DNA of 64,000 nucleotides from Geovibrio ferrireducens (GTDB lineage: Bacteria > Chrysiogenota > Deferribacteres > Deferribacterales > Geovibrionaceae): assembly GCF_026226615.1 (NCBI RefSeq), contig NZ_JAJAPB010000012.1, forward strand, positions 1 through 64,000, given 5' to 3'. The notes beneath the pieces were generated by a model. That model searched no databases. It had not been told where the DNA came from and worked only from the letters and a program-made list of their open reading frames with translations. Below are positions 1 to 64,000 of this stretch, piece by piece. Every line of letters begins with the position of its first letter. The first letter of the stretch is position 1. A program made the translations under genes and the position numbers.

Positions 1-120
1 GTTGCTGACGCTCCTCGCAGTGACGTAAAACACGGTCATTGCGAACGAAGTGAAGGCAGGTTTATCCTGCCGCGAGTGTGTATCCGAAATTGTCAGGATG
101 AGCAATTTCGGATTATCAAT
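1..120 (+). repeat. Dispersed structured repeat R1, copy 1
   Basis: This stretch before the first gene matches, in reverse complement, the region at 15296-15385. It has two hairpins in order. The first pairs 55-60 with 66-71 around the loop TTTAT. The second is a perfect 11-bp stem, 82-92 with 103-113. The other copy keeps both stems with different bases, and both copies end in the same TTATCAA. The left part (5-50) also resembles 43060-43110. It is non-coding and ends just before the ribosome binding site of the next gene. The window edge may cut it. Confidence 0.75.
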
Positions 121-133
121 AAAGGAGGAAACT

Positions 134-991
134 ATGAAGAAGATTACACAGCTTTTTACTGCGGCGCTCCTCAGCCTCGTGATTTTCACGGGTGCGGCGC
201 ACGCAAAGGAAAGAGTGAAACTCGTTTATGTTGAATGGGCAAGAGAGGTTGCCATAACCCATGTGGCGGGAGTGCTGCTGGAAGAAATGGGGTATGATGT
301 CCGCATAAGTTCAGTGGCAAATGCCGCTATGTGGGCTTCGGTAGCCGCGGGAGATTCGGATGCGCACCTTGCTGCATGGCTTCCCATGACCCACGCTGAT
401 CTTTATGCGAGATATAAGGATCAGATTGTGGATCTCGGCCCCAGCTATGTTGATGCGAAGCTCGGCTTCGTTGTGCCGGCGTATGTAACGATTAATTCCG
501 TAACGGAAATGGGCGCGAACATAGATAAGTTTAAAGGCAAAATAATAGGAATCGATCCCGGAGCGGGAATGTCGCAGGCGGCTGAGGAAGCAATAGCAAA
601 AAATACCTCCGGCCTGGGCAAGTTTCAGTATGTTTCAGGGAGCGATGCCATAATGGTGGCTTCCCTCGCAAACGCGGTTAAAAGGAAGGAGTGGATAGTT
701 GTTCCCGGCTGGCAGCCGCACTGGATGTTCGGCGAGTGGGATCTCAAGATACTGGATGACCCTGACAAAATATTCGGCGGTGCGGAAACCATTAATACAA
801 TAGTGAGAAAAGGGCTCGATAAGGATATGCCTGAGGTCTATGCCTTTTTTAAGAACTTTGACTGGAAGCAGCTCGACCTCAGCAGTGCCATGGTCGATAA
901 CAAAAACGGCATGGAACCGGCAAAAAGCGCCGAAAAATTCGTAAAAGCCAACAGAACCAAAATAGACGAGTTATTGAAAGCAGTGAAATAA
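134..991 (+). CDS. Glycine betaine/proline-type ABC transporter substrate-binding protein
   Basis: This is a 285-residue periplasmic binding protein of the OpuAC/ProX family, which delivers quaternary ammonium osmoprotectants to an ABC importer. The start at 134 is chosen because AGGAGG lies 5 bases upstream and it places a clean signal peptide first (MKK, then a hydrophobic core ending in AHA). Family marks include the LVYVEWAREVAITH start of the mature part, the AWLPMTHADLY segment and a VVPGWQPHWMF segment whose Trp residues suit an aromatic ligand box. No permease or ATPase gene lies to the right, so it is either the last gene of an operon to the left or an orphan. The ligand (betaine, choline or carnitine) cannot be told from sequence. 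Confidence 0.88.
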   Translation: MKKITQLFTAALLSLVIFTGAAHAKERVKLVYVEWAREVAITHVAGVLLEEMGYDVRISSVANAAMWASVAAGDSDAHLAAWLPMTHADLYARYKDQIVDLGPSYVDAKLGFVVPAYVTINSVTEMGANIDKFKGKIIGIDPGAGMSQAAEEAIAKNTSGLGKFQYVSGSDAIMVASLANAVKRKEWIVVPGWQPHWMFGEWDLKILDDPDKIFGGAETINTIVRKGLDKDMPEVYAFFKNFDWKQLDLSSAMVDNKNGMEPAKSAEKFVKANRTKIDELLKAVK

Positions 992-1010
992 GGCAGCCGT
1001 TTTCAAAAAT

Positions 1011-1072
1011 TTGGTTTCTTTGGAAAGAGTTTGAGAAAACCTTTCTTTTTCATTAAAGAAAGGTTTTCTCAC
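1011..1072. repeat. Structured repeat R2, copy 1; bidirectional terminator-like hairpin
   Basis: A perfect 16-bp stem (1033-1048 with 1055-1070) separates the convergent binding-protein and MarR genes. The stem and about 20 bases of left flank (GGTTTCTTTGGAAAGAGTTT) recur in reverse complement at 38667-38726, also between convergent genes. A-rich and T-rich stem ends suit termination in both directions. Confidence 0.75.
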
Positions 1073-1097
1073 TATTAACTTACTGGTGTAATTAGTT

Positions 1098-1547
1098 TTA
1101 CAAATCTATTTTTTTAACTTCGGGATCAAGGAGGCTTATTATCTTGCCGAGATTCTGGAGGAGATCTCCCGTTTCCTGTTCCGTCACTTTAGTATTATCA
1201 AAAAAACAGTCGTGATCGAATATCTGGAGTGATTTTTCAGCGAAAATTTTACCCTCTTCCGTGAGGCGGAGGTGGATAGCTCTTCTGTCTTTTCCGGTTT
1301 TAACCCTCTGGACATAGTTTTTTATCTCAAGCCTGTCAATTATGCCGGTAATGGCGCTGTTGTTCAGGTTCAGTCTTCTGGTAAGCTCAGTGAGGTTAAG
1401 TTCGGGTTCTGCGCGGAGCTCGTTCAGACAGAGAAGCTGCGGAAGGGTGATGTGATACTTATTGCTGAGGTATTTTGAGTACTTGTCCAGATAGCGGGAG
1501 AGTTTTCTTATTTCGTTAATGATATTTACGGTGGTTTCGGTGTTCAT
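1098..1547 (-). CDS. MarR-family transcriptional regulator
   Basis: This 149-residue protein has the MarR winged-helix layout: an N-terminal helix, a recognition region near LTELTRRLNLNNSAITGIIDRLE, and a wing with the family signature VKTGKDRRAIHLRLTEEGK. The frame is open 27 codons further upstream, but the start at 1547 is preferred because GAGGT lies about 9 bases before it and homologues begin close to this point. MarR proteins bind as dimers to palindromes and usually respond to small aromatic ligands; the ligand and targets are not visible here. It is transcribed away from the radical SAM gene and has no co-directional partner close by. Confidence 0.88.
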   Translation of the reverse strand: MNTETTVNIINEIRKLSRYLDKYSKYLSNKYHITLPQLLCLNELRAEPELNLTELTRRLNLNNSAITGIIDRLEIKNYVQRVKTGKDRRAIHLRLTEEGKIFAEKSLQIFDHDCFFDNTKVTEQETGDLLQNLGKIISLLDPEVKKIDL

Positions 1548-1637
1548 CTCAAAAATACCTCGTTCAAATGGTGATGTTGTAAGATTTCCTGTTATAAAAG
1601 TCAACAGAATTAGGGTATGAGTGAACAAAGAGGGTGA

Positions 1638-2897
1638 TTAGGGCTGTTTTGTCATTTTAAAACGTGACATTTTTGAGAGGTCGGGTTTTTCACGTCCGTT
1701 GAAATAGCCGCAGGCTGAGTAGTAGCGTATGTCCTCCAGCCAGAGGCGGAAAAACTCCCGGTCATTGGCGAAACGGCTTATGAGACCTGCCGGGTGAGCG
1801 AAAAATTCGGTAACAGGGCCGAAAAGGGTTGAGGGATCGCGGAAGCATTCCCAGTCGCAGCTGCGGCAGTTTGCCCTGAGGCCGAAGCCTTTTGCCTCGA
1901 AGTCCTCATATCTGCCCATGTCCTCCCCTTCACGGAAACCGCATGGGTGGGTGTGTCCGTTTTGTGAGTCGATGTAGAAGAAGTCTATTCCGCCGCGGCA
2001 TCCGTAATCTGCCGTTTCGTCCCCTTTGTACTGCCTGAGCAGACTGAGGAGGGATGAGCGGGGAGTGAAAATCCGGAGGCGGGAGCGGTATTCGGGGATA
2101 GTTTCGAAGAGTGCGCTGAACAGTTCGATTTTTTCATCGGCGGTGAAGCGGACTATCCGGTCGGCCGATTCTGCCCTGTAGACTGTGTTTCCGTCCGCGC
2201 TCATGGGGTAACAGGCGTTTACTATGGTGAAGCCGAGATTTTCCGCAAATGTGTAGAACCGTCTGAATCCTTCCCTGAAGCTTTCACGGAAAGCCGCCTT
2301 TGATTCATCAGAAGCCAGTTCCGGGAGCTCGCCGGAGGATACATTTCTGTTTATGCCGAGGTTGGCGGAGGGGTATATGCCGTATTCGGCGAAGATGGGC
2401 AGCGCCTTCTCCATCCCCTTTATCACTCCCTTAAGCCCGCGCATCTCCTCGTGGAGTTCTGCGTTCCATGTGTCAAGGCTGAACCATATGGTGTAAAGCT
2501 TTGTGGAGGCTATCTTCTCCGCCATGCGTCTTATCTTGTCCGCGAAGTCCGGCTTGTCGTGCCCTGTGAGGAAGTAGGCGTTAGTGCCTGTGCGGATGAA
2601 TTTTATTCCGTTTGATGATGCCCGGTTTATGCAGCTTATCAGCGAGCCAGTGTGGAGGAAAGGTTCCCCGCCGGTGAAGGAGACTGCGCTTACGCCGTTC
2701 TCCGCCGCGCGGTCTATCATTGTAAAGAGCCGTTCATCGTTCAGACGGTGGCGTTCAAACTTTTCCTGAGCGCGCATTCCGCACTGGGGGCACTTCGCGT
2801 TGCAGCTGTCGGTAAGCTGGATTACTGCCTGTCCCGGTGCTCTGCCCTTAAGCAATGTTCCTGTATTTTTCAGAAAATCATTTATTCCAAGAGACAT
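1638..2897 (-). CDS. Radical SAM protein with Cys-rich C-terminus (SPASM-like)
   Basis: This 419-residue protein has the radical SAM CxxxCxxC motif near residue 32 (CNAKCPQC), which binds a [4Fe-4S] cluster and S-adenosylmethionine, followed by SFTGGEPFLH, the SAM-contact GGE motif. Several Cys residues in the last third (YGCRGG, HPCGF, NCRSCDWEC) could bind an auxiliary cluster as in SPASM-type enzymes. Its ATG shares one base with the stop of the upstream PHP-glycosyltransferase gene (TGATG), so the two are translationally coupled and likely act together, perhaps in making or modifying a lipid or glycan. The substrate is unknown. Confidence 0.8.
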   Translation of the reverse strand: MSLGINDFLKNTGTLLKGRAPGQAVIQLTDSCNAKCPQCGMRAQEKFERHRLNDERLFTMIDRAAENGVSAVSFTGGEPFLHTGSLISCINRASSNGIKFIRTGTNAYFLTGHDKPDFADKIRRMAEKIASTKLYTIWFSLDTWNAELHEEMRGLKGVIKGMEKALPIFAEYGIYPSANLGINRNVSSGELPELASDESKAAFRESFREGFRRFYTFAENLGFTIVNACYPMSADGNTVYRAESADRIVRFTADEKIELFSALFETIPEYRSRLRIFTPRSSLLSLLRQYKGDETADYGCRGGIDFFYIDSQNGHTHPCGFREGEDMGRYEDFEAKGFGLRANCRSCDWECFRDPSTLFGPVTEFFAHPAGLISRFANDREFFRLWLEDIRYYSACGYFNGREKPDLSKMSRFKMTKQP

Positions 2898-5308
2898 CAG
2901 GCTACCGAGGCGGAAATTTCCCTGAGCACGCTTCCGCTTTTCTCCGGTGTGTTTTCCGCTTTATTTTTGGCGAAGATGTCACGCAGAACCTTATCCCAGT
3001 TGAAAACGGACATAACCCTTGTCCTTGCCGCTTCGGAGAATCCGGCATATTCCGCAGGCTTTGATGCAGCGAGCTCTATCATGCGGGAGGTTTTGTGCAG
3101 CCAGTCTTCCATGTTATTAGCGTAGGCAACCAGTCCGGTTTCCTTATCCGCTATTATCTCCTTGGGGCCGCCTTCGTCAGAGACGATTGCCGGAACGCCG
3201 CATGCCTGCGCCTCAAGCACCACCATGCCGAAGGTGTCCGTTGTGCTGGGGAAGAGGAAAAGATCCGCCTTTGCATAAACCTCAGGCATCCGCGCATGCT
3301 CTATTTCGTTCATGATCAGGACGTTTGTCATCCCTTTTGTTTTGTTTTTCACTTCATCAAGGTAAGGCCCGTCCCCTGCCATTATCAGCCTGAGGTTTGA
3401 GTATTTCCCGTTAAGTCTGCCGAACAGTTCCAGCAGGAAATCGAGGTTTTTGTCTCTGGAAATTCTCCCGGCGTATGCGAGGGTGAAGAAGCCGCTCTCA
3501 TCCTTTTTCATGGGGCAGAAGAGCCTTGCGTCTATCCCTCTGTGGAAAACGCTCATCTTGTGACGTGCCATCCCCCGTTCGGAAAGCAGGCTCATGTATT
3601 CCGCGGAGGTGGTTTTAAGCTCAGTCACGGAGTCAAAGAACCAGCGGGTATATGTTTCCACCAGCACCTTGAGCGAATCGTTTGAGGTTATTTCGTAAAC
3701 CTCCTTGGTGAAATCCGTGTGGTATATGCCGGAGCTTTTCACATTCAGCAGTCTTGAGGCGAGGAGCCCGGTGAGCCCCACAGGACCGGGGGTTGATATA
3801 TATACCTCGTCAGGGTCAAAGGCGTATATGTCTTCCAGTGCCTTGAGCACTGACGGGATTTTGACTGTAAGTTTTTCATAGTACGGCATAGTAAATGAAT
3901 GTATGGGCTGTAAGTTGACATAGTTCGGCGGGAGGCGGTGGTCTATCTCGTCTTCATTAAGGCAGGAGACTATTTTAAGGTCATACCCCTGCTCATGGGC
4001 AAGTCTGCCTATGGTACGGAGAGTTACGGAAACGCCGTTGAGGTCGGTTATTGTGTCCGTGAACCAGAGTATCTTCTTTTTTGTTCTTGTGGAACGGACT
4101 GAGAAGCGCTGCTCTATCTCATCCACGAGGTGACGATCCTTATACATATGGCCGAATGAGGTGAAGAAAGGCACACTGAGGAATATGCCCGGAAGTGATG
4201 AGGTGATGCTGCGCACCAGCTCCTCCGGCCTGTAATTCTTCGCATCTCCGGTTATGCCTGAGAGAGCCATCTTTGTGTATTCATCCGCTATGTCGGTTGC
4301 TTTGCTGTAAACCACTGAGAGCTTGCGGTTTATACTGCCGTCGGTCAGTCCGCGGACATCCTCAATGAGTTCCGTCACGAGGCGTTTCACCCTGCTTCCG
4401 TCCGCTGATTTGCGCATTTTCATGCTTTTCAGCTTAAGGCGCTCAAGGAGAGTGGGCTTTTTGTCCTCGAAGATATACGAGGTTATGTTGTTGAAAAGCC
4501 CCTCTGCACCTGCCATGTTTTTATGGTTTCTGGTGAAGTCGTAAGCGATTTTGTACACTGTGAAAGCCAGTGAGTGAAAGCTGCTGTAGTTGCCTGAGTG
4601 CCTTGTCTGCTTGGTTCTTATTTTTTCCAGAAAGTCCTGAGGCGTTGCTGCCTTTGTTATGGTGTATGTGTTGCCGAGGAACAGACCCGCATGGTCGTCA
4701 GAGCCTCCGGTGAAGCCCTTGATCCACGGGCATGTGCCGAAGGATTTAATTTTATGCTTGGCGGTGAGGTCTTCTATTTTATCAGGAGAGAGCCCCTCCA
4801 GCGCATTCACCCATGTCATGTTGTGGAGCTTGCCCCGCCCGCCGTTTATCCCTTCGAAAACATCAAAGAGGAGAACCAGCTTTTCCAGATGCTCAATATT
4901 GAGCCTGTTGTTGACGGAGTATGTGGCGTGGGCTACTGAGTAGGCGAGGTTTTGTTCCTTTATGTAGTCACGGAAGTCGTAAATATCGCGCCGTATCTTC
5001 TGTATCACGGCGAACTGGCTTTCGTTCAGCCCGTAGACAAGGCAGTGTATCTTGCAGCCGTCCTCCGGGAAATAGACTGTGGATTCCACCCCTGTGAAGG
5101 TGTCTTCCGGGTATTTTTCATTGAGTATGAGGGATGCGTCCAGCTTATTGTGGTCTGTGACGGTTACAAAGTCCATCCCTCTTTCTTTCATTGTGCGGTA
5201 TATGTATTCGGGTTCGGTGTATGATTCGGCGGAGCCGAGCCTCTGCAAAAACCATTCTGTGGGGTGGTTTGAAAATTTGGAGTGACAGTGCAAATCTGCT
5301 TTTGCCAT
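2897..5308 (-). CDS. Fusion of PHP phosphoesterase domain and GT4 glycosyltransferase
   Basis: This 803-residue protein joins two enzymes. The N-terminal half is a PHP metal-dependent phosphoesterase domain: DLHCHSKF at residues 5-12, TDHN at 51-54, and GGSDDHAG near 210 supply metal ligands. The second half, from about residue 385, is a GT4 family glycosyltransferase with NGVSVT, HRGID, AYAGRISRDKNLD, and the donor-binding run FPSTTDTFGMVVLEAQACG. The closest known type is a mannosyltransferase of the PimB/MgtA group. The start at 5308 has AGGAGAG upstream and gives a PHP domain beginning at the usual place. It is coupled to the radical SAM gene and diverges from the acyltransferase pair across a 190-base spacer. 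The dual domain suggests glycosyl transfer plus phosphate removal on one lipid intermediate, which is inference. Confidence 0.85.
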   Translation of the reverse strand: MAKADLHCHSKFSNHPTEWFLQRLGSAESYTEPEYIYRTMKERGMDFVTVTDHNKLDASLILNEKYPEDTFTGVESTVYFPEDGCKIHCLVYGLNESQFAVIQKIRRDIYDFRDYIKEQNLAYSVAHATYSVNNRLNIEHLEKLVLLFDVFEGINGGRGKLHNMTWVNALEGLSPDKIEDLTAKHKIKSFGTCPWIKGFTGGSDDHAGLFLGNTYTITKAATPQDFLEKIRTKQTRHSGNYSSFHSLAFTVYKIAYDFTRNHKNMAGAEGLFNNITSYIFEDKKPTLLERLKLKSMKMRKSADGSRVKRLVTELIEDVRGLTDGSINRKLSVVYSKATDIADEYTKMALSGITGDAKNYRPEELVRSITSSLPGIFLSVPFFTSFGHMYKDRHLVDEIEQRFSVRSTRTKKKILWFTDTITDLNGVSVTLRTIGRLAHEQGYDLKIVSCLNEDEIDHRLPPNYVNLQPIHSFTMPYYEKLTVKIPSVLKALEDIYAFDPDEVYISTPGPVGLTGLLASRLLNVKSSGIYHTDFTKEVYEITSNDSLKVLVETYTRWFFDSVTELKTTSAEYMSLLSERGMARHKMSVFHRGIDARLFCPMKKDESGFFTLAYAGRISRDKNLDFLLELFGRLNGKYSNLRLIMAGDGPYLDEVKNKTKGMTNVLIMNEIEHARMPEVYAKADLFLFPSTTDTFGMVVLEAQACGVPAIVSDEGGPKEIIADKETGLVAYANNMEDWLHKTSRMIELAASKPAEYAGFSEAARTRVMSVFNWDKVLRDIFAKNKAENTPEKSGSVLREISASVA

Positions 5309-5498
5309 TTGTTCTCTCCTATGTATTGTCATCTGTTTGCTAATGTTTTCTATAAGCCTCCCTTGTCAGTTTTATGTCGCGGCAGTGTAAAACAAATGTC
5401 AGGTTAATTTGATTTGAAGAATTTTTCACAACAGACGCAATAATCCCTGACAACAAAATAATATCCTCCTGACATAAGAAAACACACGGAGTGGCAGA
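5309..5498. promoter_or_regulatory. Divergent intergenic region
   Basis: This 190-base AT-rich spacer lies between the divergent PHP-glycosyltransferase and OlsB-like genes and must hold both promoters. No hexamer pair is clear enough to name. Confidence 0.4.
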
Positions 5499-6380
5499 AT
5501 GAACGCTGTTAAAAAGGGAAAAATCAGAAAAGCCGCGGATTTTCTTCAGGAACTTTCAAAAAAGTTCAGGTTCCGCCTGAGAACCTACAGACCGAATGTC
5601 ACAATTAATTTGGATTCACGCAAATATCTTGTTAAAACTGTGGAAAACGGGGACGAGCTCAGCGATGTTCTCCGCCTCCGCCACGAGGTATTCTACCGCG
5701 AACTGCTGGAAAAAAAGCGCTTCCGCGGGAAAGATGTGGACAAATATGACTTTCAGTTCGACCACCTTGCGGTTATCGACAAAGAGGCGGGGCAGATAAT
5801 AGGCACATACAGGCTGAACAGCTCTCTTTTCAGCGATAAGTTCTACTCATGCTCTGAGTTTAAAATGGAGAACATAACCGCCCTGCCCGGTATAAAACTG
5901 GAACTGGGCAGAGCATGCATACACCCAGACTACCGCAGCGGAGCGACAATCGCCGCTCTCTGGAAAGGCTTGGGCACATACATAAGCGAAACCTCCACGG
6001 ACTGCCTTTTCGGCTGTTCATCAGTCAAAACAACGGATAATCTCACCATCGCCCTTGTGCATTACTACCTTGAGAAAAACTTCCTCGCTCCGGAGGAGCT
6101 GAGAGCCATGCCCAAGGCAAAGTTCCGCACGGACAGATACCACAAGATGCTTGAGATGATTCAGGAAAAGCGCTTCGCACCGTTCCGCGAGGCGGCGGAG
6201 AACCTTGTGCCGCCGCTTATGCTCTCATATTTTAAGGCGGGCGGGGTCATCTGCGGCGAACCTGCCTATGATAAGGCTTTCAAGTGCTATGACTACCTCA
6301 CCTATCTGGATATAAAAACCATGGATGAATCATTCAGAAAGAAATTTACGGAGAAGAAAAATGAGGAAGTTTGCTGTTAA
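5499..6380 (+). CDS. olsB: OlsB-like GNAT N-acyltransferase (ornithine lipid type)
   Basis: This 293-residue protein matches the hemolysin/OlsB-type acyltransferase group. The signature is LRLRHEVFYREL near residue 67, ELGRACIHPDYRSGATI near 145, and LFGCSSVKTTD. OlsB moves a 3-hydroxyacyl chain from acyl carrier protein to the alpha-amino group of ornithine, making lyso-ornithine lipid in the cytoplasm. A PlsC-like acyltransferase follows with a 20-base overlap, exactly the OlsB-OlsA pairing expected for ornithine lipid synthesis. The same Pfam family (Acetyltransf_5) also includes exosortase-associated acyl-amino-acid synthases, so the acceptor amino acid is not certain. The start at 5499 follows CGGAG. 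Confidence 0.78.
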   Translation: MNAVKKGKIRKAADFLQELSKKFRFRLRTYRPNVTINLDSRKYLVKTVENGDELSDVLRLRHEVFYRELLEKKRFRGKDVDKYDFQFDHLAVIDKEAGQIIGTYRLNSSLFSDKFYSCSEFKMENITALPGIKLELGRACIHPDYRSGATIAALWKGLGTYISETSTDCLFGCSSVKTTDNLTIALVHYYLEKNFLAPEELRAMPKAKFRTDRYHKMLEMIQEKRFAPFREAAENLVPPLMLSYFKAGGVICGEPAYDKAFKCYDYLTYLDIKTMDESFRKKFTEKKNEEVCC

Positions 6381-7110
6381 GTTCCTCATATACCTGTATA
6401 TAATCACCGGCAAGGCGGTCAGCGCATTTGTGAGGGATGAAATCCGGAAACGGAGAATGCGCATATGGCTGACATCCTTCTTCTGCCGCATAGGACTGAG
6501 GCCGCTGGGTATAAGCACTGCTTTCAGCGGCGGAGATGTCCTGAAAAAGGCGGGCGGCTGCCTTGTTGTGTGCAACCATATGTCTTATCTGGATATTATC
6601 ATAATGGCCTCCATGCGGCCGTTTGTCTTCGTTTCCTCTGTGGATATGCATGAGAAGCCGTTTGTTGGGATGATGGCGGAATTGGGCGGAACATATTTTG
6701 TGGAGCGGCGCAACGCCTCCCGGCTCAGGGAGGAGATAAAAGAACTGGCGGCACTTATGAAGGAAGGCTTTGCAGTGATGCTTTTTCCTGAAGGCACAAG
6801 TACGGACGGTTCAAGAGTGCTCCCTTTTCGCGCGCCGTTCATGGAATCCGCCAGAAAAGCGGGTGTTCCTGTGTATCCGGCATGCCTTAAGTACGAAAGC
6901 ATAGACGGTAAGCCTTTCGGCGAGGGCAACAGGGATCTGGTATGCTGGTACGGGGATATGGAGTTTGAGCCTCATTTTGAGGGGCTGTTCTCCGTGGAAA
7001 GGGTTGAGGCATCGGTAAGGATTATGGAACCGGCGGATGCTTCCCACGCGGACAGAAAAGAGCTGGGAGACTATCTGTTCTCAGAGGTTGCAGCAGCCTA
7101 TCACACCTGA
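6361..7110 (+). CDS. 1-acyl-glycerol-3-phosphate acyltransferase family protein (PlsC/OlsA-like)
   Basis: This 249-residue membrane-associated acyltransferase has the NHxxxxD catalytic motif (NHMSYLD near residue 72) and the FPEGTS substrate-binding motif near residue 142. A hydrophobic segment lies at the N-terminus. The start at 6361 follows GAGAAGAAAA inside the end of the OlsB-like gene. Next to an OlsB-like enzyme the likely role is OlsA: esterifying the 3-hydroxy group of lyso-ornithine lipid. It could instead be a second PlsC for phosphatidic acid. It ends 10 bases inside the convergent histidine kinase gene. Confidence 0.82.
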   Translation: MRKFAVKFLIYLYIITGKAVSAFVRDEIRKRRMRIWLTSFFCRIGLRPLGISTAFSGGDVLKKAGGCLVVCNHMSYLDIIIMASMRPFVFVSSVDMHEKPFVGMMAELGGTYFVERRNASRLREEIKELAALMKEGFAVMLFPEGTSTDGSRVLPFRAPFMESARKAGVPVYPACLKYESIDGKPFGEGNRDLVCWYGDMEFEPHFEGLFSVERVEASVRIMEPADASHADRKELGDYLFSEVAAAYHT

Positions 7111-9131
7111 TAGGGCGCGTTCAGAGGCAGGCATATTTCAAAGACAGTGCCTTTTCCCTCTTCACTGGAGCAGGTTATGCTGCCGCCGTGCTGTTTTATA
7201 ATACCGTAAACGATAGAGAGGCCAAGCCCTGTGCCCTTTCCTGGGTCTTTTGTGGTGTAAAAGGGGTCGAATATCCTGTTGCGGACATCGGCGGACATTC
7301 CGCAGCCTGTGTCCTCAAACAGAATACAGGCGAAATCAGCCTCACCGCACTCTTTAACGTATGATGTTATTGTGAGTGTGCCGCCGTCAGGCATGGCATC
7401 TTTTGCGTTGGAGGCAAGGTTCATCAGCACCTGCTCAAGCTGTATGTAGTCCGCCATTACCGGCATATGGTCTTCCGAAAGATGCAGGACGACCTTTATG
7501 TTTTCATCAACTATTTTCTCAATAAGATCAGTGTATTCCCGCAGAAGAATGTTCATGTCGAGACATTCCGGGTGATTAGGCTGTTTGCGGCCGAAGGTGA
7601 GAAGGCCGTTCGTGAGCTTCGCCGCTCTGGTGACGGCCTTCATTATGTGCACTGCGTACTCATGCTCCGGCGATTTTTCATCCAGCTTTTTCTGAAGCCT
7701 GTTCGCGAAGCCCCCTATGACGAGGATGATGTTTTTAAGGTCATGGGCGAAGCTTCCCGCCATTTCGCCTATGATGTTCAGCCTCTGGGCGTGGCGCACC
7801 TGTTCCTCAAGGATTTTTTTATCGGTTATGTCCTCCTTGAGGCCTATGTAGTTCACTATTTCACCGCTCTGATCCTTAACCGGAAAAATGATGGCCGATT
7901 CCCAGTACAGTTCGCCGCTTTTTTTCTTGTTGCAGAACTCGCCCTTCCAGATTTTGCCGCCCGCTATTGCCGCCCAGAGATCCACAAAGACTTTCGGGTC
8001 CATTTTGTCAGACTTGAGGATTCTGGGGTTCTGACCGATTACCTCATCCGCAGAGTACCCGGTGAACTTTTCAAAGACCGGGTTGACGTATTCTATCCCG
8101 CCTTCCCTGTCGGTTATCACGACTGAGACAGTGCTGTGCTCTATGGCATTTTTCAGCAGGTTAAGCTGTTTTATGGTGCGTATTTTTTCTGTTATGTCGC
8201 GCACTATGGAGACTATGTATCTGTGCTTGCCCATGGAAAAGGTGTGGCAGCTTATGCGCACAGGGAGCAGAGCGCCGGATTTGCACTTAATAAGAGCCTC
8301 GATGTGCGCGTGCCCTGTTTTAATGAGGGTTGCGGAGGCTTCCTCAATATCAAACTTGCCGCAGGGGTGGTTCAGGAGCTCCGGGCTGAGGTTCAGCAGT
8401 TCCTCCTGAGTGTAGCCCAGCTTCTCGCAGGCAGTTTTGTTAACTTCCACAAACCTGCCGCTGAATGCTTGTTCCTCCGGCATTTCATGGACAAAGATTG
8501 CGTCTGATGTATTGTTGAAAAGCACCCCGAATTTTTCTATGAGATCCCTGTTGCCGGATTCCGCCATGAGCATCCTGCTTCTGGCGGCGATAATGCTCAT
8601 ACAGGCGGCAGCCTCAAGAGCTATCTCTTTCAGAAGGTTTATTTCATCCGCGCTGAAACCGTTTTTCTCCCTGCTGAGAACATTGAACACGGCGGTGACT
8701 TTGCCATCTGTTTTCACAGGCAGGGAGCAGAAGGAATGAAGCCCGCTTGCCATGGTTTTATACTGCCAGAAGGAGAAGTCCTCCATCAGGGAGATGTCGT
8801 TAACGGTTATTGCCTCCCCTTTGATAACAGCTTCGCCAATGGGGCCGCAGGAGGGGTCATCGCAGCATATGCAGATTTCGTGGGGGTTTATGTAGCCTTC
8901 ATATTCTCCGGCGTATGAGGTGGGGATTATGCGTTTGTCGGCGAACTCCACTATGAAGCCCGCCCATGAGACACTGTAGCCCAGAACATCCACGGAAAGA
9001 CGGCAGAGGGCATCCAGCAGCTCGCCCTCATCACAGGCGCCTGCAGTTACCCGGCTGAACTGGCGGTAGAATCCGGCAGCCTTCACGCTCAGTAAATTGG
9101 TTTTGTCCGCGGGGGATGGCTTAATGCTCAT
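7101..9131 (-). CDS. Soluble sensor histidine kinase (GAF-PAS-PAS-HisKA-HATPase)
   Basis: The protein is about 676 residues and has no transmembrane segment, so it senses inside the cell. In order it has a GAF domain (about 20-185), two PAS domains (about 200-320 and 325-445), a HisKA-like dimerisation helix with the phospho-acceptor in AHDLKN, and a HATPase_c domain with LMNLASNAKDAM (N box), EDTGCGM (G1), PFYTTKDPGKGTGLGL (F/G2). The style resembles NtrB/ZraS kinases. No response regulator is adjacent. Its start is unclear: ATG at 9131 has no good Shine-Dalgarno site, and a TTG at 9170 would put it 1 base after the dipeptidase stop; coupling to that gene is likely either way. Confidence 0.88.
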   Translation of the reverse strand: MSIKPSPADKTNLLSVKAAGFYRQFSRVTAGACDEGELLDALCRLSVDVLGYSVSWAGFIVEFADKRIIPTSYAGEYEGYINPHEICICCDDPSCGPIGEAVIKGEAITVNDISLMEDFSFWQYKTMASGLHSFCSLPVKTDGKVTAVFNVLSREKNGFSADEINLLKEIALEAAACMSIIAARSRMLMAESGNRDLIEKFGVLFNNTSDAIFVHEMPEEQAFSGRFVEVNKTACEKLGYTQEELLNLSPELLNHPCGKFDIEEASATLIKTGHAHIEALIKCKSGALLPVRISCHTFSMGKHRYIVSIVRDITEKIRTIKQLNLLKNAIEHSTVSVVITDREGGIEYVNPVFEKFTGYSADEVIGQNPRILKSDKMDPKVFVDLWAAIAGGKIWKGEFCNKKKSGELYWESAIIFPVKDQSGEIVNYIGLKEDITDKKILEEQVRHAQRLNIIGEMAGSFAHDLKNIILVIGGFANRLQKKLDEKSPEHEYAVHIMKAVTRAAKLTNGLLTFGRKQPNHPECLDMNILLREYTDLIEKIVDENIKVVLHLSEDHMPVMADYIQLEQVLMNLASNAKDAMPDGGTLTITSYVKECGEADFACILFEDTGCGMSADVRNRIFDPFYTTKDPGKGTGLGLSIVYGIIKQHGGSITCSSEEGKGTVFEICLPLNAPYQV

Positions 9132-9171
9132 AACAGACAGTATTTTCGGGGATAGCGGCCCCGTTTGCAAG

Positions 9172-9912
9172 CTATTTCACGTCAAAGTTGAAAAAAGTCT
9201 TCGGGAAAGGCTCTTTTTCCAGAGTGTAGTGCCACCACTCTTTTTCATAGTTCACAAAACCGTATTTTTTCATCAGATCGCGCAGGAGCATTCTGTTGGA
9301 AAGCTGCTTCTCCGTTATCGCCTCATTCTCTGTGGCGGAAAGGGGGCTGAAGCAGTCAAAGCCTGTGCCCATGTCTATGCTGTTGTCGCCGAAGCGGTTC
9401 TCAGCACTGTTTTCGCAGCTTCTCTGCTTAATGTGGGGTATATATTCCTCCTGCTCCGGCGCTTCATACGGGATTATGGTGAGATCCACCGTGCTCCCTC
9501 TTGAATGACCCGATTTTGAAGCGATAAAGCCCTTCTTAAACAGGGTGTCCTTTGGTTCGTTGGGGTAAAATTCGGCCTTTGTTTTTGTATCCTTCGCATC
9601 CTTTGACCAGCGCACAAAGTGATCCACAGCCTTCTGCGGTCTGTAGCAGTCATAAACCTTGAGAGAGTAGCCTATCAGTTCAAGATCCTGCTGCACCTTG
9701 TCCAGAGCCTCTGCAGCCTGACGGGTGAGTATACATACGGGGGAGACATAGCCGTCAACCCTTGTTCCCACAAAGTTATGGGATGAGTGGTAGCGTATCT
9801 CCTGTACAACGGAGGAATTAACATCGGAGAGATAAACAAACCCCTTGGGGAGTTCCGCATAAGCCTGTGAAACCAGAGCAAAAACAAAAAGAGCCGTAAA
9901 AAGTTTTTTCAT
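9172..9912 (-). CDS. VanX-like D-alanyl-D-alanine dipeptidase (peptidase M15D), exported
   Basis: This 246-residue protein begins with a signal peptide (MKKLFTALFVFALVSQAYA). The zinc peptidase motifs are all present: SGHSRGSTVDL (His and Asp zinc ligands), EWWHYTL (catalytic Glu and third zinc ligand) and YDCYRP (the conserved Arg that contacts substrate). VanX/DdpX enzymes split D-Ala-D-Ala. There are no vanH or vanA ligase genes nearby, so peptidoglycan fragment use in the periplasm is more likely than vancomycin resistance. It is the first gene of a probable pair with the GAF-PAS histidine kinase. Confidence 0.9.
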   Translation of the reverse strand: MKKLFTALFVFALVSQAYAELPKGFVYLSDVNSSVVQEIRYHSSHNFVGTRVDGYVSPVCILTRQAAEALDKVQQDLELIGYSLKVYDCYRPQKAVDHFVRWSKDAKDTKTKAEFYPNEPKDTLFKKGFIASKSGHSRGSTVDLTIIPYEAPEQEEYIPHIKQRSCENSAENRFGDNSIDMGTGFDCFSPLSATENEAITEKQLSNRMLLRDLMKKYGFVNYEKEWWHYTLEKEPFPKTFFNFDVK

Positions 9913-10075
9913 ATACTGCTACCTCCCCGCTGCGGCATGCGCACGTATCTTTAAAGTATTTCCCATAAAGGCATTATATGTCAACCCATTTGCCTTGTGA
10001 CGGTTTATCCGCATAGGTTCAATAATTTGACTGTATACGGATGAGTTTTTACTGTATTATTTGTATGTAAAGGTT

Positions 10076-13000
10076 ATGCGCTTGGTACGAGGTTCGGGGT
10101 TGGTTCGCAAGTCTATCGCGGTTTTATTGCTTCTTATTGATATTGCTGGCTGTATCTTTCTCTACGGCAAGCTTCAGGAATCCCGCGGGAGCGCCCTTGA
10201 GAATGCGTCCTCCGCTTTGAAAAGCGAATATGAGCGCTCTCTCTCCATGTATTCCCGCCATGTGGACGAGGTTTACCAGTCCATAGTCAATATCCCCGGT
10301 CTCACGGAGGCAGTTGCCGAGGCGTGGCTGCATCCTGAAATGCGGGATGCGATGCGTGAGGACACGGTTCAGAAAACATCCGTTATTTATAATACAGTCA
10401 AAAGGCTTGGTTATACCAAGATTCAGTTCCATTTTCCCGATACAGTCAGTTTTCTCCGTCTGCACGAACGGCAGCTTTACGGGGATGTTCTCGGCGATAA
10501 AAGATACTCCGTCTACATAGCGAATCTGAAAAACGGGTTCATCGAAGGGCTTGAAATGGGCAGGAGCGGGAATGCCTTCCGTTTTGTTTACCCCCTTTCC
10601 CACGGAGGCGCACATGTGGGGACTCTTGAAATAAGTCTTGATGTGAAGGGCTTCATCACAGGGATGCTGGAAAGCTACGGAAACTACTACTCCATGGGTG
10701 TAAAAAAGGAAGTGGCGGAGAAGAAGCTTTTTGCGGATTTTCTTAAGGACTGTACAAAGTCCTCCTTCTCTGAGGGCTATATTACCGAGGCGGGTCTCTC
10801 CGGTTATGATTTTGAGCTCTCTCAGGATATTATGCCTGCTGAGGCCTTTGCGCTGATAAACTCCAAACTCCGTGCGGAAACTGCGGGGCGTCTGGCGGCT
10901 CATGAAGCTTTCTCTGTTTTTCATAAGGCTCAGGGGATCGGGGTGATAGTCTCGTTTCTCCCTATAAAAAGCATTTCCGGAGACTATGAAACCTATCTGG
11001 TGCGCTATACCATAGACAGGGAGTTTGATGCGGCCTACATGCGGTTTGTTAAGCAGGCTGCCTCTTTCAATGCCTGTGTGCTGCTTTTGCTCCTTGTTCT
11101 TCTTGTAATGGATTCCAACAGGCACAAAGTTGTGCTGGCAAACAGCGAGCTTGAAGAAAAGATAAAGGAGCAGGAAGAGTTTGAGAGGGAACTGAAAAAA
11201 GCAAAAGAGGAGGCGGAAGTGGCCAGCATGTCCAAGGATGTGTTCCTTGCGAACATGAGCCACGAGATAAGGACTCCCATGAACGGCATAATAGGCATGA
11301 ACAGCCTTCTTCTGAATACAAAGCTCAGTGACGAGCAGAGGGAATACGCCGAGACTGTGGCCTCCTCCGCCGAGGCGCTGCTGGTGGTGATAAACGATAT
11401 ACTGGACTTCACAAAGATAGAGGCTGGCCAGCTTGAGCTTGAATATCTGGATTTCTCTGTCAGGGAGGTTGTGGAGAACAGTGTGGATTCCATAGCCTAC
11501 AAGGCCTTCCAGAAAGATCTGGATATAGCCTTCAATATAGATGAGAAAATACCCCGCCTCCTTGCGGGTGACCCGTGGAGGCTCAGGCAGATTCTGCTTA
11601 ACATAATAGGCAACGCTGTCAAGTTCACCCATGAAGGTGCAGTGTCCATAGAGGTAAACCTCCAGAAGGAGACCTCCGGCTATGTTAAGCTGTTTTTCAG
11701 GGTCAGGGACACAGGCATAGGCGTGCCTGAAAACAGGATGAGCAACCTCTTTGATTCCTTCTCGCAGGCGGATCTTTCCATGTCCAGAAAATACGGCGGA
11801 ACAGGTCTCGGACTTGCCATCGCCAAACGCCTCACTGAGATGATGGGCGGAGAAATAGGCTGTAAAAGCCGCGTGGGTGAAGGCTCCGAGTTCTGGTTCT
11901 CCGCAGTTTTTGAGCGTGTTGCGGCGGCTGATGTGCGTAAGGAAGCGGACAGAAGGCTGGATAAACGCAGAGTGCTGATTGTTGATTCCAACGAGTTTGC
12001 CGCCCGCGCCGGAGCGGACATGCTGAAAACTCTGGGCATTAATGCCGAAAAGGCGTGCAGTTTCAGGGAAGCCTCGGATCAGATACATAAATCCGCAGCG
12101 GGCAACAAGCCGTTTGAGGTCGTCCTGATCGCTGATGCTCTCATTAAGAAGAGCGAGGCTGAGTTTGACGCTGTGATGAAGGAGATAAAGCACTACCCCG
12201 GTACTAAGACCGTGCTTGTCTACCCCATGGGGCAGCATGTGTCTGCCGATTATCTTACGGAAAAAGGATTCAACGGCAGGATATTCAAGCCGCTTAAAAC
12301 AAACCACCTCAGAAAGTGCCTTCTGGAGCTTTTCGGTTTTGAAGCCGAGAATGACTCTCCCCACGGCATGAACGGCAGCAGCTTTATTCCCAGCGTCACA
12401 GAGGTGAGAAATAAAAAGATTCTTCTCGCTGAGGACAACATAGTGAACCAGAAACTGGCGGTAACTATTTTTGAGCGGCTGGGCTATAAGGTTACAGCGG
12501 CGGAAAACGGGTTTAAGGCTCTGGAAGCCCTGCGGAATGATGATTATGATATAGTTTTCATGGATATACAGATGCCTGTGATGAACGGCATAGAGGCGGT
12601 GCAGGCTATCAGAAGCGGTGAAAGCGGTGTCCGCAGACCAGATATTCCCGTTGTGGCTATGACAGCCCATGCCCTTAAGGGAGACAGGGAAAAGTTTATC
12701 AGCACCGGAATGAATGATTACCTTTCCAAACCCTTCCGGTATGAGGAGCTTGTGGCCATTCTGAATAAATTTCTCTACAGCTCGGACGCTGCCGATGTTT
12801 CGGCGGAACGCATAAGCGGAACCTTCAGTCCGGATGAACTGATGTCCATCATGGGCGAACGGGAGTACTTCACCGAGGTTCTGGAAATATTCACTCACGA
12901 CACAGAGAAGCAGCTGGACGAACTCAGGCGCGCCATAGCGGAAGCAAGCCCGTGGCGGGTGGCTGATTTAGCGGTTTATCTCCGCTCCTCCGCAGGCGAT

Positions 13001-13150
13001 CTCACCGCATACGGTCTTGAAAGCATAGCCGCAAGGATGGAAAAATGTGCCAATGCTGAGGATATGACCGGGGCAGAGGAATGTTACAACGCCTTTGTGA
13101 AAGAGTTTTATGAGTTTAAAAAAGAAGCTTCGGTCTATACCGGGAAATAA
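10076..13150 (+). CDS. Membrane hybrid sensor histidine kinase with two REC domains and a degenerate HPt
   Basis: This protein of about 1024 residues has a first membrane helix ([18 protein letters not shown]), a periplasmic double-Cache-like sensor of about 290 residues, a second helix ([12 protein letters not shown]), a coiled coil, HisKA with [10 protein letters not shown] (His near residue 400), and HATPase with DTGIGVP and [16 protein letters not shown]1 lacks the phospho-Asp: the usual LLD position reads VVLIA. REC2 is intact ([10 protein letters not shown], Asp near 830). The HPt-like tail reads [10 protein letters not shown], with Tyr in place of the phospho-His. Start choice is open: TTG 10061, ATG 10076, or TTG 10100, which has the best spaced GAGG. 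The degenerate domains suggest phosphotransfer stops at REC2 or goes to a separate HPt protein. Confidence 0.9.
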
Positions 13151-13277
13151 ACGGGCAGTTTCCTTTAATTTATTTTTAAATTTATTTTGCAATAATGATA
13201 TTTTTTATCAGATCCCATGACGATTTGTGCTATTATTAACAATGTAGAAAAAACGTGTGATTAAATGGAGGCGTTCA

Positions 13278-14594
13278 ATGCGCAGTATTCGGGTATTATT
13301 TTTGTGTGCGGTACTTTCGGTATTCTTTATTATCGGCTGCAACAGCGGCAGCAGCTCATCTTCTCCGTCTTCGCAGAAGGGTGTTTTTACGGATGCGCCT
13401 GTTCAGGGGCTTGCTTATTCTGCTGTTCCCAGCGGTCTTTCAGGTTTTACTAATGAAAAGGGTGAGTTCGATTTCCGCGAAGGGGACAATGTAACTTTCA
13501 GAATCGGCAATCTGGTTTTAGGTTCAGTAAAAGCAACGGCATTTGTTACTCCCTTCGACATCGCATCTTACAGTGAGGCGGTGGATATAGCGCGCCTTCT
13601 TCAGAGTGTGGGCAGTGTGAGCGGCGGTGTGATAGTGCTTGGCTCCCAGAGCGAGGCGGCTGTGAACGGAATAGTAAGCGGCGGGATGGACCTCCGGGAT
13701 GCTCTGGATGCACTTGAAACAGGCAACGTAATAACCAAGTCCGCAGAGGATGCCCTTGAGCATATGAACACCCGCTCCATCTACGGTGCATACAACGGTT
13801 ACACTGCTCTTCGCTGCGAGCCCGCAGGTTATAAATCGGTTGACTCCGTTATGGTTTTTGATAAAGGAAAAACCTTCGCATTCAATGTCGGCGGTTATGA
13901 ACCTTTAAATCTTCCGGATTCCGTTTCATCACCTTCTGTAGCTCTGAGGAGATCTGTCGGGGTTTACAGCGGCAAAAGAACCTCTCAGGACTCTTTCAGG
14001 TTTACCAGTCTCATGGGCGAATCAGATCTTATTTATAAAATTTCTGCGAATTCCACTGAGGTTTTCAGCACAAGCATATCATCACCTGATAAAACATGTA
14101 GCGGAACAGGCTTCATGGTGAGAATAGCTGATGCGAAAAACGGCGAGACATGCCCTGTTATGCCTGAAGATGCCGGAAATGTTGAATACGATATAAATAT
14201 TGTGTCTACAAATGTTTACGGCGAGGATGACTATGAAAACATCCCCAGCTATATTGAGCTTGATATGAGCTTAAGCGGCTGCAGCATAACTGCAGTGGGC
14301 CGTTTCATGGTATATGATGAATCGTTGAGTGAGTGGGTAGCTGCTTATGAGAAGAATTTCAAAGGGTATGCGGATATGAGCAAGCAAGGCATATTCATGT
14401 CAGAGGATAGTGACAACGGAAGCTATTCTGTTTTCATGATTGCTGTAAATAGTGATTACACGTACCGCTCTGCTGCGTCTGCACCCATGGCAAAAGTTGA
14501 TCCGTTAACCGGCTACTATTTTGAGTATGCTGAGGATGAGGAAACAGGCGAACCCCAGTGGTCGCTGTATTCAGTTAACATGGGCTACAAATAA
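13278..14594 (+). CDS. Uncharacterised lipoprotein
   Basis: This 438-residue protein starts with a lipoprotein signal ending in the lipobox FIIGC, followed by a Ser/Gly-rich linker (GSSSSSPSS). The start at 13278 is set by GGAGG 6 bases upstream. The first domain (about residues 35-90) has a pattern seen in many secreted lipoproteins: a DAPVQGLAY segment, a GFTNEKGEFDF segment and FRIGNLVLGS, likely a small beta-sandwich. The rest is not recognisable; four Cys residues in the second half could form disulfides. It probably sits on the outer membrane. It has its own strong terminator and no operon partner. Confidence 0.7.
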   Translation: MRSIRVLFLCAVLSVFFIIGCNSGSSSSSPSSQKGVFTDAPVQGLAYSAVPSGLSGFTNEKGEFDFREGDNVTFRIGNLVLGSVKATAFVTPFDIASYSEAVDIARLLQSVGSVSGGVIVLGSQSEAAVNGIVSGGMDLRDALDALETGNVITKSAEDALEHMNTRSIYGAYNGYTALRCEPAGYKSVDSVMVFDKGKTFAFNVGGYEPLNLPDSVSSPSVALRRSVGVYSGKRTSQDSFRFTSLMGESDLIYKISANSTEVFSTSISSPDKTCSGTGFMVRIADAKNGETCPVMPEDAGNVEYDINIVSTNVYGEDDYENIPSYIELDMSLSGCSITAVGRFMVYDESLSEWVAAYEKNFKGYADMSKQGIFMSEDSDNGSYSVFMIAVNSDYTYRSAASAPMAKVDPLTGYYFEYAEDEETGEPQWSLYSVNMGYK

Positions 14595-14638
14595 ATTTCA
14601 TTTATCACTATACAAACAGGAGTTTACCATCAGTCAGG

Positions 14639-14669
14639 GGCGGGGTTCTTTAACCCCGCCTTTTCTTTT
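14639..14669 (+). terminator. Rho-independent terminator of the lipoprotein gene
   Basis: A perfect 9-bp GC-rich stem (14639-14647 with 14652-14660, loop CTTT) is followed by TTTTCTTTT. Confidence 0.92.
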
Positions 14670-14671
14670 GG

Positions 14672-14700
14672 TTGACAGCTATTTGTCTAAAAGATTAAAA
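14672..14700 (+). promoter_or_regulatory. Candidate promoter of the DtxR-family gene
   Basis: TTGACA at 14672-14677 is a perfect -35 box, with TTAAAA 17 bases later as a weak -10. It starts directly after the upstream terminator and lies 75 bases before the start codon. Confidence 0.45.
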
Positions 14701-14719
14701 AAGTCTTAATTAACCCTTG

Positions 14720-14730
14720 CCTGAATCAGG
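14720..14730. promoter_or_regulatory. Palindrome CCTGAATCAGG, possible operator
   Basis: An 11-base palindrome with one central base lies between the candidate promoter and the start of the DtxR-family gene. The identical 11-mer occurs at 16149-16159, upstream of the DUF151 gene. It could be an operator, for example for autoregulation; chance recurrence is possible. Confidence 0.35.
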
Positions 14731-14774
14731 AAACTTCATATCTTGTTAGATAAATACAAGTCGGGAGGTTTCCG

Positions 14775-15293
14775 ATGAATGCAGTGAATTCAGCTCCTCT
14801 CACCCCAAGTCAGGAAAACTACCTTGAGTGGGTTTACAGGTTTTCAGAAAACGGGGATGTAAGAGTCAGCGATATAGCAAAAAAACTGGGTGTGAGCCTT
14901 CCCAGCGTAAGCAGGGCAGTGAGCACCTTGGCTAAAATGGGGCTTCTGACACATGAATCCTATGGAAAAATAGGCATGACCGAAGAAGGAAAAACCATAG
15001 GCAAATCAATAGTAAGACGGGATAAATGCCTCACAAAGCTCCTCGTGGATATACTGGGAATGGAACCGGAAGACGCGGATCCGGAGGTGCACAGGCTTGA
15101 ACATCTTATAAGCGGAAGAGTTCTTCCAAGGCTTGAGATTCTGGTTCACTACGCAGTGTCAGATCCGTCATGGCTTGAAGGGCTCCATAGGAAGATTGAT
15201 GCCGGATTTGAAAACAGAGAAGAAGTTTACCAGTTCGGCATCGGAGAGACCCCGATTCACAAAGGGGCTGTAACCGAAAAACGCAATAAATGA
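14775..15293 (+). CDS. DtxR/MntR-family metal-dependent transcriptional regulator
   Basis: This 172-residue protein has the DtxR-type N-terminal winged helix (ENYLEWVYRF, VRVSDIAKKLGVSLPSVSRAVSTLAKMGLL) and the dimerisation/metal region with EDADPEVHRLEHLIS, where the conserved Glu and His residues bind Fe or Mn. There is no SH3-like third domain, so the build is closer to MntR than to DtxR. GGGAGG lies before the start. Such proteins repress metal uptake genes when the metal is abundant; no transporter gene is near, so the target could be distant or itself. Confidence 0.87.
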   Translation: MNAVNSAPLTPSQENYLEWVYRFSENGDVRVSDIAKKLGVSLPSVSRAVSTLAKMGLLTHESYGKIGMTEEGKTIGKSIVRRDKCLTKLLVDILGMEPEDADPEVHRLEHLISGRVLPRLEILVHYAVSDPSWLEGLHRKIDAGFENREEVYQFGIGETPIHKGAVTEKRNK

Positions 15294-15295
15294 CG

Positions 15296-15385
15296 GCTTG
15301 ATAACGCAAACCCGAACATCGTGTCGGGTTTGCGTACACGCTCGCGGCGGGATAAACCCGCCTTCGCTCCGCACGGCGCATCCCC
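15296..15385 (-). repeat. Dispersed structured repeat R1, copy 2
   Basis: Read on the minus strand this matches the start of the window. It has a hairpin at 15346-15362 (GGCGGG with CCCGCC) and a perfect 12-bp stem at 15304-15315 with 15324-15335. Stem bases differ from copy 1 but pairing is kept. It lies between the convergent DtxR-family and DUF151 genes and may also end transcription. Confidence 0.75.
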
Positions 15386-15404
15386 ATCCTTGGGGATGTA
15401 TGCA

Positions 15405-15500
15405 TAAATCCTCCCCTGCCCACCTTTGCGAAAGGAGGGTGTCCTGCTTTCATCGGAAAATAACTTCCCCCTTTGATAAAGGGGGAGCGAGGGGGATTTT
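15405..15500 (-). repeat. Dispersed repeat R3, copy 1
   Basis: On the minus strand this runs AAAATCCCCCT..., a CTTTATCAAAG hairpin flanked by CCCC and GGGG, AAGTTATT, a second hairpin (TCCTTTCGCAAAGG-like) and ends in AGGGGAGGATTT, so its ends are imperfect inverted repeats. The same order is found at 46367-46462. It has no coding capacity and resembles a small palindromic or MITE-like element. It sits directly beside R1 copy 2. Confidence 0.75.
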
Positions 15501-15575
15501 CAGATACGCATAAGTCAGTTAATGTTTCCTGAAAAAAAAGGATGGGTCTTTATATATACTGCTTCCTGATATTTG

Positions 15576-16055
15576 TTAAACATTCCAGAATGTAGTGCCC
15601 TGATCGTCTATAATGCCGAAGAGTGCCCTTTCCTCTGCTATGGTGAGTCCGGTACGCTCTATACAGCAGCTTTTTGATACTACCTGTTCTTCGATAAAGA
15701 GGGGTATGCTCATGTGGAGAGCAAGGGCTACTCCATCGGACGGGCGGCAGTCAACTGTTTTTGAGGTTCCTTCGGTGTTGATGTTTAGCTTGGCGGTGAA
15801 AATTCCTTTTTCAACATTGTCTATTATTACATTTTCAACATAAACATCCTCCAGAACGCCCAGAATTCCGCCTATGAACTGGTGTGTCATGGGCCTGGGG
15901 CTGGGGATCCGGTTGAGCTCCTGATATATGGCTTCCGCTTCAAAGGTTCCTATTGTTATCGGAATGAGGTATTGACCGCATATTGTTTCGAGCATCATCA
16001 CGTAGCGCGATGTTATGGGTTCCTTGATTACGCATTTAACTCCCGCTTCAAACAT
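15576..16055 (-). CDS. Bifunctional nuclease family protein (DUF151/BFN)
   Basis: This 159-residue protein matches the DUF151/BFN family: YLIPITIGTFEAEAIY, PRPMTHQFI and CRPSDGVALALHMSIPLFI are its conserved blocks. Plant members have DNase and RNase activity; the bacterial role is not well fixed. The reading frame is open 30 codons further upstream, but GGAGGT sits 9 bases before the ATG at 16055 and homologues start here. No partner gene is co-directional and close. Confidence 0.85.
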   Translation of the reverse strand: MFEAGVKCVIKEPITSRYVMMLETICGQYLIPITIGTFEAEAIYQELNRIPSPRPMTHQFIGGILGVLEDVYVENVIIDNVEKGIFTAKLNINTEGTSKTVDCRPSDGVALALHMSIPLFIEEQVVSKSCCIERTGLTIAEERALFGIIDDQGTTFWNV

Positions 16056-16148
16056 AAAGCGCTGACCTCCGGAATATGCATGTGGGTGACACTTTAAAAA
16101 TACACGCATGCATTCAAACTTCAATAGGAAATGATCCTCAGGCACAGG

Positions 16149-16159
16149 CCTGAATCAGG
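16149..16159. promoter_or_regulatory. Second copy of palindrome CCTGAATCAGG
   Basis: Same 11-mer as at 14720-14730, here about 95 bases upstream of the DUF151 start codon. Possible operator shared by the two genes. Confidence 0.3.
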
Positions 16160-16182
16160 TTAAACAGCTTTTAGAGGAAAAT

Positions 16183-16214
16183 ACGGCGGAAAGCTATGAA
16201 AAGCGCTCCGCCGT
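16183..16214 (-). terminator. Terminator downstream of the tlpA-like gene
   Basis: An 8-bp stem (ACGGCGGA with TCCGCCGT) with a 16-base loop is followed on the minus strand by ATTTTCC. It lies 8 bases past the stop of the TlpA-like gene. Confidence 0.6.
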
Positions 16215-16221
16215 TTGTTTA

Positions 16222-16713
16222 TCAGTTAGCTGATAATTTATTGATAATGTTTTTAAGATCTTTCTCAGGAATAGAGCCGACTATTATGTCCACAAGCTTT
16301 CCGTCCGGGGCATAAATAATGCTGGTGGGGATTGTGCTTATGCCGAACTCCATGCTGAGGGACTGGTCAGCCATATAAACAGGGTAGTTTACGCCGAACT
16401 CGCTTATATACTTGGCGAGATCTTTTTTATCCGCATCCGTGGAGAGGGCAACTATGGAAAAACGCTCTTTTTCTTCACCGTAAACTTTAACAAAGTCAGG
16501 CGTTTCACCTCTGCATGGCGGACACCATGAGGCAAAAAAGTTTACCAGAAGCACCTTGCCCTGATGCTCCTCCTTTATGCGCGCCATTGCGCCGGACTTA
16601 AGAGTTTCGATTGAGTCCACTGAGACGGAGTTTTCGCTTCCCCCCGTTTCCTGTCTGCTGCATGCGGCAAATACCATTAACAGTGCCGCGAAAAGCAATA
16701 CTTTGATTTTCAT
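16222..16713 (-). CDS. TlpA/ResA-like thioredoxin-fold lipoprotein
   Basis: This 163-residue protein starts with a lipoprotein signal (lipobox VFAAC) and then a thioredoxin fold with the active site WCPPC near residue 65. A TIPTS segment holds the usual cis-proline. TlpA/ResA proteins reduce disulfides outside the cytoplasm, often in cytochrome c maturation or for protein repair. It is the last gene of a probable minus-strand run radC, SDR, tlpA. Confidence 0.88.
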   Translation of the reverse strand: MKIKVLLFAALLMVFAACSRQETGGSENSVSVDSIETLKSGAMARIKEEHQGKVLLVNFFASWCPPCRGETPDFVKVYGEEKERFSIVALSTDADKKDLAKYISEFGVNYPVYMADQSLSMEFGISTIPTSIIYAPDGKLVDIIVGSIPEKDLKNIINKLSAN

Positions 16714-16793
16714 TAATTCTGCTCCCTTTGTGCCCCTTGCGGGTCAAAGTTCAATAATATTCAAATAATACGATTTTTCAACTTTAAAAATGT

Positions 16794-17672
16794 TCACCCG
16801 ATATACTTTTTAATTTCATCGGCAAACTCTCTGTGTTTTATTCCAAGCTCCGTGAAGGCGAATGTTTCGCTGCAGGTATTTCCTTCTTTCAGCATTATAA
16901 ACTGATCACGGGTGATGGGAAAGAAGGAGAAACCGCCCAGAAGCGATACTGCAAGGCTTATGACTGCCTCAGGCACGGGGAGCAGAATTATGCTGCGGTT
17001 CATTGCCTTTGAAATTTCCCGCAGAAGTTCCTTGTAAGTGTAAACCCTGTTGCCGCACAGGTGGTAAGTTTTGCCCGCGGCAGTGCTGCTGAAGACCGCC
17101 TCGGTGAAGGCTTCCGCCACTTCGTAAACGCTCACCGGCTGCATTGGGTATGAGCCGTCGCCGAAGTAAGTGAAGACCGGAGTCTTTTTCATATAGCCTG
17201 CCAGCATGGAGATGAAGGAATCCCCCCTGCCGTATATAAGTGACGGGCGGAATATTGTGAAGTCCAGCCCGCTGTTTTTGATGTATTCCTCTGCCATGTA
17301 CTTTGTTTTATGATAGCCGGATACTGCGTTCTTCCGTGTTCCGTTGGCAGACATATGGATAAGGCGGCTTATGCCCGCTTCTTTTGCCGCATCCGTTATA
17401 TTTTTTGCTGCAACATAGTGCATGTTCTCAAAAGTTATGCCCTTTTCGGGAAATTCCCGGATTATTCCGACAAGATTTATTACGGCATCAACATCTTTCA
17501 GGGCATCTTTAAAGGTTTCCGGCCGGAGTATATCACCCTGCACGGCTTCCGCCTCTCTGTGCGGGGTTTTGCTTCTTACCAGCGCCTTTACATGGACGCC
17601 CTTTTCGATCAGCCTGCATATAACGTATGAACCGACAAAGCCTGTTCCGCCTGTTACGAAAACTTTTTTCAT
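16794..17672 (-). CDS. NAD(P)-binding SDR protein, NDUFA9/atypical epimerase type
   Basis: This 292-residue protein has an N-terminal Rossmann motif TGGTGFVGSYV and the atypical SDR pattern of the complex I NDUFA9-like/quinone-associated group, with ISRLIHMSANGTR, a YHKTKYMAEE active-site Tyr-Lys pair, and IFRPSLIYGRGD. AAGGAGA precedes the start. Family members bind NAD(P) but their reaction is often unknown. It begins 11 bases after the RadC stop codon, so they are co-transcribed. Confidence 0.82.
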   Translation of the reverse strand: MKKVFVTGGTGFVGSYVICRLIEKGVHVKALVRSKTPHREAEAVQGDILRPETFKDALKDVDAVINLVGIIREFPEKGITFENMHYVAAKNITDAAKEAGISRLIHMSANGTRKNAVSGYHKTKYMAEEYIKNSGLDFTIFRPSLIYGRGDSFISMLAGYMKKTPVFTYFGDGSYPMQPVSVYEVAEAFTEAVFSSTAAGKTYHLCGNRVYTYKELLREISKAMNRSIILLPVPEAVISLAVSLLGGFSFFPITRDQFIMLKEGNTCSETFAFTELGIKHREFADEIKKYIG

Positions 17673-17683
17673 GGGATTTCTCC

Positions 17684-18367
17684 TTAAATAAGTTTCTGAG
17701 CCTTCATGCTTAAAAAAGATGTATCTGTAACTATGATATGATCCAGAAGCTTTATATCAAGGGTTTCAAGCGCTTTTGATATGCGCTCTGTGATGTTCAG
17801 ATCCTCCTCGGAGGGGATCAGCGAACCGGAAGGATGGTTGTGTGCGATAATCACGTATGAGGCCTTCCGCCTGAGTGCCAGTTCGGCTATCTCTCTGGGG
17901 TAGACTGCGGTTCTGTCCACCGTGCCGGAGGAGACCACCTCATAGCTTATCAGCCGCTTGTTTTTGTCCACAAACAGGCTTACAAAGTTCTCCTTGTCTG
18001 AAATGCCTATGAGCATCCGCAGAAATTTGAAGATAATGGAGCCTGAGTCCAGAACAAGGGGCTCAAATTTAAGATTTCCGTGTTCCATGCGTACATAGAA
18101 CTCACGGAGAATATTGAAGAAAAGCTGAACCTCATCCCCTGCCCCGCTGATGGCAGTGAGATCCGTTCTGAAAACTTTACGCAGGCTTTCCGTTTTATCA
18201 ATTATATCCTTTGCAAGGATTTTGACATCTCTGCGGGGAATGATATAGGAAAGGACAAGCTCCATGATCTCATAGTCATGCAGGGCGGATGGGCCGCTTC
18301 TGAACTTTTCCTTAAGCCTTTGTCTGTGTCCTTTTTTATGATCTTCCATGGAGAAGAAGCATATCAT
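17684..18367 (-). CDS. radC: RadC family JAB-domain protein
   Basis: This 227-residue protein has the RadC start (GHRQRLKEKF), a helix-hairpin-helix-like N-terminal part, and the C-terminal MPN/JAB metalloprotease-like domain with HNHPSGSLIPSEEDLNIT, the metal-binding signature. The family was named for DNA repair but that role is disputed; some members are linked to mobile elements. No Shine-Dalgarno site is clear before the ATG at 18367 or the next at 18349. Confidence 0.88.
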   Translation of the reverse strand: MICFFSMEDHKKGHRQRLKEKFRSGPSALHDYEIMELVLSYIIPRRDVKILAKDIIDKTESLRKVFRTDLTAISGAGDEVQLFFNILREFYVRMEHGNLKFEPLVLDSGSIIFKFLRMLIGISDKENFVSLFVDKNKRLISYEVVSSGTVDRTAVYPREIAELALRRKASYVIIAHNHPSGSLIPSEEDLNITERISKALETLDIKLLDHIIVTDTSFLSMKAQKLI

Positions 18368-18489
18368 CTGACAATGCGGGTGTAAATAGCTGTCCGGCCG
18401 ATAATGCAGAACAGGGCGGAACTATTTGCGGCGGAAGCTTGTCTTGATTTTTAGCTGTAAATACATATTATGCAGTTGAGGTGAATCGT

Positions 18490-18831
18490 ATGTTTGGATT
18501 CGGAATGTCTGAAGTACTGTTGATTCTTGTAATAGCGCTATTGGTTGTCGGCCCCGGAAAACTGCCGGAGCTGGCTAAAACGCTGGGGAAAGGATACGCT
18601 CAGTTTAAACGCTCGCTGAACGACCTTAAATCCGCCGTGAATATAGATGATCTTGACATCGCCCCTAACAAGACGGTCAAAGATGCATACAGGGATCACT
18701 GGGAAAAGAAAAAGCAGAGCACAGAGAGCGCAGCGGAAGCATCCGCCGAAGCTAAAGCGGAAACGGCTCAGACCGCTAAAGAGGAAACATCTGACACTGC
18801 GGAAGTGAAAGGGAAGGAAACAAATGGCTAA
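18490..18831 (+). CDS. tatB: Twin-arginine translocase TatA/TatB-type subunit
   Basis: This 113-residue protein has one N-terminal membrane helix (FGMSEVLLILVIALLVVGPGK), the hinge GPGKLPELAKTLGKG, an amphipathic helix, and an acidic, Ala/Glu/Lys-rich tail. The Glu in the membrane helix and the long tail favour TatB, but TatA/B dual function is possible as no second copy is seen. The start at 18490 is preferred over GTG at 18481, which is part of the GAGGTG binding site. It overlaps tatC by 8 bases. Confidence 0.88.
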   Translation: MFGFGMSEVLLILVIALLVVGPGKLPELAKTLGKGYAQFKRSLNDLKSAVNIDDLDIAPNKTVKDAYRDHWEKKKQSTESAAEASAEAKAETAQTAKEETSDTAEVKGKETNG

Positions 18832-19591
18832 GGACAAAAATCAGGGTGTGGAATCCCAGATTCCGTTGATGGAGCATCTGGAAGAACTGAGAAAGAGAGT
18901 TATATATATCCTGATAATAGTCATATCCGTGTTCTGCGTGTGTTACTGGCAGAGCCAGTTCTTCATGGACTTTGTGGCTAAGCCCCTTGTGGATGTGATG
19001 CCTGAGAAATCAAGCATGGCAATGCTGAAAATAACCGAAGGCTTCTTTATGGAGCTTAAGCTCTGTTTTATGGCGGCTCTCTTTTTCAGTATGCCCTTTA
19101 TTTTCTTTCATATCTGGAAGTTCATAGCTCCGGGGCTTTATGTTCATGAGAAAAAATATGTGCTGGGCTTTGTAGTCAGCGCTTCGCTGCTGTTTTTCCT
19201 CGGTTCTGCCTTCGCCTACTACTTTGTGTTCCCTTTCGGGTTTAAATTCTTCCTTAAGTATGCGCAGGGTTATGTAATCGCCAATCTCTCCATAGAGTGG
19301 TATCTGAGCTTTGTCACCAAAATGGTGCTGGGCTTCGGCATAGTTTTCGAGCTTCCGGTGTTTACGTTCTTCCTCGCTAAGATGGGGCTTGTCACAGCGG
19401 ATATGATGCGTAAATACAGAAGATATTCCATTCTGGGTATTTTCATTGTTGCGGCGGTAATGACCCCTCCTGATGTTTTTTCACAGATGATGATGGCCGG
19501 CCCTCTTCTGGTTCTTTATGAACTGAGCATTTTTATTGCTGTGATTTTCGGCCGTAAAAGAGAAATAACGGAAGACGAGATATATGAATAG
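18824..19591 (+). CDS. tatC: Twin-arginine translocase subunit TatC
   Basis: This 255-residue protein has six hydrophobic segments and the TatC signature PLMEHLEELRKRVIY at the N-terminus, which receives the twin-arginine signal peptide. TatB and TatC form the receptor that exports folded, often cofactor-loaded proteins. A client in this window is the hydrogenase small subunit at 40.2 kb. It overlaps moaA by 8 bases, so tatB, tatC and moaA are one translation-coupled operon. Confidence 0.95.
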   Translation: MAKDKNQGVESQIPLMEHLEELRKRVIYILIIVISVFCVCYWQSQFFMDFVAKPLVDVMPEKSSMAMLKITEGFFMELKLCFMAALFFSMPFIFFHIWKFIAPGLYVHEKKYVLGFVVSASLLFFLGSAFAYYFVFPFGFKFFLKYAQGYVIANLSIEWYLSFVTKMVLGFGIVFELPVFTFFLAKMGLVTADMMRKYRRYSILGIFIVAAVMTPPDVFSQMMMAGPLLVLYELSIFIAVIFGRKREITEDEIYE

Positions 19592-20573
19592 CACAGTACA
19601 GGACCGTTTCGGACGCGAGGTGCGCTACCTGCGTATCTCCGTTACGGACAGATGCAATTTCAGATGCAAGTACTGCATGCCCAGTGATGAGTTTAAGCAC
19701 CTTGAGCATTCCAGTATTCTGCGTTTTGAGGATATGCTTTTCGTTACTGAGGTTTTTGCCTCCCTCGGCGTACATAAGGTGCGTGTTACAGGCGGGGAGC
19801 CTTTGGTTCGCAAAGGTGTGACCGATTTTCTGCGTGAACTGCACAAGATAGAAGGCATAGACGAAGTAACCCTCACCACCAACGGCGCGCTTCTGGGTAA
19901 GTATGCGGAAGAGATTGCCGCCTCAGGTGTTAAAAGGATCAACGTGAGCCTTGATTCCCTTAAGGCTGAGAAATATAAGGAAATTACCGGAGGTTTCGAC
20001 ATTCAGAAACTTATGGAGAGTATTTTCCTTGCAAAAAAAGCAGGTCTGCGCCCTGTTAAAACCAACAGTGTGCTTATACGCGGGTTTAACGACTGCGAAA
20101 TATACGATTTCTGCGAATTTGCAGCCCGTGCCGACATAGTTGTCAGGTTCATAGAGTTCATGCCCATAGGCAACTCCTGTGAATGGAAAAAAGAGAACAT
20201 AATGTACGGTGCGGAGATTCTGGATCTCATCTCCAAGAGATATAAGGTAACCCCTGTGGGCAGAGACAAAAACGCAGGCCCGGCAAAAAATTATCAGCTC
20301 TCAAACGGAGCAACCATAGGCATTATAACCCCCATCTCAAACCACTTCTGCTCCGAATGCGACAAGCTGAGGCTGACCGCGGACGGCAAAATCCGCCCCT
20401 GTCTGCTGACTGATAAGGAAACGGATATAGTGGATGCCGTGAGGAGCAGGGACAAGGATGCTCTCAGAGCGGCTATCATGGACGCTTTGGGTAAAAAGGA
20501 CGAAGAGCACCATATAGTGGCGGACAGCAGAAATGAAAGATTCAAACGCACAATGTCAAAAATCGGCGGATAA
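19584..20573 (+). CDS. moaA: GTP 3',8-cyclase MoaA
   Basis: This 329-residue radical SAM enzyme has CNFRCKYC near residue 23, the TGGEPLVRKG SAM motif, a second cluster site FCSECDKLRL...CLL near residue 255, and the C-terminal Gly-Gly needed for activation. It turns GTP into 3',8-cyclo-7,8-dihydro-GTP, the first step of molybdenum cofactor synthesis. Linkage to tatBC fits the fact that molybdoenzymes are common Tat clients. The other moa genes are not in the window. Confidence 0.96.
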   Translation: MNSTVQDRFGREVRYLRISVTDRCNFRCKYCMPSDEFKHLEHSSILRFEDMLFVTEVFASLGVHKVRVTGGEPLVRKGVTDFLRELHKIEGIDEVTLTTNGALLGKYAEEIAASGVKRINVSLDSLKAEKYKEITGGFDIQKLMESIFLAKKAGLRPVKTNSVLIRGFNDCEIYDFCEFAARADIVVRFIEFMPIGNSCEWKKENIMYGAEILDLISKRYKVTPVGRDKNAGPAKNYQLSNGATIGIITPISNHFCSECDKLRLTADGKIRPCLLTDKETDIVDAVRSRDKDALRAAIMDALGKKDEEHHIVADSRNERFKRTMSKIGG

Positions 20574-21819
20574 GCTGAATATCCTCTGCGGACAAAGCAC
20601 ATATGAGCTTCAGACGGACTTTCCCGTTGATCTCCTCGGTGCTTCCGGAGATTATGCGCTCCTTGATGACGAAGGGATTCAGGGGGCACTGGATGAGTGC
20701 GTCTATTCGGAGTCATACTCTGACTGTGTGGAGAGAGCGGAAAAGATCCTCTTCATCCTTCCGGACATAACCCGCAAAAGCGGGCTGGAGCGGTTTTTTC
20801 CGTCCATGCTCGCAGAGGCGGAAAAACACGGAAAAGCTGTCAGCATAATCTTTGCCGTTGGCACTCACAGAGCAGTTACGGAGGATGAGAAAAAGAAAAT
20901 CCTCGGTGACGCTATCTACTCAAAATATAAGGACAGGCTTTTCGACCACGACTGTGAAGACCTGACCGCCCACGCCTTCTACGGTATTACAAAATCAAAG
21001 ACCCCCGTTTTTATCAATAAAATCTACCTTGAGCACGACCTCATAGTTTCCATAGGCTCCGTGAGCCATCATTATTTCGCAGGCTACGGCGGCGGCAGGA
21101 AACTTATTTTCCCCGGAATAGCAGCCAAAAAGTCCATACTGCGCAACCATATGCTTGCTCTGGACGCTTCCGGCGGCAGAAGACACCCGCTTGCAAAGGC
21201 CGGTGAGCTTAACCATAACCCTGTCCACCGCGACATAGTGGACGCGCTTATGATAAGCCGCTCAGGGCGTAACTTCTTCTCTGTCAACACTGTTCTGGAT
21301 GAAGAGGGGCGGCTTCTTGATATGGTATGCGGTGATCTCTTCATGGCGCATCACAAGGCCTGCGAGGTTCTGGACAGCAGGTTCCGCATAACACCTGCCA
21401 GAAAATACCGTTCGCTCATAGTTTCCTGCGGGGGCTTCCCGAAGGACATAAACATGGTTCAGGCTCAGAAATCACTGGACAGGGCTGCTCCAGTTGCGGA
21501 GGAAGGGGCGGATATATTTTTCTTCGCGGAATGCGCAGACGGCAGCGGGAACTCATTCTTCCGTGATTTCTTCGACCTGCCGTCCTCAAAGGCGATGCTT
21601 GAAAGCCTCCTGACGGACTATCAGATAAACCGCCAGACCGCATACAACCTGAGAACTCTTACGGAGCGCTTCAACGTTTATCTCTACAGCAGTTTCAGCG
21701 AAGCGGAATGCGCGCGGATGGGCTTTAAAAAGCTTCATTCCCCTTCTGATATGCTTCCCCTTCTCAGACAGGGGGAGACAGCCTTCATACCATCGGCCTA
21801 CTCATTCCTTTTCGGCTGA
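20533..21819 (+). CDS. larA: LarA-family nickel-pincer lactate racemase-like protein
   Basis: This 428-residue protein matches LarA: AVGTHR near residue 115, HHYFAGYGGGRKLIFPGIA near 180 (the Lys that attaches the pincer cofactor is in this block) and a C-terminal PS(D/A)xxP-type end. LarA-type enzymes racemise or epimerise 2-hydroxy acids with a nickel-pincer nucleotide. The cofactor genes larB, larC and larE are not nearby. The start overlaps moaA by 41 bases; no later ATG, GTG or TTG in frame would keep the N-terminus, so the overlap is probably real. Substrate may not be lactate, as many LarA homologues act on other hydroxy acids. Confidence 0.87.
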   Translation: MKDSNAQCQKSADKLNILCGQSTYELQTDFPVDLLGASGDYALLDDEGIQGALDECVYSESYSDCVERAEKILFILPDITRKSGLERFFPSMLAEAEKHGKAVSIIFAVGTHRAVTEDEKKKILGDAIYSKYKDRLFDHDCEDLTAHAFYGITKSKTPVFINKIYLEHDLIVSIGSVSHHYFAGYGGGRKLIFPGIAAKKSILRNHMLALDASGGRRHPLAKAGELNHNPVHRDIVDALMISRSGRNFFSVNTVLDEEGRLLDMVCGDLFMAHHKACEVLDSRFRITPARKYRSLIVSCGGFPKDINMVQAQKSLDRAAPVAEEGADIFFFAECADGSGNSFFRDFFDLPSSKAMLESLLTDYQINRQTAYNLRTLTERFNVYLYSSFSEAECARMGFKKLHSPSDMLPLLRQGETAFIPSAYSFLFG

Positions 21820-21843
21820 TAACTCAGTCTGATCAAAAATTTG

Positions 21844-21849
21844 TATAAT
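21844..21849 (+). promoter_or_regulatory. Possible -10 box of the pilus operon
   Basis: A perfect TATAAT preceded by TTTG lies 152 bases before the first gene. No -35 match is seen at 16-18 bases. The leader that would follow can fold: GCGGTTT (21854-21860) pairs with AAACCGC (21930-21936) and encloses a CTGCTG/CAGCAG hairpin (21882-21902). Confidence 0.35.
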
Positions 21850-22000
21850 CTGTGCGGTTTCCCTTTCATTTTTGCGCAAAACTGCTGATTATATTACAGC
21901 AGAGCTGTATCTGCCTTTATTTCGGTGGAAAACCGCTGAGCTATGAAATATAATTTAAACGGAAAGCACTCTTTCCGCGCAGTTTCTGCAGGAGTTTCTT

Positions 22001-22291
22001 ATGAAAAAATCCCTGATTGCGGCGCTCGCCGTTCTTTTTATTACTTTAAGTGTTCATGCGGCAAACCCAATGCTTATCGAAGGTGTATTCAGCGGATATA
22101 ACAAAGAGACAATAAATGTGGGTGACAGGGCGTTCACCTATGGCTCTGAACTGCGTGTTGTGAGGCAGTTTTACAAAAGCGGGGCATACTATGAGGAATA
22201 TTCCTCGCTCCGGGACATCCGCAGAGGTGCTGAGGTTGTTGTAACCGCTTACGGCAGCTACGCGGTTCATATTCTGATAAAAGGTGACTGA
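22001..22291 (+). CDS. Small exported protein at the head of the pilus operon (PilY2-like position)
   Basis: This 96-residue protein has a signal peptide (MKKSLIAALAVLFITLSVHA) and a short beta-rich mature part (about 75 residues) without Cys. GGAG lies 6-7 bases before the ATG. It ends 1 base before the pilY1 ATG. The small secreted PilY2 of Pseudomonas is likewise next to pilY1, but I see no clear sequence match, so the parallel is positional only. It may help fold or secrete PilY1. Confidence 0.65.
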   Translation: MKKSLIAALAVLFITLSVHAANPMLIEGVFSGYNKETINVGDRAFTYGSELRVVRQFYKSGAYYEEYSSLRDIRRGAEVVVTAYGSYAVHILIKGD

Positions 22292-22292
22292 C

Positions 22293-25200
22293 ATGAAAAA
22301 GATAAGTCTTTTTTTCACTGCCGTTTTTTTATGTTTCAGTTCTGCCTCCGCAGATATGATGGATTACTGCGGAAGCGGTAACAATATCAGTATTCCCCCC
22401 TTTCTTTCTTCCAGCGTGTCCCCACTCGTGATGTTTGTTATGGGGCGCGACCACAAGCTTTACTATGAAGCGTACAACGATGCCACCGACCTCGACGGTG
22501 ACGGGGTTATAGACATAGGCTACAAGCATGAAATAGATTACTACGGCTATTTTGATTCGCATAAATGCTACACATATTCCGCCTCCGGCACTGCGCGCTT
22601 TAACCCCTCCCGTGTGACCAATGACAAATACTGCGGCGGATCAGGAGAGTGGAGCGGCAACTTCATGAACTGGCTTACCATGTCCCGCATTGATGTCCTG
22701 CGCAAGGTTCTCTACGGAGGGCACAGAAGCACTGACGGAGCAAGCGAAACTGTTCTCACCAGCACTTATATACCCCGCGATGCGCACTCCTGGGGAAAAG
22801 AGTACTGGGGGGCAGATACCAGAGACCTCACTCCGTATGATGCCCCGTCAAACTTCTCCTGCGATATGCCTGATGCAGCCACTCCGTGGAACGCTAACAG
22901 CCAGATACTGTTTGTGACCTACCGTGACGGTGTTGACAAGGGCTGCGGCACAAACCATGACAACATGATTTCAACTTTCAGCCCGCAGGACTATACAGGG
23001 CATAAGTTTGTTACCTCAATCAACTACAGCGATACCGGACAGGGCAACCAGATAAGCTCACACGGAAACATAATGTATGTAATGAAATTCCGTGTGCCGA
23101 ACAGCAGGTACTATTATTTTTCAATCGACTCGGATGACGGAGGCGAACTGGAGGTTAACAACACCATAATCGCCTCCTATTACGGCTGCCACGGGTATTC
23201 AGGCGGCACAGGCTATAACGGCAGCATATATCTTCAATCCGGAGTGGATCACACTCTGATAGTCAGAGTCCGTGAAAGCGCAGGGGATGACGGCGCAAGA
23301 GTGCAGTACAGAATAAGAAATTCAGCTAACAGCGGCTGGTCAACCGACTGGAAAATACTCAGCCAGACCAACATGAACACAGACAGCATAACCTTCCGCG
23401 CTCCTAATGTTCCCTCAACCACTCAGGGGCAGTGCAGCCTTAAAACAACGGATTTCGTGAATACCGGTGAGCCTTTTTACGGCGCAGATGTGAACACTGT
23501 TTCCAAACGCCACCTCTTCTGCATGAGTTCAGATGCCAAGGACGGGGATCACATCATTAAGGTTGCAAAAAACCAGACCAAGCGCAAATGGGAATGGGCT
23601 TCCACCGAGAGACCGGTATGCTCCGACAGTGTTGTAACTCCTGACGAAAAGAGATATGTGCGTGTGAAAGTCTGCGACTCGTCCATAGGTGAGGAAACCA
23701 ACTGCTATGACTACGGCTCAGGCAGCAAGAAACCCACAGGGCTTCTCCAGAGATACGGTACAGGCAGCGGCGACACCATATGCTCCAAAACCAATGAAAA
23801 AACTTCCACATGCGCCTCCGGTGACGGCTTTGCTGTGAAGGAATCCCCCATGTATTTCGGGCTGATAACCGGATCATACGAAAAGAACCTCTCCGGCGGT
23901 GTGGTAAGAAAAAACATCACCTCCATCGCGGAAGAGATAAATGCCAACGGAACCTTTGTCACATCATCACCATCGCGCGGCAGCATAATACGCACACTCA
24001 GCACATTGCAGATAAATGACTATGACTACGGCAGCGATTCATACAACAGCAACTGCGGATGGATCACCACCAGAGCCCTCAACGAGGGGGAATGCAAGGC
24101 GTGGGGCAACCCCATAGGTGAAATGTACTGGGAGGCTTTGCGCTATCTGGCGGGGAAAGGTTCTGCCACTTCCGGCTATACCTACACAAGCACCACAGAC
24201 GGTGGACTGAGCCTGCCCAAGCCTGCGTGGGTTGACCCCTACTCCAACTTCCCGCAATGTGCCAAACCGAATATAATAATTCTGAGTGATGTTAACCCCA
24301 GCTATGATGATGGTGTGCCGTCATCAGGGACGCTCTCAGGCTACAATAAAAGCGATCTGTTCAGCGAAATTTCCCAGAACGAAAGCCTCTCCGGCAATTA
24401 TTTCATAGGCAATAACGGCATAACGAATGACTTCATGTGCTCCGCAAAAGCACTTTCATCCCTCGGCAGCGCTCTGGGTCTGTGCCCGGAGGAACCCACT
24501 AAGAAAGGCACATACAACACAGCGGCGCTTGCCTACTACGCAAAAACAAAATTTACAGACAACTCGGCTGACCACCCCGTGACAAGCTACCTGCCGAATG
24601 TGGATACTCACTCTGTCGCGCTTGCCTCCCCCCTGCCGGAGATAGTGATAAATGTCAATAACAGGCAGGTTAAGCTGGTTCCCCTCGGCAAATCTGTGGG
24701 TGGCAGCGGAATAAGCTGCGGCTACACCATTAATAACAGCACGTACGGGCTTATACTCAACGGAACGGGTTTCTGCCCTTCAAACGGAATAGTTGACTTT
24801 TATGCTGAGACGATAACAGAAACAAGCGGCCGTTTCCGCATCAACTTTGAGGACGTTGAGCAGGGAGCCGACCATGATATGGATGCCATAGCAAGATATG
24901 ACTATGTTGTGAATGCAAACGGAACAGTGACCATAAGCCTCACCTCAGAGTATGCCGCGGGCGGTATAAATCAGGCCATGGGTTTCATCATCACAGGAAC
25001 AACGGCAGACGGTGTCTATCTTCCCATATCAGACATAGCGGACGGGTCAAGCAGCTCAGCCATAAGCGGTTTGCCCCTGACCTGGTCAAAGACCTTCAGC
25101 CCCGGCGGAACCAATGCATCAATGCTTAAAGACCCCCTTTGGTATGCGGCTAAGTACGGCGGGTTTAACGATTCCAACGGAGACGGACTGCCGGATCTGA

Positions 25201-27497
25201 ACGCTGAGTGGGACGAGGACGGAGACGGTGTGCCGGACAACTACCACTTTATTACAAACCCGCTTGAGCTTGAGCAGAAGCTTGCACGTGTTTTTCAGGA
25301 CATTCTCAAAAAGGTTTCATCAGGTACGGCTGTCTCTATTGATAAAACCAAGAATGACGGCATGCTGATTAACCATGCCGTGTTTTATCCGAATAAAGAC
25401 TTCGGCGATGCTGCCAGCGAAACCACCCTCTCATGGGTCGGACAGCTTTTTGCTTACTGGTTCCACTCAAAGGGCAGCTACCAGAGCATCATTGAGGACA
25501 CTGACAAAAACAGGATGCTTAATTTCGGTGAGAACGGGGATAAAATACTTGAGTTTTACATAGACGATGCAGGAACTCTGCAAATAGATAAATACGCCAC
25601 ATTATCTTCCGGCAGCAGAGGAGCCAGAACCAACTACAATACCTCTCTGGATGACGTGGCTTACCTCTGGGAGGGCGGAAACTACCTTGCCCAGACCCCG
25701 GCTGCTTCCAGAATTGTTTATACAAACGTGGACGGCTCTCTGGTGAGGTTCACAACCGGAAACTCCGCACAGTTCTCAGACAACTTCGGTGATCTCACAG
25801 GAACCTGCCTCGGCAGCGCATCAAACCTTATAAGCTATATTCTCGGTGTGGATGTGGCCGGATGCCGCTCAAGAACATACACGGATTCAGACGGCAATCA
25901 GGTTGTGTACAAGCTGGGGGATATTCTTAACTCCAGCCCGGTGACTGTCAACCATCCGAAAAAGACAGGCAAGCCGGGTTATGTAATGACTTATGTCGGC
26001 GCGAATGACGGCATGCTCCATGCCTTCCGCGCAGGGAGAGTCATGAGCGCCATAGGCGGAATGAAGCTCAGTGATGACACAAGCGTAACCACGGGAGCAA
26101 ATCTCGGTAAAGAGGAATGGGCGTTTATCCCTAAGAATGCCCTCCCCTATCTGCGGTATCTGGCCGATCCTGACTACTGCCACCTGTATTACAATGACCT
26201 CACCCCTTATGTCATAGAAGAGGACTCCAATAAGGACGGCTACATAGACAAACGCATACTCATAGGCGGAATGAGGCTGGGCGGCGCATGCGGCGCGAGC
26301 GGTTCGGACTCAGTCAGGCCCCCTGCCGATACATGCTCTGATACGTCAAGCTCAAGCTGTGTCGGGCTTTCGTCATACTATGCACTTGATATAACCGACC
26401 AAAACAACCCCGCTCTCCTGTGGGAGTTCAGCGAGCCTCACCTTGGGTTCAGCTTCTCAGGCCCTGCCTACATAAAGAAAGGAAACAGCCGTTATATCAT
26501 GTTCCTCTCAGGTCCTACGGACTATGCAGGTTCCTCCGCGCAGAGGCTCAGTGTTTTTGTGCTTAATCTCAACAGTGACTTCACCCTGAAATCATCCAAC
26601 GGTGTGGTTAAGTTCACCGGAGAGAGCAGAAGCGGCTACCATAATGTTTCCGCCCTTGCCACTTATACCAATACCTTCGGCGGAAAGCTGTTTAACAGAG
26701 GTATTGACTACGGAGGCAACGGAGACACGGACACAGTGTTTTTCGGTGTCAGCCAGTATAAAAACAGTGCATGGACAGGGAATGTCATCGGCGTGTCCGT
26801 CACATCGGAAAACCCTTCCGAATGGACGTTCAATAATGTGTTTGACAGCAGCTACGGCGCGGCAAAGCCGGTTACGGCAAGCATTGAGCACATGAGCTGC
26901 TTCAAAATGAATTATATCTATTTCGGAACGGGAAGATGGTTTTACAAGACAGACGAATCCGGCAGCGGCTCAAGCGACCGGAACTACCTCTACGGTGTGC
27001 GGATTGACGGCTGCAAGGACGGCAACTGCGACCTTGACGGAGGGGAAACCGATGTATGCAGCGATATAACCGGGGGAAGCAACAAATATGCGTGGAGGAA
27101 AACCCTTCTCGGCAGGAGTTCCGGCGACCTTATGGAAAGGCTGATCTCCGACCCTGCGGGTACGGATTACTCCAATATAGTTTTTTATACCACGACCATT
27201 CCTAACTCAGATGTGTGCACATTCGGCGGCAAGCACAGGACATGGTCAATAAACTGCGCCACAGGGAAAAATGCCCCGGACTACACATGCCAGGGGTATA
27301 ATGTTACCTATGTTCCGCCTGTGATAGTGCCTACAACCTCAGGTGATATTCCCATTGTGGAAAGCCCTCACCAGAATACAACAGGGGAAGCGCCGGATCC
27401 TGAAATAGAAGCGGGAGCCGCCATAGGTCCGCCCACCCCGGTTGAACCTGTTAAGACCTCACGCAGAGGCAAACTGCTTTTCTGGATTGAGAGATGA
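22293..27497 (+). CDS. pilY1: PilY1-type pilus tip/assembly protein
   Basis: This 1734-residue secreted protein (signal MKKISLFFTAVFLCFSSASA) is PilY1-like. The N-terminal part has the family block DATDLDGDGVIDIGYKHEIDYY, then a PA14-like beta insert near residues 240-360 (YYYFSIDSDDGGELEVN), a vWA-like ILSDVNPSYDD area, Ca-binding DSNGDGLPD and DEDGDGVPD runs near 965-985, and the C-terminal beta-propeller with GANDGMLHAF near 1240. The propeller calcium loop DSNKDGYID matches the DxNxDxxxD site that controls pilus retraction in Pseudomonas. PilY1 sits at the tip of type IV pili, priming assembly and aiding adhesion. ATG 22293 is favoured over GTG 22284 because AAGGTGA fits it. Confidence 0.9.
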   Translation: MKKISLFFTAVFLCFSSASADMMDYCGSGNNISIPPFLSSSVSPLVMFVMGRDHKLYYEAYNDATDLDGDGVIDIGYKHEIDYYGYFDSHKCYTYSASGTARFNPSRVTNDKYCGGSGEWSGNFMNWLTMSRIDVLRKVLYGGHRSTDGASETVLTSTYIPRDAHSWGKEYWGADTRDLTPYDAPSNFSCDMPDAATPWNANSQILFVTYRDGVDKGCGTNHDNMISTFSPQDYTGHKFVTSINYSDTGQGNQISSHGNIMYVMKFRVPNSRYYYFSIDSDDGGELEVNNTIIASYYGCHGYSGGTGYNGSIYLQSGVDHTLIVRVRESAGDDGARVQYRIRNSANSGWSTDWKILSQTNMNTDSITFRAPNVPSTTQGQCSLKTTDFVNTGEPFYGADVNTVSKRHLFCMSSDAKDGDHIIKVAKNQTKRKWEWASTERPVCSDSVVTPDEKRYVRVKVCDSSIGEETNCYDYGSGSKKPTGLLQRYGTGSGDTICSKTNEKTSTCASGDGFAVKESPMYFGLITGSYEKNLSGGVVRKNITSIAEEINANGTFVTSSPSRGSIIRTLSTLQINDYDYGSDSYNSNCGWITTRALNEGECKAWGNPIGEMYWEALRYLAGKGSATSGYTYTSTTDGGLSLPKPAWVDPYSNFPQCAKPNIIILSDVNPSYDDGVPSSGTLSGYNKSDLFSEISQNESLSGNYFIGNNGITNDFMCSAKALSSLGSALGLCPEEPTKKGTYNTAALAYYAKTKFTDNSADHPVTSYLPNVDTHSVALASPLPEIVINVNNRQVKLVPLGKSVGGSGISCGYTINNSTYGLILNGTGFCPSNGIVDFYAETITETSGRFRINFEDVEQGADHDMDAIARYDYVVNANGTVTISLTSEYAAGGINQAMGFIITGTTADGVYLPISDIADGSSSSAISGLPLTWSKTFSPGGTNASMLKDPLWYAAKYGGFNDSNGDGLPDLNAEWDEDGDGVPDNYHFITNPLELEQKLARVFQDILKKVSSGTAVSIDKTKNDGMLINHAVFYPNKDFGDAASETTLSWVGQLFAYWFHSKGSYQSIIEDTDKNRMLNFGENGDKILEFYIDDAGTLQIDKYATLSSGSRGARTNYNTSLDDVAYLWEGGNYLAQTPAASRIVYTNVDGSLVRFTTGNSAQFSDNFGDLTGTCLGSASNLISYILGVDVAGCRSRTYTDSDGNQVVYKLGDILNSSPVTVNHPKKTGKPGYVMTYVGANDGMLHAFRAGRVMSAIGGMKLSDDTSVTTGANLGKEEWAFIPKNALPYLRYLADPDYCHLYYNDLTPYVIEEDSNKDGYIDKRILIGGMRLGGACGASGSDSVRPPADTCSDTSSSSCVGLSSYYALDITDQNNPALLWEFSEPHLGFSFSGPAYIKKGNSRYIMFLSGPTDYAGSSAQRLSVFVLNLNSDFTLKSSNGVVKFTGESRSGYHNVSALATYTNTFGGKLFNRGIDYGGNGDTDTVFFGVSQYKNSAWTGNVIGVSVTSENPSEWTFNNVFDSSYGAAKPVTASIEHMSCFKMNYIYFGTGRWFYKTDESGSGSSDRNYLYGVRIDGCKDGNCDLDGGETDVCSDITGGSNKYAWRKTLLGRSSGDLMERLISDPAGTDYSNIVFYTTTIPNSDVCTFGGKHRTWSINCATGKNAPDYTCQGYNVTYVPPVIVPTTSGDIPIVESPHQNTTGEAPDPEIEAGAAIGPPTPVEPVKTSRRGKLLFWIER

Positions 27498-27934
27498 TAA
27501 ACAGAAAAGGGCTTACAGCTATAGAGCTCATGGCGGTTATGTCGATTATAGGAATTATCCTTGCATTCGGCGTGATCAGTTACCGTAACCTGATGGTGAA
27601 GGCCAATGTTGAGTCTGATGTGAGACAGGTGCTGGCTATGGTTTCCGCAGCCAGACAGTATTCCTTCACAAGGAAGATTCCCCTTCAGGTAGCTGTTGAC
27701 GGCAAAACTGTGAGGATAGAAAGAGAAGACGGCAGTCTGTATCAGGGGCTCAGCTTCACAGGCTCAACAGATTTTGAAACAGAGGACGATATAACATTTG
27801 TGAGCGGCTTTGTCACTGTAACCGGAACCATCAGATCCGGAGGCGGCAGCCGTGCCGAGTATGACTGCATACTGTTTGAAACAAACAGGATTAAGGCGGG
27901 CAGATTTGCAAACGGAGCGTGCGATGCGCGATAA
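27494..27934 (+). CDS. GspH/FimT-type minor pseudopilin
   Basis: This 146-residue protein begins with a prepilin signal RKGLTAIELMAVMSIIGIIL: a short basic leader, cleavage after Gly, and Glu at +5. The rest resembles GspH/FimU with a DVRQVLAMVSAARQYSFTRK helix and a beta-rich C-terminal domain ending with a Cys pair (CIL...GACDAR). It overlaps pilY1 by 4 bases (ATGA). As FimU-like, it would prime pilus assembly together with the next three proteins. Confidence 0.85.
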   Translation: MINRKGLTAIELMAVMSIIGIILAFGVISYRNLMVKANVESDVRQVLAMVSAARQYSFTRKIPLQVAVDGKTVRIEREDGSLYQGLSFTGSTDFETEDDITFVSGFVTVTGTIRSGGGSRAEYDCILFETNRIKAGRFANGACDAR

Positions 27935-28430
27935 CAGAGGCTTTACACTCATGGAGGTTCTTGTTTCCATGGTGATCATGGCGGTAATCATGCTCAGCCT
28001 CGCCTACGGTTATATAGTGGTGAAGCAGCGCAACCTCAGCGACCTTATGAGGCAGAAAGCGGAAGAGGTTATCCAGACGGTTTTTGAGGGGTTCAGGACA
28101 ATGGATTTTGACGATCTGGAGGATCAGCCTGACAGCCTGCCTGATATGGATCTTAATGAAACGGCAAATCTTAACACCTACTGCGATCCGGATGACAATG
28201 ATGTTCCGGCTGACCCCGTATGCACAGGGAACTTTGTTTTCCGCAGTTCATCAGGGGAAAACATAGGCAGAGTTCCCTATGAGGTGGTCTATAAGGTTTT
28301 CGATAGTGAAGACGACAACCTGGGGCTCGAAAATTCGGCAACGGTTGTAGCCACCATCTGCTGGCGGCATAAGGGCGAACTGAAATTTCTTTCCAGAAAA
28401 TCCGTGGTAATGAAAGAAGGAATGTTATGA
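27924..28430 (+). CDS. PilV-like minor pseudopilin
   Basis: This 168-residue protein starts with RGFTLMEVLVSMVIMAVIML, a class III prepilin signal with Glu at +5. The start at 27924 lies inside the end of the previous gene (11-base overlap), consistent with coupling. The mature part has one Cys pair (TYCDPDD, PVCTGN). Position between FimU-like and PilW-like genes gives the PilV assignment. Confidence 0.85.
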   Translation: MRDNRGFTLMEVLVSMVIMAVIMLSLAYGYIVVKQRNLSDLMRQKAEEVIQTVFEGFRTMDFDDLEDQPDSLPDMDLNETANLNTYCDPDDNDVPADPVCTGNFVFRSSSGENIGRVPYEVVYKVFDSEDDNLGLENSATVVATICWRHKGELKFLSRKSVVMKEGML

Positions 28431-29395
28431 TAAAAAAAGGCTTTTCTCTCATTGAGCTTCTTGTTGTGCTTGTCATAGCCGGGGTGCTTGTCACTGCGCT
28501 TTACACCACCTATATAAATCTCTATTCCGGCACTAAACAGCTTTCAAAGATAAGTGAATCCAACATAGAGAATATTATAAGCTCCGAAATCGTCAGAGTT
28601 GATCTCAGCAACGCAGGCTTCGGGCTTGCAAGAGACGAAGAGACGGCGGCAGGAGATACTCTCTACCCTGTGGACTGGGATAACGGTACACTGGATATTT
28701 TCACCACCTACGACAGGCTGGAGCCCAGAACCCACGGCTGGGTGCTGCTGAAATGCGAGGAAGAAGGTACGGACTGCGAAATCGACAATGATTCCGACAG
28801 GAGAGAGGCAAACCATTTCAGCGGGCTTAAGGTTATTGATACAGGAACTAACAGAATTATCGATCATGACATAAACAGCGTCTCAACACTGGATTTCCGC
28901 TATGCCGTCGGTTATCCGTATGATGCTGCATCTGCGGAAAAATTCAGAACCATAACATACCGCATGGCCGAAGACTGCAACGATGACGGAACCCCGGACA
29001 GATCAGCCAGATGCAACCCGAACACTGCGGTGCTTTGCAGAGGTACTGTGCCTGTTGTGGACTGTGTGGGCGGCTGGGCTGTTTATGCGGGCTATGATGA
29101 CGGCGGGGACATTGTTTATGACACTCTGGCAAATGTAATCGCTGACAGCCCGGACAACCTTTTCAGCCTCAGAAGACTTGTGGTCTACGTTTTGGTTCAG
29201 GAAGGACAGTTTGACAGCAAATTCAACTTCGGGGACGATGAGATGGTGAAAAATCTTGATTTCGATGCTGAGAATAATGCGCTGGACCAGTTAAGTTTCC
29301 CCATCCCGGCAAACGGAAGGAACTACCGCTGGAATATTATGACGATAGATACAAAAACGTACAACATAGGTGACAAGTATGAAGCTCAGCAATAA
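28427..29395 (+). CDS. PilW-like minor pseudopilin
   Basis: This 322-residue protein has the prepilin signal KKGFSLIELLVVLVIAGVLV. The long mature part with several Cys (CEEEGTDCE, DCNDDG, RCNPNTAVLCRG, DCVGGW) and acidic patches is typical of PilW. ATGA overlap with the upstream gene. PilW links to PilV and PilX in the priming complex below PilY1. Confidence 0.85.
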   Translation: MIKKGFSLIELLVVLVIAGVLVTALYTTYINLYSGTKQLSKISESNIENIISSEIVRVDLSNAGFGLARDEETAAGDTLYPVDWDNGTLDIFTTYDRLEPRTHGWVLLKCEEEGTDCEIDNDSDRREANHFSGLKVIDTGTNRIIDHDINSVSTLDFRYAVGYPYDAASAEKFRTITYRMAEDCNDDGTPDRSARCNPNTAVLCRGTVPVVDCVGGWAVYAGYDDGGDIVYDTLANVIADSPDNLFSLRRLVVYVLVQEGQFDSKFNFGDDEMVKNLDFDAENNALDQLSFPIPANGRNYRWNIMTIDTKTYNIGDKYEAQQ

Positions 29396-29813
29396 AGGTT
29401 TCTCACTGCTCACCACTCTTATCCTTTCCGCTGTTGTGCTGGCTTTCCTCAGTGCGCTTATATATTTCGTTCAGTCCGGCTCCAGAACAGCCGCCTCTCT
29501 GGACTCCTACAAGAGCTCGCTGGAAATAGCCAAGGGAGCCTCAGAGCTTATTATGAAAGGCGTGGATGATGACGAGATAGAGTGCTCGGACGATGCGGAC
29601 TATATTGATGATGTGCGTGAGTTTATGGCGCCGTACGGTGCAGATACTTCCACACACACGGTAACTGTAAGCTCTTACAGGTGCGAAAGGTTCTACACCG
29701 AAAACAGCGAAAGAGAGGTCTATATCTTCACTGTACTTGTTCAGCGTAACAACACAGAGGAGCGCGCGGAAGTGGATTTCGGCTATATGAAAAGCGCCTT
29801 GCAGGATCCTTAG
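29379..29813 (+). CDS. PilX-like minor pseudopilin without the +5 glutamate
   Basis: This 144-residue protein starts with NKGFSLLTTLILSAVVLAFL. The residue at +5 is Leu and not Glu, as in GspK/PilX-type subunits that sit at the very tip of a pilus or pseudopilus. The start at 29379 follows AGGTGA, overlapping the end of the PilW-like gene. It is the last gene of the operon. Confidence 0.8.
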   Translation: MKLSNKGFSLLTTLILSAVVLAFLSALIYFVQSGSRTAASLDSYKSSLEIAKGASELIMKGVDDDEIECSDDADYIDDVREFMAPYGADTSTHTVTVSSYRCERFYTENSEREVYIFTVLVQRNNTEERAEVDFGYMKSALQDP

Positions 29814-29849
29814 GGAATATCTGTATACACTGTCAATTATATTCCACAA

Positions 29850-29878
29850 TTGATTTTTCTGTTCCATTTGCCTAAACT
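29850..29878 (+). promoter_or_regulatory. Candidate promoter of glmU
   Basis: TTGATT and TAAACT are separated by 17 bases, ending 30 bases before the glmU start codon. Confidence 0.35.
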
Positions 29879-29908
29879 CTTATCTATTGCTTTTTATACG
29901 GTGAAATA

Positions 29909-31264
29909 ATGAAAATTCTCGCTCTTATCCTCGCTGCGGGCAAGGGAACCCGCATGAAATCCTCAAAACCGAAGGTTCTTTTCGAATCAGCCGGGAAGCC
30001 GATGATAGATTATGTTATAAACGCCTCCTCAGCATGCGGTGCGGATGAGGTGAACATTGTAGTGGGCAGCGGCGCAGAGGATGTGAAAACCCATGTGGGC
30101 GAAAGAGCCTCCTTCAGCCTTCAGGAGAGTCAGCGCGGAACGGCGGATGCGGTTCTGGCGGCGAAAGCCGTCATACAGAAGCACGGCGGCCGTGTGCTTA
30201 TCCTCTGCGGGGATATGCCCCTTGTGAGGGCTGAAACCCTGAAGAAGTTTATGGAAACGGCAGAGGCGCATCCGGTGAGCTTCATAAGCGTCAGCGTTAA
30301 AAACCCTGCGGGCTACGGGCGTGTTATCCGCGGCGGGGGCGGTTCAGTCATTAAAATAGTTGAGGAAAAGGACGCAAACGATCAGGAAAAAAGAATAAAC
30401 GAGATAAACACCGGAATATACTTCTGTGATTCAGCCGTTCTGCTGGACAGGCTTTCCCGCGTGGGGAGCGATAACGCCCAGAACGAGTTTTATCTTACCG
30501 ATATAGTGAAGGAAGGCGCATTCGCATACAAGGCGGAGGACGAAAACGAATTTTTAGGCGTGAACAACCGTGTTCAGCTTGCGGAAAGCGCAAAAGTTCT
30601 CTGGAAGCGCAGGGCGGTCAGGTTCATGGAGCAGGGGGTCAGCATACTCGATCCCGATACATTTTATGCCGATGAGGAAACCGAAATAGAAAACGATGCG
30701 GAGATATACCCTAATGTTTATCTCCACGGGAAAAATATAATAAAAACCGGAAGCGTGATCATGTCCGGCTGCCGCATAACGGATTCCGTTATCGGCGAAA
30801 ACTGCGAAATCAAGGACAACTGCTATATAACCGAAAGCAAGGTAGGCGCAGGAAGCTCAGTGGGCCCTATGGCTCAGCTTCGTCCGGGCACTGTGCTTGA
30901 GGGTGATAATAAGATAGGCAACTTTGTGGAAACAAAAAAAGCGTTCATGGGGCAGGGGAGCAAGGCCAGCCACCTGACCTATCTCGGTGACGCTGAGATA
31001 GGCAGAGATGTTAATATAGGCTGCGGTACAATTACCTGTAATTATGACGGTATAAACAAGTATAAGACTGTCATAGAAGACGGTGTTTTTGTGGGGAGCG
31101 ATGTTCAGCTTGTTGCTCCTGTGAAGATAGGCAGAGGCGCCCTTCTGGCGGCTGGCTCCACGATCACAAAGGATGTGCCCGCGGATGCTCTCGCCATGAC
31201 AAGGGCGGATATGAAGATCAAGGAAGGCTGGGTCTCCCGCTGGAAGAGTACAAAGAAGAAATAA
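29909..31264 (+). CDS. glmU: Bifunctional GlmU (GlcNAc-1-P uridyltransferase / GlcN-1-P acetyltransferase)
   Basis: This 451-residue enzyme has an N-terminal nucleotidyltransferase with LAAGKGTRMKSSKPKVL and a C-terminal left-handed beta-helix acetyltransferase with GPMAQLRPGT, NFVETKKA, HLTYLGDAEIG and GCGTITCNYDG. It acetylates glucosamine-1-phosphate and then makes UDP-GlcNAc for peptidoglycan and LPS. glmS follows 67 bases downstream, so the two make UDP-GlcNAc together. It also feeds the sugar pool used by the glycan cassette further right. Confidence 0.97.
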   Translation: MKILALILAAGKGTRMKSSKPKVLFESAGKPMIDYVINASSACGADEVNIVVGSGAEDVKTHVGERASFSLQESQRGTADAVLAAKAVIQKHGGRVLILCGDMPLVRAETLKKFMETAEAHPVSFISVSVKNPAGYGRVIRGGGGSVIKIVEEKDANDQEKRINEINTGIYFCDSAVLLDRLSRVGSDNAQNEFYLTDIVKEGAFAYKAEDENEFLGVNNRVQLAESAKVLWKRRAVRFMEQGVSILDPDTFYADEETEIENDAEIYPNVYLHGKNIIKTGSVIMSGCRITDSVIGENCEIKDNCYITESKVGAGSSVGPMAQLRPGTVLEGDNKIGNFVETKKAFMGQGSKASHLTYLGDAEIGRDVNIGCGTITCNYDGINKYKTVIEDGVFVGSDVQLVAPVKIGRGALLAAGSTITKDVPADALAMTRADMKIKEGWVSRWKSTKKK

Positions 31265-31331
31265 AGCCGTGAATCAGAATCAGGCAAAGTGTGCGGATTT
31301 CTGATTATTAATTATAAGGAAAGGTAAAAAT

Positions 31332-33155
31332 ATGTGCGGAATCGTAGGATATATAGGAAATTCAAAGGCATCTAACGTTCTTCTGGAAGGTCTTTCCAGA
31401 CTGGAATACAGAGGGTATGACTCGGCAGGGCTCTGCCTTCTCGAAGACGGTGTCATTGAGATAACCCGCAGTGTGGGCAAACTGGTAAACCTTAAGGAAG
31501 CACTGAAAGACAGGGACTTCAAGGCGACTGCGGGCATAGGGCACACGCGCTGGGCAACTCACGGCAAGCCCTCCTTCGAGAATGCCCACCCGCATAAATC
31601 GACGTATATCTCCCTTGTTCATAACGGCATAATAGAGAACTACCTTCAGCTTAAGGAGAGGCTCGCGTCAGAGGGCTACAGCTTCAAATCAGAGACAGAC
31701 ACGGAGGTGATAGCCCACCTCATAGAATCACTTTATGAAGGCGACCTGCTTAAAGCTGTTCAGGCGGCGCTGGCAGAGCTGAAAGGCTCATACGCCCTCG
31801 GTGTTATTTCAGAAAAAGAGCCGGATAAGGTTATCGTCGCCAGAAAAGACAGCCCGCTGGTTCTCGGTGTGGGCAACGGGGAGATGTTCGCTGCGAGCGA
31901 TATTCCCGCTGTGCTGAGCCACACCCGCACATTCGTTTTCCTTGAGGACGGCGATGTGGCCGTGATAACCAGAAACGGCTACACAATATATGACGGCGAA
32001 GGAAACGCCGTCGACAGAGATGTGAAAAATATAGACTGGAACCCCGTCATGGCGGAGAAGGCCGGATACCGCCACTTCATGCAGAAAGAGATAAACGAGC
32101 AGCCCAGAGCGCTGATAGACACGATCAGGGGGAAATACAGCCTCGAATCAGGCGATGTGTTCTTTGATCTCTCCAAAGATCTTAAGGAATCGCTCAGGGA
32201 TATAAACCGAATAGTCATAGTCGCCTGCGGAACAAGCTGGCACGCAGGGCTTGTGGGCAAGTTTTATATAGAGAAGTTTGCCCGTATTCCCGTTGAGGTG
32301 GATATAGCCTCCGAATACCGCTACAGGGACTTAATAGCCGATGAAAAACTGCTTTTTATCGCCATCAGTCAGTCCGGGGAAACTGCGGACACTCTTTCCG
32401 CCATGCGCATGGTTAAGAAGATGGGAGCAAAGGTTATTTCCATATGCAATGTGGTGGGCTCATCCATCGCAAGGGAATCTCACAGCGTGGTGTATACCCA
32501 CGCAGGGCCTGAGATAGGCGTTGCCTCCACAAAGGCTTTCACCACACAGGTAGCCAGCCTGTTTCTGTTCTCCATGTATCTCGGCAGAATGAAGGGAACA
32601 CTGAATGCGGATGACTGCAGGGAATTTCTCAAGGCGCTTGTCTCAATACCCGATAAGCTTGAGCATGTACTTAAACAGGACGGCGCTATTGAAGATCTGG
32701 CGAAGAAATATAAGGACGCATCAGACTTCCTCTATCTGGGCAGAAACGTAAACTACCCCATAGCTCTTGAGGGTGCGCTTAAGCTCAAGGAGATTTCATA
32801 CATCCACGCCGAAGGCTACCCCGCAGGGGAAATGAAGCACGGCCCCATTGCCCTCATAGACAGTGAGCTTCCTGTGTTTGTCATAGCGGTGAAGGGCTCC
32901 GTTTATGATAAAACCGCCTCAAATGTTGAGGAGGTTAAGGCCAGGGACGGCATAGTCATCGCCATAGTTACCGAAGGCGATGCTGAACTTGCCGGAAAGG
33001 CGGATCATGTAATCGAGGTTCCCGATGTGCCGGAGGAGCTTTCAGTTTTCCTCACGGTAACTGCAACGCAGATATTCGCCTACCACTGCGCAAATCTTCT
33101 CGGCCTTGATGTTGACCAGCCGAGAAACCTCGCAAAATCGGTTACTGTGGAGTAA
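31332..33155 (+). CDS. glmS: Glutamine-fructose-6-phosphate aminotransferase GlmS
   Basis: This 607-residue enzyme begins MCGIVGYIG, with Cys2 as the glutaminase nucleophile of the class II amidotransferase domain, and has two SIS domains (SQSGETADTLSAM near 345-360; EGALKLKEISYIHAEGYPAGEMKHGPIAL near 480-510) and the usual end PRNLAKSVTVE. It makes glucosamine-6-phosphate from fructose-6-phosphate. The 67-base gap before it is too short for a glmS ribozyme. GGAAAGG precedes the ATG. Confidence 0.97.
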   Translation: MCGIVGYIGNSKASNVLLEGLSRLEYRGYDSAGLCLLEDGVIEITRSVGKLVNLKEALKDRDFKATAGIGHTRWATHGKPSFENAHPHKSTYISLVHNGIIENYLQLKERLASEGYSFKSETDTEVIAHLIESLYEGDLLKAVQAALAELKGSYALGVISEKEPDKVIVARKDSPLVLGVGNGEMFAASDIPAVLSHTRTFVFLEDGDVAVITRNGYTIYDGEGNAVDRDVKNIDWNPVMAEKAGYRHFMQKEINEQPRALIDTIRGKYSLESGDVFFDLSKDLKESLRDINRIVIVACGTSWHAGLVGKFYIEKFARIPVEVDIASEYRYRDLIADEKLLFIAISQSGETADTLSAMRMVKKMGAKVISICNVVGSSIARESHSVVYTHAGPEIGVASTKAFTTQVASLFLFSMYLGRMKGTLNADDCREFLKALVSIPDKLEHVLKQDGAIEDLAKKYKDASDFLYLGRNVNYPIALEGALKLKEISYIHAEGYPAGEMKHGPIALIDSELPVFVIAVKGSVYDKTASNVEEVKARDGIVIAIVTEGDAELAGKADHVIEVPDVPEELSVFLTVTATQIFAYHCANLLGLDVDQPRNLAKSVTVE

Positions 33156-33160
33156 GTTGC

Positions 33161-33190
33161 CAAGCCTCCGCGATGCGGGGGCTTGTTTGT
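33161..33190 (+). terminator. Terminator of glmU-glmS
   Basis: An 11-bp stem (33161-33171 with 33175-33185, one T:G pair, loop GAT) followed by TTTGTT, placed right after the glmS stop and against the convergent protease gene. Confidence 0.85.
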
Positions 33191-34515
33191 TACCGCACTC
33201 TGTTTGTCAGCAGGTCAGTGTAGGGAGCTTTTTCCGCTTTTGCTCTTTCGGCAGATGAGGGGGCAGAAGGCTGACAAATACCGTTCAAAGTGTAATCCAT
33301 GGCCGCGGCGAGAAGCTGCTCATCTTCATCGCCGTATTCCTTCATTGCCGTGTAATCCTCATAAAAAGTGCAGTCCGGCTGCATTCCTGTGTAATATCTT
33401 CCCTGCCCCAGTGAGTTCAGGTTTTCAAACACGATGGGATAAAAGTATTTATCGCAGAACTTTGTCGGCATACTGCTCACAGGCTTGCCGTATGTGGTTG
33501 TGCCGATAATTGAAATATCTCTGTATGGTTTAAGGGTGTTTATCAGTATCTCGCTGGCGGAGGCTGTTCCGCCGGAGGTGATGAACACAATTTTTTCCAG
33601 AACAAAGTCGTGCCCTGTGTCCATTATTTTATAAGCAATATCTGGATAAGAAGGGTTGAAACGCCCGGTCAGAAGACGTTTCCCTATGTGCTCCCTGCCT
33701 GCGAATGCGCTTGCCAGTATTACCGCCATGTTGACCGAGCCGCCGCCGTTTGCCCGCAGATCCATTATGAGATAGTTAACATTCTCTGTCCGGAGAAGAT
33801 TAAGAGCAGAGAAAACCTCACTCAGGGAGGAACCGAAGAAATCATATGAGAAGTATCCGGTCTTTTTGCCGCTCAATGCATCAGCGAAGACTGAGACATT
33901 ATTTATTGAGGGTGTATGGAACTGCGCCTTAGTGATTACCGCAGAGTGCTGAACGGAATCCGCATCAAGATATGTGACAGATACCTGTACCCCCGCCGCA
34001 GCTTCACCCAGAATATCCGAAAGCTGTGAAGAGCTTGCTATATTCTCCGCCTGCCAGCCGTTAACATTGATTATTCTGTTTCCGCGTCTGAGCCCCGCTG
34101 TGTGGGCGGGGGAGCCTTCATAAACATGTGAAAGGTAGATTCCGCCGCCGGTGAACATAAACCTGACACCTATCCCGACTGCGATTTCCGCATTGCTGTT
34201 TTCCACATCTGCTGCGCTCCGTATATAAGAATAGATGTCCTTCTGCGGCCTGAGAGCCGTCAGAACGGCCTCCGGCGAAGGGTAAGAAGCATAATTCAGC
34301 GCCGGAACATCCGCCCGCCAGAAATAGGGATCACGCATTATGTCATATATGAACCTGTTCTGTTCAGTTACCGAACAGTCTGCGGGCAGATAGCCTCTGA
34401 TGACAGCGGTTATATCGGATGACTGCGGTGAGCTGTCTCCGCCGCCGCTGCTTCCGCCGCATGCGGTAATGGACAGAGTGAGTATAATATAAGAGAACAG
34501 ACGGCGCAGTTTCAT
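33190..34515 (-). CDS. S41-family (C-terminal processing-like) protease lipoprotein
   Basis: This 441-residue lipoprotein (lipobox SITACG, then Gly/Ser linker) has a PDZ domain (YEGSPAHTAGLRRGNRIINVNGW) and an S41 serine protease domain with GGTASASEILINTL (nucleophile Ser) and TTTYGKPVSSM (the general-base Lys about 25 residues later). The start at 34515 follows GAGGT. S41 enzymes cut C-terminal tails in the periplasm. The short DUF-like region between the lipobox and PDZ (YIMRDPYFW-like) is seen in bacterial S41 lipoproteins. It is transcribed alone, divergent from argB. Confidence 0.85.
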   Translation of the reverse strand: MKLRRLFSYIILTLSITACGGSSGGGDSSPQSSDITAVIRGYLPADCSVTEQNRFIYDIMRDPYFWRADVPALNYASYPSPEAVLTALRPQKDIYSYIRSAADVENSNAEIAVGIGVRFMFTGGGIYLSHVYEGSPAHTAGLRRGNRIINVNGWQAENIASSSQLSDILGEAAAGVQVSVTYLDADSVQHSAVITKAQFHTPSINNVSVFADALSGKKTGYFSYDFFGSSLSEVFSALNLLRTENVNYLIMDLRANGGGSVNMAVILASAFAGREHIGKRLLTGRFNPSYPDIAYKIMDTGHDFVLEKIVFITSGGTASASEILINTLKPYRDISIIGTTTYGKPVSSMPTKFCDKYFYPIVFENLNSLGQGRYYTGMQPDCTFYEDYTAMKEYGDEDEQLLAAAMDYTLNGICQPSAPSSAERAKAEKAPYTDLLTNRVR

Positions 34516-34666
34516 GGCAGACCTCATTTGTAATGTCCGGATACAGGCATTATATACCTGTTGTGAGTATGCGTCAGCCTGTTTAGGCATAAATTTGCTT
34601 TATTCTGCTCCGTTTTCGGTTTATACATGAGGATTCCCGCACAGTTTTTTTTCCGGAGAGAAGAGA

Positions 34667-35545
34667 ATGGAAGAACTCATTAGAAAGGCGGATGTGCTCA
34701 TAGAGGCGCTTCCTTACATTCAGAAGTTTTACGGCAAAACCATAGTTATCAAATACGGCGGGCACGCCATGGTGGACGAGGATCTCAAGCTCAGCTTCGC
34801 CAATGACATAGTGCTGATGAAGTACATAGGCATACGTCCGGTGATTGTCCACGGCGGCGGGCCTCAGATAGGCGACATGCTGAAAAAACTGAATATAAAG
34901 ACCGAGTTCGTTTCCGGAATGCGTGTGACAGATGCCGAAACCATGAATGTGGTGGAGATGGTTCTGGCGGGCAAAATAAATAAAGACATAGTAAGGCTTA
35001 TAAATAAAAACGGCGGTGTGGCCATAGGGCTTTCCGGCAAGGACGGAAACCTTGTCCGTGCGGAGAAGCTCCGCCTTGAGGATGACCCTACCTTTATCAG
35101 AACGCCTGAGATAATAGATCTCGGCCATGTGGGTAAAGTGAAAAGTGTTAATGTGGGCGTGCTGGAAAAGCTTGCTGACAGCTATATCCCCGTTATTGCG
35201 CCGGTGGGCGTGGGTGATGATTACGAAGCGTACAACATAAATGCGGATCTCGTTGCGGGAAGCATAGCAGCAGCTCTTAAGGCAGAGAAGCTGGTTCTGC
35301 TTACTGATGTGCCGTATGTTATGGATAAGGAGAAAAACCGAATCTCCACAATTCACCTTAATGATGTGGACAGAATGAAGCTTGATGAAGTGGTCACAGG
35401 CGGAATGATTCCCAAGGTGGACTGTGCTGCGGAGGCAGTGAGAGGCGGTGTAAAAAAGGCTCACATTATAGACGGGCGTGTTCAGCACTCTGTTCTGCTT
35501 GAAATGTTCACAACTTCCGGCATCGGCACGCAGATAGTTGAATAA
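34667..35545 (+). CDS. argB: Acetylglutamate kinase ArgB
   Basis: This 292-residue kinase has VIKYGGHAM (ATP site), [19 protein letters not shown] and [10 protein letters not shown], the full ArgB pattern. It phosphorylates N-acetylglutamate in arginine (and so ornithine) synthesis. The N-terminal extension with [14 protein letters not shown] is typical of the arginine-sensitive type, so feedback inhibition is likely. No other arg gene is near. Ornithine made here would be a precursor for the ornithine lipid genes at 5.5-7.1 kb. GGAGAGAAGAG precedes the ATG. Confidence 0.95.
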
Positions 35546-36162
35546 TGCACAGAAATCTCATTCCCCAGAGCTTTATTACTGATATAGTTGCGCCCGCCTG
35601 CGGGAACGACAAACGGATCATAGAGGCGTTTCTTACCACGCCCAGAGCTAAGTTCATAGATGAGGCAATGTGCCGCCGCCCCTATGCGGATGATGCGCTC
35701 CCTATCGGTTTCGGGCAGACAATATCAAAGCCTTCCACCGTTGCTCTTATGACAAAAGCACTGCAGCTTGAACCCTCTCACCGTGTGCTTGAAATAGGCA
35801 GCGGCTCAGGCTTTCAGGCTGCTATTCTCAGCAGGCTCTGCACTAGGGTTTACACTGTTGAGCGCATTCCCGAACTATACCGAAGGGCAATGAGCATTAT
35901 TCACAAAATGCGGATTGTGAATATCAAGTTCAAGTTGGACGACGGCAACCTCGGCTGGGCGGAAAACGGCCCGTATGACAGGATTATAGCCACTGCGGAG
36001 GCAAAAAACCTTCCGCCGGAGCTTACCTCGCAGCTTGCGGAGGGCGGAATAATGTTAATCCCCCTTGGCGGCTCAATTATTGAAATCATTAAGGAAAACG
36101 GGGAAACCCGCCAGCGCAAAATTGCAGACTGCAGTTTTGTTGACTTTGTCTGCGGAAAATAG
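35545..36162 (+). CDS. pcm: Protein-L-isoaspartate O-methyltransferase
   Basis: This 205-residue protein matches PCMT: RRPYADDALPIGFGQTISKP, VLEIGSGSGFQAAIL (SAM motif I), TVERIPELY, and DRIIATAEAKNLPPEL. It methylates damaged Asp residues in aged proteins for repair. The ATG overlaps the argB stop (TAATG). The next gene on the same strand is an RpoS-like sigma factor; pcm-rpoS linkage is known in Proteobacteria, where Pcm helps stationary-phase survival. Confidence 0.93.
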   Translation: MHRNLIPQSFITDIVAPACGNDKRIIEAFLTTPRAKFIDEAMCRRPYADDALPIGFGQTISKPSTVALMTKALQLEPSHRVLEIGSGSGFQAAILSRLCTRVYTVERIPELYRRAMSIIHKMRIVNIKFKLDDGNLGWAENGPYDRIIATAEAKNLPPELTSQLAEGGIMLIPLGGSIIEIIKENGETRQRKIADCSFVDFVCGK

Positions 36163-36502
36163 AACGGTATTTTCTTATATTCGCCAGGTATTTCTGTTTC
36201 AATCGTTCTACACCTGTCAATTTCTTTTGTGCACCAAACTTATGTGTTAAAGTTGTCAAATCGGATCAAAATAATCCAAATGGTAATTTTCCCCTTCCCA
36301 TTTCAATAGAACTGCGTTAAATTATTACTTGTCAAGCGAAGTTGATCATGAAATTAACTTTTTTTTCATCCTCTTTGTTTGGATCAACCGCAGGATTTGT
36401 CACGTTCTGTATATTGCGAACGGTGTATTCCTCTATGACCTTACCGCAGTTCGTGGCAGCACAGTTTTGATCATTTTTTATTTATTGTTTTACGGAGTGT
36501 TT
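36163..36502 (+). promoter_or_regulatory. 340-base leader/intergenic region of the RpoS-like gene
   Basis: This AT-rich stretch between pcm and the sigma-factor gene holds no convincing gene. The sigma reading frame stays open from 36329, but that 58-codon part is hydrophobic and without a ribosome site, so it is unlikely to be coding. Several TTGTCA and GATCA words occur (for example TTGTCA at 36398) but no well-spaced -10. A long leader with translational control, as for rpoS in other bacteria, is possible. Confidence 0.35.
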
Positions 36503-37462
36503 ATGATCAACGATGATATACTGCAAAAAAGTGAACCGGAAATTGATGAAGAAGTCGAAATTGACATGGATGAGGAAGCTGTTCCTGTCGAAATTGAGAT
36601 CGAGGACATAAAGCCCGATTACAATTCAGAGGATCTGGAAGTCTTCAAAATCTATCTTAATGAAATCTCCCGTTATCCTGTTCTCACCAGAGAGGAAGAG
36701 GTTGATCTCGCCAAAGGAATCGAACAGTCCGACAGAGCTTCCAAGGAAATGATGATAAAGTGCAACCTGCGCCTTGTGGTTTCCATCGCGAAGAAATATA
36801 TAAACCGCGGCATGACGCTGGTTGATCTGGTGGAGGAAGGGAACATCGGCCTTCTTAAGGCTGTTGAAAAGTTCGACTACACCAAAGGGTTCAAGTTCAG
36901 CACCTATGCCACATGGTGGATACGTCAGGCCATTGAGCGAGCCATCATAAACCAGTGCCGCATGGTGCGTATTCCTGTGCATATGTCTGAGAACATAAGC
37001 AAGGTTCTCAAGGTTCAGGCTGATCTCCAGCAGAAGTTCGGGCGTGAACCGTCCATCCTTGAAATTTCCACAGCGGCAAAAATGCCCCTTTCCGCCCTGA
37101 AAAAGGTTTTTGATGCCATAAAGCAGGACACATCGCTGGATATGCCTGTAGGCGGGGATGAAAGCAGCACTCTGCACGAGTTTATAGCTGATGATGAAAA
37201 ATATCTCGATCCGTACATGAAGATAGAGTCCGAAAGCAAAAAGGACACAATATTCAAATGGCTCACATTCTTAAGCGACAATGAGAGAGAAATCATAATC
37301 CGCCGTTACGGGCTCAGCGGGAATGACCCCGAAACACTTGAGGCCATCGGCGGCGATCTCGGCATTACCCGTGAGAGGGTGCGCCAGATAGAAAAACGGG
37401 TTTTGAGCAAGCTGCGAAACCTGCTGAAAACCAAGAATATATCTCTGGAGGAACTGCTCTGA
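36503..37462 (+). CDS. rpoS: RpoS-like sigma-70 family factor
   Basis: This 319-residue sigma factor lacks region 1.1 but has 1.2, 2, 3 and 4. Region 2 reads [35 protein letters not shown] and [16 protein letters not shown]; region 4 ends with [20 protein letters not shown]. The very acidic N-terminus ([21 protein letters not shown]) is unusual. The size and pcm neighbour favour a stationary-phase RpoS-type factor over housekeeping RpoD. The start at 36503 follows GGAG 5 bases upstream. The next gene overlaps its stop (TGATG). Confidence 0.85.
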
Positions 37463-38634
37463 TGACATTTGCGCCCGAAGAACTTGCTCACAGGCTGGAA
37501 AAATTTAAAACTAACCTCACTAAGCAGGATGCGGGCTGGGAAAAAGCAGTCCTCATGGACAGAGTAAACAACTACTATTTCACAGGAACACTGCAGAACG
37601 GCGTGCTTGTCATCCCCCGTGACGGAGCCGCCGTTTTTTATGTACGCAGAAGCTTTGAGCGGGCTGTGGAGGAATCGGCTTTTCCTGAAATTACCCCCTT
37701 CAAAAGCTTTAAGGAACTGCAGCTTCAAAGCGGCGGAACCCTCTACTGCGACACCGAGAAAATACCCCTCGCCCACTTTGAGCGTTTCAGCAAATATTTC
37801 ACCTTTGAGAAGGTGAAGTCGGCAGACCTTGCGGTCGCAAAGGCTATGGCGGTGAAGTCTGCTGCTGAGCTTGCGCTTATGGAGGCCAGCGGCGAGATCC
37901 ACAGGAGCGTTCTGGAAGAGTTTATCCCCTCGGTTCTGAAGGAAGGGATGAGCGAGGTCGAACTGGGAGCCATGGTTCAGGGTGAAATGCTCAGAAGAGG
38001 TCACCACGCCGTGACAAGGACAGGCGGTTTCGGCAGCGAGCTTCACTTAGGGCTGTTCTGCTTCGGCGAAAGCGCCCTCTATTTCAATACATTTGACGGC
38101 CCCGGAGGAATCCGCGGACTGCACCCCGCCGTGCCTCTGTTTGGCAATCACCACATAAAGCTGAAAAAGCATTCTCCCGTGTTTGTGGATATTGGCTGCA
38201 ATGTGGGCGGCTATCATACTGATAAAACATGCATATACTCTGTCGGCAGTCTGCCTGACAAGGCGCTGGAGTTTCATAAAATCTGCGTGAATATGCAGAA
38301 CAGGGCTGCGGCAATGCTTAAACCCGGCGCACTTCCTTCTGAGATTTTCAGGAAGCATCTGGAAGGTGTCAGTGAGGAATTTCTGAGTGAATATAACGGT
38401 TTCGGTGCTGGAAAGGTAAAATTTCTCGGCCACGGAATCGGCCTGCATATAGATCAGTACCCTGTTCTTGCCGAAGGGTTCGAGGAACCCCTTGAGGAGA
38501 ATATGGTTCTGGCGGTGGAACCCAAGCGCGGCATAGCGGGGCTTGGGATGGTCGGTGTGGAGAACACCTTCGTTGTAACCCCTGACGGCGGAAGAAGCAT
38601 CACCGGGCACAGGTTCGGCGTTATCGAAGTCTGA
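37462..38634 (+). CDS. M24-family metallopeptidase (Xaa-Pro aminopeptidase-like)
   Basis: This 390-residue protein has an N-terminal creatinase-like domain and a C-terminal pita-bread domain. Metal ligands are visible in DIGCNVGGYHTDKTC (two Asp), GHGIGLHIDQ (His), AVEPKR and GVENTFVV (Glu). M24B enzymes remove N-terminal residues before proline. It is translationally coupled to the sigma factor, hinting at a role in late-growth protein turnover with Pcm, which is inference. Confidence 0.88.
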   Translation: MTFAPEELAHRLEKFKTNLTKQDAGWEKAVLMDRVNNYYFTGTLQNGVLVIPRDGAAVFYVRRSFERAVEESAFPEITPFKSFKELQLQSGGTLYCDTEKIPLAHFERFSKYFTFEKVKSADLAVAKAMAVKSAAELALMEASGEIHRSVLEEFIPSVLKEGMSEVELGAMVQGEMLRRGHHAVTRTGGFGSELHLGLFCFGESALYFNTFDGPGGIRGLHPAVPLFGNHHIKLKKHSPVFVDIGCNVGGYHTDKTCIYSVGSLPDKALEFHKICVNMQNRAAAMLKPGALPSEIFRKHLEGVSEEFLSEYNGFGAGKVKFLGHGIGLHIDQYPVLAEGFEEPLEENMVLAVEPKRGIAGLGMVGVENTFVVTPDGGRSITGHRFGVIEV

Positions 38635-38666
38635 TAAGCTCATAATATTTTTTACGTCTTAATCCT

Positions 38667-38726
38667 GAAAGAACCTTTCTTTAACGAAAAAGAAGGGTTC
38701 TCTCAGACTCTTTCCCAAGAAACCGG
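38667..38726 (-). repeat. Structured repeat R2, copy 2; bidirectional terminator-like hairpin
   Basis: A 16-base stem (38667-38682 with 38689-38704; one wobble and one mismatch) lies between the convergent M24 peptidase and radical SAM genes. Read on the minus strand the stem and its flank (GGTTTCTTGGGAAAGAGTCT) match 1013-1070. Confidence 0.75.
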
Positions 38727-38820
38727 TTCTTTGTAACTTCTAAAATACAAGCCTATGCTTTCTCTGCGGAGCAGGTGAGTTTTTAAAAGTTTCCCTGAGG
38801 GCTGTATTGATAACAAAGAG

Positions 38821-39765
38821 TTACAATGCTTTGCCGAAGTAGAAACGTTCGTTTTCAAAAATTTTTTCTTCAATCTGTTCTGACTCAAGCATATTTTCAA
38901 TAATTTTGACCACTGACGCCTCTTCCGCTCCGAAGACTGCGCATATATCCTTCACAGTGCAGGGGCGCATTCTCAGCAGTGCTGTGATTTTTTCCGGCAG
39001 GTTAGCGTCATCCCCTCCTGCCAGAGCCTTCACGAAATTGCCCACAGGTTCAACATTGATTCCGAAGGCTTTGAAAAACAGGAAAGCGTCAATAAGCTCC
39101 TGTTCGCTCAGGCCTTTTGTGCCGGAGTATGCGGGCGGGCGGAACACTGTGTTCACCTGCACCATGTCGTATCTGCATTTACGGATCACTTCCGCTATGG
39201 CTGCCATTTCCTCTTTGCTGTCATTTATGCCTTTTACCAAAAGCACTTCGAGAAATATCACGCCGCCGAACCTGTGGGTGAAATCTGCCAGTGCGGAGTT
39301 TATTTCGTTTATATCAAGCTCCGCCGCCGGACGGTTTACTGCCTGAAAGGCTCTGTCTGTGGCAGCATCGAGACTGGGTACGACAATATCAAAAAGCATC
39401 AGAGCTGCCTGCACATCAGGGTCGGTGATTGTGGTGCTGTTGGTGAGTATCGCCAGCGGGTGCGAGGAGATCGCCTTTATCCTGCGGGCTATTTCGGCAA
39501 GGTCTCTGTTGAGTGTCGGTTCACCTGAGCCTGTCACTGTCACCACATCCAGAGAACCCTTCACCTTTGCATATTCTTTGGCAAATTCATCAATAATATC
39601 ATCAGTTTTAAAATATTTCTCCCGCGCGCAGGAAAGCTCAGTGGTTTTTCCCACTTCGCAGTAAACACAGTCCAGGCTGCATATTTTTGAAGGAATAACA
39701 TCTACGCCGAGGGAACGCCCCAGTCTCCTCGAAGGGACAGGGCCAAAAATGTATCTGTTTGTCAT
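38821..39765 (-). CDS. Radical SAM protein of the GPVPSRRLG family
   Basis: This 314-residue protein starts RYIFGPVPSRRLGRSLGVD and has the cluster motif CSLDCVYC near residue 31, TVTGSGEPTLN, and a C-terminal winged-helix-like part (LLRMRPCTVKDICAVFGAE). This family is widespread in anaerobes and not functionally assigned; it is distantly related to wybutosine (Tyw1) and MoaA-type enzymes. The start at 39765 follows GGAGA. It is convergent with the M24 peptidase gene and divergent from the hydrogenase genes. Confidence 0.85.
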   Translation of the reverse strand: MTNRYIFGPVPSRRLGRSLGVDVIPSKICSLDCVYCEVGKTTELSCAREKYFKTDDIIDEFAKEYAKVKGSLDVVTVTGSGEPTLNRDLAEIARRIKAISSHPLAILTNSTTITDPDVQAALMLFDIVVPSLDAATDRAFQAVNRPAAELDINEINSALADFTHRFGGVIFLEVLLVKGINDSKEEMAAIAEVIRKCRYDMVQVNTVFRPPAYSGTKGLSEQELIDAFLFFKAFGINVEPVGNFVKALAGGDDANLPEKITALLRMRPCTVKDICAVFGAEEASVVKIIENMLESEQIEEKIFENERFYFGKAL

Positions 39766-39926
39766 AAAAATTCTCCGCAGGAAATCAATATAGTCCAAAA
39801 AAAATAATTTTCAAACCCGAAGGGAGCATTGATTATTATCCTCAATAATTTATGAACATATGTCACGTGCGGTTGCACGAATTTATTATTTTGTGTTACG
39901 ATAAGCCCCTGATCAAAAACAATTTA

Positions 39927-39937
39927 TAACACTGTTA
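39927..39937. promoter_or_regulatory. Palindrome TAACACTGTTA, distal site
   Basis: Two TAACA/TGTTA arms around one base, reverse-complement identical to the proximal site at 40160-40170 including the centre base. Confidence 0.4.
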
Positions 39938-40159
39938 GAGTTGATCTTGTGAGCGTATGGTGATAATCTTAAGGTAAAGACGTGGTAAACGGGGCATTTT
40001 TACAGTGTTTGTATAGGAATTTTTCTCAGGCAGGCGCTTTGTGCGGCGCAGTCTGTTTTTGTGCGTTTGAAAAGATAATTCATAGTGTTAATTGTTAAGT
40101 ATCAGAAAAGTGTTTTAGGCAAAAATTATAAAACTGGCAATATCAAAATATATTAAAAT

Positions 40160-40170
40160 TAACAGTGTTA
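40160..40170. promoter_or_regulatory. Palindrome TAACAGTGTTA, proximal site
   Basis: Lies 34 bases before the hydrogenase start codon and 3 bases before the inverted repeat GGATAA-GT-TTATCC (40173-40186). Position suits a repressor or a site within the leader. Confidence 0.4.
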
Positions 40171-40204
40171 CAGGATAAGTTTATCCGGAATGGAGGTACT
40201 GTTC

Positions 40205-41299
40205 ATGGGACTGCGTGAGAAACTGGAACTGCTGGGTGTCAGCAGAAGGGACTTTCTGAAATTCTGTACAGCCGTGAGCGCTACGCTGGCTCTTCCGCCT
40301 GCTATGGCTCCTAAAGTTGCCGAGGCTCTGGAGGACGACAATCGTCCGGCCGTTATCTGGCTTGAGTTTCAGAGCTGTTCGGGAGATTCCGAATCACTGC
40401 TCCGTTCCGGACGCCCCAAAGCGGCCGATCTCGTGCTTGATGTGATCTCCCTTGATTATGCAGAGGTGCTTATGGCTGCTGCCGGGCATCAGGCAGAACA
40501 GGCAAAGCATGACTCAATGGAAAAGAATAAAGGCAAATATGTTCTTATAGTAGAGGGTTCCATTCCTGTTGAGGATGACGGAATCTACTGCTGTATTGCG
40601 GGCGATACCGCCCTTAATCAGCTTAAAAAAGCAGCCGCGGGCGCAGCTATGGTGATAGCTGTGGGCAACTGCGCCAGCTTCGGCGGAATACCCGCCGCTT
40701 ACCCTAACCCCACAGGGGCAAAGGGGGTTGCGGATCTTGTCAGCGGTGTGCCGGTTGTGAACCTGCCCGGCTGCCCGATGAACTGCGACAACCTCACCGC
40801 TCTTATTGTGCATTACCTCATCTTCGGCACTCTGCCCGCGCTTGACAATCAGCTCCGTCCGAAATTCGCCCACGGCAAACGCATTCATGACAACTGCGAG
40901 AGAAGAGGCCACTTCGATGCCGGTCAGTATGTGGAAAAATGGGGCGATGAAGCGCACAGGCAGGGCTGGTGTCTGTATAAAATGGGCTGCAAGGGCCCGC
41001 AGACATGGCACAACTGTCCGACCCTCCGCTGGAATGACGGCCTCAGCTGGCCTGTTATGGCGGGGCACGGCTGTGTGGGCTGCTCCGAACCCGGCTTCAT
41101 AGACACTATGAGCCCGTTCTACAGAAGGCTGCCTGAGGTTCCGGGCTTCGGTGTGGAATCCAGCGCGACAAGCGTCGGTCTGAAGCTTGTGGGCGTGGCA
41201 ACGGCGTTCTTTGCTGTTCACGGCGTGGTGAGCATAATCCGCAACCGCGGCACAGTGAAGAAAGTGGAAGAAGAGTATTACGAAAAAGAAGAGAAGTAG
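40205..41299 (+). CDS. [NiFe] hydrogenase small subunit (group 1, Tat-exported)
   Basis: This 364-residue subunit begins with a Tat signal (SRRDFLKF, residues 13-20) and ends with a membrane anchor helix (VGLKLVGVATAFFAVHGVVSI). Fe-S ligand blocks are GNCASFGG, PGCPMNC, MGCKGP, HNCPTLRWND and HGCVGCSEPG. The N-terminal block that normally reads CTGCSES reads CSGDSES (Cys58, Asp61), so one proximal-cluster Cys is Asp. PGCPMNC has an extra Cys that could compensate. Layout most resembles E. coli HybO. It transfers electrons from the Ni-Fe site outward. GGAGGT 7 bases upstream selects the ATG at 40205. No cytochrome b subunit gene follows the large subunit. Confidence 0.93.
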   Translation: MGLREKLELLGVSRRDFLKFCTAVSATLALPPAMAPKVAEALEDDNRPAVIWLEFQSCSGDSESLLRSGRPKAADLVLDVISLDYAEVLMAAAGHQAEQAKHDSMEKNKGKYVLIVEGSIPVEDDGIYCCIAGDTALNQLKKAAAGAAMVIAVGNCASFGGIPAAYPNPTGAKGVADLVSGVPVVNLPGCPMNCDNLTALIVHYLIFGTLPALDNQLRPKFAHGKRIHDNCERRGHFDAGQYVEKWGDEAHRQGWCLYKMGCKGPQTWHNCPTLRWNDGLSWPVMAGHGCVGCSEPGFIDTMSPFYRRLPEVPGFGVESSATSVGLKLVGVATAFFAVHGVVSIIRNRGTVKKVEEEYYEKEEK

Positions 41300-41312
41300 G
41301 CGAGGTGTTTAG

Positions 41313-43013
41313 ATGGCTGACAGAATTGTCGTTGACCCCATTACCAGAATTGAGGGGCATTTAAGAATAGAAGCAAAGGTAGAAAACGGCGTCATAACAG
41401 ACGCATGGTCAAGCAGCACCATGTTCCGCGGGATAGAGAAAATCCTTCAGGGGCGTGACCCCCGTGATGCGTGGTACATCACACAGAGATTCTGCGGAGT
41501 CTGTACAACGGTTCACTCCATAGCCTCAATCAGGGCAGTGGAAAATGCTGTGGGCATGAAGGTTCCCTTCAACGCAGAGATGATCAGAAACGTGATCATG
41601 GGGATGCAGTATGTGCAGGACCACGTGATACACTTCTATCACCTCCACGCTCTGGACTGGGTTGATATAGTTTCCGCACTGTCCGCAGACCCGGTTAAGA
41701 CAGCGGCACTGCAGGAATCCATATCAGACTGGAAGTACAGCAGCGCAGACTATTTCAAAGGTATTCAGGACAGGCTCGCTGCCTTTGCCAAAACAGGCAG
41801 GCTCGGACCCTTCGGCAACGCATACTGGGGTCACCCGGCGTATAAGCTTCCGCCTGAGGCCAACCTTATGGCTGCTTCACATTATCTTCAGGCTCTTGAG
41901 GTGCAGAAGGAGATAATCAAGGTTCATGCGATCTTAGGCTCCAAGAACCCGCACCCGCAGACCTTCCTCACGGGCGGTATGTCCATCCCCTGCGACCCGA
42001 ACAGCCAGAACGCGATCAACGCTGATAAGATAGCGATGATCATGGAGTGCAACAAAACGGCCAGAGAGTTTGTGGAAAAAGTATATATCCCGGATATTAT
42101 AGCCGTTGCCCCCTTCTATCTCGACTGGGCGGGCATAGGCAAAACCTCCGGCAACTATATGTCCTACGGTGAATTCCCTGACGGAAGGGAAGGTCACCCG
42201 AACAATCTGTGGCTCCCCGCGGGAATAATCAAAAACGGCGATCTTTCAACAGTTCATCCCGTTGACCACACCAAAATAACAGAGGATGTTGTCCACTCAT
42301 GGTATGAAGACACCGGCCCCAGACACCCGTGGGAAGGCGCGACAGATAAAAAATACATCGGCCCGAAACCGCCCTATGACTATCTTGATGTTGAACAGAA
42401 ATACTCCTTCGTGAAGTCGCCCAGATATGAGGGCGCACCCATGGAGGTGGGGCCTCTGTCAAGGATGCTTGTGGCTTACGCCTCCGGACATAAAGAGGTT
42501 CAGGATGTGGTGAACCATGTGCTCACAACTCTCGGAGTGGGGCCTGAGGTTCTGTTCTCCACCCTCGGCAGAACAGCCGCAAGGGCGGTGGAAACGCTCA
42601 TAGTCGCCAGAAAGATGGAAAGCTGGCTTATGGCTCTGGCTGCCAATATAAACACAGGCGACTACGCCATACATGATAACTCCAAGTGGGATCCCTCCAC
42701 ATGGCCGGTACAGGCACAGGGTTACGGATGGCATGAAGCACCCAGAGGAGCCCTCGGCCACTGGATAGTTATTCAGAATAAAGAGATCAAAAACTATCAG
42801 GCTGTTGTTCCCTCCACATGGAACGCCGCACCCAGAGACGACAAGGGAGTGAGAAGCCCCTATGAGGAAGCTCTCATCGGTACGCCCATAGCGGATCCCG
42901 AAAAGCCCCTTGAAATACTCAGAACCATACACTCATACGACCCCTGCCTTGCATGCGCAGTGCATGTGTATGATGAAAAGAACGAGCTGAAAAGCAAGGT
43001 TAAAATACTCTAG
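41313..43013 (+). CDS. [NiFe] hydrogenase large subunit (group 1)
   Basis: This 566-residue subunit carries the Ni-Fe active site. The first Cys pair is RFCGVCTTVH near residue 61 and the second is DPCLACAVH near the end. The 14 residues after that His (YDEKNELKSKVKIL) are the tail removed by the maturation protease encoded just downstream. It starts 13 bases after the small-subunit stop with GAGGTG before it. It is carried through the Tat pore with the small subunit. Function: H2 oxidation on the periplasmic side, with reverse reaction possible. Confidence 0.96.
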   Translation: MADRIVVDPITRIEGHLRIEAKVENGVITDAWSSSTMFRGIEKILQGRDPRDAWYITQRFCGVCTTVHSIASIRAVENAVGMKVPFNAEMIRNVIMGMQYVQDHVIHFYHLHALDWVDIVSALSADPVKTAALQESISDWKYSSADYFKGIQDRLAAFAKTGRLGPFGNAYWGHPAYKLPPEANLMAASHYLQALEVQKEIIKVHAILGSKNPHPQTFLTGGMSIPCDPNSQNAINADKIAMIMECNKTAREFVEKVYIPDIIAVAPFYLDWAGIGKTSGNYMSYGEFPDGREGHPNNLWLPAGIIKNGDLSTVHPVDHTKITEDVVHSWYEDTGPRHPWEGATDKKYIGPKPPYDYLDVEQKYSFVKSPRYEGAPMEVGPLSRMLVAYASGHKEVQDVVNHVLTTLGVGPEVLFSTLGRTAARAVETLIVARKMESWLMALAANINTGDYAIHDNSKWDPSTWPVQAQGYGWHEAPRGALGHWIVIQNKEIKNYQAVVPSTWNAAPRDDKGVRSPYEEALIGTPIADPEKPLEILRTIHSYDPCLACAVHVYDEKNELKSKVKIL

Positions 43014-43020
43014 GAAAAAC

Positions 43021-43047
43021 GGGGAGCCTCCGGGCTCCCCTTGCCTT
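43021..43047 (+). terminator. Terminator after the hydrogenase large subunit
   Basis: A perfect 8-bp stem GGGGAGCC/GGCTCCCC with loop TCCG, followed by TTGCCTT. The T-run is weak, so some read-through to the protease gene is likely. Confidence 0.7.
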
Positions 43048-43057
43048 CTGCAAATGC

Positions 43058-43115
43058 AGACTGCTGCGCCGCTTACGCTCCCCGCAGTTCGGACATTGCA
43101 AACGGGAGCGAAGAT
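43058..43115 (+). repeat. Partial copy of repeat R1
   Basis: GCTTACGCTCCCCGCAGT, then ACATTGCAAACGGGAGCGAAG, follows the order at 5-53 (GCTGACGCTCCTCGCAGT, then TCATTGCGAACGAAGTGAAG). The hairpin half of R1 is absent. It lies between the large subunit and protease genes. Confidence 0.5.
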
Positions 43116-43140
43116 ATCAACTATTATTAACGGTGGTTTA

Positions 43141-43623
43141 ATGAAGCTTCTCGTGCTTGGAATCGGCAATGTGCTTATGAATGATGATGCTGCGGGTGCG
43201 CTTGTTGTCCGCAGTCTGGAGGAGAAATACGCGGATGCTGACGAAAATCTGCGTGTGATTGAGGGCGGAACACTGGGACTTGATCTGCTCCCCATGCTTG
43301 AATGGGCGGACAGGCTTGTGCTTGCGGATGCCGTTGATCTGGATCTTCCCGCAGGCACGGTTGTTAAGATTGAGGGAGAAGATGTTTCCCCTGTTTTTGA
43401 AAACAAGCTTTCCCCCCACCAGATGGGGATGAAGGATATGCTGCTCACTGCCGAGCTTGCCGGATACCGCCCGCCTGAGGTAGTTCTCTACGGTATTCAG
43501 GTAAAATCGATCCAGATGGATATGACACTTTCCCCGGAAGTGGCGGAAAACTGCCCCAAGCTCCGCAAATATCTTGAGGATGAGATAGAAAATTTTCTCT
43601 CCGCCCGTGCCGGGACAGAATAA
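43141..43623 (+). CDS. Hydrogenase maturation protease (HybD/HyaD-like)
   Basis: This 160-residue protein has the peptidase A31/M52 pattern: LGIGNVLMNDDAAGALVV with the nickel-sensing acidic residue, EGGTLGLDLLPML, ADAVD, and SPHQMGMKD. It clips the C-terminal tail of the large subunit once nickel is in place. The frame is open further upstream, but the ATG at 43141 starts at the family's normal position and has GGTGG before it. It lies 127 bases after the large subunit gene, across a terminator and a repeat remnant. Confidence 0.92.
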   Translation: MKLLVLGIGNVLMNDDAAGALVVRSLEEKYADADENLRVIEGGTLGLDLLPMLEWADRLVLADAVDLDLPAGTVVKIEGEDVSPVFENKLSPHQMGMKDMLLTAELAGYRPPEVVLYGIQVKSIQMDMTLSPEVAENCPKLRKYLEDEIENFLSARAGTE

Positions 43624-43738
43624 ATTCCAAATGTTATTTTGACAAAAAAAGCCCTCAGTGTTATTTTTACCTCAAAAGTATTATTCTAAAGACGGGGAAC
43701 TTGCGCCCCGGAATCTTTTAATCTCGCAGAAGGTGAAC

Positions 43739-44554
43739 ATGGGTATTGCGTTCTGGAAAATGAGCGGAAGCGGGAACGATTTTATCATCATTGACAACCG
43801 TGACGGCAAAATGAATAAGTTCGATCCCAAACAGTTTATACCGAAGATATGCGCACGGAGCCTTTCCGTCGGCGCAGACGGTGTTTTTTTCATAGAAAAT
43901 TCGGACGAAGCGGATTTTCAGTGGCAGTTTTTCAACTCTGACGCTTCCGTGGCGGAGATGTGCGGAAACGGCGCAAGATGTGTCGCCAGATACGCCTTCC
44001 TCAACGGAATAGCAGGAAAAACCATGCGCTTTAAGACTCTGGCGGGAATAATAGAAGCGGAGATCAAGGAGAGCGTTAACGTCAAGGTGCTTATGACCAA
44101 ACCTTTTGGGTATAAAAAGGGCATAGAGCTTGACGTTGCAGGCAGCAAACGGGAGCTTTCGTTCGTGAATACCGGCGTACCCCATGCTGTTATTCTTACT
44201 GATAATGTTGATGCCTTTGATGTTTTTAACACAGGCAGAGCAGTGCGCTACCATGAGTACTTCGCACCGAAGGGAACAAACTTCAATGTTTATGCCAGAA
44301 CCGGTGAAGACTCATTTAAGATAAGAACATACGAAAGAGGCGTGGAGAACGAAACTCTCGCCTGCGGCACAGGCTCCGTTGCCTGCGCCATATGCGCCGT
44401 TAAAGACGGCATTGCGAAAAGTCCGGTAACTCTCCGCACTATGGGCGGAACAGACCTCAAAGTCCACATCGAAAGCGATGAAAAAGTTTTCCTTGAGGGC
44501 GAGGCAAGGGTGATTTACACCGGAGAATTTACCGAAGAATCCTATATGTACTGA
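43739..44554 (+). CDS. dapF: Diaminopimelate epimerase DapF
   Basis: This 271-residue enzyme has both catalytic Cys blocks, EMCGNGARCVARYA near residue 80 and ACGTGSVACAICA near 210, and starts with FWKMSGSGNDFIIID. It turns LL-DAP into meso-DAP for lysine and peptidoglycan. The start at 43739 follows AAGGTGA. It heads the dapF-dapA-dapB operon with a 16-base gap to dapA. Control is not visible; no lysine riboswitch is seen in the short leader. Confidence 0.95.
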   Translation: MGIAFWKMSGSGNDFIIIDNRDGKMNKFDPKQFIPKICARSLSVGADGVFFIENSDEADFQWQFFNSDASVAEMCGNGARCVARYAFLNGIAGKTMRFKTLAGIIEAEIKESVNVKVLMTKPFGYKKGIELDVAGSKRELSFVNTGVPHAVILTDNVDAFDVFNTGRAVRYHEYFAPKGTNFNVYARTGEDSFKIRTYERGVENETLACGTGSVACAICAVKDGIAKSPVTLRTMGGTDLKVHIESDEKVFLEGEARVIYTGEFTEESYMY

Positions 44555-44570
44555 TGAACGGAGGGAATAG

Positions 44571-45452
44571 ATGTTCAGAGGCAGCTTTGTAGCTATAGCG
44601 ACCCCCATGAAAAACGGACAGGTGGACGAGGAAAGCTTAAGAAACCTTGTCGAGTTTCAGATAGAGAACGGCACGGACGGTGTTGTTCCCTGCGGAACCA
44701 CCGGAGAATCCGCCACTCTCACTTATGAAGAGCATTGCAGAGTAATAGAGATAGTCATAGATCAGGTGAAGAAGCGTGTTCCTGTTGTCGCAGGCTCAGG
44801 CTCAAACAGCACCCACGAATCCGTATTTCTCACTCAGCATGCGCAGAAAGCCGGTGCTGACGGCGCGCTTGTCATCACTCCCTACTACAATAAACCCACG
44901 CAGGAAGGGCTTTATCAGCACTTTAAGGCTGTAGCCGAGTCAGTGAAGATCCCCCTTCTGCTTTATAATGTTCCCGGAAGAACAGCGGTCAACGTGCTTC
45001 CGCAGACTGTTATCAGGCTTTCGAAAATCGACAATATAGTCGGTATAAAAGAGGCCAGCGGCTCCATGGATCAGGCGGGGGAAATAATCGCCGGGACAGA
45101 TTCATCCTTCGCACTCCTCAGCGGTGAGGATTCACTCACCTACCCTCTGTACTGCATTGGCGCAAAAGGGGTCATCTCCGCCTCCACAAACGTTGTGGCA
45201 AAGGATATGGGCGATATGTGGGATGCCTTTGAGAAGGGTGACATGGAGACGGCAAAAAAGCTTCACTACAAGCTGCTCCCTGTTTTCAAGTCCCTTTTCC
45301 TTGAGACAAACCCTATCCCTGCGAAAAAAGCCCTTTACCTCATGGGGCTCATCGGGGATGAGATCAGGCTTCCTCTCGTTCCCATGACGGAAGAAGGAAC
45401 AGCAAAACTCAGAACCGCGCTCACTGCCGCGGGTATTAAACTTGTAAGGTAA
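44571..45452 (+). CDS. dapA: 4-hydroxy-tetrahydrodipicolinate synthase DapA
   Basis: This 293-residue TIM-barrel enzyme has VPCGTTGESATL, TPYYNKPTQEGLYQHF, LYNVPGRTAVN and VGIKEASG with the Schiff-base Lys. It condenses pyruvate with aspartate semialdehyde, the first committed step to DAP and lysine. CGGAGGG precedes the ATG. It lies 7 bases before dapB. Confidence 0.96.
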   Translation: MFRGSFVAIATPMKNGQVDEESLRNLVEFQIENGTDGVVPCGTTGESATLTYEEHCRVIEIVIDQVKKRVPVVAGSGSNSTHESVFLTQHAQKAGADGALVITPYYNKPTQEGLYQHFKAVAESVKIPLLLYNVPGRTAVNVLPQTVIRLSKIDNIVGIKEASGSMDQAGEIIAGTDSSFALLSGEDSLTYPLYCIGAKGVISASTNVVAKDMGDMWDAFEKGDMETAKKLHYKLLPVFKSLFLETNPIPAKKALYLMGLIGDEIRLPLVPMTEEGTAKLRTALTAAGIKLVR

Positions 45453-45459
45453 TGGATTA

Positions 45460-46266
45460 ATGGATAAAACAAAAGTTTGTATGGTCGGCGCGGCCGGAAA
45501 AATGGGGCGCCGCATAATCTGCCTTCTGGCGGAAAGTGACAAGGCAGAGCTTAAGGGCGCGCTGGAACATTCGGCGAGCTCATTTCTCGGCATGGATGCG
45601 GGTGAAGTGGCAGGCTGCGGCAAAAACGGCGTGAACATTACATCTGATCTTGATACGGCAGTGAAAGGCTGCGATGTCATTATAGATTTCACAGGATGCG
45701 AGCCCACAATGCACGCCCTCCCCGGATATGTCCGCCTCGGTGTACCCGCCGTAATCGGAAGCACAGGCTTCACTCCGGAACAGACGGCGAAGCTTAAGGA
45801 GGCATCGGAGAAAATGCCTCTTCTTGTGTCCCCGAATATGAGCCTCGGCGTGAATCTCACCTTCAAGGTGCTTGAGATGGTTGCGAAAGCAATCGGAAGC
45901 ACATACGACATAGAGATAGTGGAGGCGCACCACAGGCTCAAAAAAGATGCCCCCAGCGGAACAGCCATGAAGATGGGTGAGGTGGTTGCAAGCGCCACCG
46001 GCCGCAACATAGACAAGGACGGGGCTTTCTGCCGTAAAGGCATAATAGGCGAACGCACTGACAGGGAGATCGGCATGCAGACTCTCCGTGCAGGTGACAT
46101 AGTCGGCGAGCACACGGTGATGTTCTGCGGACAGGGTGAGCGGATCGAGATAACCCACCGTGCGCACACCAGAGACACCTTTGCTCAGGGAGCAATCTCC
46201 GCCGCCGCATGGCTGAAAGGGAAAGATAAGGGTCTGTACAATATGTACGATGTGCTTGGACTGTAG
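45460..46266 (+). CDS. dapB: 4-hydroxy-tetrahydrodipicolinate reductase DapB
   Basis: This 268-residue enzyme has the N-terminal nucleotide site VGAAGKMGRRI and the substrate block EAHHRLKKDAPSGTA near residue 155. It reduces the DapA product with NAD(P)H. It is the last gene of the dap operon and is followed by a strong terminator. Confidence 0.96.
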   Translation: MDKTKVCMVGAAGKMGRRIICLLAESDKAELKGALEHSASSFLGMDAGEVAGCGKNGVNITSDLDTAVKGCDVIIDFTGCEPTMHALPGYVRLGVPAVIGSTGFTPEQTAKLKEASEKMPLLVSPNMSLGVNLTFKVLEMVAKAIGSTYDIEIVEAHHRLKKDAPSGTAMKMGEVVASATGRNIDKDGAFCRKGIIGERTDREIGMQTLRAGDIVGEHTVMFCGQGERIEITHRAHTRDTFAQGAISAAAWLKGKDKGLYNMYDVLGL

Positions 46267-46294
46267 TTAAGTAAACTGTCTTATATTAAATAAA

Positions 46295-46323
46295 AAAGGG
46301 AACCTGTTCTGCGGGTTCCCTTT
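46295..46323 (+). terminator. Terminator of the dap operon
   Basis: A 10-bp stem AAAGGGAACC/GGTTCCCTTT with an 9-base loop. The stem's own T-rich end serves as the tract. Confidence 0.85.
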
Positions 46324-46366
46324 ACAGACTGACGACAAACACCGTAACATGCTTATTCATCTCTAT

Positions 46367-46462
46367 AAAATCCCCCTAAATCCCTCTTTATAAAAGGGGG
46401 AAGTTATTACTGACAATGAGAAAACCCCGTCCTTCCGCAAGGGAGGGTGTGAGGGCGGATTC
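46367..46462 (+). repeat. Dispersed repeat R3, copy 2
   Basis: Same order of blocks as 15405-15500 on the minus strand: AAAATCCCCCT, a CTTTATAAAAG hairpin arm with GGGGG, AAGTTATT, CCGTCCTTCCGCAAGG, and AGGGCGGATTC. Lies between convergent dapB and the CWC gene. Confidence 0.75.
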
Positions 46463-46507
46463 CCGCAGAGAGAGATTTTTTTCTAAAACGGTTTTATCGG
46501 TTATTTT

Positions 46508-46708
46508 TTACTGCTGATTATTTTTTGTCTGCGCAATTATTTTATCATAACAGCTTTCGCAGAAGCACGGCCGCCACTCATACTGCGTAAGCACTTCCGC
46601 CGGGAGCGGCGGTTTGCCCACACACCAGCATGTGCCTTTTGATTTGTCATGGGCGGCACATTTATTGTTTTGCCCGCAGATGGGGCATACATCAGCAGGT
46701 TCGCGCAT
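46508..46708 (-). CDS. Cysteine-rich CWC family protein
   Basis: This 66-residue protein has Cys pairs CPICGQNNKCA, TCWCVGK and CFCESCYDK, the pattern of the Cys-rich CWC family (CWC tripeptide included). It probably binds zinc or a cluster; function unknown. It lies 8 bases after the stop of the upstream small anchored protein gene, so they share a transcript. Confidence 0.82.
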   Translation of the reverse strand: MREPADVCPICGQNNKCAAHDKSKGTCWCVGKPPLPAEVLTQYEWRPCFCESCYDKIIAQTKNNQQ

Positions 46709-46716
46709 TTATCCTC

Positions 46717-47115
46717 TTAGTGGGTATGGACATCCTGTGTCATTCTCAGCAGGGCTGCGGCTTCTGCGAGCCCGTTCTGCTGAACGGCAACTTTTCCGTC
46801 CGCGTCAAATATTATGAAGCCGGGTGACTGCATCCTGTAGTGATTGAGTGAGTCCATATTTTCTGATGCAATGAAAACACCTGCGGAAAGTTTGATTCCG
46901 CCGGACATGCTGTTGAATTTTGCGATCTCAGCCTGAGTTATGCTCCCCTCCTGCTGTGTGTTAACAAACTGGAGCAGGGGCAGTGCGCCTTCGGCCTTTG
47001 CTTTTGCGATGAACATGTTGATCGGTTTTCTTGATTCAGTGATAGACGGCCATGCGCTAATAAGAATCATGGCTCCGACTGCCAGAATAAAAACAGGTAT
47101 AAAAATCTTCTTCAT
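46717..47115 (-). CDS. Small anchored or exported protein, possible thioredoxin-like fold
   Basis: This 132-residue protein starts MKKIFIPVFILAVGAMILISAW, a signal anchor. The rest has a helix-strand pattern with SPGFIIFDADGKVAVQQNG, which looks like the C-terminal half of a thioredoxin-type fold, but there is no CxxC. The start at 47115 follows GGAGGAAAA. I do not recognise a named family. It ends 8 bases before the CWC gene. Upstream on the same strand is a promoter, a structured RNA and a terminator (47200-47365). Confidence 0.7.
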   Translation of the reverse strand: MKKIFIPVFILAVGAMILISAWPSITESRKPINMFIAKAKAEGALPLLQFVNTQQEGSITQAEIAKFNSMSGGIKLSAGVFIASENMDSLNHYRMQSPGFIIFDADGKVAVQQNGLAEAAALLRMTQDVHTH

Positions 47116-47199
47116 TTTTCCTCCGTAAATTAAGCACTGCTTATATGAATTATATGATTTGAACATACCGGAGAGGTTTTGTTCAGAATAAGTTTGTAT

Positions 47200-47331
47200 A
47201 TTAAAAAAGGAGGCATCCGCCTCCTTCATTTTCTGGTCAGCTATCGGTACTCAGTTTCGAAAACAGCCCGAATCAGATAAATAAAGCTATTTTCATGAGA
47301 GCCTTCCGAAAAAAGAAGGACTCCCCCCTCA
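47200..47331 (-). ncRNA. Candidate structured leader RNA or sRNA with intrinsic terminator
   Basis: On the minus strand, a promoter-like pair (TTTGAA, 16 bases, TATAGT) at 47365-47338 would start an RNA near 47331. It holds one hairpin (GGGAG-T-CCTTC with GAAGG-CTCTC), one multi-loop hairpin (TAGCT/AGCTG, TCGG/CCGA, GTTT/AAAC with asymmetric internal loops GCT and TGAGTA), and a perfect 8-bp terminator stem (47207-47214 with 47219-47226) followed by six T. No ORF fits. It ends 85 bases before the anchored-protein gene, which may have its own -10 (TATAAT at 47145-47152 on the minus strand). I could not match it to a known riboswitch class or 6S RNA. Confidence 0.5.
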
Positions 47332-47337
47332 GCGATT

Positions 47338-47365
47338 ACTATAACACAATTTTTAGAAATTCAAA
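47338..47365 (-). promoter_or_regulatory. Promoter of the candidate RNA
   Basis: TTTGAA and TATAGT on the minus strand, separated by 16 bases. Confidence 0.45.
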
Positions 47366-47520
47366 CTTATTTTTCATAAAATCACATCAAACAACTATTA
47401 TTTCTTTGATAATAAAAAAGGGCATTCATTAAAAATAAATTATTACACATTTAATACATGCGGTTTACGGTTTTCGGGGTCAGCCGTAATAAACAGTTTA
47501 AATGAGTGTTGGTTTCATCA

Positions 47521-47549
47521 TTGTTTTAATGTATTCTGGCTTTTATAAT
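47521..47549 (+). promoter_or_regulatory. Promoter of the PilZ gene and glycan cassette
   Basis: TTGTTT, 17 bases, and a perfect TATAAT, ending 43 bases before the PilZ start codon. It is the only good promoter seen before the long plus-strand cassette. Confidence 0.6.
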
Positions 47550-47592
47550 GTAAAAAAATTCTGACATATAAAGAATCTCATAAAGGTGGATT

Positions 47593-48591
47593 ATGCTGAA
47601 AGACTGCACATTTGAAAAAAGCGAATTTATTTCGGTGTTCAGCGGATATTATGAAAACATAAACGGCTCTGCGCCTGACCATGAAGTTCTTTTCGGTGTC
47701 GGGCAGTTTTTTGACAACTGCTTCACAGGCATTCCCGGCAGCAGACCTGCGGAGGATTTCAGCAATGCTGTAAGAGATGCCGGGGTTAACGGCGGCTCCG
47801 TGGTGGTTCCCCTTTCCAGAGCCATATCCTGGGCACTGTGCAGAATATGCGAGGATATAAAAAACGGTCCCGTGAAACCGGATATGCATATACGCCTTCT
47901 GGAAGCCCTTGAGGTTTTGTGCAGACCGCTTAAAAAGTTTGAAACCGCTGACAGCTCGGAAGTGCGCGAACTGTTCCGCTTTATCAAAAATAACGATACA
48001 ACAGCGAAGCTTCTCAACTCATATAAAGGGTTGCGTGTGTTCCATGCGGCTGAGATTACGGAGATCCGCGATGATGACAGTATCATAATGCAGGTTCATC
48101 CGGAGCAGATCAAGGCACTTGAGATGGAAGGCTACACATGCATAACGCACAAGCTTCTGCCGCAGCAGATAACTGCGGATGTGAAGAGCATTGATGCGGA
48201 AAAGTGTATTGTTGAACTGGTGAACCTTGTTGTTCTGAAAAAACCCTTTGACAGGCGCAAGATTTACCGCCTTAAGCCGGAGCAGGCAATTCCCGCTGCG
48301 CTTTTTTCCGAAGGCAGCCGGACGGATGTGGAGATTGTGGATGTCTCCCTGCGTGGTGTCTCACTGAGCCTGAAAGAGAATATTTCCGTTTCGGAATCAG
48401 AGGTGAGGCTGAGCTTCACCCTTCCGCTTGATGAGGGGAAGGACATGATCCTGCGCGGCAAGCTGAAATATATCTTCTGTGAGGAGATATGCAAGATGGG
48501 GCTTGAGACTTTTCCGGATCATTCGCAGGAGGCTCTCATTAAGAGATACCTCATTGAGAGAATGAAAAAAATAGAGAAAGAACTGACCTGA
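47593..48591 (+). CDS. PilZ-domain c-di-GMP-binding protein
   Basis: This 332-residue protein has a C-terminal PilZ domain (about residues 215-320) with both c-di-GMP motifs: RxxxR in RRKIYRL and DxSxxG in DVSLRGVSL. The N-terminal 200 residues are helical and not recognised. It starts with AAGGTGG before the ATG. As first gene of the cassette it is well placed to link c-di-GMP level to glycan output or to motility. The next gene starts 8 bases after its stop. Confidence 0.87.
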   Translation: MLKDCTFEKSEFISVFSGYYENINGSAPDHEVLFGVGQFFDNCFTGIPGSRPAEDFSNAVRDAGVNGGSVVVPLSRAISWALCRICEDIKNGPVKPDMHIRLLEALEVLCRPLKKFETADSSEVRELFRFIKNNDTTAKLLNSYKGLRVFHAAEITEIRDDDSIIMQVHPEQIKALEMEGYTCITHKLLPQQITADVKSIDAEKCIVELVNLVVLKKPFDRRKIYRLKPEQAIPAALFSEGSRTDVEIVDVSLRGVSLSLKENISVSESEVRLSFTLPLDEGKDMILRGKLKYIFCEEICKMGLETFPDHSQEALIKRYLIERMKKIEKELT

Positions 48592-48599
48592 GCCTGTAC

Positions 48600-51500
48600 A
48601 TGGACAATCTAGAAAATTCCGCTGCCCGCACAGACTTTGACGGACATATAAACTATCTGGAAAGCATTTGCCTGAACCTCTCCTCCGGGGCTGCCCATGC
48701 CCCTGTCAGCTGGCTTGTTTATGAGAAGGAACACTCCCTCCTCTGTCGGAAAGAGACGGAGAATATTCAGCAGAAAATTATCTCCGTACTTAGGGAGAAA
48801 TACTTCTACCCCGCTGCTCAGGCAGGCAGCATAAACCACGACCTTATCCGCATTGCCGATATGATTTTCAGAAGCGGATTCAAGGTGCAGAAAAACCCTT
48901 CGGACGGAGTTTATTATAAAAAACTGTCCGATGCTTTTTCAGCACTAAAGGACGAAAAACAGCATTACGCCAAACTGAACCTAGCCTTCTGCATGTTCGT
49001 TCTGGACGCGCTGAGGGGTGCAAAAGACGCGAAGTCTGATCTTCTGGAGAGGATCTGCACTCTGAACACAAATACGTTTCTTCCGGAATATAAGTACCTG
49101 AGCGGATTTATGGAGCTTATGCGCTCTCTTTTCACAAGGGAATATATTCTGGATATTTTCATAAACAGAATCTTCAAAGGCAGGTTCTGGAACGGTGATC
49201 TCAAGGCTAAGCAGTCCTGCTTCCTGTGGGTATTTCCAATATTGTGGACATGCTTCGGTATAGAGAGGGAGTTTAAGGCGGTCTACCCCGTTTGGCTGGA
49301 TATTTTCAGAAAAGCCATGCAGAAAAACATGACTGAGCTTGTGTTCTTCATGCACCTGCACCTCTCCCACGTCTATATGAACCTCGCGCACACTCAGGGC
49401 GAATTCAGGCAGTTTAATGAAGATGTGGAGAAACCTTTCAGCAGATATATAACAGACAGAGTAGTGCCCGAATACGGCATAAAACCCTGCACCCGCGGGA
49501 AGAAAACCGACGGCGTGAAAAAAGTCGGCTTTGTTTTTGACCGCATAGTGGGGAGTTCCCCTGTGAAGCTCCTCTATTCTCTCATTGAAAAGCTTAAAAA
49601 AGAGGGGAGTAAAGACGAATACACTGTCTATGACTACGAATGTATAGAGAAAAGTCCGTCCGAACAGAAATATATAATGATGATAACTATGCTGGGCGTG
49701 AAATATGTCAGCGCCCATTCCCTGATACCTGACAGAAGCACAGGCAGTTATTACAGCAGGTTTGAAAAGTGCCGCATTTTCCGTGAAAGGATCATGAATG
49801 ACGGCATTGAGGAACTGATAATGTGCAACAACAGGGAGATATTCAATTTTCTGTTTGCCTGCCGCACCGCGCCGGAGCAGGTTTACTGGTGCCACGGCAA
49901 TTTCGAGTACGATGTGGACGGCATAGACAGGCGCATAACCCATATCGGAACAAATATGCAGGAGAATGAGCTGGGGTTTGAGCGTTTTTCCCTGAAGCAG
50001 AGCGATGTTTTCTTTGCGGAGGAACTGGCTGAGGCGAAGAAGAAGGCGGATGCCGTCAGGAAAAAATTCCCGGAAGGTGCGGTGGTTTTCGGCAGCATAG
50101 GCAGACTTATCAAGCTTGAAGGGGAGGGCTGTCTGGAGACTGTGGCGGAGATTATGCGTGCATGCCCGGATTCTGTTTACGCTGCCTGCGGGGACGGGGG
50201 CACGGATAACATACTGCCGAAGCTGAAAGAATACGGTCTTGAAAAACGGTTTTTCTTTGAAGGGCGGGTGGAACCGCAGGTTTATGCTCATGTTATCGAT
50301 ATTTATCTCAGCACCTTTCCTTCCCCCAGCGGAGAGGCTTTTAACGAGTATGAAAAACTGAATAACGGAGCCGGAGGTGTGGCGCTCAGGGATTTATCCG
50401 GCGGCATAGCCTTCACCGGGGAATATAAATCAAAGGCGGAGGAATACTACCTCCTGCATAAAACATACGGTCGTGAAGCGGTCAGGCAGATATATCGGAT
50501 AAGCGGCGGAAACCGGACTCTGAACGGGGCTTCGGTAATCGTTAAGCGAATAAGGGCAGATGCCGCAGAGTTAAAGGGAAAATACCCGGCGGGGACCGTT
50601 CTATTAGGTCTGAACGGAAGCATAAGCCATGCGGATGAGAGACTAAAAAGCTTTCTGCGGCTGACGGAAAATGCTGTTATTGTGTATAATGACCCTGCCG
50701 ATGCTGAGTATTTCGCATCCTTTGGGGAGAAGGCTGTTCATATGCCGTTCGGCTCAGTTACTGCTTCGGTGCGCGGCCATCTGTTTAACATTGACATGGC
50801 AGGATATGCGGCAGACCCTGCTATGGTGCTTATTAAGCTTCTGCAGTTCTGCTGTGTGCCCGCTCTCTTGCCGACAGTGCGTAAGTTTATCCGTGAAGCG
50901 GATTTCAGCACGGAACAGGCGGAACATACGTATGAATACTGCTTTACCCTGGTACTCGCAGGGCTGTACGATGAGATTAAAGGGATGGGGCATCTTTACG
51001 GAGATCTTTCAGAAACCGGAGGTGTTCCGGCGCTGTTTCTGCGGAATTATCTTCGTTTGGATGAAGGTGCTGAAATAGCAGAAGAGGAGCTTCTGCCCGG
51101 CAGTTTAATGTCAGGGAAAAACATTACGGTACAAAAACTCCGCCCGCTTCTGATGCTGATGTATAAATACCTTGAGCGTGACAAAACTCCCGAAGGCGAC
51201 CGCAGAGCGGTAGGACTGCTGAGGGATATGATGCTGACGGAATACGCAGCCGGAAATCTTGACTCCGCAGGGCTGGATTTCCTGATTCGTGCGCTTATCC
51301 ACAGCGGCAGGGCAGAAGAGGCATCGGACACCCTCGCAAGGGAGACTGCCGCCGGAAATATAAAAAATGAGCAGTATATTGTTTATTCTGCTCTTTTTGT
51401 TTTATACGGTGATTTGAGTGCGGCAAGACAGTTTATTGAGAAAGCGGACACAGGCAGACCTCTGGCATCGCTTTCTCTCCTTCAGGCTGCGTTCGTTAAG

Positions 51501-51773
51501 GTTTTTCTGAAAGATTTTGACTCTGCCCACGCTTTTATGGGTCGGCTTTATGAGAAAGATAAAGAGTTTTTTCTGAATACCAATCTGCCGGCTTTATATT
51601 TTCTTCTTGCGTTGGTTTCCAGAGGCCTTGGGTATCAGGATGCATCACGGATTCGAGATTCTTTCGCCCATCGGGATAATTTTTACGCTTATAAAGAACA
51701 TCTCTGGGATAAGATACCTGTTTCTGAGAATGCTTTTCAGGCTTATCATTTCACCGGAATTTACGATACATAG
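48600..51773 (+). CDS. Large glycosyltransferase-like protein (GT-B fold, possibly HMW1C/GT41-like)
   Basis: This 1057-residue protein has no signal peptide. Residues about 1-290 are helical. The part near 300-650 looks like a GT-B glycosyltransferase: KKVGFVFDRIVGSSPVKLL, QVYWCHGNFEYDVDG, VVFGSIGRLIKLEGEG, FFEGRVEPQVYAHVIDIYLSTFP and SPSGEAF. This order resembles cytoplasmic protein O/N-glycosyltransferases of the HMW1C/OGT group, but the donor motif is not canonical. The last 200 residues are helical repeats (TPR-like). It could glycosylate flagellin or an adhesin in the cytoplasm. The assignment to GT41 is inference; the GT-B reading is moderate. Confidence 0.55.
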   Translation: MDNLENSAARTDFDGHINYLESICLNLSSGAAHAPVSWLVYEKEHSLLCRKETENIQQKIISVLREKYFYPAAQAGSINHDLIRIADMIFRSGFKVQKNPSDGVYYKKLSDAFSALKDEKQHYAKLNLAFCMFVLDALRGAKDAKSDLLERICTLNTNTFLPEYKYLSGFMELMRSLFTREYILDIFINRIFKGRFWNGDLKAKQSCFLWVFPILWTCFGIEREFKAVYPVWLDIFRKAMQKNMTELVFFMHLHLSHVYMNLAHTQGEFRQFNEDVEKPFSRYITDRVVPEYGIKPCTRGKKTDGVKKVGFVFDRIVGSSPVKLLYSLIEKLKKEGSKDEYTVYDYECIEKSPSEQKYIMMITMLGVKYVSAHSLIPDRSTGSYYSRFEKCRIFRERIMNDGIEELIMCNNREIFNFLFACRTAPEQVYWCHGNFEYDVDGIDRRITHIGTNMQENELGFERFSLKQSDVFFAEELAEAKKKADAVRKKFPEGAVVFGSIGRLIKLEGEGCLETVAEIMRACPDSVYAACGDGGTDNILPKLKEYGLEKRFFFEGRVEPQVYAHVIDIYLSTFPSPSGEAFNEYEKLNNGAGGVALRDLSGGIAFTGEYKSKAEEYYLLHKTYGREAVRQIYRISGGNRTLNGASVIVKRIRADAAELKGKYPAGTVLLGLNGSISHADERLKSFLRLTENAVIVYNDPADAEYFASFGEKAVHMPFGSVTASVRGHLFNIDMAGYAADPAMVLIKLLQFCCVPALLPTVRKFIREADFSTEQAEHTYEYCFTLVLAGLYDEIKGMGHLYGDLSETGGVPALFLRNYLRLDEGAEIAEEELLPGSLMSGKNITVQKLRPLLMLMYKYLERDKTPEGDRRAVGLLRDMMLTEYAAGNLDSAGLDFLIRALIHSGRAEEASDTLARETAAGNIKNEQYIVYSALFVLYGDLSAARQFIEKADTGRPLASLSLLQAAFVKVFLKDFDSAHAFMGRLYEKDKEFFLNTNLPALYFLLALVSRGLGYQDASRIRDSFAHRDNFYAYKEHLWDKIPVSENAFQAYHFTGIYDT

Positions 51774-51805
51774 CTTATCTCTATCTTTAGAAAACGGAGT
51801 GTTTT

Positions 51806-53524
51806 TTGAACGGATTCATGGAACTGCTTTTCGGTTCAATGCCTGCAGATTACCGCTGGCTTATGATGCTGAAAGAAGCTGCTGATAAAGAATATTTTGA
51901 CTTTGCCGAGGCTGAGGCCGCAGCGGATAAAATCAATAAAACAGACTCTGAATATAAAAATGCCCTCTCCCGCCTTGCCTATTTTCTGGCACATATCAGA
52001 CAGTACAATGATGCGCTCAGACTTTTTGAAAAAGACAGTGCCTCCGGCAGGCAGACATGGTGGGGAAAACTCCGTCATGCTGAATGTATTGCGCTGAGCG
52101 GTGACGCTGCCACTGCTTCCGCAATAGTTCTGGAAACGTATTCCGAAAATACTGCGGCGGTGAACGGCTTCGGTCATATGGGCTGGTCTCTTCTCCGTGC
52201 GGGGAAAGCTGAACGCGCGGAAGTTATTGAAATTATAAAAAGGGATATTGAACTCGGCCGCATCACAAACGGTTTTAAGCTTGTAGCTGGGCGTATTATT
52301 GCGCCTGTGCAGGCAGACATGGCAGAAAAGCTGATTAACGAGGCATATAGTGCAGATTCCTCTCTGAAAGACGGTTTCTCAATGGCTGCCGCAGAGTTTT
52401 TGCTGATGAAAAATTATGCCGCTGCCCTCATATGGTTTGAAAAGGACGATGCATGCGGCAGAATGTCGCCTGAGCAGAGGCTGAAATATGCTGAACTGCT
52501 TGCCCGTAAGGGCAGAACGGCAGATGCCGAGAAAAATACTGAAACGGCGTACAGTGCAGATTCCTCTCTGAGAGACGGTTATTCTCGGCTGTTCAGGTTT
52601 TCATCAGTGTTTGATACTCCGCGTTATGCGTATCTTCTGGCAGAGGATAAAAGGCGCGGACGCTCCACGGGCATTTATGCTGAGGCTGATGCCGAGAGAC
52701 TGTCAGAAAACTATGGACTGCTTGCTGATATTGAGCGGGCAGAAAAACGGTTCGGAATGTCTGTTGGTTTGCAGTATGCGGCTCTGGAGAAAATGGTTCG
52801 GGAAAATGCCGGGGCGGGTTTCGCTGATGTTCTTGGTTTCAGACTGAAAATTGCCAGTCCTTTCGATGTCCTTGTGCAGTTCAGGGAGATCTTCCTTGAA
52901 GAAAACTACTATTTTACAAGCGAGAAGGAAGCACCTTTCATTATAGACGGCGGTGCGAATGCTGGAATGGCACTTGCCTATTTCAAATGGCTTTATCCCT
53001 CATCTGTTATAACCGCTTTTGAGCCGAACCCCGAACTTTTTGAAATCTGCAAAGAGAATATAGAATCAAACGGGTGGAAGGGCATTACCCTGCATCCTTA
53101 TGCCTTGAGTGATTCCGAAGGAACGGTCCAGTTCACCGTTTACCCGGCCATGCCTATGGGCTCAGGGATAGCAGGGAGGTTCTCAGCCCTTGAGTCCCGT
53201 ACAATAGATGTTCAGACCGTTCGCCTCAGCAGGCACATGAGCGAATACACCGACTTCCTCAAGCTGGATATAGAGGGAGCTGAGGAAGCTGTGTGCAGGG
53301 AAGCGGAGGATAAGCTGATTGAAAACTGCGGAGCAGGCTTCATTGAGTATCATTATGATTCTGAAACGGCAGAGAACAGTTTGGGAAGTATTCTACATCT
53401 TCTCGAAGATAAAGGGTTTGAATATGAAATAAGCGGCAGGCGCATCCGGCGTAAGAATGCCGCTCCTGCTGACAAATGGTCTATGAATATCTTTTTTACA
53501 TCACGGAGAAAGTCGGATGACTGA
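51806..53524 (+). CDS. TPR-like repeat protein with FkbM methyltransferase domain
   Basis: This 572-residue protein has helical TPR/Sel1-like repeats in its first 300 residues, including two near-identical AYSADSSL(K/R)DG units, then an FkbM methyltransferase from about 375: FIIDGGANAGMALAYFKWLYP, ITAFEPNPELFEICKENIE and DFLKLDIEGAEE. FkbM-type enzymes O-methylate sugars in glycans. It probably starts with TTG at 51806 (GGAG 7 bases upstream); ATG 51818 is the alternative. It overlaps the next gene by 8 bases. Confidence 0.8.
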   Translation: MNGFMELLFGSMPADYRWLMMLKEAADKEYFDFAEAEAAADKINKTDSEYKNALSRLAYFLAHIRQYNDALRLFEKDSASGRQTWWGKLRHAECIALSGDAATASAIVLETYSENTAAVNGFGHMGWSLLRAGKAERAEVIEIIKRDIELGRITNGFKLVAGRIIAPVQADMAEKLINEAYSADSSLKDGFSMAAAEFLLMKNYAAALIWFEKDDACGRMSPEQRLKYAELLARKGRTADAEKNTETAYSADSSLRDGYSRLFRFSSVFDTPRYAYLLAEDKRRGRSTGIYAEADAERLSENYGLLADIERAEKRFGMSVGLQYAALEKMVRENAGAGFADVLGFRLKIASPFDVLVQFREIFLEENYYFTSEKEAPFIIDGGANAGMALAYFKWLYPSSVITAFEPNPELFEICKENIESNGWKGITLHPYALSDSEGTVQFTVYPAMPMGSGIAGRFSALESRTIDVQTVRLSRHMSEYTDFLKLDIEGAEEAVCREAEDKLIENCGAGFIEYHYDSETAENSLGSILHLLEDKGFEYEISGRRIRRKNAAPADKWSMNIFFTSRRKSDD

Positions 53525-54134
53525 ACCGAATGATGTAAGGGTGGTGAAACCCGAATTCAGACATTATGCGGAACCGGACAGCAGAGTGCTTGATATTCTG
53601 ATGCTGTCTGTTTCGGAATGGGAGGCTATGCCCTTTTACGCAAGAGTTCATGCTAACGAATTTTACCTTCTTCTGTGTTCGCTTGATATTAAACCCCGCC
53701 ATATTCTGGAATGGGGCAGCGGGTATTCCACCTATCTTTTCAGCTATTTTGCAGGCATATGGGGTACGGAGTATATTCTGAGCATAGACGATAACAAGAA
53801 ATATCAGGATGATATTCTGGAGAAATTAAGGCCCTGCCAGCCTTATCTGGAGGCTTGCAGCATTTCTCAGACAGGGCAGATATGGCCTTGGGATGCTGAG
53901 GAATATAATTATGCAACATTTCCCTTCTCAACAGGTAAAAAATTTGATCTTGTGTTTGTGGACGGAAGAAGGCGGAACGAATGTATGTTTGCGGCCAGCA
54001 GGTGCCTTGCCGAAAAGGGGCTCGTAATCCTGCATGATTCATGGCGGAAACGTTATGAACTCGGAATGAGCCTCTTCAGGAAAATCAATATATTTGATGA
54101 ATACACTGTCATGATGAGCATGGAGGCAAAGTGA
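53517..54134 (+). CDS. Class I SAM-methyltransferase-like protein
   Basis: This 205-residue protein has a Rossmann motif HILEWGSGYSTYLFSYF near residue 62, an acidic strand ILSIDDNKKYQ and FDLVFVDGRRRNECMFAASRCL, the layout of a class I methyltransferase. The catalytic target is unknown. Its ATG lies within the end of the TPR-FkbM gene, with GGAG before it, so the two are coupled. Confidence 0.72.
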   Translation: MTEPNDVRVVKPEFRHYAEPDSRVLDILMLSVSEWEAMPFYARVHANEFYLLLCSLDIKPRHILEWGSGYSTYLFSYFAGIWGTEYILSIDDNKKYQDDILEKLRPCQPYLEACSISQTGQIWPWDAEEYNYATFPFSTGKKFDLVFVDGRRRNECMFAASRCLAEKGLVILHDSWRKRYELGMSLFRKINIFDEYTVMMSMEAK

Positions 54135-55528
54135 AAAAGGTGCTTCTTATAAACTCTTCATTTTCTGTGAGTGAACGCCGTTATTCCTCATTCGGCCCTC
54201 CTTTGGGTATTATCTCTGTTGCATCGGCACTCCGTGAGAGCGGCTATAGGGTTATCTTTGTCGACCCTCAAGTTGAGGAAAATTATGAAGAGATGATCCG
54301 TATTGCTCTTGACGATGAACTGCTGTTTGTCGGTATGTCTGCGTATATGGGGGCAAATCTGAAAAATTGTCTAAAGCTGACGAGGGAAGTAAAGGCTATG
54401 CGTCCAGATTTACCGGTTGTCTGGGGAGGGCCTCTTGCATCGTCTCTTCCTGAGGAATGCTTCAGGAAGGCCGATGTCGATTTTATTGTTATGGGTGCAG
54501 GAGAGGAGACTATTGTTCAGCTTGCGGCCTACCTTGCTGATAAAGAACCGGGTAAAGTTCTGTTCAACCCTTATATATCTTTTAGGAAAGATGAAAATAA
54601 GTATGAAATAGGCCGTCTGTACAGTTTCAATGGAGATATAGAAAATCTTCCGGCAATAGATTTGAGGTTGTGGGAAAAAGGGATCAAGAAAATGAATTCC
54701 ATCCCTTTAATAACCTCAAGAGGCTGTCCCTACAAATGCAGTTTCTGCTATAACACCTTTAATGAAAAAGGGAAATATTTCCTGAGAACAGCTCAGTCAA
54801 TTATTGACGAGATGGACAGCAATTCTGTGAGTTTCTCATGCACGAACTTCAGCTTTATTGATGACAATTTTCTTATAAATGAGAACCGTGCTCTGGATGT
54901 GTTTGCTCATGCTGAGAAAAAAGGATATAGAATACAAAGGGTTTACGGACATTTGAATAACTTTACTCCGAAAATTCAAGAAGCGCTGATAAAAGGGAAA
55001 ATCGGCGTAACTATGTGTATTGAATCAGGTTCCGCTAGAATAAGGAAAATTCTGAATAAACATATAGACACGGACAAAGCCGTTGCACTGATCAGAAATC
55101 TTACTTCAGCCTCTGTACCGTTTGTTACTGCATTTCTCTTTGGTATTCCGGGTGAAGAGTTTGATGATATACGGCAGAGTGTGGGGCTTGCTAAAATCAT
55201 CGATGGAGTTTCAGACGGTAAAGCGGTTTCAATGTTTTATCTTTATGCCCCGCAGCCCAAAGACCGTATTGTTGAGGAATATGAGAGGCAAGGAGTCAAG
55301 CTTGATTTTGCCTTTGAGAATATGTCTGATGTGGAAGTTGTGCCTGTTCCTCCTAATGATATGATAAATCTTCAAATACGCCCGTGGATGACAGGAGATA
55401 TGGCGGAATTCTATAAAAATCTTGCAGAGGTATGGCTTTATCATTTCGGATCTAAGAAAAATAAAGGGAATTATTCTTTGGAAAATGCGTATAAAAATCA
55501 TTCCAAAATAAAAGAATTGTTCTTATGA
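54131..55528 (+). CDS. B12-binding radical SAM protein
   Basis: This 465-residue protein has an N-terminal cobalamin-binding-type domain (FGPPLGIISVASALRESGY, VGMSAYMGANLKN, PVVWGGPLASSLPEE) without the DxHxxG His, as usual for class B radical SAM enzymes. The radical SAM core has SRGCPYKCSFCYN near residue 197 and IDDNFLINENRALD, then a helical C-terminus. Such enzymes often methylate unactivated carbons. GTG start with GGAGG before it, overlapping the previous stop (GTGA). This gene looks more AT-rich than its neighbours. Next to glycosyl and methyl transferases it may methylate a sugar carbon. Confidence 0.85.
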   Translation: MKKVLLINSSFSVSERRYSSFGPPLGIISVASALRESGYRVIFVDPQVEENYEEMIRIALDDELLFVGMSAYMGANLKNCLKLTREVKAMRPDLPVVWGGPLASSLPEECFRKADVDFIVMGAGEETIVQLAAYLADKEPGKVLFNPYISFRKDENKYEIGRLYSFNGDIENLPAIDLRLWEKGIKKMNSIPLITSRGCPYKCSFCYNTFNEKGKYFLRTAQSIIDEMDSNSVSFSCTNFSFIDDNFLINENRALDVFAHAEKKGYRIQRVYGHLNNFTPKIQEALIKGKIGVTMCIESGSARIRKILNKHIDTDKAVALIRNLTSASVPFVTAFLFGIPGEEFDDIRQSVGLAKIIDGVSDGKAVSMFYLYAPQPKDRIVEEYERQGVKLDFAFENMSDVEVVPVPPNDMINLQIRPWMTGDMAEFYKNLAEVWLYHFGSKKNKGNYSLENAYKNHSKIKELFL

Positions 55529-56670
55529 AAATATACTTTGCGGGTAATCAGGTCTGCATGAAACGCGGGCTTGACACGGAACGCTTTAAGAGATACTTCG
55601 CCGCCAACGGATGGACAGAGGCGGAAACAGCGGAGAGTGCTGATGCGGTTATAGCCGTTACATGCGCCTTTGTCTCGTCATATACCGCAACTGCTGTGGG
55701 TATGCTTGAGGAACTCAAAAAACAGGGCAAAAGGCTGATAGTTTACGGCTGTCTGCCGGATATGGCACATGATGAGTTTGAGAAGGTTTTCAGCGGCGAA
55801 TTTTTCAGCACAAAAAATCCGGAAGGGCTAGAAGAGTTTTTCCCTGAATTTACCGTGAAACTCTGTGATGTTCCGGATTCGTTTGAGCCGGATATCAGAG
55901 TTATGAGTCCTTTTGATCCTGATGCGTTGAACCCGGTTGAAGTGCGGAACAATGTAAAATCAAAAAAGCCCGCGCCGATCCTCAGGATAAGCGAAGGGTG
56001 CAATAATTCATGCAGCTACTGCTCCCACCCTATGGCTCTTGGACGCCTGAAAAGCAAGCCCCTTGAGGAATGCGTGAGCGATTATCTGCGCATACTGGAC
56101 TGCGGGCATAAACGGGTAACAATTCATGCAAATGATCCTGCCTCCTACGGAGAGGACATAGGGCTGAGCTATCCCGAACTGCTGAACGCACTGGATAAAG
56201 CTTCCGATGATGAAAGTGTAAAGTGGGGCCTCAATGACGTGCACCCTCGTTATCTGCTGAAATACGGTGCTGAAATCATCCGGTTTATTCAAAAAGGGCG
56301 GGTGGTTCAGATAGGTATTCCATTGCAGTCAGGCAGTCCGGACGTGTTGAGGCGGATGAACAGAGTTTATGATATAGAGAAAGTGACGGAGATGCTTTGC
56401 AGATTGCGAACTGAAAAACCTGAGCTTGTGATTTCAACTCATCTTATCGCTGGTTTTCCCGGTGAAACTGAAGAGGATATTGAACTTACAGCGGATATTT
56501 TCAGGAAAGTAAAAATAGATTCTGCCTTCATTTTCAGATATTCTGCAAATGCGGGCACAAAGGCGGCAGGGCTGACAGGGCAGAACAGACCGGCGGATAT
56601 AGCTGAAAGACAAATGCTTCTGGCTGAAAAAATATCAGCACATGGATGCAAAACAGAGATCTTTTTATAA
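55525..56670 (+). CDS. MiaB/RimO-like radical SAM protein lacking a TRAM domain
   Basis: This 381-residue protein has the three auxiliary-cluster Cys of methylthiotransferases (Cys11, Cys47, Cys76; in NQVCM, VTCAFV and YGCLPD) and the radical SAM motif CNNSCSYC near residue 160, then PMALGRLKSKPLEE and HLIAGFPGETEED. MiaB and RimO end with a TRAM RNA/protein-binding domain of about 60 residues; this one ends at KTEIFL with no TRAM. It overlaps the B12 radical SAM gene by 4 bases. Its setting in a glycan cassette points to an unusual target. Confidence 0.85.
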   Translation: MKIYFAGNQVCMKRGLDTERFKRYFAANGWTEAETAESADAVIAVTCAFVSSYTATAVGMLEELKKQGKRLIVYGCLPDMAHDEFEKVFSGEFFSTKNPEGLEEFFPEFTVKLCDVPDSFEPDIRVMSPFDPDALNPVEVRNNVKSKKPAPILRISEGCNNSCSYCSHPMALGRLKSKPLEECVSDYLRILDCGHKRVTIHANDPASYGEDIGLSYPELLNALDKASDDESVKWGLNDVHPRYLLKYGAEIIRFIQKGRVVQIGIPLQSGSPDVLRRMNRVYDIEKVTEMLCRLRTEKPELVISTHLIAGFPGETEEDIELTADIFRKVKIDSAFIFRYSANAGTKAAGLTGQNRPADIAERQMLLAEKISAHGCKTEIFL

Positions 56671-56767
56671 GGGAATTCATATGAGTAACTCTTCCGGAAT
56701 AAAAAAATGATATTTACGATAGAATAGTTCATTGTTCCATAGAATATATAATAGACTCGTTTCTTAA

Positions 56768-56804
56768 GGCATATATGCCTGAGTGCACCGAGTCGGCACA
56801 ATTT
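56768..56804 (+). terminator. Hairpin pair with short T tract after the MiaB-like gene
   Basis: The palindrome GGCATATATGCC (56768-56779) is followed by GTG-CA-CCG/CGG-CAC (56783-56799) and AATTTT. It could weaken transcription into the next gene, which begins at 56821. The second stem has a 2-base bulge. Confidence 0.45.
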
Positions 56805-56820
56805 TGAGCGGGAGAGAAAA

Positions 56821-57546
56821 ATGTTTAAACGTAACGGTCTTTTATCAGTGCTTACCCATATAAAAAACAAGGGTGTAAATCCTCAGACGATTATAGATGT
56901 GGGAGTTGCCTACGGAACAAACGGACTGTACGGAATCTTTGACTCTGTACGTTATCTTATGGTAGAGCCGCTGGAGGAGTACAAAGGAGTTCTGGATAAA
57001 ATTGCATCTGAATATCCGGCAGTTTACACATTGTCTGCTGCCGGGAGCAGAGAAGGAAGCATTACGATGAATGTGCATCCTGATATGAGCGGCTCATCTG
57101 TTTTGAAGGAGTCTGAGGGAGCTCATGTAGATGGTGTGGAAAGAACCGTTCCGGTGGTGACCTTGGACGGTGAAACTGAAAAATACGGTCTTAAGGGACC
57201 GTTTGTAATAAAGATCGATGTTCAGGGTTTTGAGCTTGAAGTGCTTAAAGGTGCAGAGAAAATTCTTAAAGAGACTGAAATCGTGATTATGGAGGTCTCT
57301 TTATTTCAGTTTTATAAAGAATCGCCAACATTTTTTGATGTGGTCGCATTTATGAATGAAAGAAATTTTTCAGTTTACGATATTTTCGGAGCCACATACA
57401 GGCCTCTGGATGATGCTCTGGGGCAGGTTGATCTTGTTTTTGTTGCAAATGGAAGCGTATTGAGAGAAACACACCATTATGCATCCTTTGAACAACGCAA
57501 AACATTGACCGCCGAAAGAGTAAGGAAACTTAATCCAAATATATAA
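56821..57546 (+). CDS. FkbM-family methyltransferase
   Basis: This 241-residue protein has TIIDVGVAYGTNGLYGIF, MVEPLEEYKG, TLDGETEKYG, FVIKIDVQGFELEVLKGAEKIL and VIMEVSLFQFY, the FkbM pattern. It is likely a sugar or glycan O-methyltransferase. GGGAGAG precedes the ATG. It follows a 150-base gap with hairpins, the largest gap in the first half of the cassette. Confidence 0.87.
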   Translation: MFKRNGLLSVLTHIKNKGVNPQTIIDVGVAYGTNGLYGIFDSVRYLMVEPLEEYKGVLDKIASEYPAVYTLSAAGSREGSITMNVHPDMSGSSVLKESEGAHVDGVERTVPVVTLDGETEKYGLKGPFVIKIDVQGFELEVLKGAEKILKETEIVIMEVSLFQFYKESPTFFDVVAFMNERNFSVYDIFGATYRPLDDALGQVDLVFVANGSVLRETHHYASFEQRKTLTAERVRKLNPNI

Positions 57547-57559
57547 AAAGGTTTGATAT

Positions 57560-58420
57560 ATGGACAGAGCAACAGCATTGATCAGAGAAAAAATTAAGAA
57601 ATGTGACGGCATATATGAAAAGCTCTCCGTTCTCAAGGGAGCATACACCGGAAAAACGGCGTACATTCTGACCTGCGGGCCCTCTTTCGGGAACTACACT
57701 GCTGATTACCTTCGCAAGAGGCTAAAAGACGAACTCGTTGTCTCTGTGAAGCAAACTTATGATACTGTTGGGGATATTGCTGATTTTCATTTGCTAAACT
57801 CATGGAATTATAAAAAATATGACTACGCAGAACCACGCCCAATTTTGCTGGCGGAAAAGCATCCTGTAGACCCGGAGACCCCTTTTTTATTACCTGATCT
57901 TCTTTTCCCCCTGATTAATGCTGGTAGCGATTTGCCTCTTGAAGAAAAACTCCAGAAGAGACTGTGCGTTGCACAGAATTTTGAAGACTACCTGTTTGAA
58001 AAAACAATAAACCGCCCTCTTGGTCCCGGAATTGTCTATGAATTGGGTTTTTATCTGGCTGTCCATTTGGGAGTCAGTAAAATCATCATTGCCGGCTGGG
58101 ACATAGGTATACCTGATTCGCAGATAATGCCCCATTTCTACAAAGAGGGTGAACACCTGATGCTCAATAAACTGCCATCAAATTTACTGAGAAAAGGTAA
58201 GCTCGTGACTTTGCAGCCCGGCGGAAAGAGCATTGTCAGAGATCTGGAAGATTCGGATCTTAAACTGATAAATACTCCCGGTTTTTATGATGATGAAGTG
58301 GAGAAAATTGCGGCCTCAACATCAGCGATGTATAAATGGCTTCTTTCAAAGGGTATTGAGCTTGAAATAGTTTCAGACCGCTCCCTTGCTTCTGATGAAA
58401 TTCCGAGAAGTTTGCTTTAA
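57560..58420 (+). CDS. DUF115/MptE-like or GT42-like protein
   Basis: This 286-residue protein has AYILTCGPSFGNYTADYLRKRL near residue 33 and LVVSVKQTYD, a pattern similar to the GxGPSL nucleotide site of DUF115 (motility accessory factor/MptE-like) proteins and GT42 sialyltransferases, and a later strand VSKIIIAGWDIGIPD. DUF115 proteins take part in flagellin glycosylation with nonulosonic acids. The match is weak beyond this block. AAAGG lies 8 bases before the ATG. Gap to the previous gene is 13 bases. Confidence 0.5.
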   Translation: MDRATALIREKIKKCDGIYEKLSVLKGAYTGKTAYILTCGPSFGNYTADYLRKRLKDELVVSVKQTYDTVGDIADFHLLNSWNYKKYDYAEPRPILLAEKHPVDPETPFLLPDLLFPLINAGSDLPLEEKLQKRLCVAQNFEDYLFEKTINRPLGPGIVYELGFYLAVHLGVSKIIIAGWDIGIPDSQIMPHFYKEGEHLMLNKLPSNLLRKGKLVTLQPGGKSIVRDLEDSDLKLINTPGFYDDEVEKIAASTSAMYKWLLSKGIELEIVSDRSLASDEIPRSLL

Positions 58421-58441
58421 TTATTCGGAGAGTGTTTTCTG

Positions 58442-59575
58442 ATGACTGACAGCCCCTTTATTTCCGTTCTTATCAACAACTACAACTACGGTCGCTTCAT
58501 CGCTCAGTGCGTGGAGAGCGTACTGAACCAGACTTACGGTAATTTTGAGCTTATAATTGTGGATGACGGTTCAAAAGATGATTCAGTAAGCGTGATAGAT
58601 TCCTTCTCTGATCCGCGCATAATAAAGATATTCAAGGAAAACGGCGGGCAGGCCTCCGCCTTTAACGCAGGTTTTGAGGCATCAAGGGGCGATATAATCG
58701 CCTTCTTAGACAGTGATGACTGGTGGATGCCCCACAAGCTTGAGACAATTGTTAAATGGGACAGGCTGTTGGATGGCAATCATGCTTTCCTTCAGCATAT
58801 GGTGGATGTATGGGAAGACGGAAAAGTTTCTCCGCTATACCCGACACTCTATTCGGGAAATATTCTTAATCATTATATAGAGAAAAGAGAACCTGTGCAT
58901 TTTGTAGGTACATCAGGGCTATGTTTCAGAAGGGAGATTCTGAATAAGGTTATGCCTGTTCCGCAGCAGTTTAGAATCAGCGCAGATGGATTTCTCACCC
59001 GAACTTCTATTGTTTTCGGAAACGTCATCTCTATACCGGAATCTCTGGGCTATTACCGCAAGCATTCAAATGCCGTGTTCGGAAATACAGACCATAACAG
59101 AAATAGTTTCAGAGAAACTATTCTTTTTCCATCACTCAATGAGTTTTACAAAAAAGAGCGTATTGATTATCTATTTGGAGAGCAGATGCTCCCGAAAAGC
59201 ACTGAGGCGGTATTTTTCCTCTCTATTCTGCGGCTCATGCTGAAACTCAGGCTGGATAAAATAACCGAAACCTACCATAGGATTGCAGTATTCGGTGCAG
59301 GGCGTCATACCGAGTGGATCTGTGATTTTCTTCAGGAATACAAAAAAGAGAATGTGACAGCAGTTCTGGATGATAATCCGGATCCTGTAAAAAGATTCTG
59401 GGGTATTCCTGCTGAAAAAGCTGAAAAATGGAACACATCTAACGCTGATGCAATAATCCTTTCGTCCGACTGTAAGCAGGATTTTTTTGCAAAAAGGTGT
59501 AAAGAACTGTATGGGGATGCTCTGCCGTTGATAGATTTATACGATGGTCTGCCCCAAGGGCCATACCCGAAATAA
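58442..59575 (+). CDS. GT2 glycosyltransferase fused to the shared C-terminal 'GAGRHTEW' module
   Basis: This 377-residue protein has a GT2 (GT-A fold) domain with VLINNYNYGRFIAQCVESVL, LIIVDDGSKDDS, FKENGGQASAFNAGF and FLDSDDWW (donor/metal DxD), then from about 278 a Rossmann-like module: IAVFGAGRHTEWI, AVLDDNPD, DAIILSSDCKQD, ALPLIDLYDGLPQGPYPK. The module recurs in the next two genes. The last 32-base run coding for GDALPLIDLYD (59513-59544) is identical to 63028-63059. It could hold a nucleotide or sugar nucleotide, but its role is unknown. It is followed by the 59593 gene at 17 bases. Confidence 0.85.
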   Translation: MTDSPFISVLINNYNYGRFIAQCVESVLNQTYGNFELIIVDDGSKDDSVSVIDSFSDPRIIKIFKENGGQASAFNAGFEASRGDIIAFLDSDDWWMPHKLETIVKWDRLLDGNHAFLQHMVDVWEDGKVSPLYPTLYSGNILNHYIEKREPVHFVGTSGLCFRREILNKVMPVPQQFRISADGFLTRTSIVFGNVISIPESLGYYRKHSNAVFGNTDHNRNSFRETILFPSLNEFYKKERIDYLFGEQMLPKSTEAVFFLSILRLMLKLRLDKITETYHRIAVFGAGRHTEWICDFLQEYKKENVTAVLDDNPDPVKRFWGIPAEKAEKWNTSNADAIILSSDCKQDFFAKRCKELYGDALPLIDLYDGLPQGPYPK

Positions 59576-59592
59576 ACTATGCCGGAGATTGT

Positions 59593-61974
59593 ATGGCAGA
59601 CAAATCGATTTTCAACATAAAAAAACTAAGCCTGCCCATCAGCAGTGACCTCCGTGCGTCTGCGGCTATAGTTCCCTTAATGGAGAAGCATTTCGGCAAT
59701 AAAAAGGTCAGGATACTTGAAATAGGCGTTTTTAAGGCAGGCCTGACCAAGGTATTTGCTGAATCTTCTCTTAATATTGAAGCTTACGATGGTGTTGACC
59801 CGTATCTTGGCTCTAAGGATGATCCTTATACCGGTTTGTACTGGGGAAATGCTTTAGAGGCCGAGTCGGTATATAAAAAAGCAAAAGAATACTACGATAA
59901 CCAAGGATTCAGTCTTCATAGAATGACTTCTTCCGAATATTTTGACAATTTTTTTGGCAAAATGGAATATGATATAATTTATGTTGATGGGGATCATAGT
60001 TTTGAGTATGCGCTTTATGATTTTGAAGAATTTGTTCATATGCTCACGGAAGGTGGTGTTTTCCTTATAGATAACTATGCAAGTGCCGGAACACCGGGAG
60101 TTACAAAAGCAGTAAATGAATTCATCCACAGTTACAGAGATGTGATTGAAAATATAGGCTATTATCTAAACGAGTTTCAGAATCCGGGCAAATATGTTCC
60201 GGTGTCACAGACGACAGTTTACTTAACTGTAAACAAGAATCTGCTTGAATCACAGAAACCCATAAGCTCCAAGCGCTATTATCTATCATCTTTTTTAAGG
60301 GAACTTGCCGTGAATCAAGGCATCAGACGCTTGGCGATATTTGGTGCCGGAAGACACACTGAATGGCTGGCAAGGCTCAGGACATCATCAGTGAGACCTG
60401 ACATCGTCGCAGTGCTGGATGACAATCCTGACGAAACAAAAATGTTTTTCGGAAAAAAACCGATGAAGGCGGATCTTTTCAACCCTTCGGATGCTGATGC
60501 GATTCTGCTTTCAACAGATGTAAACCACACAGTATTCAGGGAAAGATGCATCAGACTTTACGGTGATGCACTGCCGCTGTTAAGTTTATACAATGATTTC
60601 CCTCTGCCTCAGAAGAAGCCTAAGCACCGTCCGGTGGAATACAGCGGTGAGAAAAACATTTCCCCCGTTTTGCCTTCCCTGACAGATTCATGCGCTGAAA
60701 GAATTATTTGGGCAGGTTTTTACAACAGATCATCAGATAAGAATAAATTTATGGAATCAGTTATAGTCCATTCGGACTCATCGCATTACTTATTGCTCAA
60801 CTTAGCATTAAATTCTCCTGATATTGATTTGCCCAATGCTTTTGTTTTTAACGCACCTGAAACTGTGACAAAGTGCACTGAGCGAAGCTCAACGGTGGAT
60901 CTTCCTGAAAACAGGAATATCAGGTATACTCTTGAAACCTATGCTGTACATCTTAAATATACACTCGAAGAGAACCACGACATCAGTTATGAACAGGCGC
61001 TTTCCGCTGTTGGGCAGATGTTCAGCTATACACTGAATATGCTGGAAAGCTATAAACCCGATATAGCAGTTATATGGAATGAGTTTCATCCTCTCTTCAA
61101 AGTAGTGAAACTGGCCTGTGATTTTACCGGTACAAAAACTGTCTATATGGAATTTGGCTGTCTGCCCGGAACTTTTCAGTTTGATATTCAGGGGCAGATG
61201 GGGGAAAGCTGGGTAGCCCTTAACACTGAGGCTTTCAACAGCCTGCATGTAGATGAGGCTGACTGCATAAAAGCAGTTAAGGCTGTTGAATGTATAAAGA
61301 ACACTGAAATGAACCGTGCGAAGCAGCCAAAAAAAGGTAGGCTCGACAGGATGCTTGAAGGGATAGACCAAAAAATAGTTTTTGTCGCTGGTCATAATGA
61401 TTACAGTTCCGGAATATTCCCTTATGACATAGCTGCGTCCACTTTCCATTCCCCGTTTTACCGCAGTTCAGCCCATCTGTTTGAAGATATGGCGCAAAGA
61501 GCGGAGTTGAACGGGTGGTTCATGGTATTTAAGCCACATCCTTATGCCAAAAGTCACCTGCCTGAGTCACTCAGGACTGAGCATTACATCATAGTTGATG
61601 ATGTAAATGTGGAAGAATGTATTGATATTGCAGATGTCACGTTGACTGTTCTGTCGCAGATGTCATATATGGCGCTGACCAGAGGGAAGCCTGTGGTTAT
61701 GACAGGCTATAACCAGCTTAGGGATAAGGGCTGCTGTTACGAGGCATTCAGGGCGGAAGATATTGACAGTGTCATTAACAGCGCCCTGATATACGGTTTT
61801 ACAGATTTAATGAAGGAAAACTGGATAAAACATGCGGCCAGACTTCTGAAGTATTGCCTGTATTCTGATAATGAAGCATTATATGCTCTGCCCTCTGAAA
61901 TATTTGCGAAGAGAATTCAGGCTCTTGCCCGGCATAAAATGACCGATATTGAAATCATTAAACAAGAAATATAA
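59593..61974 (+). CDS. Three-part protein: methyltransferase, GAGRHTEW module, capsule-synthesis-like domain
   Basis: This 793-residue protein begins with a class I methyltransferase of macrocin-O-methyltransferase type (VRILEIGVFKAGLTKVFA near 35, YDGVDPYLGSKDDPYTG, IIYVDGDHSFEYALYDFEEF). The shared module is at about 245-345 (AIFGAGRHTEWLARL, AVLDDNPDETKMFFG, ALPLLSLYNDFPLPQ). From about 350 a third domain has PDIAVIWNEFHPLF, VFVAGHNDYSSGIFPYD, MVFKPHPYAK, DVTLTVLSQMSYMALTRGKPVVMTG, the pattern of Capsule_synth/KpsS-like Kdo-type transferases. The order methyltransferase-module-transferase in one chain suggests linked sugar transfer and capping. Its N-terminal half is closely related to the next gene. 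Confidence 0.82.
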   Translation: MADKSIFNIKKLSLPISSDLRASAAIVPLMEKHFGNKKVRILEIGVFKAGLTKVFAESSLNIEAYDGVDPYLGSKDDPYTGLYWGNALEAESVYKKAKEYYDNQGFSLHRMTSSEYFDNFFGKMEYDIIYVDGDHSFEYALYDFEEFVHMLTEGGVFLIDNYASAGTPGVTKAVNEFIHSYRDVIENIGYYLNEFQNPGKYVPVSQTTVYLTVNKNLLESQKPISSKRYYLSSFLRELAVNQGIRRLAIFGAGRHTEWLARLRTSSVRPDIVAVLDDNPDETKMFFGKKPMKADLFNPSDADAILLSTDVNHTVFRERCIRLYGDALPLLSLYNDFPLPQKKPKHRPVEYSGEKNISPVLPSLTDSCAERIIWAGFYNRSSDKNKFMESVIVHSDSSHYLLLNLALNSPDIDLPNAFVFNAPETVTKCTERSSTVDLPENRNIRYTLETYAVHLKYTLEENHDISYEQALSAVGQMFSYTLNMLESYKPDIAVIWNEFHPLFKVVKLACDFTGTKTVYMEFGCLPGTFQFDIQGQMGESWVALNTEAFNSLHVDEADCIKAVKAVECIKNTEMNRAKQPKKGRLDRMLEGIDQKIVFVAGHNDYSSGIFPYDIAASTFHSPFYRSSAHLFEDMAQRAELNGWFMVFKPHPYAKSHLPESLRTEHYIIVDDVNVEECIDIADVTLTVLSQMSYMALTRGKPVVMTGYNQLRDKGCCYEAFRAEDIDSVINSALIYGFTDLMKENWIKHAARLLKYCLYSDNEALYALPSEIFAKRIQALARHKMTDIEIIKQEI

Positions 61975-62009
61975 CAGTACTTTGAGGCAATAAGAAAGGA
62001 GCCGATATA

Positions 62010-62066
62010 ATGAATAGCTTCATCTTTGAAAATTCGCCGTTCCTGAAGTTGAATGTATATGTGTGA
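62010..62066 (+). other. 18-codon upstream ORF with strong ribosome site
   Basis: AAGGAG 8 bases before ATG 62010 opens an ORF of 18 codons (MNSFIFENSPFLKLNVYV) whose TGA (62064-62066) overlaps the start of the next gene by 8 bases. The next gene's own ATG has a poor site, so this ORF may act as a coupling leader, or be the stump of a former gene. Confidence 0.5.
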
Positions 62067-63090
62067 TAAATCAATTTTTAATATAGAAGAACTCTGTTCT
62101 CCGTCAAAGCCTTCCGAAGGGGCACGGGCTCCGGCAGGAATAGTCTCAGTGATGGAGAAATACTTCAGAGGAAATGAAGTGCGAATATTGGAAATAGGCG
62201 TTTTTAAGGCAGGGTTGACAAAGCTTTTTGCCAGTTCTTCCCTCAATATAATCAGCTATGACGGTGTTGATCCCTATCTTGGTTCAGATGATGATCCGTA
62301 CACCGGAGCATACTGGGATTCATCATCGGATGCTGATAAAATCTATTTATCTGCAAAGAAATACTACGACAGCAAAGGCTACAGCCTTCACCGGATGACT
62401 TCTGCCGAATATTTTGATTCAGCGTACAAAAGCAAAGAATACGACATCATATACGTGGACGGTGATCACCGGATGTATTATGCCATGCAGGATATGGAAG
62501 AATACATTCATCTGTTGGCAGAAAACGGGATTATGCTTGTGGATGATTATGGTAATGTGGATACTCCCGAAGTTACTCATGCGCTGAACAGGTTTATAGA
62601 CAACCGCAGAGACGTAATAAAGGAAATAGGTTATTACATCAGCCCTTTTCAGAATGTTGGCAAATATATACCCGTTTCACAGACAACAGTTTACTTCACT
62701 GCGGATAAAGGCAGACTTAATAGCGGCTTTGTGTCCAAACGCTATAATGTTTCCGAAGCTCTGAAAAAGCTGGTGAATGAGGACGGGATAAAAAGGATAG
62801 CACTGTTCGGTGCCGGCAGACATACCGAATGGATGAATGATGTGTTTGGAAAACTGAATATGCCGTGTATTGCAGCGGTTTTGGACGATTATCCTGATAA
62901 AACGAAGAACTTCTGGGGGCTTACTCCGGTGAAGGCTTCTGAGTGGGACACCACACAGGCGGATGCTATAATTCTTTCGTCCGACTGCAAGCAGGAAATG
63001 ATGCGTAAAAGATGCAGGGAACTTTTCGGGGATGCTCTGCCGTTGATAGATTTATACGAAGGTCTGCCAACAGGACCTTACCCGAAATGA
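62059..63090 (+). CDS. Methyltransferase fused to the GAGRHTEW module
   Basis: This 343-residue protein matches the first 350 residues of the 59593 protein: CDKSIFNIEEL, VRILEIGVFKAGLTKLFA, VDPYLGSDDDPYTG, IIYVDGDHRMYYAMQDMEEY, then IALFGAGRHTEWMNDV, AVLDDYPDKTKNFWG, ADAIILSSDCKQEMM and LPLIDLYEGLPTGPYPK. The start at 62059 (MCDKSIF) is chosen by alignment with the paralogue (MADKSIF); ATG 62053 is in frame. A 23-base run (62191-62213) is identical to 59719-59741, showing recent duplication or gene conversion. It lacks the capsule-synthesis-like third domain. Confidence 0.85.
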   Translation: MCDKSIFNIEELCSPSKPSEGARAPAGIVSVMEKYFRGNEVRILEIGVFKAGLTKLFASSSLNIISYDGVDPYLGSDDDPYTGAYWDSSSDADKIYLSAKKYYDSKGYSLHRMTSAEYFDSAYKSKEYDIIYVDGDHRMYYAMQDMEEYIHLLAENGIMLVDDYGNVDTPEVTHALNRFIDNRRDVIKEIGYYISPFQNVGKYIPVSQTTVYFTADKGRLNSGFVSKRYNVSEALKKLVNEDGIKRIALFGAGRHTEWMNDVFGKLNMPCIAAVLDDYPDKTKNFWGLTPVKASEWDTTQADAIILSSDCKQEMMRKRCRELFGDALPLIDLYEGLPTGPYPK

Positions 63091-63105
63091 AGTCGGAGAA
63101 TGATA

Positions 63106-63699
63106 ATGAGTAATTTCACCGCAGTCTATATAAACAAGCTGATTAAACTGCTCGATTCCGCCGATACAGAAGCGGTTAACAGAATTATTGAGCTTCTTGA
63201 CGGGCTTGATCCCTTTGAGAACACTGTCTATTTCATGGGCAACGGAGGGAGCGCCGCCACGGCTTCCCATTTTGCAACGGATCTGGGGGTGGGGCTGAAG
63301 CTCAGGGGCATAAAAAATTTCAGTGTCATGTGCCTTTCCGATAATATCCCGGCGGTTACGGCTATTTCAAACGATGTGGGCTACGACAACATATTCTACG
63401 CCCAGCTAAAAAACCGCCTTAAAAAAGGGGATGTGCTGGTAGCCATCTCCGCCAGCGGCAATTCCCCGAACATAGTGAAGGCCGCCGAATACGCACGGAG
63501 TTTAGGAGCACGGATAATCGGCTGCACAGGGTTTGACGGCGGGAAATTAAGGGAACTGTCCGACATAAGCTTTCACGTGCAGACCGAAAAAGGGGAGTAC
63601 GGCCTTGTGGAAGACATGCACATGATACTTGATCACATAATTTATTCCTACTTTGTGGCAACGAAGGAAGGGGCATCCACCAAGTACACTCTGGAGTAG
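63106..63699 (+). CDS. SIS-domain sugar-phosphate isomerase (GmhA-like)
   Basis: This 197-residue protein has FMGNGGSAATASHFATDL near residue 46 and AISASGNSPNIVKAAEYA near 120, and the Glu/His-containing end GLVEDMHMILDHIIYSYF, which is the sedoheptulose-7-phosphate isomerase (GmhA) pattern. That enzyme starts ADP- or GDP-heptose synthesis. Similar SIS proteins also act on other ketose phosphates. CGGAGA sits 6 bases before ATG 63106; ATG 63100 is in frame. The next gene starts 2 bases after its stop. Confidence 0.83.
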   Translation: MSNFTAVYINKLIKLLDSADTEAVNRIIELLDGLDPFENTVYFMGNGGSAATASHFATDLGVGLKLRGIKNFSVMCLSDNIPAVTAISNDVGYDNIFYAQLKNRLKKGDVLVAISASGNSPNIVKAAEYARSLGARIIGCTGFDGGKLRELSDISFHVQTEKGEYGLVEDMHMILDHIIYSYFVATKEGASTKYTLE

Positions 63700-63701
63700 T
63701 G

Positions 63702-64000
63702 ATGATAAAAGCGGGCATGGCCGGATTCGGCAAAATGGGCAGAATAAGGGCGGCGGAGATAGCAAAAAACAGACAGATCACCCTTGCGGCCGTGTATGAT
63801 ATAGACAAAAATATCCTCCCTGCGGACGTGCACATCTGCGATGACTTCGACTGCCTTCTGGAACAGGATATAGACTCGGTTTTCATCTGCACCTACAACA
63901 ACGTGACAGCGGAATACACCAAAAAGGCGCTGCTTGCCGGAAAGCATGTTTTCTGTGAAAAGCCCCCGGCGACAACCTACTCCGAACTGAAAGAGGTGGA
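63702..64000 (+). CDS. Gfo/Idh/MocA-family oxidoreductase, 5' part only
   Basis: The first 99 codons are in the window; the frame is open to its end. The start reads IKAGMAGFGKMGRIRA, a Rossmann NAD(P) site, then AAVYDIDKN, VFICTYNNVTAEYTKKALLAGKHVFCEKPPA, where EKP is the family's conserved Lys motif. These enzymes oxidise or epimerise sugars, often sugar nucleotides. Follows the SIS isomerase by 2 bases, so both likely act on one sugar. Confidence 0.88.
   Translation, partial: MIKAGMAGFGKMGRIRAAEIAKNRQITLAAVYDIDKNILPADVHICDDFDCLLEQDIDSVFICTYNNVTAEYTKKALLAGKHVFCEKPPATTYSELKEV

Follow-up and report, generated by a model that had tools for sequence, protein, structure and literature searches.

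A methylthiotransferase-family radical SAM gene without a TRAM domain in a modular glycan locus of Geovibrio ferrireducens

Genes of the glycan locus

The window analysed here is a stretch of 64,000 nucleotides from the genome of Geovibrio ferrireducens (G000). The genes that matter for what follows are these:

48600-51773, + strand: 1057-residue protein without a Pfam match, by eye apparently a TPR/HMW1C-like cytosolic glycosyltransferase
51806-53524, + strand: TPR and FkbM methyltransferase
53517-54134, + strand: small class I methyltransferase-like protein lying upstream of the pair, below the Pfam cut-off
54131-55528, + strand: P0001, B12-binding radical SAM enzyme (GTG start, 465 residues)
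55525-56670, + strand: P0002, TRAM-less methylthiotransferase-family radical SAM enzyme (ATG start, 381 residues)
56684-56810, + strand: relic of a deleted gene, whose ends match an intact gene of G049
56821-57546, + strand: FkbM-family methyltransferase of the locus core (98% identity in G002, 85% in G049, 63% in G007)
57560-58420, + strand: Maf/MptE-like protein (weak PF01973 match; 99% in G002)
58442-59575, + strand: family 2 glycosyltransferase with a C-terminal PglD_N-like domain

P0001 and P0002 are flanked on both sides by glycosyltransferase, FkbM methyltransferase and Maf/MptE-like genes, and the sugar enzymes that the earlier note saw on either side of the pair are indeed present. 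The 1057-residue protein anchors equivalent loci in G002, G003, G007, G009 and G049, and P0002 occupies the same glycan locus in G000 and its congener G002, the two species that carry it. The flagellin genes are on other contigs than this locus.

Several unrelated proteins share the C-terminal PglD_N-like segment (FGAGRHTEW...). It is found in the window at 58442-59575, 59593-61974 and 62053-63090 and again at L076:15420-17408, and its carriers include a radical SAM fusion in G049. At L070:2343-3017, a CTP_transf_3 cytidylyltransferase gene adjoins SIS isomerase, GFO/IDH-like, 2-hydroxyacid dehydrogenase and inositol-phosphatase-like genes, a group that probably represents a pathway for a CMP-activated sugar.

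A fourth methylthiotransferase-family paralogue

In Pfam profile searches, P0002 matches the N-terminal domain of methylthiotransferases (UPF0004, 1.5e-10) and the Radical_SAM domain (4e-21). The scores, 41.4 bits for PF00919 against a cut-off of 27 and 76.4 bits for PF04055, place it in the MiaB/RimO superfamily (TIGR00089). As the earlier note had stated, all six cluster cysteines are kept: C11, C47 and C76 for the auxiliary cluster and C159, C163 and C166 (CxxxCxxC) for the radical SAM cluster. They are invariant across an alignment of 30 sequences, and nearly all other family-invariant residues are kept as well. Near the auxiliary cluster, a few nearly invariant residues are changed: G10, N14 and N45 are lost, and R172 is replaced by L.

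The C-terminal TRAM domain that TIGR00089 members carry, reported missing in the earlier note, is truly absent. No match appeared even at E 0.5, although this null is insufficient alone since the genome's own MtaB also lacks a Pfam TRAM match. It is the length that decides: the end of P0002 at residue 381 (KTEIFL) aligns with the first residues past the radical SAM linker, where the TRAM segment starts, whereas canonical relatives extend 46 to 83 residues further, mostly about 60. No TRAM could be recovered downstream of P0002 in any frame, the intergenic stretch there being what is left of another gene. The missing domain explains part of the gap between the 208.5 bits scored by P0002 and the curated TIGR00089 subfamily cut-off of 251. 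Against the equivalog models for MiaB, MtaB, RimO and e-MtaB, the protein reaches 157 to 195 bits, below cut-offs of 315 to 357.

An AlphaFold2 model of P0002 has a mean pLDDT of 83.6, with values below 50 only at residues 128-147. The predicted fold aligns with the structures of MtaB, MiaB and RimO over 345 to 349 residues (Z 33-35). After the methylthiotransferases and MgmA, the best structural match to the model is AprD4 (Z 23.3, 15% identity), and B12 radical SAM enzymes align with a Z of about 20.

P0002 is the fourth UPF0004 protein of its genome. The earlier note had raised the question of whether a normal miaB exists elsewhere; it does, together with rimO and mtaB, and MiaB (498 bits), RimO (416) and MtaB (374) each score above the NCBIfam equivalog cut-off. 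In both a quick tree of 60 rows and a careful one of 38, MiaB, MtaB and RimO each form starred clades that exclude P0002, which supports a position outside these three bacterial clades and not within a known tRNA clade. Neither of the two findings that the earlier note had named as refutations was thus made. The stem that bears P0002 and its orthologue is about 3 changes per site long. In the careful tree, RimO is the group closest to them (support 88/80, not starred), and the data do not reject joining P0002 to MtaB, MiaB or e-MtaB (p-AU 0.46, 0.38 and 0.46); e-MtaB is represented by a single row, so that membership in it is weakly tested by phylogeny. Because the genome has normal miaB, rimO and mtaB genes and P0002 lies outside their clades, P0002 is a family member that has been recruited from translation into the glycan locus.

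Among about 400 genomes (51 of the phylum and 385 relatives, the two sets overlapping), the only orthologue of P0002 is that of the congener G002, which is 96% identical, has the same ending and is likewise TRAM-less. None was found in the third congener, G001, or in 17 genomes of another phylum. Comparison of the two orthologues gives a dN of 0.021 and a dS of 0.088, hence a dN/dS of about 0.23, which indicates moderate purifying selection, the estimate coming from only 39 nucleotide differences. Viral contigs yielded no relatives of P0002, and plasmids only distant matches of 27-31% identity, MiaB or RimO where annotated. The matches on genome contigs are canonical methylthiotransferases with a tail of about 60 residues, apart from L036 and L050, which are cut by contig ends, and L068, which is partial.

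Gene exchange in the island

The gene upstream of P0002, P0001, encodes a protein with a B12-binding domain (5e-24; PF02310, 84.9 bits) and a Radical_SAM domain (7e-18; PF04055, 65.7 bits), with the CxxxCxxC motif at positions 199, 203 and 206; no DxHxxG motif was seen in its sequence. It falls far under the cut-offs of the B12 radical SAM families ApyD, PhpK, TIGR04295 and HpnJ, the best score being 96.5 bits where 750 are needed. Such enzymes are not all methylases, since non-methylases such as OxsB and BchE also belong among them. The sole orthologue found, with 53% identity, is in G049, a genome of another class. The congeners G001 and G002 have none, G002 lacking any homologue at E 1e-20, and no relatives were found in viral contigs. 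P0001 would be a separate decorating enzyme, gained independently, catalyzing C-methylation or another radical rearrangement, and not an obligate partner of P0002.

The modifying genes that occupy the slot ahead of the FkbM core differ between G000, G002, G007 and G049; those of G007 are sugar genes and one for a class I methyltransferase. When G000 and G002 are compared at the nucleotide level, most of the upstream stretch is 73-90% identical. Immediately ahead of the swapped gene (53501-54100), the value climbs to 95-97%; identity disappears across the B12 gene, and from 55524 to about 58900 it is 90-100%, mostly 96-100%. Such a profile is what one would expect from recombination around a replaced gene. 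A further gap, at about 69100-69700, corresponds to another radical SAM gene missing in G002; this gene is L070:4895-6127 and lies a short way beyond the window, at contig positions 68895-70127.

Loci of this kind often contain radical SAM genes. The G000 locus has at least four, L070:4895-6127 and L070:7215-8315 among them, and three were recognized by eye in G009. The equivalent locus of G009 (L093), which belongs to another genus of the family, carries its three SPASM-like radical SAM genes at 8804-9952, 12643-13509 and 13509-14438; it also contains a split transketolase, again by eye.

Deletion has left its mark as well. The first 42 bp or so of the relic downstream of P0002 (86% identity) and its last 79 bp or so (89%) match the two ends of a 339-residue gene, L077:3391-4410, which is intact at the equivalent place in G049. 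This gene contains the sequence FTVGSCFARR and is GSCFA-like by eye. The FkbM protein at 56821-57546 and its counterpart at L077:4423-5157 are 85% identical between different classes, far more than most other shared genes, and a horizontal transfer of the FkbM gene is therefore likely. The locus is a modular protein- or surface-glycan island with exchangeable decorating enzymes.

Possible chemistry and known relatives

We take P0002 to be a diverged fourth paralogue of the MiaB/RimO family that serves as one of these exchangeable enzymes and likely keeps the family chemistry on a substrate made by the locus, a reading held with slightly less than even confidence. More tentatively, the TRAM-less enzyme may equip a surface sugar or glycoprotein with sulfur, as SCH3, which would make it the first member of its family to act outside the ribosome and tRNA. 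The most likely activity is radical C-S chemistry that targets a sugar or glycoprotein and needs no contribution from the B12 enzyme.

In known methylthiotransferases, one SAM molecule methylates the sulfur of the auxiliary cluster and a second yields the 5'-deoxyadenosyl radical (PMC10702137). P0002 would likewise bind two [4Fe-4S] clusters. A sulfide or persulfide bound to the auxiliary cluster would receive a methyl group from a first SAM, and the radical made from a second would abstract hydrogen from a C-H group of the substrate, leading to a C-SCH3 (or C-S) bond. Such chemistry is possible because both cysteine triads are kept. The TRAM domain is not what distinguishes i6A from t6A tRNA (PMC10702137), so that an enzyme without it could retain activity towards a smaller substrate. 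Judging from the gene context in two species, the glycan locus would itself produce the substrate, which may be a nucleotide sugar, a glycan intermediate or a glycosylated surface protein.

The altered residues near the auxiliary cluster could mean that the sulfur step has changed or been lost, and catalytic drift is possible given that the stem is very long and the two known orthologues come from a single genus. P0002 might then carry out some other radical reaction on a sugar, such as a dehydration, an epimerisation or an oxidation, in the manner of AprD4, its best structural match after the methylthiotransferases and MgmA; the glycan setting would suit this. It is nevertheless unlikely, since all three auxiliary-cluster cysteines are kept and P0002 is clearly closer to methylthiotransferases in both sequence and structure.

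A protein substrate fits as well as a sugar does. P0002 could methylthiolate a protein or peptide, for instance the beta-carbon of an Asp or another residue of a surface protein. RimO offers the precedent of a substrate other than tRNA (PMC10702137), the best tree weakly sets P0002 beside it, and the anchor protein of the locus resembles a protein glycosyltransferase. The p-AU values above leave the RimO placement unproven, however, and no precursor peptide was seen; we consider a RimO-like action on protein rather improbable.

The earlier note had suggested that P0001 may methylate a sugar carbon, with P0002 then inserting sulfur into, or adding SCH3 to, that sugar. In favour of such a dedicated two-step pathway, both enzymes are radical SAM proteins of one operon, and their genes do overlap by 4 bases (54131-55528 and 55525-56670, ATGA), as had been noted. 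The overlap carries little weight because neighbouring genes overlap too, by 4 to 8 bases, at the 51806/53517 and 53517/54131 junctions. G002, moreover, has the P0002 orthologue without the B12 enzyme, its slot being held by a 496-residue TPR/class I SAM methyltransferase. Conversely, the large anchor protein also precedes the B12 orthologue of G049, where the next gene in line, likewise overlapping by 4 bases, encodes a different radical SAM partner, a 662-residue SPASM fusion, and no such methylthiotransferase is adjacent. Among the roughly 400 genomes, the pair occurs only in that of the window. Thus, the pair is not conserved and P0001 is an interchangeable neighbour of P0002; the proposed succession of steps is not borne out, and we regard it as quite improbable.

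Very unlikely, too, is that P0002 is a TRAM-less methylthiotransferase for tRNA (or S12), redundant with the normal ones. It belongs to the right family, and discrimination between i6A and t6A needs no TRAM, but the genome has its own MiaB, MtaB and RimO, whose clades exclude P0002, the gene is part of a glycan locus in G000 and G002 alike, and a TRAM search for a small stand-alone protein acting in trans gave only MiaB and two other ORFs, of 337 and 393 residues. That P0002 is a truncated, decaying gene, as its stop at the first TRAM strand, its long branch and the deletion scar directly after it might suggest, is hardly credible in view of the identical ending in two species, the dN/dS, the intact invariant cysteines, the absence of frameshifts and the start codon of the relic gene, which lies after the P0002 stop codon, so that the deletion left P0002 uncut and did not cause its loss of TRAM.

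On the preferred reading, a conserved TRAM-less methylthiotransferase in a glycan island, with three normal paralogues in the genome, provides a small, testable case of an enzyme family reaching a new substrate; it may also represent an enzymatic way of making sulfur-bearing glycans. The locus is, in addition, an example of a glycosylation island that gains and loses radical SAM enzymes of several families. A literature search, with most subscription papers outside its scope, found no description of TRAM-less methylthiotransferases, of methylthiotransferases in RiPP or natural-product loci, or of radical SAM enzymes in flagellin glycosylation that matches this case. Glycans that contain sulfur are not without precedent, since mycobacterial lipoarabinomannan, a surface glycan, carries the methylthio sugar 5-methylthio-xylofuranose (PMC6258851). 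The source of this sugar is probably methylthioadenosine salvage and not a methylthiotransferase.

Among known enzymes, P0001 shares its architecture, a B12-binding domain together with radical SAM, with ApyD, PhpK, TIGR04295 (B12_rSAM_oligo) and HpnJ, but it lies far below the cut-off of each. MiaB, MtaB, e-MtaB and RimO have the UPF0004 and radical SAM domains, the two cysteine triads and the fold of P0002, which differs from them in having no TRAM, in scoring under every curated cut-off and in residing in a glycan locus; the only substrates described for methylthiotransferases are tRNA A37 and ribosomal protein S12 (PMC10702137). RimO, weakly nearest to P0002 in one tree, retains its TRAM, and the genome's own RimO is encoded elsewhere. 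AprD4 (PDB 6fd2), a diol dehydratase, is a weaker structural match but a related two-domain radical SAM enzyme of similar shape, and it acts on an aminosugar, paromamine.
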